Virus record (IMG/VR): IMGVR_UViG_3300009507_000159
Coordinates: 1 to 21,341 of that record
Length of the DNA: 21,341 nt
DNA from: a virus
Direction: 5' to 3' (one strand)
Shown: in pieces, positions 1 through 21,341 of the stretch
Position numbering within the stretch: position 1 is the stretch's first letter
Layout: every line of letters begins with the position of its first letter
Program-made: the position numbers and the translations under genes
Notes under the pieces: generated by a model
Told to the model about the DNA's origin: nothing
The model's database searches: none
What the model saw: only the letters and a program-made list of their open reading frames with translations

Positions 1-209
1 CTAAGGGCTTCGCCATGCAAGACGGTGTGGCTATCAACAACAAGACTGGCGAGCCAGCCAGTGAGGTAGAGAACAAACTCATTCAAGACGCTACGGACAA
101 GGCCATGATGCGTCAAAACCCCGACCTTGAGCGGTACAACATGCGTCACGACAACGGTTTCTTTATCCCTATTGACTTTAAGAAAATCATTGAGAAGGAG
201 GGGTTATGA
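1..209 (+). CDS. C-terminal end of an upstream neck/connector-region gene (partial)
   Basis: The reading frame is already open at the left edge (in-frame codons from base 3) and ends with TGA at 207-209. The ATG at 15 is therefore probably an internal methionine, not the start. About 68 residues are visible. They are polar, with an acidic helix-like stretch, a short FFIPIDF motif and a basic-acidic end (KKIIEKEGL). I do not recognise a family. In long-tailed virus gene order, the gene just before a tail-completion gene and the tail tube is usually a head-tail connector or neck protein, so a virion connector role is an inference from position only. The last bases hold the ribosome binding site of the next gene, and the stop overlaps its start, which implies translational coupling. 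Confidence 0.6.
   Translation, partial: KGFAMQDGVAINNKTGEPASEVENKLIQDATDKAMMRQNPDLERYNMRHDNGFFIPIDFKKIIEKEGL
195..203 (+). promoter_or_regulatory. Shine-Dalgarno site that decides between two tandem ATG starts
   Basis: An AAGGAGGGG-type site lies just upstream of two adjacent in-frame ATGs at 206 and 209. The GGAGG core (197-201) is 4 bases from the first and 7 from the second. Usual spacing favours 209, while the ATGA overlap with the upstream stop favours 206. The proteins differ by one methionine. Confidence 0.7.
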
Positions 210-658
210 TGGTAGCAACATGGACTGAGGGGTTGGATGTAATCATCAACCTGTTTCAAACTGACTGGAACCGTGGAAACACCAGTAATTATCGCCCTGT
301 AGTCATTGATATTGCTGACACAACCGCTGAAAAAGGAAAGCGTCTTGACTTGGATAAGCATGATTATGTGATGGTATATGAGACAGCCCACAACGAAGAG
401 GCACCGGAACTATTTTACGACTTTGTAACGACACGCATAAATATCACGGTTGATGTCCGTACAACTAAGGGGCGCAAGCATTTACAAGCCCTTGAGAATG
501 AAATTCGGAGGGTGATACATACAAAGAGAAAAGGCGACGGTACAAACTTTGACCGACTGGTATTCAAAACCCGTACAGATTTAAGCGACCGAAGCAAATT
601 TCTCTTTCGTATGACCTTTCAAATTGAAGTCGTAATACTTGCAGAACTAATACCATAA
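206..658 (+). CDS. Putative tail completion / tail terminator protein
   Basis: This 150-residue protein has alternating hydrophobic strands, a helical centre (KHLQALENEIRRVIHTKR) and a C-terminal strand rich in F, V and I that ends in LAELIP. Size, composition and place directly before the tail-tube gene match the small tail-completion or tail-terminator proteins of long-tailed viruses, which cap the tail tube and join it to the head. That match is by gene order and size; I recognise no diagnostic motif. The start overlaps the upstream stop (ATGA), with a strong ribosome site at 195-203; the ATG at 209 is an equally good start. The next gene follows after 11 bases, so the two are very likely co-translated. 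Another small virion protein of the neck is the main alternative. Confidence 0.55.
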   Translation: MMVATWTEGLDVIINLFQTDWNRGNTSNYRPVVIDIADTTAEKGKRLDLDKHDYVMVYETAHNEEAPELFYDFVTTRINITVDVRTTKGRKHLQALENEIRRVIHTKRKGDGTNFDRLVFKTRTDLSDRSKFLFRMTFQIEVVILAELIP

Positions 659-669
659 GGTGAAAAAAT

Positions 670-2778
670 ATGCCATCAACAGTGTACAAGGGCGACTTAG
701 CAGAAGTTTCATTCGCTCCCGAAGTGGGAGTTTCAATTAACGCAAACACCGATGCAAACATGACCATCACTACGGTCGCTGGAAACGATTTTACCACCAT
801 TACATTTTCCGCACAGACCAACCCCGCACTTTTCAAAACAGCCTTTACAGTTGGAAGCGGTGCATACAACAATGACCCTACTATTACACACGCCTCCGAT
901 ACTGCAATACGAGTTGGGATGACAGTTTCAGCGACAGGAGGAAGTGGTTCGGGTAGCATTCCAGCAGGAGCGACAGTTGTAAGTATCACTTCGGCTACAG
1001 AATTTGAATTATCCGCCGCCACCACAGGTGGTAGTCACAGCGGCGCAACACTAACTTTCTTGAGCAATGCACTTCGTTACCCAAAAAACATGCTTGTGGG
1101 TTCTCAAGTCAAGTGGACTGATACTGGCTCAACTATTGATGCAAACGACACTGCTGGTGTTTTTACTATCGTGGAGAACGATGGGCGAACTCTCAAAATT
1201 TCACCAGCAATGAAAACAGGAGGTGCAACTCTCAGTGCCGCCGCTATTGACCTTCATATTCTACCTTACAAGACTCCGGCATTTGACACAAGCATGAATG
1301 AGCCTAAAACGGGTGGTATTGCAGAAGAATCCGTTTTGACTGACCAGTTCCTCGGTATCACCAGTGCCCTTACAGTTCCCGAAACAAAAGTGGACTTAAA
1401 GCGATTTCATGTTGTCGGTCTTGGCCGAGATACCAGTGTGCAAGTACCCGGTAAACTGATTACGGAAGGCGGCTCTTTTGAAGTAGCCATGCACTCGGCT
1501 CGTTGGCTCAAATACTGTCTTGGTGGCGAAGTGGTACACCCGGTGGCTAACCCCGAAACAAGTCACTTTACAACGCTTGATGGTGCAACAAAAGCAGGAC
1601 AGTCATTTATCACTCTCACTGACGACCACGGTAATTTAGCCGCTAAACACTATGTGCTTATTGAGGACACAACTTATGTCCCTGTGACCACGACACATGA
1701 GGCTGATATAACCGAGGTGGCTTTACGATGGGATGGGTCATTTACGGTCACTCGTTTTGATACCGCATTGCGTAGTGAGGTTCGTCGTGTCATCGGTATG
1801 GATGGTACCAAAGTGTATTTAGATGAACCCCTTCTTTTCCCTCACGCAGATAATATGGCTGTACATTTCATTGATTTTGATGATGCGCCGAATACAAATC
1901 CACCTACAGTATCATCCACTGGTGTTATTGCAGATGCACAAACTCACTTGCTCTTTAACCACACTCATCAACCATCGTTCAGCCTTGAAGTTTCACAACG
2001 CCGCCGTGATGTTGATACAGATGATGGGGCAGTGGATGGTACCGCAACTGACTCTAAGGAATTGACTCGTGTGTTCCGTGGATGCAAGGTCACTGACTTC
2101 ACTCTCACGACCGACAACGATGCGGCTCTCCGCTTGGCTGTAAACTTCAATTCCGCTCTGTGTTATACGGACACTGCACGATTGGAAGGTAGTACCTCAA
2201 GATATGCCTCCCATCGTATGTTCAATGACACAGCAAACACCGATGCAAAAAGATTTCAAAGTGGTATCGGGCCTAAGACACAGAAACCTTTCATGTTTTA
2301 CAACGGTACAATTAACATTGCAGGTGTACAAGCGGCACAGGTATTGAATTTCTCCCTTACAGGACAAACAGGAATGCAAGCATTCCATGTTATCAACGGA
2401 GAAAACAGTCAAACCAGTGCTACGAGTCAAGTTCCATTTGGTGGTTCTCGTAATACATCTCTTATGGTTGAAGGACAAACATCCTACGAAATGACTATGG
2501 AAATTGGTGTAGATGACCCGTTGTTTTACCACAAGATGCGCTCGGCTACTGAGTTCAGTGCAAGTGAAGACGGAACTACTACCAACCAAATACGCATCAA
2601 TTTTGAAAAGAACACCACTTCGGGAACCACTGAGCGTATGATGATTATTATTGATGACTACTACATCATTGAGGCACCACTGCAAATCCCCGAAGACAAG
2701 GGTATGGTGAAGTCAACACTCAAAATTATGCCTAAAACCATCAAGGTCATATCACGAGATACCATCGTTAAATACTGA
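670..2778 (+). CDS. Putative major tail (tube) protein with inserted beta modules
   Basis: This 702-residue protein is rich in Thr, Ser, Gly and Asp and has no membrane segment or catalytic motif. It follows the tail-completion gene and precedes the chaperone and tape measure genes, which is the place of the major tail protein that polymerises into the tube. The C-terminal part (about residues 540-700) carries alternating beta strands, ending in a strand-rich segment (MMIIIDDYYIIEAPLQIP) as tube proteins often do. It is much longer than the usual tube protein of roughly 150-350 residues. Some of the excess can be seen as modules: an Ig-like stretch at residues 69-130 and a second beta module at about 304-402. 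Both types recur in the giant downstream protein. The ribosome site is AAGGTGA (657-663), 6 bases before the ATG. A tail-sheath or decoration protein is less likely but possible. Confidence 0.6.
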   Translation: MPSTVYKGDLAEVSFAPEVGVSINANTDANMTITTVAGNDFTTITFSAQTNPALFKTAFTVGSGAYNNDPTITHASDTAIRVGMTVSATGGSGSGSIPAGATVVSITSATEFELSAATTGGSHSGATLTFLSNALRYPKNMLVGSQVKWTDTGSTIDANDTAGVFTIVENDGRTLKISPAMKTGGATLSAAAIDLHILPYKTPAFDTSMNEPKTGGIAEESVLTDQFLGITSALTVPETKVDLKRFHVVGLGRDTSVQVPGKLITEGGSFEVAMHSARWLKYCLGGEVVHPVANPETSHFTTLDGATKAGQSFITLTDDHGNLAAKHYVLIEDTTYVPVTTTHEADITEVALRWDGSFTVTRFDTALRSEVRRVIGMDGTKVYLDEPLLFPHADNMAVHFIDFDDAPNTNPPTVSSTGVIADAQTHLLFNHTHQPSFSLEVSQRRRDVDTDDGAVDGTATDSKELTRVFRGCKVTDFTLTTDNDAALRLAVNFNSALCYTDTARLEGSTSRYASHRMFNDTANTDAKRFQSGIGPKTQKPFMFYNGTINIAGVQAAQVLNFSLTGQTGMQAFHVINGENSQTSATSQVPFGGSRNTSLMVEGQTSYEMTMEIGVDDPLFYHKMRSATEFSASEDGTTTNQIRINFEKNTTSGTTERMMIIIDDYYIIEAPLQIPEDKGMVKSTLKIMPKTIKVISRDTIVKY
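874..1059 (+). other. Ig-like surface module in the tail-tube-like protein (copy A)
   Basis: Residues 69-130 of the tail-tube-like protein show the pattern DPTITH, VGMTVS, IPAGATVVSIT, T.FELSAATTGG and LTF. This reads as a compact beta-sandwich insert of the kind often appended to virion surface proteins. A diverged copy with the same landmarks is present in the giant protein at 17551-17715. Function, such as weak glycan binding, is inferred. Confidence 0.6.
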
Positions 2779-2787
2779 GGGATTAAC

Positions 2788-3282
2788 ATGAAAACATCAT
2801 TTCAACAATACCGACGAATGGGTGCGCTTGGCTATGCCCGATGGTTATGCACCAATAACGGAGTAGAGTTTAGTGATGAAATGATTGCTCTCATGGATAG
2901 ACATTCCATTGAACAACATGTTAGTAAGCAACTTTCTCCCGTTGTAATACCCGCTGATGAGCCAGCACCTATGGTGGAGGAAGAGGTTGTCAATCCCTTC
3001 CCTGCTGACCTACAAGAATACGATTCACTGACCGTCGCTGAACTGCGTGCGCTATGCAAAGAGCGTGGCCTACCAGTGTACGGTACAAAGGCTGAAATTA
3101 TTTTGCGATTAAAGCAAAATGATACAGGCGAAATTCCCGAAGAAGACCCCAAAAGCCCTGCTGATGAAGCGGCCCTTGAAGGCGATTCGGAAGCCCCTAC
3201 CGAAGAGGTAGCCGCATCCAATGGAGAGGAAATAAATGAACAAGACAGTAGTGACAAACAAGAGCCTATTATTGAAGAATGA
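2788..3282 (+). CDS. SAP-motif protein of the tail module
   Basis: This 164-residue protein has three parts. Residues 1-50 look helical and basic-hydrophobic. A SAP-like motif lies at about 79-111 (DSLTVAELRALCKERGLPV, then GTKAEIILRLK), with the typical two helices joined by a G-containing turn. The C-terminal 50 residues are very acidic (many E and D). SAP motifs usually bind DNA in chromatin-associated proteins, but they also occur in virion and phage proteins, where the role is mostly unknown. Lying between the tube and the chaperones suggests an assembly or minor structural role. A GAGGGA ribosome site overlaps the upstream stop, 9 bases before the ATG. The last 47 bases are also read in another frame as the beginning of the next gene. 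The function is not established. Confidence 0.7.
   Translation: MKTSFQQYRRMGALGYARWLCTNNGVEFSDEMIALMDRHSIEQHVSKQLSPVVIPADEPAPMVEEEVVNPFPADLQEYDSLTVAELRALCKERGLPVYGTKAEIILRLKQNDTGEIPEEDPKSPADEAALEGDSEAPTEEVAASNGEEINEQDSSDKQEPIIEE
3223..3230 (+). promoter_or_regulatory. Ribosome binding site inside the SAP gene
   Basis: GGAGAGGA lies 5 bases before the ATG at 3236, within the coding sequence of the upstream SAP gene. It supports the 47-base out-of-frame overlap as real rather than a mis-called start. Confidence 0.75.
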
Positions 3283-3607
3283 CGATACGACCAAGCATGT
3301 GATAGGGATAAGTCCCGAAGATGAATCACAGGTCATTGAGGTATGGGTACGAGACATATCCTTCCTTGACATTCAAGCCGCCGCACAAAAAATGCTTCGT
3401 GTGGAAAAAGACGATGTAACTCTTGATTTGGCTGGCTACTGGGAACATGCTTTCTCACATTGGATTACCAAGACAAACCCCAGTTTAACTACTGATGAAT
3501 TACTTTCCCTCAAAGGCCATGTTGGAGAACAGGTCTGTAAGGTGCTACCACAACCACAAGAGTTGGCGGAGGCATTGCAAGGGGGGTTTACCAACCCGAC
3601 CGAGTGA
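3236..3607 (+). CDS. Tail assembly chaperone-like protein, short form (G-like)
   Basis: This 123-residue protein carries VWVRDISFLDIQAAAQKML (about residues 36-55), followed by helical segments and an amphipathic C-terminus. A hydrophobic-aromatic helix of this kind before the tape measure gene is typical of tail assembly chaperones, which coat the tape measure protein during tail assembly and leave the mature particle. The family call rests on position, size and this motif style. The start at 3236 has a good ribosome site (3223-3230) and overlaps the SAP gene by 47 bases. The frame ends at TGA 3605-3607, but codons GGG GGG at 3581-3586 next to a stem-loop suggest that some ribosomes slip back one base and continue to 3879, giving a long form of about 214 residues. 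Confidence 0.7.
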   Translation: MNKTVVTNKSLLLKNDDTTKHVIGISPEDESQVIEVWVRDISFLDIQAAAQKMLRVEKDDVTLDLAGYWEHAFSHWITKTNPSLTTDELLSLKGHVGEQVCKVLPQPQELAEALQGGFTNPTE

Positions 3608-3613
3608 GGGTTG
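3581..3613 (+). promoter_or_regulatory. Candidate -1 programmed frameshift signal (G6 run plus stem-loop)
   Basis: Six Gs at 3581-3586 are read as two Gly codons in the upstream frame. After a 5-base spacer, CAACCC (3592-3597) can pair perfectly with GGGTTG (3608-3613) around a 10-base loop that contains the zero-frame stop. The downstream frame is in the -1 relation and is open from 3496 onward, so slippage on the G run gives a fusion. On a one-base slip the P-site Gly tRNA re-pairs perfectly (GGG to GGG), but the A-site codon changes from TTT to GTT. It is therefore not a textbook X XXY YYZ heptamer. Confidence 0.6.
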
Positions 3614-3879
3614 AAGCATTCCTCAAGAAAGATAAGTATGATGCGATAGAAGATTTTAGCACACAAATAGAATTGTGGGCTTACATTATCGCAAAACACT
3701 TTGGAATTTCTTTGATGGAAGTGTATTCAATGCCCCCTCACTTGTTCAAGCAATCGCTTGTTTGGGCTATGGTATCAACCGAAGAGAATAATAAGGAAAT
3801 TGAGCGTAAGAAACAACAGGCGAAGAGCGGAGATAGAGAAGTAGTCGGACTGGATTATTCGTTTTTAGATTGGGAGTGA
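3604..3879 (+). CDS. Tail assembly chaperone-like extension (T-like), probably made by -1 frameshift
   Basis: The frame gives 91 residues if started at GTG 3604, but there is no suitable ribosome site; the only G-rich stretch is the slippery run, about 17 bases upstream. Expression as the C-terminal extension of the upstream protein is more likely: after a slip at 3583-3586 the extension adds about 97 residues. The protein is helical (FSTQIELWAYIIAKHFGIS, then MEVYSMPPHLFKQSLVWAM) with a charged stretch ENNKEIERKKQQAK and an acidic-aromatic end LDWE. In lambda-like viruses the T part of the GT fusion recruits the tape measure protein or tube subunits. The same role here is an inference from synteny. 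The tape measure gene starts 5 bases after the stop. Confidence 0.65.
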   Translation: MRVEAFLKKDKYDAIEDFSTQIELWAYIIAKHFGISLMEVYSMPPHLFKQSLVWAMVSTEENNKEIERKKQQAKSGDREVVGLDYSFLDWE

Positions 3880-3883
3880 AGAT

Positions 3884-5107
3884 ATGTCGTTATTAACCAC
3901 GATTGTACTGATGAGGAATTTGGTGAAGGATATCGGCCCCACATTCAAATCCATAGGAAAAATAGCGATAAACGCCTTCAAATCAGTTATCAAGTGGTTT
4001 AAAGATAATCTAATTACCCCAATGAAGGAAAAATTGGACGCTATCTCGTGGGATTCTATCAAGACAAAAGCCGAAGAAGCGTGGACGGCTATCAAAACCA
4101 AAACCGATGAGGTACTTGGTGCATTATGGGACTTGTTGCCCGCCATGCCCGATGAATTGACTTACGCTTACTGGTTTGGTGAAGGCGGGGTCTTTGATTG
4201 GAGCATTGACTGGGACGGTTTGTTTAAGTTTACTCTCCGCAAAGAACTGACTTATGACCATTGGTTCGGGGAAGGAGGTGTCTTTGATTGGAGTATAGAC
4301 TACGATGCTTTCTTTAAGTTTACTCTCCCCGATGAATTGACTTATGACCACTACTTCGGTGAAGATGGGGTATTTGATTGGAGTATAGATTACGATGCCT
4401 TGTTTAAGTTTACTCTCCCCAATGAACTGACTTATGACCACTACTTCGGTGAGAACGGGGTCTTTGATTGGGACATCAATTGGAGTGGCTTGTTTGACTT
4501 CACACTTCCCGATAAATTGACTTACGCTTACTGGTTTGGTGAAGGCGGGGTCTTTGATTGGGACTTGTCAAGCCTGTTTGATTTTAACGCATGGACTGAC
4601 TTGCTACCGGATTGGAGTTGGAGTGACATCATTCCCGACAACCTCAAAGACTTCTTTTCAATGGACACTCTTGAAACTACATTCACTGGTGTCACTGATG
4701 CTATAGGAAGTCTTGCTGGTACACTTATTGAGCCTGTGCGAACAGGCATCAATGATTTGTTGATTGATAATTTGAATAGCATAACCGGGTACGACCTACC
4801 AGCGATTGGTAGCATTCGTTCCATCACTGGATTTTCAAAAATACCTCACCTTGCAAAAGGTGGTATCGTAAACAAGCCCACACTCGCCATGATTGGTGAA
4901 GACGGGGCGGAGGCTGTCGTACCGCTTACTCAACGCAACAATCCAAGCGGTGCTGGTATGGGTGGTGGAACGGTCAATGTCACCGTGAACGCATCGGGTA
5001 TCACAGACCGCTCCGATAAGCGTGCCCTTGCCCGTGAGATTGGTAACATGATTCAGCAAGAGATGGCCCGTAACATCGGCGGCACCACCATGAGAGGTCG
5101 TTACTGA
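3884..5107 (+). CDS. Tape measure protein (short, with 30-residue repeats)
   Basis: This protein has 407 residues. Residues 1-90 are amphipathic helix with many K, I, F and W. Residues 91-237 hold five tandem copies of a 30-residue aromatic unit (ELTY..[YW]FGE.GVFDW.I...LF.FTL). A helical, partly hydrophobic stretch follows. The C-terminus has HLAKGGIVNKPTLAMIGEDG followed by AEAVVPL (about 322-347), a motif widely seen at the end of tape measure proteins, then a Gly-rich linker and a basic helical tail. Tape measure proteins set tail length and later help DNA delivery. By the general helix rule of about 1.5 angstrom per residue, 407 residues would fit a tail near 60 nm, which is short. A GGAG site sits 7 bases before the ATG. 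The gene overlaps the next one by a single base (TGATG). Confidence 0.85.
   Translation: MSLLTTIVLMRNLVKDIGPTFKSIGKIAINAFKSVIKWFKDNLITPMKEKLDAISWDSIKTKAEEAWTAIKTKTDEVLGALWDLLPAMPDELTYAYWFGEGGVFDWSIDWDGLFKFTLRKELTYDHWFGEGGVFDWSIDYDAFFKFTLPDELTYDHYFGEDGVFDWSIDYDALFKFTLPNELTYDHYFGENGVFDWDINWSGLFDFTLPDKLTYAYWFGEGGVFDWDLSSLFDFNAWTDLLPDWSWSDIIPDNLKDFFSMDTLETTFTGVTDAIGSLAGTLIEPVRTGINDLLIDNLNSITGYDLPAIGSIRSITGFSKIPHLAKGGIVNKPTLAMIGEDGAEAVVPLTQRNNPSGAGMGGGTVNVTVNASGITDRSDKRALAREIGNMIQQEMARNIGGTTMRGRY
4154..4594 (+). repeat. Five tandem 90-bp in-frame repeats in the tape measure gene
   Basis: Units begin at 4154, 4244, 4334, 4424 and 4514; the fifth diverges after about 80 bases. Each full unit encodes 30 residues with an invariant LTY, FGE, GVFDW and LF.F pattern. 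Bases 4155-4201 and 4515-4561 (units 1 and 5) are identical over 47 positions, whereas units 2-4 share TATGACCA at the variable site. This fits repeat expansion or contraction by in-frame recombination. Confidence 0.95.
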
Positions 5108-6264
5108 TGGGCACGCCAATTCGCCTTGTACGCAACGATGGCGGCATCATTGAGTTGATGGCTACCACGATGACCATGAATGTAGATAGAGGCGTTAATC
5201 CTCACGGTATGCCCTTTACTGGTGGTAGTCGGTGGGCCTTTGACCTCAACCTTCCTAAAGCACTCATCACCATTGAGGGAGTAATGACTGATGATGATAT
5301 ACTAAATATGTCATCTATAGGCCAAGATGCTAAGGGAGTTATTGATTTCTCAAGAACATTTGAGAATGCGCTTACTGAATCCTTCGCTCAATCAGCAGTA
5401 ATAGACAACATCGTGGCTGATGTGGTATTGAACACCCCATCTGTAAATGACCCATTCATTCAATTAAACCCGTATGGTAAAGTGTACTTAGCAAAACAAA
5501 ACTCCACCTTTCAAGGGAAAACAGGTGGTGGTTTACATTTTATCGCTGTACATGATGGAACATCACCTCGGACAGCGGTACAAATAGCCGCAAGTCTTAA
5601 CACGCTCATAGGTACCTACAGTAGTGATTTACAGGTAACATCGTCACTTATCACCTCTTCAATTAGTAATGAAGCAAACACAGCAGTGGAAATAACAAAC
5701 ATAAATCAAGCCTTTGATGGAAATGGTACCTTACAATTTCCTTATCCTACATACATAAAAAGACCGTATCACATACAATTTAGTGGTGGACGCAACACCA
5801 CACAAGTAACTAACAAAACAGCGGGGGATAAAGTGGCTGAACTATTTGCTATATTGAATAACTCCAATAATGGCGGCGGAGGAATGAATGTGGGTATGCT
5901 TGGAGCGGGTGTTGCAGGTTTTTTAACAGCGGCTTTTATTGATGGAAATTTTATGGACGATTTAGCAGAAACGAAAGCAATTACTTCAAAAAAATACGCA
6001 GATTACATTATTGCTATTCAAATACCATTTACTTCAAATGTGAATAGCAACGAATCATTGTTTTATATGCCTACAGGTGGTTTGAAAGATATAGATAGTA
6101 AAACAGTTGCAAATGCTAAACCAGCAGGGACGGAATTTAATATCCATGATAGGAAATATACGGGAATCAAAGGTGCGGTCGCTAACGCCACATTCGTTCA
6201 ACTTGGTGGTGAACCAATTTACAGTTACACCATCAACTTCGCACCGATTGACTGGATATTTTGA
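5107..6264 (+). CDS. Putative distal tail / baseplate protein (Dit-like)
   Basis: This protein has 385 residues and directly follows the tape measure gene, where long-tailed viruses encode the distal tail protein. The N-terminal 70 residues are a beta-rich segment (MGTPIRLVRNDGGIIELMA and onward, including RWAFDLNLPKALITIEGVM). The last residues return to strands (GGEPIYSYTINFAPIDWIF), as in tube-fold proteins whose ends pack together. The middle (about 110-300) is an insertion with a small Gly-rich hydrophobic segment (GGGGMNVGMLGAGVAGFLTA, about 258-277). That segment could be a buried helix, a fusion-like segment or, less likely, a membrane helix. GAGAGGT (5092-5098) lies 8 bases before the ATG, which overlaps the tape measure stop by one base. 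Its stop (TGA 6262-6264) is in the same frame as the giant gene. The name is from position and fold impression. Confidence 0.55.
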   Translation: MGTPIRLVRNDGGIIELMATTMTMNVDRGVNPHGMPFTGGSRWAFDLNLPKALITIEGVMTDDDILNMSSIGQDAKGVIDFSRTFENALTESFAQSAVIDNIVADVVLNTPSVNDPFIQLNPYGKVYLAKQNSTFQGKTGGGLHFIAVHDGTSPRTAVQIAASLNTLIGTYSSDLQVTSSLITSSISNEANTAVEITNINQAFDGNGTLQFPYPTYIKRPYHIQFSGGRNTTQVTNKTAGDKVAELFAILNNSNNGGGGMNVGMLGAGVAGFLTAAFIDGNFMDDLAETKAITSKKYADYIIAIQIPFTSNVNSNESLFYMPTGGLKDIDSKTVANAKPAGTEFNIHDRKYTGIKGAVANATFVQLGGEPIYSYTINFAPIDWIF

Positions 6265-6270
6265 GGTGAT
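6263..6270 (+). promoter_or_regulatory. Near-perfect Shine-Dalgarno site for the giant gene
   Basis: GAGGTGAT complements eight bases of the conserved 16S rRNA 3' end and lies 3 bases before the ATG at 6274. It overlaps the TGA stop of the upstream gene, so termination and re-initiation are likely coupled. It is the longest match to the anti-Shine-Dalgarno sequence I noticed in the window. Confidence 0.8.
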
Positions 6271-6273
6271 ATT

Positions 6274-9200
6274 ATGGTAGCAATCGGTCGCAGTAGTCAC
6301 GCCTTTTTCTTTGACGGCGTAAGCGATTCAGTCATTATCCCTCAAGGTGAATTTACCAGCACCGGAGTTGAAGATGGCGCAGGTAGTAAGGTCATGACCA
6401 AGACACTACAAGGTAGTGGTAGTCGTGCTTCAATTAACGGTAAAACAATTACAGACTTCGTGATAGAGGCTTGGGTCATACCCGACTGCGGTGGTGTAAT
6501 AGCGCACCGTGAAGGGCAGTTTACGCTTGAAATGGGTACAGTGGACACTCCCGGCCCTGCTGTATTCTCAGTATATGTTGAATCATTAGCGGGGCCATCT
6601 GTATTCCGTTTGGCTACTGCTTACGATGCAACCAACAGATGGGATGGAATCGTTTATCCTCAACAGAACCACGGCGGTATTCATGATTCGTACAACAGTT
6701 ATCACACGGGTAGTTATGATGACGCTACGAACATGAATTTTAACAACCGCCCGTTGTACCATATTGTTGCTGGAATTACTCAAAATCGGGTTTTCTTAGC
6801 AGTAAACGGTGAAATTGTATCACAACAAGACATCCCCAAAGAAACTCGTCTTGCTCGTTCAACAGAACATGTGTATCTTGGTGGACAGGGTGGAGAGTTC
6901 CGTGGTGCTATTGAAGCCATTCACTTTTCAAATGAATTTGATGAAGGAATGATTCAACCCTATATGACTGTCAAAAGTGATACTTCATCGGCTCTTTTCC
7001 GCTTTGAAGAGCCAATTGATATTATAGAGGGCACCTACGAGTTTTCAGCCTTCACAGCGGCGGCTAACGGTACTACCAAGACGCTTACTATGACAGCCGC
7101 CGATGCTCAAACTCTCGTTGCTCGTCTTACAGGTAAAGCATACGATTCATCTTCACCTACCACCACCTTCACTTCCACGCCGTATAGCATGGGTAACTAC
7201 AAGGTAGTGGATTACTACACTAACAGTGGTACAGCGGCTACAATTAGCGTACCACATACACCGTACAACCTACTCATCAATCCGGGTGCTATCAACCGTA
7301 ACACACAGAAGCCCAATCAATCCCCACCCGAACGGGTGCGGTTAGAAAGCATCAACGGTAGTAGTGGTGTCGTCACCTTCTCAAGCATACATGTTGATTT
7401 TATCAATGGGACAAGTGGACTTCGGGGTGCATTACATTCCCGTACAGCAGATGTTGACAACTACTTCGTTGTAATTGGTGCTGATTCATTGATTGATAAC
7501 GGTACAGGAAAACCATATCAACCACCGCATTACGGTACACAGATATTTGATAAGACTGGACAGATGGTTCTTGATGAAAGTAACTTCACGAATCACGGCT
7601 TGGTATATTCAAGCGGAATGGCTACAGATACATCAGCAAATGCCTACGCCGTCAATTGGCCCGCTACCCTTGATACGCTCTTTCAAGTCGGCCACAGCGG
7701 TCGCCACTTCTTCTCTCACATCACTGGTCATGAATACATGCGCCGATACCCTAAACCGAGCGACTTGTCAATAGACCAACAGGCTGATGGTTCGGCTGAC
7801 ATTGTACACATGGCGTATGAGAACAATGCTCGTGGGCTTGATGAGATGTTCGTGATGAACTCCCTTGTGGATTTCTATACTGAGTCTTTAGAAGCACCTA
7901 TCGCTCGTATTGAAAATTCTTCACCCGTTGCTACAGTTGTTGACAATGGGATGCCCGCCAGTAAAAAGGAACTCATTGCTATTGGTGGGGCCGGATTCAA
8001 GTACGCTCCATTCGCACTCAAAGGGCCAGTGCCCGAAACAGGTGACATAAATGAAATTACACGATTGTATCATCTTGTACCCGAAACTGAAAGTCGGGTT
8101 GCACTTCTTCATGTACCTGCTCTTGGTTCGTCGCATAATCTTGCGCCGTATGTTGAGATTCACTACAATGCAATAGACCTCACTGGTGCGAGTATGAGTC
8201 AAACTACTCCTATGCTGATGGTCACCAAGACCGTTCCAGCAGGTTCTCACATTCTAAGTGGAAGTACACGGGTATTGGATGTAATCAACTCCGACCTCGC
8301 AAACACCACTTTGTACTCTCCCGGTGGCGTAATTTATCTTACAAATGCAATTAGTGGATATGGTACACTCATGCAAGAATCTCACTCCCTTATTGGTGAT
8401 AATACAGGTGGGCAAGACAGTGATACAGAAATGGATTACAGTCTTACACCCGCTTTGTACACACCGCCTAATGATGTCACCGCCGAACCAGCCGCCCCAC
8501 CAAAAGCCATTTCACGCTCACAGTCAAGCGGTACACATGAATCAGTATATCACCGCCTTGCAATTGAAGCCATGTCGTCAAATACCAAAGACACACTATT
8601 GGATGAAGGAGCAGGGAAGAAAACACGCCAACCTACTACCGATAAGACAGGGCAGGGTGTATTTGACCTCGGCCCAACCACCCAATCTTCCCGTGTCTTT
8701 GAGATGTTTAACATCATTGACAATGTAATTATCACTAATGAAGCAGGTATTTTGGCTAAGATTTTCGTTCAACCAGCAGTTAAATCACGAGTAAATCAAT
8801 TATCATTGGTACGCTCTCTTGGTTCGGGCGATAATCCAAACATAGCCAGCATCATGTACCTCATGAGCCGCTGTCGTATTCGTGGTATTTCTAAGCAGGA
8901 AAACCCCGACAGTAACATGACAAATGTAGTTATTACCGCTACAGGTATCGCTGACAGTTTCGTAAACGAGAATGTGTCTGTTATAGGTAGCGGGTCACCC
9001 GACTCCCATGTGGTGAAGGAGATAGAGCCTAATGCACCAGTAGTCACCGTCACGCTTGGAGGGCCGGGACAGGGTGGTGTCAATACCAAGCCTACCTTTG
9101 ACCCAAGCCCGCTCATGCGCTTACCGGGTTCTACTCGTCGTAATTGTGTAGTACAGGCTCAAGTGGTGAAATCTAACTCTACACTAAGCATAAGCGTTAC

Positions 9201-12200
9201 ACCATTGAACAACGGTTCTCCCGATATGGCCTCATGGGGTACTATGTGTTTTCCAAAGGTTGGTCGTATATACCTCCAAGATGGGGCAAGTGCGGCTTAT
9301 ACAGATAAGACAGGAGCAGGATTTTATTTCAGCGAAACGGATGCGATAGCAAGTCGTACATTCTTAGATGCGGCGGGCACCGCATACGCTACACTTCATG
9401 AGTGGTGCAACGCTACAGAAGTATATCGTAACGGTAGTGCGGGGCAATATTCTACATCTGTTTTCATTTCTAATGATGGAGACTTTGACAACGACTCATT
9501 GGTACAAGATGGTAGCACGGTAAACGATAGAATGTTCCAATCACTTGACAGTGTAACGCACGATTATCAATTGGGCACACAGTATGCAAGTACACGCTCT
9601 ATGGTAGAAATACCCGTCTTCCCACAGCAGTTCTTTGACCATACGGATTTGGGTATTTTCCCCGGCCCCGACAACAGTATGAAGATGCACATTGATGCTA
9701 CATACACGGCTCATACATGGAACCCTACTCCTGTTGGCCGACGAGCAAACGACATAGGTGTAGCAGATAAAAGCGCAAACTCAGCCTATTCCTATACCAT
9801 AAACAACAAAGACTACATTGAATCTGCTACTATTCTTCGTATTGTACATAACACAAATGATGCTTACATCTATGTATCTCATCCAAAGATGTTTCCCGAT
9901 GCTACCAACACTGGTGCGGGGCAAGATGAGTTAGGCAATTTAAAAGGTGTTAATCGCCTACGCCGTGTCTTTCTTAACAATGGAGAATGGGCAGTGTATG
10001 ATAACAACCCCATATCGGATGGTTACATATCAATTCCAACGACACACACTGGTGGGTACCATGATGGTCATTCGGAAACCTTCTTTCAAAACGCTATAGT
10101 GGGTTCAAAATTACATACTGGTGGTGGATTCCGCAATGAAACTCTTATTCCTGTAGCATCGGATAAAGACAGACAATCATCCGATTTAGAAGGCCGCTCA
10201 CCGTATTATTATGACATGGCTAACATGATGACTCAAGGTGGTAATCTTGATTATGGTTTGCGACAGTATGTAAGTGCTGTAGAATTTAAGGCGGGGCCAT
10301 TGGCTAATCCTCACGCTCCAAGAACTGTTACTAAGAGAGCAAGAACTAAAATCATTGGAGTTTCGGAAAATTCTGGTTTTGGCTTCCCTAACAGCGCATC
10401 TCTTGGATATTTCTACGATTTGATTTTAGAAGACCCGTCATTATTCCCTCAAGAATATAACAGTGAAATGCTTTTTATTGGGGAAATCATGACTGATACC
10501 CCATTAGAAGTTCTTTTTGCTGGCTATGCAGACGGTATATCAGTTTCCGGTGCAAACAGTGTCACAATAAGAATACCACCTAACACTTCCTTTGATGAGG
10601 CCGATTTCATAGGTAAAGATTTCTTGTTAAAGAAAGCGGGTCACTCATTGAAAGGAGTTAGCGACCCTGCTAATATGGACACATTTGAAGAATCCCGAAC
10701 TTTGTTTAGACCAACTGGTAATGAAGAATGGGTGTTTGCTGTAGCATCATCACCTCAAGCCGCAGATTCTACTACTACACTTAACATTTCAAATTCTCAC
10801 AGTCGTTTGGCTAACTCTAATACTAATGGTTTAAATTTACGAAAAGGTGACACCCTGTTCAAGCAAACTGGTTTAGGTGATATAGAATATGTTGGCGAAG
10901 TGAGTGCTGTAGTGTCTAATCTTATTGGTGGGCACGCAACAAATTCTGTAGTTACTTTAACAGCAAATAATCTTGTAGCAATAGCAAATGGCGACCGTGT
11001 GATAATGGGTACAAGTACACTTTATCAAGAAGACCACGATGCTATTCTTAATCGCAGTTGGTTATTCCCATTTGCACAAGGTGGACTACGAAACGGAGAT
11101 ACCGTATGGATGAACATGACTCTTAACAACCCACATGCAATTGAAGGATTATTTGCAAAAAGCCGTGGTGTGTTCAATGAAGCAACTGTTTGGAAAGGTT
11201 TCAATGGTGGACAAGGAGTATTAACTCACCGCCCAAGAGATTCTATTCCTCTTGAGAATTTCCTAATTGGGAACTCCTGCCTTGAAACAGCACAAAACTT
11301 TGCTCAACATGTCAACAAAACCATAGAAATGAATTATGAGGCTATGGGACTCAACGCCACCCAAGCACCAACTGTCGCTTATGTTGACCCGTATCTTTCC
11401 ACTGATGGAAATGCTCGTGTACTCATGTTTGATGTAGCGCATGACCGTGAGTTTATTGCATTCCATGACTTACACATGCAGGTACAATCCAGTGCCGCAA
11501 CGCCTACTATTGGTTACACAAGAAATATAGCGTATGAAGGAGGTACAAATAATCTTGACAATATACTACGGGCCGTTAGTGGGGGTGCCCCAAATTACTT
11601 AACAACTCAAATTGATGTAGCCAATGGGTTTCCAACTGAAAACAAATTCATGCGTGCTACTCAACAATCCAAGTACATAGAAAGCGCATACGCACACAAT
11701 GTGCCTAATACAGTTACACAAGACCTTCTTGGTACATCGGCTGGCTCGGATGAAGATTATACTTTGTCAAATCCAACATCGGCGGGGGTTAATACTGCTC
11801 GTCGTGGTAAAGGCCACGGACATTTCGTACATACTGGTTTGTATCATGAGGAAATAACGAATACTCACACTGTTGGTGATAGTAATTTACCACGAGTTCA
11901 ACCCGCTGTCGCATCAATTTACTATGCTAATCAAGCACACAAATATGCAGATACAGTTAGCAAGAATTTGCTACTGACTACACTAAAATTACATCGGGCA
12001 AATGAGGGTTCAACCACGCATACCATGAAAGATAGCAGTACCCTGTTTGATACACCCGATGGTACTCGTGTCATTTCAGCATTCCTTTGTTTGAAGGGTA
12101 AAAGAAACACCACGCTTGACTTAGCCAACCATGAAGAAGACCGACTTGAGCATCTAAAACATTGGACTCAAATGGACTTTGTACGCCGTATGACTCTTGA

Positions 12201-15200
12201 TTTAGGTGAAGTTGGGGTCAAGGAAGGTGTAACAGATATTGAAGCGGCGGCAAGAGAAATTGTTCGTCTTAACAATCAAGGAGGTGCGCTTAATGGTGGT
12301 ACGCACGCTCGGCGTCCATCACAACAATACCCCGGAGAAAGTGAGCGTCTTGACCTTACACGCATAGGGGTAAGGCAAGATACCGCTGACCCTAACAAAG
12401 ACCCTACCTCAGCACACATCAATGCTGACTTTGCGGCTACTGGTTCAACTTACGACCCTGCACCGTTTTGGTATGGTGACATTGCCTTTGATACGCACGA
12501 CCGTGGTTCTCACATGGGGTATGTACGAGCGCATCTTGGCCGTGTTGTAGAAGACATTAACGGGAATGAAGGGTACTCAATAGTTATCCACTCAACTATT
12601 CCCGGTGCTTCGGGACGAAACTTCTGTCTATGGCTTGATAACAGTAAGGGACAATCAACCTATCAACCTCAATTCCTTATCGGACACGGTGGAAGATTCC
12701 GCAACTTTTGGGCGCAACCCGATGAAATGACAGGCGAAAACATGCACCCTGCACCTATGCCTCTCAACAAAGACGGGCGACCGTTTGCTCCTATCACAAC
12801 ACTTCGTGAATTTGTATCTCAAGAAGAACCCAATGAAGACTTCACAAGTAATCATGATATTGCTTCTCGTCGTAGTAAAACGGCCAACCCTAAAGGAAGA
12901 AATGTATCTGCACATATTGGCGGTATATCACATAACAGTGTAAACGATGAGTCATTTGAAACTCAAAGTCCATCTACTGCTCTTGTTAAGGGGCTAAGAA
13001 TGGGTAAACAGGCAGTAGGTCGCATCAACTTTGGTGGTCTTGTTGCATCGGGTGTACCGGGCTTTTCCCCAGTAGCAGGTAAGCACGGCCTCGGTCGTAA
13101 AGGAAGTACTGACTTTGATAAATTGTATAACGAAGGATTAGCCATAGGAGGCACATCACCTACCGCAATAACAAATTACAGCGGTCATGTAAAATCTACA
13201 GAGGTACTTGATGACGCTATAGGAGATAAAACACTGTATGGTTTCCGCTTTAACGACCACCGAGGACAGGGATACGGTGTACGATTCATATACCGTAAGA
13301 TGGGTGAATCGTTTGCTAATGATTTAACCACTATTCCTTCTACTCTTGATGATGAAATTTGTGTGTATTTCAATGATGGGGATGTTGCTAAGGGTGGATT
13401 TACTCTTGGACAACACATGATTGGATTTGGTGATGCTACAGGTCGGCTTGATGTTACGAGTTTGACTAAAAACAGTTGGCGAGGAAATCAGTGGCGAGGT
13501 GTATATGCTCCATCAGTAGGTACTAATTGTAGTATATCTTGGGACGCAATTGCAAGTACACTTACAGTTGAATTTGGTGCAGGTGAAGGTACTGAAAATG
13601 GCCCGTTTGATAGTGGACAGCAACTCGGCAATCACCCGGACTTACTTGGTTATCTTGGTTTCCCTCGGCAGAATGGAGTTATACAAATCACAGACCCATT
13701 TAATGACGCTTCATTATCACCTAAAGGTTCAGTTGGAAATGTTATTTCATACGAAAGTCGTACCCAATTAAACAGCGCGGGTACGCATATCTTCTATGGA
13801 GTGAAGGGAGATGAGTTTACTGCTTCTCATCATGTTAATACACCTACTGACAGCACACTACAATCTTCTGCTACAATGTTTAACTCGTCTGATGACCGTA
13901 TCATCAAAGCACTTATTTCACCACGAATTAACTGGACAACACTGGTGACAGACGAATTACTTGCGGCTGTAACTGCACGAGCCATCAATCTTCAAAACCC
14001 TAACACAGAAGACGGTATATCCTTTGATTGCCGACACATGTATGCGGCTGATGGTCGCACATTCGGAGAGTGGGGCGTAACGGCTGATTCAATTAAGATT
14101 CGTGCCCACAACCCTCAGCGTGGCGCACGCCCATTATCCACGATGTTTGAGGCATCTCTACATCGTGACTTAGGAATTGAATCACCTCACCTTGAATTTG
14201 GTGAGTACGAAACCCTTGTACCTAACTGGGCTGTAACTGCATCAGGAACGCACAATAAGCCTGTATCGGATGCTGACATAGAAGACAACCATCGTAAGGT
14301 TGACTGCGGCTATCTCCCATTCACCGTGTTACAAATACGCACAAAATCTCGTGGGTATCATACCAACACTCCTACACCTATCCTCGTGGATTCTTACAAC
14401 GACCCAGTACCTACTAAATCATGGGCAAATAACCTCAAGGGAATAACATATACATCAAGAAGCGGTGACCATATTCTACCTGCTCTTGATAATGCTATGG
14501 TTGTGACCGACCAACACCAACATTCCAGTGGTGTGAACACTTTCACATTACTTTCGGGTGAATTAAATACCCATCTTTTAGTTCCAGCAGGAGAAGAACC
14601 GGCCACCTTTAACAGTAAAGACAGGTTAGTTTCATTCGGTGATAAAAAGATTGTTTGTCATGGAAATAAAAAGAAGGCTCTTATGACAAGCGCACAAGGC
14701 GGTACTGCTGGTGACTCCACTACTAAATTAGTAGCAATTGATATTGAGGCCAATGACGAGTTCCTTGCTGAGTTCGGTGGTGGAAGTGTCAATCAAGACG
14801 GGTTGTTAATGCTTCACGCTGATAAGATATTTAGCGGTATGCGTCTTTACGGTAGCATTGAAAGCGAGCCGATTACTTACTTCAAGGGTGGTAGAGACAG
14901 TAACGACCACAGCGTTCCGCTGTACTTTGGTGGTGGGTTTAGCGGGGTGGTACTGGATGTCAACGATGGTACACAAAACGATTACTCATCATTCTACACC
15001 CACCCGTATTCTACTGGCCCAACAGGTACAGCGGGCATACAGAATGCGAATGAAATTAGTACGGCCTATGCTTTGATGGACTGTAACGCTCTACTTGCCT
15101 TCTTCCCCGGTACCCCATATCTCAATCAACATCGTGGTAGCATTCATCCACCCGCTTTCAATCAAGACAACATCCTATCTCCCGATACAGAAGGAGGCAC

Positions 15201-18200
15201 CTTAGCCAACTTAGCATCGGGTCAACCGTCCCATGTCACCGCAAGATATACGGCTGGAATTGTACGACAACGCCCTGTACCGCTTGTCATTCGTATGCCG
15301 CATCAAACAGCACGGTACACTGACCATAAAACAAATACTCCTTATTTTACTTCTTACCTCGTGTATGGGCCGGGACAGGCTTTCCCATTCAATGAAACCG
15401 CTACGGGTACGCTTGGAGAGACTGAGCCGCATCCGGGTTATGTCGTGACTACAGGGAACACTTGGAGTAAGGTACCTCATAGCAAGAACCTCCCCAATGA
15501 GATTACCAATAATGTTAATGATTACGGCCCACCCAATACAGACTATCAATCACGCCGAAATCGCTTCCATTGGAATACTACTTTGAATTGGTCACCGGCT
15601 CAAGGAATACCTAATATCGGTGATAACACTTCAACTTCGTATGGATTACGCCAACGCCCCGAACACGGTAGCCATTATGGTCAACATTTTACTAACCCTG
15701 TACCGGGTAAATTAGTTTCAAACAATCAAACTGATTACAAAAAAGCACATCCATATCAACACTGCGCTATAGCATACTACGGTATCGCTATGAGTGCTGA
15801 TATGACTTTCCACATGGACGGTGGGTACCATCCCGGCGGTTCTTGGATTGACAATCAATTAGCATTCAATCCACCTATGGAAAAGAGTGATTATGTCATT
15901 ACTAAACTCAATGGTAATGCAGTACAACCTACTGCTTATCGTGTATCCGGCCCGATGGCTAAGAGTGTACTTGATGGTCAATTAGGTGAAGATGCTGACG
16001 ACTTTGACCGAGAAATCATTGTTGTGGATGGTACACGCTGTCAAAACGGTGAAGAGTTGGCGACTATCATAGGTCAAGCCATCAACGAAAACCCCGGTAA
16101 AGGGGCACTCAAAGCAATGGGTGGTACATTTATGCCCAGTATGGGTAACGCTATGAGACAAGACCGTTATGGTTGGGTAGAACTTACATGGTTACAAGTA
16201 TATACCAACGATACCGCCAGTTCGTCTAAATCATTTTTTGAAGGTACAATTACGGGTGCTACACAAGATGAATTGGAACAAATACCAGCGTGTGGATGGA
16301 TTCGTACAGACGATGGTGGCCGACCTGTACACGGTAGTGACCCTACACCCGCTTTTGCACCATATCATTCTCGTGAAGTGTACAATAATGGCGGTACATG
16401 GACTGTACGATTTTGGCTCGCACCTAACAGAATCACTGGTAAGGCACAGTTTGAAGACATCACTACATGGCACAACAAGTGCGAAGGCGACCCTCTCACT
16501 GTACCGGGGATGAGTCCGATTCCTCCACCCCCACCCGGTCTTCCCGACACCGTTCCCGATAAATTCTATGTATGGAGTAAGTCGGGAGTAACATACTACA
16601 ACAACAATAGTGATACTACACGCAATCATATGACTCGCTCTCACTTTAGTGGGTTAGTTGATGCGATAGACAGAACACGGCCTGTAGGAGCCGTGGGATG
16701 GGCAGGAGAGCGTTATTCATACCTTAATTCGTTAAAGGTAGGTACAGAAGGGTATGGAGCAGGTCTTGGTGCTTGGTACAACAAACTCGGTTTTTCGCCT
16801 TATGGGGCGGCATCAAGCGTAATGAGTACATTTGGTCATATACCTAACTTAACTCCTATGCGAAATTCACCGGAGGCTTCCGGCATTCTAAACAATCGTA
16901 GTAATTCGGACAGCATCATAACAAGTCCTTATTCGTGGGATTATGATGAAACAGCGGCGGCTACATATGAAAACATTGACACTTCTACATACTTCGCAAA
17001 CCCATTAAACACAAATGAAGATAATCAAATCCCTCAATCTCTTGCTAATCAACAAGGTGTATTTGCTCGTGCATTCCTTGTTATATCGTATGAAGGAGAA
17101 ATGCCTTTGGTAGCAAAGCGTGACCGTGATGGTATCACCGCTACAGGTGACTGGCTCTCAGTGGCCTCAAAGACTGGTCAATCGGTTGCCGCCGCTACTG
17201 CAATCACATTTGCAGGTACCACTCAATGGGATGAGCGCATACACAGTGTGGACAGATTCGTTGCCCCTGCACATGGTGGGCCTAACATTGAAGCGTTGGT
17301 TGCTAACAAAACGCTTCCAACAGGCGATTTACCAAGTGAAGGTTTCCTTTTCAACGGACCTTTGCCCGACGACACATTACTTTTCAATGCAGAACCTTGC
17401 TTTGCAAAGACTGGTGATTTATTCTTTGATTTGGATGAAAGCCCCGGTAGTTTCTTCTTAGAAGATAACACTAATGTAGAGCGTAATCGCAATATGGACT
17501 TGAATCAAGGAACATTCTTTTCACAAGGTTCAGTCACCACAGTAAGTGGTGATGCAACAATAACACATGGTGCGAATGCTAACATCGTAGCAGGATTGGG
17601 GGTAATTGGTACAGGCATACCGTTAGGAGCCACAATTGCGAGCATAACAGATTCCACTCATTTTGAGTTGAGTGTTGCCGCTACCGCTAACGGTTCGGGC
17701 TTAAGTTTAAAATTTGGTGATGTCACATTATTACCTTACGATGACCCCACAAATTACTGGTTAAATGATACAAATGCTTTCAAGATGAATCAACGCTCAT
17801 CGGCCAAGAACTTCTCCGTTGAACACATCGTATGGAAGCGTATGGACGGTGGGAATCTTTCGCTACCTGCGGTCAACGCTCGTGGACTTGGTGCTGTTCC
17901 ATTCATTACACGAGTAGAAAGTGATACTCCTTACACTATGGGAGAAAAATTGTATGGTATTAACAGGTTCTCCTTTGAAACAACGAACAGTGCTATGTTC
18001 CCTATCATACAAGCACAGGAGTTATCTCACCCTCAAATCGCCGCTCGCCACCCCGATGAGTTGCGAAATGTACTGTCCATACCAAATGAAGAAATGCAGT
18101 TTGATGAAGTACAAGTAGAAGATGATACAGGGCAAGTCCATATTATTGAGGGCGGTTCACCATTCGGTACAATCATTCGTACATACAATGCGGTGTCCGA

Positions 18201-21200
18201 CCGTAGTGCTGAGGGATTAGCACCCGCAACTGCTGGTAGTGGTATAGAACCTAACATGAAGGTGAGGTTACCCGATGCTGATGCAATCCCCGGTAACCTC
18301 GTTATTCGTAGCGGATTTGACAGACTACAGGCGTATCAAAATGAGTCATTCGGTACTGGTGGTATGATGAGGCCGATTGACAGTGCTGACCTCAAACATT
18401 TGTTTACTGATGATACAAAAGGCCCACGCCTCGGTGGTACATTTAGCGACCATAATTGGGAGCATATCAGTCAAAGTTCATTCCCCGACCCGACATACGC
18501 AGGATGGGAAACTGCTACAGGTAACGCCCCACTTGAGACATCTTACGAATTGCATGACCGCACGCTGTTCTTCCACATCACCAAGAACGGCAACACTCAC
18601 AGTCACCGCCACCCTACAGTTTACACACACAGTGCAGGAGTAGTCAACAATGCTCTCACTGCTGTTTCTTACAGTGGTACAACACTCACAGTAAACACTG
18701 CTCCTAATACTTCACTTTACGGTGAATCTATTCGTGATGGACGCAAGTTCTTACGCCTATACAACCCAACAACCGATAAGGGCGGTGTTGCATCATTCAC
18801 AGGAATAAGCAGTTCTACTTTTACAGGTTGCGTAGGTGACGCTGACTTTGATGAGTTAGTTGCTGGTGATATATCGGCACTCAAGGTTGTACCATCTTAT
18901 TACATCCCTGCGGGTAGCACTCGCTTCTTTGCATCACGCAGATTGCGTGACCACGCCGAAGTAAGCGGTAACAGCCCCGATATGGCGCATACACAGTATT
19001 ATTCGTTCCTCACGCTCAATCAAACATTAGGTCACACCATATATGCAAAACCTAAGATGAGTCCATTAGCACTACCAAGAATGGGTCATCATTTCGTCAC
19101 ACCTACTATGGCTATGCTACCCGGTCACTTTGCTCATCCTGCGTATCAAGGGCTGTATAATAAACACCGAGCAATCCGTTCCGCTACGGTAAATGCTCAC
19201 GAAAATCTACTGATGGAAGAGCAACAAATGGTACTTGTAAAGAGTGATATTTCTACAACATTAACAAATCAATTACACGGTCATGATACACTACATACCT
19301 TTGGAAGTTTAACCGCTACACCCAGTGGCCCAAGTGACATTCACGGCGGAGCATTCACATTATTGTTTGAAACCAAACTTCGTAGTGACGGATATGGTGT
19401 ACTCGCATCCGAAGGACAGGCGGGAGTTGTTAATGCCGCTGGTGGTCATACCATTGTGCTTGAAGCCGCCGCTACCTACACCCTGCGTCATCACTTCCCC
19501 GACCCATCCGAAGTCGGTGCATATCAAATTATTATTCAACCTAACATACACAAGTCGCAACTAATAGGCTACCATGCTAACGGTGCGGCTACAGGCGACC
19601 CACTTGTGCATCAACTACCCGATGGCACTGAAAATGAATTGACCAGCCAGCAGGTTGCGCTTGTAGTAGGTTTGCGTGAACCCGACAGTGCTACGGGTGC
19701 TGTTGGTCTTGTGTTGGCTGAGGCTACAATGGCTGATGTTCGTGGATGTGAAGTGTTCATCAATGAACTCATCATAGACCACGACCCCGACCACGGAAGC
19801 CAATTCACCAACATTCCACCATTGATGTTGTACAATCCACTCGGTGTACAAGGTACTGAAAGTCCTGCCTTTGTTAAGCGGTCACTTCCATACCAGCCTC
19901 AAATGTTCGTTAGGTCATCACCCGGTATGACAACAAACATTCCGTGGTGGAGTATAATTCACAAAGTAGGGCCGGATGATAGCACGGCTACAGGTTTCCG
20001 CCATCTTGACCATTCTCGCTTTGACAACTACTACGAGTTCCTTCGTGCAAGCGCAGGTAGCATTGCTTGTCAAATCACTCTTGCAGGATACCCAAGTACC
20101 CATCCCGACATATATCACGAAGTGCTTGAAAACATCAGCCTCAATCCTGTGTGTACTGTAGTGAGTGTGGCTACAAATGTAGGTGGAAGTGGAAACACTG
20201 AAATTACAGTTGATGATGCTCGTGGCTTCCCACAAAAGCCATACTACGGCAACAAGTTGGAGTACACGGATGCAACGGGTGTGCGTCGTACTCACACCTA
20301 CACGGAGCGCAGTGGGTATGATGCGTCCAACATGAACAAACCAAAGATATTCACAGTAGTGGATAAAGCGACATTTACTGATGATTTAACCGCTAACACG
20401 AAATTACGCCTCACCCGTGCCTACGACTTCCGCCCCGCTGGTGCTATCTTCACTGAATCGCTATCAAGCATGGTACCTCGTATTCTCCCACAAATGTTGC
20501 AGGGTAGCCGAGATACAAACAGCCTACATACGGCTGATGCTTTCCTATGCTTATGGCATCCAAATCTTGGTCGTCCACATACTTTCTACTCGGATTCAAG
20601 TCGTACATGGCTTAACCCATTGACTGACCGTGCAGTTGCACAAAAGCCACTCAACAGTATGCCCGAACACTTTGAAACTGTACACTACCACGATGCAACA
20701 TACTACGCCAGCATGGGGCCGTTTGCATTCAAACGAAGTACACCTCAACCACCTTACAAGATTGCTAATACAAAAGGTGCCTCCGCATCTGCTACAGGTG
20801 GTAGTAATACAGCAATGATATTCAATACACGAGCGAGTGATACCACTTTCACAGTTGACGCATTGGTATCTATTGAAGGTACACCAAAAATCATGCTTGA
20901 CGGTAGAGCATACAGTGTAGCATCAATTAACGCTGGTACAAATACAATAACTGTTAATGAAGTCTTAGCCGCATCAATCACTGCTGACTCACCTGTGTTA
21001 ATTGGTGGTACGGGTGATATGATAACCGCTCAAACTATGACTGCGGCAATGGCTCCACAAGGATTATCCACTGCTGAATACACAAATCAAGGTGGTCAGT
21101 ATGACGGTAGTGATGCAAGTACAGCGGTTATGTTGAATCATTATTGGCCTTGTGGTAGTCGTGGTGGGCCACTGGTGAGCCGTCTTGACGGATATGGATA

Positions 21201-21341
21201 TGTCTCCGCCGCATGGGACTATCCACGAGACTATACTTTTGATGGGCCTGTGTGGACTGATGCAGATGATGATGGTTCATACACAGTGAGTAGTGGAATC
21301 AGTAAAACTTCTTACGACGGTATCAGCAATCCCACTCGCAC
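6274..21341 (+). CDS. Giant tail-tip / fibre-like virion protein, at least 5,022 residues (3' end outside window)
   Basis: One reading frame without a stop runs from ATG 6274 to the right edge; codons fall at every line start of the numbered sequence, and I read through it line by line. Residues about 9-220 resemble a LamG/concanavalin-like jelly roll. Later landmarks are GPGQGG and MRLPGSTRRN (about 930-950), a 'FND.RG.GYGVRFIYRK' segment (about 2324-2344), LLGYLGFP (about 2457-2464), a PPPPP linker (3417-3421), an Ig-like module (3760-3814) and beta modules near 4630-4710 and 4830-4915. Overall it is rich in Thr, Asn, Gly, His and Tyr, without long coiled coils, transmembrane runs or enzyme motifs that I can see. 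Lying directly after the distal-tail-like gene, it is probably a host-contact protein such as a central fibre, tail-tip or adhesin. A multi-domain structural scaffold or a cleaved polyprotein are alternatives. Confidence 0.9.
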   Translation, partial: MVAIGRSSHAFFFDGVSDSVIIPQGEFTSTGVEDGAGSKVMTKTLQGSGSRASINGKTITDFVIEAWVIPDCGGVIAHREGQFTLEMGTVDTPGPAVFSVYVESLAGPSVFRLATAYDATNRWDGIVYPQQNHGGIHDSYNSYHTGSYDDATNMNFNNRPLYHIVAGITQNRVFLAVNGEIVSQQDIPKETRLARSTEHVYLGGQGGEFRGAIEAIHFSNEFDEGMIQPYMTVKSDTSSALFRFEEPIDIIEGTYEFSAFTAAANGTTKTLTMTAADAQTLVARLTGKAYDSSSPTTTFTSTPYSMGNYKVVDYYTNSGTAATISVPHTPYNLLINPGAINRNTQKPNQSPPERVRLESINGSSGVVTFSSIHVDFINGTSGLRGALHSRTADVDNYFVVIGADSLIDNGTGKPYQPPHYGTQIFDKTGQMVLDESNFTNHGLVYSSGMATDTSANAYAVNWPATLDTLFQVGHSGRHFFSHITGHEYMRRYPKPSDLSIDQQADGSADIVHMAYENNARGLDEMFVMNSLVDFYTESLEAPIARIENSSPVATVVDNGMPASKKELIAIGGAGFKYAPFALKGPVPETGDINEITRLYHLVPETESRVALLHVPALGSSHNLAPYVEIHYNAIDLTGASMSQTTPMLMVTKTVPAGSHILSGSTRVLDVINSDLANTTLYSPGGVIYLTNAISGYGTLMQESHSLIGDNTGGQDSDTEMDYSLTPALYTPPNDVTAEPAAPPKAISRSQSSGTHESVYHRLAIEAMSSNTKDTLLDEGAGKKTRQPTTDKTGQGVFDLGPTTQSSRVFEMFNIIDNVIITNEAGILAKIFVQPAVKSRVNQLSLVRSLGSGDNPNIASIMYLMSRCRIRGISKQENPDSNMTNVVITATGIADSFVNENVSVIGSGSPDSHVVKEIEPNAPVVTVTLGGPGQGGVNTKPTFDPSPLMRLPGSTRRNCVVQAQVVKSNSTLSISVTPLNNGSPDMASWGTMCFPKVGRIYLQDGASAAYTDKTGAGFYFSETDAIASRTFLDAAGTAYATLHEWCNATEVYRNGSAGQYSTSVFISNDGDFDNDSLVQDGSTVNDRMFQSLDSVTHDYQLGTQYASTRSMVEIPVFPQQFFDHTDLGIFPGPDNSMKMHIDATYTAHTWNPTPVGRRANDIGVADKSANSAYSYTINNKDYIESATILRIVHNTNDAYIYVSHPKMFPDATNTGAGQDELGNLKGVNRLRRVFLNNGEWAVYDNNPISDGYISIPTTHTGGYHDGHSETFFQNAIVGSKLHTGGGFRNETLIPVASDKDRQSSDLEGRSPYYYDMANMMTQGGNLDYGLRQYVSAVEFKAGPLANPHAPRTVTKRARTKIIGVSENSGFGFPNSASLGYFYDLILEDPSLFPQEYNSEMLFIGEIMTDTPLEVLFAGYADGISVSGANSVTIRIPPNTSFDEADFIGKDFLLKKAGHSLKGVSDPANMDTFEESRTLFRPTGNEEWVFAVASSPQAADSTTTLNISNSHSRLANSNTNGLNLRKGDTLFKQTGLGDIEYVGEVSAVVSNLIGGHATNSVVTLTANNLVAIANGDRVIMGTSTLYQEDHDAILNRSWLFPFAQGGLRNGDTVWMNMTLNNPHAIEGLFAKSRGVFNEATVWKGFNGGQGVLTHRPRDSIPLENFLIGNSCLETAQNFAQHVNKTIEMNYEAMGLNATQAPTVAYVDPYLSTDGNARVLMFDVAHDREFIAFHDLHMQVQSSAATPTIGYTRNIAYEGGTNNLDNILRAVSGGAPNYLTTQIDVANGFPTENKFMRATQQSKYIESAYAHNVPNTVTQDLLGTSAGSDEDYTLSNPTSAGVNTARRGKGHGHFVHTGLYHEEITNTHTVGDSNLPRVQPAVASIYYANQAHKYADTVSKNLLLTTLKLHRANEGSTTHTMKDSSTLFDTPDGTRVISAFLCLKGKRNTTLDLANHEEDRLEHLKHWTQMDFVRRMTLDLGEVGVKEGVTDIEAAAREIVRLNNQGGALNGGTHARRPSQQYPGESERLDLTRIGVRQDTADPNKDPTSAHINADFAATGSTYDPAPFWYGDIAFDTHDRGSHMGYVRAHLGRVVEDINGNEGYSIVIHSTIPGASGRNFCLWLDNSKGQSTYQPQFLIGHGGRFRNFWAQPDEMTGENMHPAPMPLNKDGRPFAPITTLREFVSQEEPNEDFTSNHDIASRRSKTANPKGRNVSAHIGGISHNSVNDESFETQSPSTALVKGLRMGKQAVGRINFGGLVASGVPGFSPVAGKHGLGRKGSTDFDKLYNEGLAIGGTSPTAITNYSGHVKSTEVLDDAIGDKTLYGFRFNDHRGQGYGVRFIYRKMGESFANDLTTIPSTLDDEICVYFNDGDVAKGGFTLGQHMIGFGDATGRLDVTSLTKNSWRGNQWRGVYAPSVGTNCSISWDAIASTLTVEFGAGEGTENGPFDSGQQLGNHPDLLGYLGFPRQNGVIQITDPFNDASLSPKGSVGNVISYESRTQLNSAGTHIFYGVKGDEFTASHHVNTPTDSTLQSSATMFNSSDDRIIKALISPRINWTTLVTDELLAAVTARAINLQNPNTEDGISFDCRHMYAADGRTFGEWGVTADSIKIRAHNPQRGARPLSTMFEASLHRDLGIESPHLEFGEYETLVPNWAVTASGTHNKPVSDADIEDNHRKVDCGYLPFTVLQIRTKSRGYHTNTPTPILVDSYNDPVPTKSWANNLKGITYTSRSGDHILPALDNAMVVTDQHQHSSGVNTFTLLSGELNTHLLVPAGEEPATFNSKDRLVSFGDKKIVCHGNKKKALMTSAQGGTAGDSTTKLVAIDIEANDEFLAEFGGGSVNQDGLLMLHADKIFSGMRLYGSIESEPITYFKGGRDSNDHSVPLYFGGGFSGVVLDVNDGTQNDYSSFYTHPYSTGPTGTAGIQNANEISTAYALMDCNALLAFFPGTPYLNQHRGSIHPPAFNQDNILSPDTEGGTLANLASGQPSHVTARYTAGIVRQRPVPLVIRMPHQTARYTDHKTNTPYFTSYLVYGPGQAFPFNETATGTLGETEPHPGYVVTTGNTWSKVPHSKNLPNEITNNVNDYGPPNTDYQSRRNRFHWNTTLNWSPAQGIPNIGDNTSTSYGLRQRPEHGSHYGQHFTNPVPGKLVSNNQTDYKKAHPYQHCAIAYYGIAMSADMTFHMDGGYHPGGSWIDNQLAFNPPMEKSDYVITKLNGNAVQPTAYRVSGPMAKSVLDGQLGEDADDFDREIIVVDGTRCQNGEELATIIGQAINENPGKGALKAMGGTFMPSMGNAMRQDRYGWVELTWLQVYTNDTASSSKSFFEGTITGATQDELEQIPACGWIRTDDGGRPVHGSDPTPAFAPYHSREVYNNGGTWTVRFWLAPNRITGKAQFEDITTWHNKCEGDPLTVPGMSPIPPPPPGLPDTVPDKFYVWSKSGVTYYNNNSDTTRNHMTRSHFSGLVDAIDRTRPVGAVGWAGERYSYLNSLKVGTEGYGAGLGAWYNKLGFSPYGAASSVMSTFGHIPNLTPMRNSPEASGILNNRSNSDSIITSPYSWDYDETAAATYENIDTSTYFANPLNTNEDNQIPQSLANQQGVFARAFLVISYEGEMPLVAKRDRDGITATGDWLSVASKTGQSVAAATAITFAGTTQWDERIHSVDRFVAPAHGGPNIEALVANKTLPTGDLPSEGFLFNGPLPDDTLLFNAEPCFAKTGDLFFDLDESPGSFFLEDNTNVERNRNMDLNQGTFFSQGSVTTVSGDATITHGANANIVAGLGVIGTGIPLGATIASITDSTHFELSVAATANGSGLSLKFGDVTLLPYDDPTNYWLNDTNAFKMNQRSSAKNFSVEHIVWKRMDGGNLSLPAVNARGLGAVPFITRVESDTPYTMGEKLYGINRFSFETTNSAMFPIIQAQELSHPQIAARHPDELRNVLSIPNEEMQFDEVQVEDDTGQVHIIEGGSPFGTIIRTYNAVSDRSAEGLAPATAGSGIEPNMKVRLPDADAIPGNLVIRSGFDRLQAYQNESFGTGGMMRPIDSADLKHLFTDDTKGPRLGGTFSDHNWEHISQSSFPDPTYAGWETATGNAPLETSYELHDRTLFFHITKNGNTHSHRHPTVYTHSAGVVNNALTAVSYSGTTLTVNTAPNTSLYGESIRDGRKFLRLYNPTTDKGGVASFTGISSSTFTGCVGDADFDELVAGDISALKVVPSYYIPAGSTRFFASRRLRDHAEVSGNSPDMAHTQYYSFLTLNQTLGHTIYAKPKMSPLALPRMGHHFVTPTMAMLPGHFAHPAYQGLYNKHRAIRSATVNAHENLLMEEQQMVLVKSDISTTLTNQLHGHDTLHTFGSLTATPSGPSDIHGGAFTLLFETKLRSDGYGVLASEGQAGVVNAAGGHTIVLEAAATYTLRHHFPDPSEVGAYQIIIQPNIHKSQLIGYHANGAATGDPLVHQLPDGTENELTSQQVALVVGLREPDSATGAVGLVLAEATMADVRGCEVFINELIIDHDPDHGSQFTNIPPLMLYNPLGVQGTESPAFVKRSLPYQPQMFVRSSPGMTTNIPWWSIIHKVGPDDSTATGFRHLDHSRFDNYYEFLRASAGSIACQITLAGYPSTHPDIYHEVLENISLNPVCTVVSVATNVGGSGNTEITVDDARGFPQKPYYGNKLEYTDATGVRRTHTYTERSGYDASNMNKPKIFTVVDKATFTDDLTANTKLRLTRAYDFRPAGAIFTESLSSMVPRILPQMLQGSRDTNSLHTADAFLCLWHPNLGRPHTFYSDSSRTWLNPLTDRAVAQKPLNSMPEHFETVHYHDATYYASMGPFAFKRSTPQPPYKIANTKGASASATGGSNTAMIFNTRASDTTFTVDALVSIEGTPKIMLDGRAYSVASINAGTNTITVNEVLAASITADSPVLIGGTGDMITAQTMTAAMAPQGLSTAEYTNQGGQYDGSDASTAVMLNHYWPCGSRGGPLVSRLDGYGYVSAAWDYPRDYTFDGPVWTDADDDGSYTVSSGISKTSYDGISNPTR
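6298..6936 (+). other. LamG / concanavalin A-like domain at the N-terminus of the giant protein
   Basis: Residues 9-220 follow the LamG pattern: an opening HAFFFDGVSDSVIIP strand, FVIEAWVIPDCGGVIAHREG (strand with W, then turn), FSVYVES, YHIVAGITQNRVFLAVNG and VYLGG, closing with FRGAIEAIHFS. This is the order seen in lectin-like jelly rolls that bind glycans or proteins. Specific ligand residues cannot be assigned from sequence alone. Confidence 0.7.
16522..16536 (+). other. Polyproline linker in the giant protein
   Basis: Five consecutive Pro codons (residues 3417-3421) sit within a Pro-rich stretch, SPIPPPPPGLPDTVPD. They separate a beta-rich upstream region from a Tyr/Asn/Gly-rich downstream region. 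This is a likely domain boundary or stiff hinge. Confidence 0.7.
17551..17715 (+). other. Ig-like surface module in the giant protein (copy B)
   Basis: Residues 3760-3814 carry DATITH, IPLGATIASIT, T.FELSVAATANGSG and LSLKF, the same order of landmarks as residues 69-130 of the tail-tube-like protein (copy A, 874-1059). The nucleotide sequences are clearly diverged, so the copies are related in protein fold rather than by recent duplication. Confidence 0.6.
20761..21012 (+). other. Beta module with repeated 'loop-strand' pattern in the giant protein
   Basis: Residues about 4830-4913 show Ala/Ser/Thr-rich strands, then TFTVDALVSIEGTPK, AYSVASINAGTNTITVNEV and SPVLIGG. This spacing of a 'position V.I' strand, a 'SI....NTITV' hairpin and a closing V.I strand recurs at about 20158-20430 in the same protein and at 1579-1875 in the tail-tube-like protein. 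It is probably a small structural or adhesive beta domain. Confidence 0.45.

Follow-up and report, generated by a model that had tools for sequence, protein, structure and literature searches.

A giant non-repetitive protein of about 640 kDa as probable tail-tip scaffold of magroviruses

The DNA stretch analysed here (hereafter the window) is an entire viral record of 21,341 b and contains a very long open reading frame, the product of which is called the giant in this work. We propose that this non-repetitive multidomain virion protein of ~640 kDa probably forms much of the magrovirus tail tip, where it should act as a scaffold-adhesin which binds glycans and bears both the hub and the fibres. 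Such a glycan-engaging tail-tip scaffold is favoured because the gene has Dit-like and hub-like flanks, because its product has lectin-type domains and is conserved, and because a separate variable fibre is encoded. In the preliminary description, the frame was presented as a giant protein of the virion module, possibly an elongated fibre; our results are in agreement with a single chain, most likely located in the tail tip, but not with a simple elongated repetitive fibre.

6274..21339, + strand: giant ORF, 5,022 codons, open at the window edge; full protein estimated at ~5,917 aa

The giant ORF starts with an ATG, which is preceded by a Shine-Dalgarno-like GAGGTGA and, just before, by the stop of the upstream gene. 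No stop codon is present up to the window edge, and the chance probability of 5,022 open codons at the window composition is ~10^-125. Since the window is the whole record and the frame is open at its edge, the stop had to be looked for in relatives. In L046 and L047, which are 92-95% identical to the window, it is found 895 residues past the window edge, so that the full giant is estimated at ~5,917 aa (~640 kDa); the extension of the frame to its stop, as had been suggested, was thus carried out via relatives. The calculated mass is 544 kDa for the 5,022 residues in the window and 617-688 kDa in complete relatives. Along the full length, dN/dS against three relatives is mostly 0.04-0.18 (500-codon windows where computable), indicating strong purifying selection throughout the giant. 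The unusual length alone speaks for an artefact of assembly or indel errors, the possibility which had been named as able to refute the frame. As the many independent complete orthologs (~25 distinct ones) are collinear, share start and end and are under purifying selection, this explanation is ruled out; we count it as already refuted, with a negligible residual probability, and the continuous frame of at least 5,022 codons is real.

The complete orthologs, in ~25 distinct contigs, have about 5,300-6,360 aa, some of these lengths being stop-to-stop, and have the same start and end. Merged relatives, for which both contig ends were fetched, show one uninterrupted frame of 5,520-6,363 codons followed by a stop, with the exceptions of one contig that ends before the stop and of one without start. 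The N-termini (MVAIGRSSHAFFFDGV-like) and the C-termini (...DHSGDGA-like) are conserved, a few contigs having a differing C-terminal end. In IMG/VR, 44 loci were matched by the first 500 residues of the giant and 104 stretches by its last 521 residues in the window, and at least 354 stretches encode relatives according to a profile of residues 1590-2200. The most divergent long ortholog pair still has 42% identity over 4,178 positions and the locus G+C ranges from 0.37 to 0.57 among orthologs, suggesting that the gene is old and maintained. Between G001 and G003, identity is 65% for the giant, 36% for the Dit-like protein and 53% for the fibre. A tblastn search of both halves of the giant against 50,697 phage records gave no match. 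A relative is already present in databases, since the unnamed viral protein A0A1B1IU10 of UniProt (BFVD piece 1; 47% identity over 1,212 columns, TM 0.71) is a clear homolog. Small giant-encoding contigs (L159, L160 and L161) were also observed in GTDB genomes labelled Maricaulis and Cytophagaceae; in these bacterial MAGs they look like misbinned virus contigs.

The anatomy of the giant was analysed by profile searches and by structure prediction, and the following segments were delineated.

6274..7050, + strand: N-terminal LamG/concanavalin-A-like jelly-roll domain, ~residues 1-260, end approximate
8965..9144, + strand: residues 898-957, ~92% conserved in the first 21 orthologs, without predicted structure alone
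10336..10638, + strand: beta domain (residues 1355-1455) with weak similarity to residues 4624-4716
11041..12873, + strand: core of high conservation, residues 1590-2200, in which many His, Trp, Gly and Pro are invariant
17551..17715, + strand: residues 3760-3814, mobile small beta domain, missing at this site in most orthologs
20143..20421, + strand: residues 4624-4716, where the weak internal repeat occurs a second time

A recognised fold was obtained in the N-terminal domain only. The Pfam family Laminin_G_3 was detected there in 23 of 32 members (best E 5e-10), the copy of the window itself being below threshold; the jelly roll of the AF2 model has a pLDDT of mostly 80-92, and VIA-align gave Z values of 12-17 to LamG, pentraxin and carbohydrate-binding proteins. 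This lectin-type LamG domain is predicted to bind glycans, and a second LamG is present near the C-terminus in some longer variants. Residues 1-1180, the only usefully modelled part, have fold matches dominated by LamG and were also tested against the gp27-like hub fold; after re-alignment of this model, LamG, a carbohydrate-binding protein and pentraxins rank highest. The first rows given by Foldseek for the same residues, clostridial neurotoxin receptor-binding domains, were rejected (TM not above 0.26, rmsd close to 19), and no toxin reading is made because only the jelly-roll lectin fold is common to these matches. For residues 1150-2330, the pLDDT of the model (54) is so low that its PDB matches are meaningless. 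Segment-wise searches with overlapping pieces against Pfam and PHROGs gave nothing besides LamG and a marginal phrog_584 'major tail' match (E 0.016), which falls in a variable island; PDB sequence profile searches with five tiles gave nothing meaningful. At the sequence level, most of the giant appears to resemble nothing known.

Highly conserved blocks are distributed over the entire chain and alternate with variable islands. Residues 898-957 are conserved yet unstructured in the model, pointing to a segment that becomes ordered upon assembly only; it could be an interface strand or clamp. The pair formed by residues 1355-1455 and 4624-4716 is the sole internal repeat above background in the protein of the window. 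A small beta domain of ~65-75 aa is common to the tail tube protein and the giant; ~89 occurrences at roughly 25 sites were counted in 43 orthologs, few per protein and scattered, and insertions of this domain explain a part of the ortholog length variation. Judging from these occurrences, it is a mobile domain within one virus group. A repetitive fibre or adhesin was thus rejected, as only one weak repeat pair exists and the mobile domain copies are few and scattered; the separate, variable tail-fibre gene downstream likewise speaks against a simple elongated fibre as had been envisaged.

Upstream of the giant, the window encodes the other components of a tail module.

206..658, + strand: 150-aa conserved protein, head-tail joining or tail completion-like (phrog_19972, E 9e-6; phrog_2595 connector, E 0.1)
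670..2778, + strand: major tail tube protein, 702 aa; an ortholog matches Phage_tube_2; HCTV-5 tail tube, E 3e-3
874..1059, + strand: residues 69-130 of the tail tube protein, where the mobile small beta domain recurs
3236..3879 (3236-3607 + 3604-3879), + strand: tail assembly chaperone pair with GGGGGGT slippery site; HCTV-5 gp128/129 joined gene
3884..5107, + strand: tape measure protein, 407 aa (phrog_1535, E 3.5e-17), with 90-base tandem repeats
5107..6264, + strand: 385-aa Dit-like protein, by its distal-tail position only

The tail tube gene is followed by those for the tail chaperone, the tape measure, the Dit-like protein and the giant, and then by those for a 111-aa protein, the 472-aa hub-like protein, a 114-aa protein and the variable tail fibre; as the window ends inside the giant, the part after it is taken from relatives. 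The Phage_tube_2 match of the tail tube ortholog (E 1e-5) is just under the curated cut-off, and a SAP-like protein is also encoded in the window, where it is listed between the tail tube and the chaperone pair. The GGGGGGT heptamer (window 3541-3607) lies near the end of the first chaperone frame and is identical in the ten closest homologs listed, and a loosely defined slippery motif is present in 98 of the 102 homolog loci; the tail chaperone is probably made by -1 programmed frameshift, as annotated in HCTV-5. The 407-residue tape measure protein of the preliminary description was confirmed by its phrog_1535 match. Its shortness, which had been pointed out, is normal in archaeal relatives (480 aa in HCTV-5 and ~341 aa in HFTV1; PMC12494034). 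Among relatives, tape measure lengths are mostly ~250-430 aa; the 90-base tandem repeats within this gene are located at 4148-4561 and are consistent with a change of tail length by repeat number.

The 385-aa protein encoded just before the giant gave no family match, and the giant sits directly after this gene as Tal/gp27-type hubs do, the upstream gene being Dit-like by position only. On the other side, the 472-aa protein matches phrog_21793 in the stretch which also has a weak alignment with HCTV-5 gp132, and we call it hub-like from its position and this weak gp132 link only. The C-terminus of the giant is encoded upstream of the hub-like gene in 57 of 58 contigs, the remaining contig having just 820 nt upstream. 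The separate tail fibre gene is variable (371-1,199 aa), and its long form matches tail-fibre families at 7e-15. Further observations were made in the relatives. L311 and L315 have ~2.4-2.9 kb extra between the end of the giant and the hub-like gene, apparently due to inserted gene(s). In L142, a virus-encoded thermosome (5185-6687) adjoins the tail module on the opposite strand. The second-largest ORF, of 1,978 aa, lies beside the prohead protease and capsid genes (L144 4065-10001, that is G003 44065-50001), has 40% identity between G001 and G003 and gave no family match.

A chaperonin gene was detected in 13 of 14 giant-carrying contigs and a family B DNA polymerase in 12 of 14. Among the NCBIfam models, the G003 chaperonin fits those of archaeal thermosome subunits best (E 3e-127), and far better than GroEL (2.5e-31). 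The polymerase is a 796-aa protein (E 5e-41), and haloarchaeal tailed viruses are its best-ranked phage-record matches among those listed. The G003 genome (107,632 b) is terminally redundant, with a repeat of 75 b, and 17.7% of it is taken by the giant gene (19.1 kb); the structural genes are on one strand, the polymerase and the thermosome on the other, and the major capsid protein, portal, terminase and prohead protease are also encoded on the strand opposite to the thermosome. Magroviruses have genomes of ~90-110 kb, in which the morphogenesis and replication clusters run in opposite directions (PMC12999244, PMC10768690). By gene content and organisation, the giant-carrying contigs match this published description (Magrovirales; PMC12999244, PMC10768690); the window holds a tail-module fragment only and is assigned to the magroviruses through its identity to these contigs. 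The hosts, taken from the literature, are very probably Poseidoniales archaea.

Other functions of the giant have to be weighed against these data. It could be a peripheral, elongated receptor-binding or glycan-degrading adhesin instead of a scaffold, in which a possible hydrolase domain of the conserved core would open the glycan layer. LamG domains at both ends of some long variants and the near-invariance of 43 of the 167 His residues are compatible with this reading, and HFTV1 has a deacetylase-like virion protein that acts on the glycans of its host (PMC12494034). However, searches of Pfam, PHROGs and PDB matched the giant to no enzyme family, and a zinc-protease motif was looked for in it and not found, no conserved HExxH or GxSxG motif being present; strong conservation and a constant core length are unlike host-range adhesins, and a separate variable fibre is encoded. 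We consider such an adhesin unlikely. An ejected internal protein carried in the tail, for instance a virion RNA polymerase or a pilot protein, is far less probable still, even if the tape measure-RNA polymerase fusion of P23-45, of 5,002 residues, works in this way (PMC10770324). In the present case, the tape measure has its own gene upstream, the conserved DxDGD motif is absent, the single conserved DxDxD reading DHDPD, and the model is beta-rich with a lectin-type N-terminus; for the first two of these reasons, the giant was rejected as a tape measure or virion RNA polymerase.

A polyprotein, cut during or after assembly into smaller tail-tip proteins and so replacing the separate small genes of haloviruses, would account for the several small genes (gp131-137) which HCTV-5 has where magroviruses have the giant, and for the alternation of conserved blocks and variable islands; a prohead protease is also encoded by the virus. 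This protease serves the capsid and alone proves nothing, and profile comparison linked no part of the giant to HCTV-5 gp131-137. We hold this cleavage to be quite unlikely. It is possible, but should be taken as tentative, that the tail tip is built from one uncleaved chain of 550-690 kDa with mostly unseen folds, in place of the set of small proteins that form the baseplate in other archaeal tailed viruses; a one-gene baseplate would then be conserved across a major group of ocean viruses.

In the tail-tip scaffold model that we prefer, ~3-6 copies of the giant, assembled below the final ring of the tube, would surround the hub as a scaffold or cage, and would hold the hub and the separate variable tail fibres. 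The jelly-roll domains would bind archaeal surface glycans, and this contact would lead to hub opening and then to genome release. Host-range variation would reside mainly in the fibre, the giant being the constant engagement machine. Such 3-6 copies would amount to ~2-4 MDa, a mass comparable to much of the tail, the tube being estimated at 6 MDa for ~13 rings of the 702-aa tail protein, as scaled from the 11 rings of HFTV1.

Because a conserved gene takes up to ~18% of the genome, the giant must be central to infection. It is a strong marker at the sequence level, has a surface predicted to engage glycans and can be targeted when the particles of this widespread group of tailed viruses, which very probably infect ocean archaea, are sought by proteomics or cryo-EM. 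It also raises the question of how a chain of ~6,000 residues can be folded and assembled within an archaeal cell; the virus's own thermosome, encoded beside the tail module, might help to fold it.

No comparable archaeal-virus giant, conserved, non-repetitive and distinct from a tape measure, was found in the literature covered, Philosof 2017, Zhou 2023 and Prabhu 2025 being outside its scope; the genome-organisation section of the magrovirus survey mentions 'minor tail proteins' only and no giant gene. Size alone is not new, since gp96 of the Thermus phage P23-45 is a tape measure-RNA polymerase fusion of 5,002 residues (PMC10770324). Like the giant, gp96 is a single giant tail-associated virion protein (~550 kDa), but it fuses tape measure and polymerase; the giant lacks the polymerase motif, and the tape measure next to it has its own gene. 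The halovirus HCTV-5 (Druskaviridae, NC_021327) resembles the present module by its tail tube, frameshifted joined chaperone, short tape measure and tip genes, including gp132 with its weak similarity to the 472-aa hub-like protein. It differs in having no giant gene: its largest tail-tip protein has 498 aa, and a baseplate protein and a LamG protein are encoded as small proteins in the place corresponding to the giant. The tail-tip proteins of HFTV1, gp44 included, have no profile similarity to the giant, and gp44 has none to the 472-aa protein either. With 954 aa against ~5,900 aa, gp44 is also much smaller. HFTV1 nevertheless shares with the present system an archaeal tail tip with a carbohydrate-binding domain, separate fibres and a short tape measure (PMC12494034), and its hub gp44, which carries this domain and is shed on DNA ejection, may be regarded as a precedent for the role proposed for the giant (PMC12494034).
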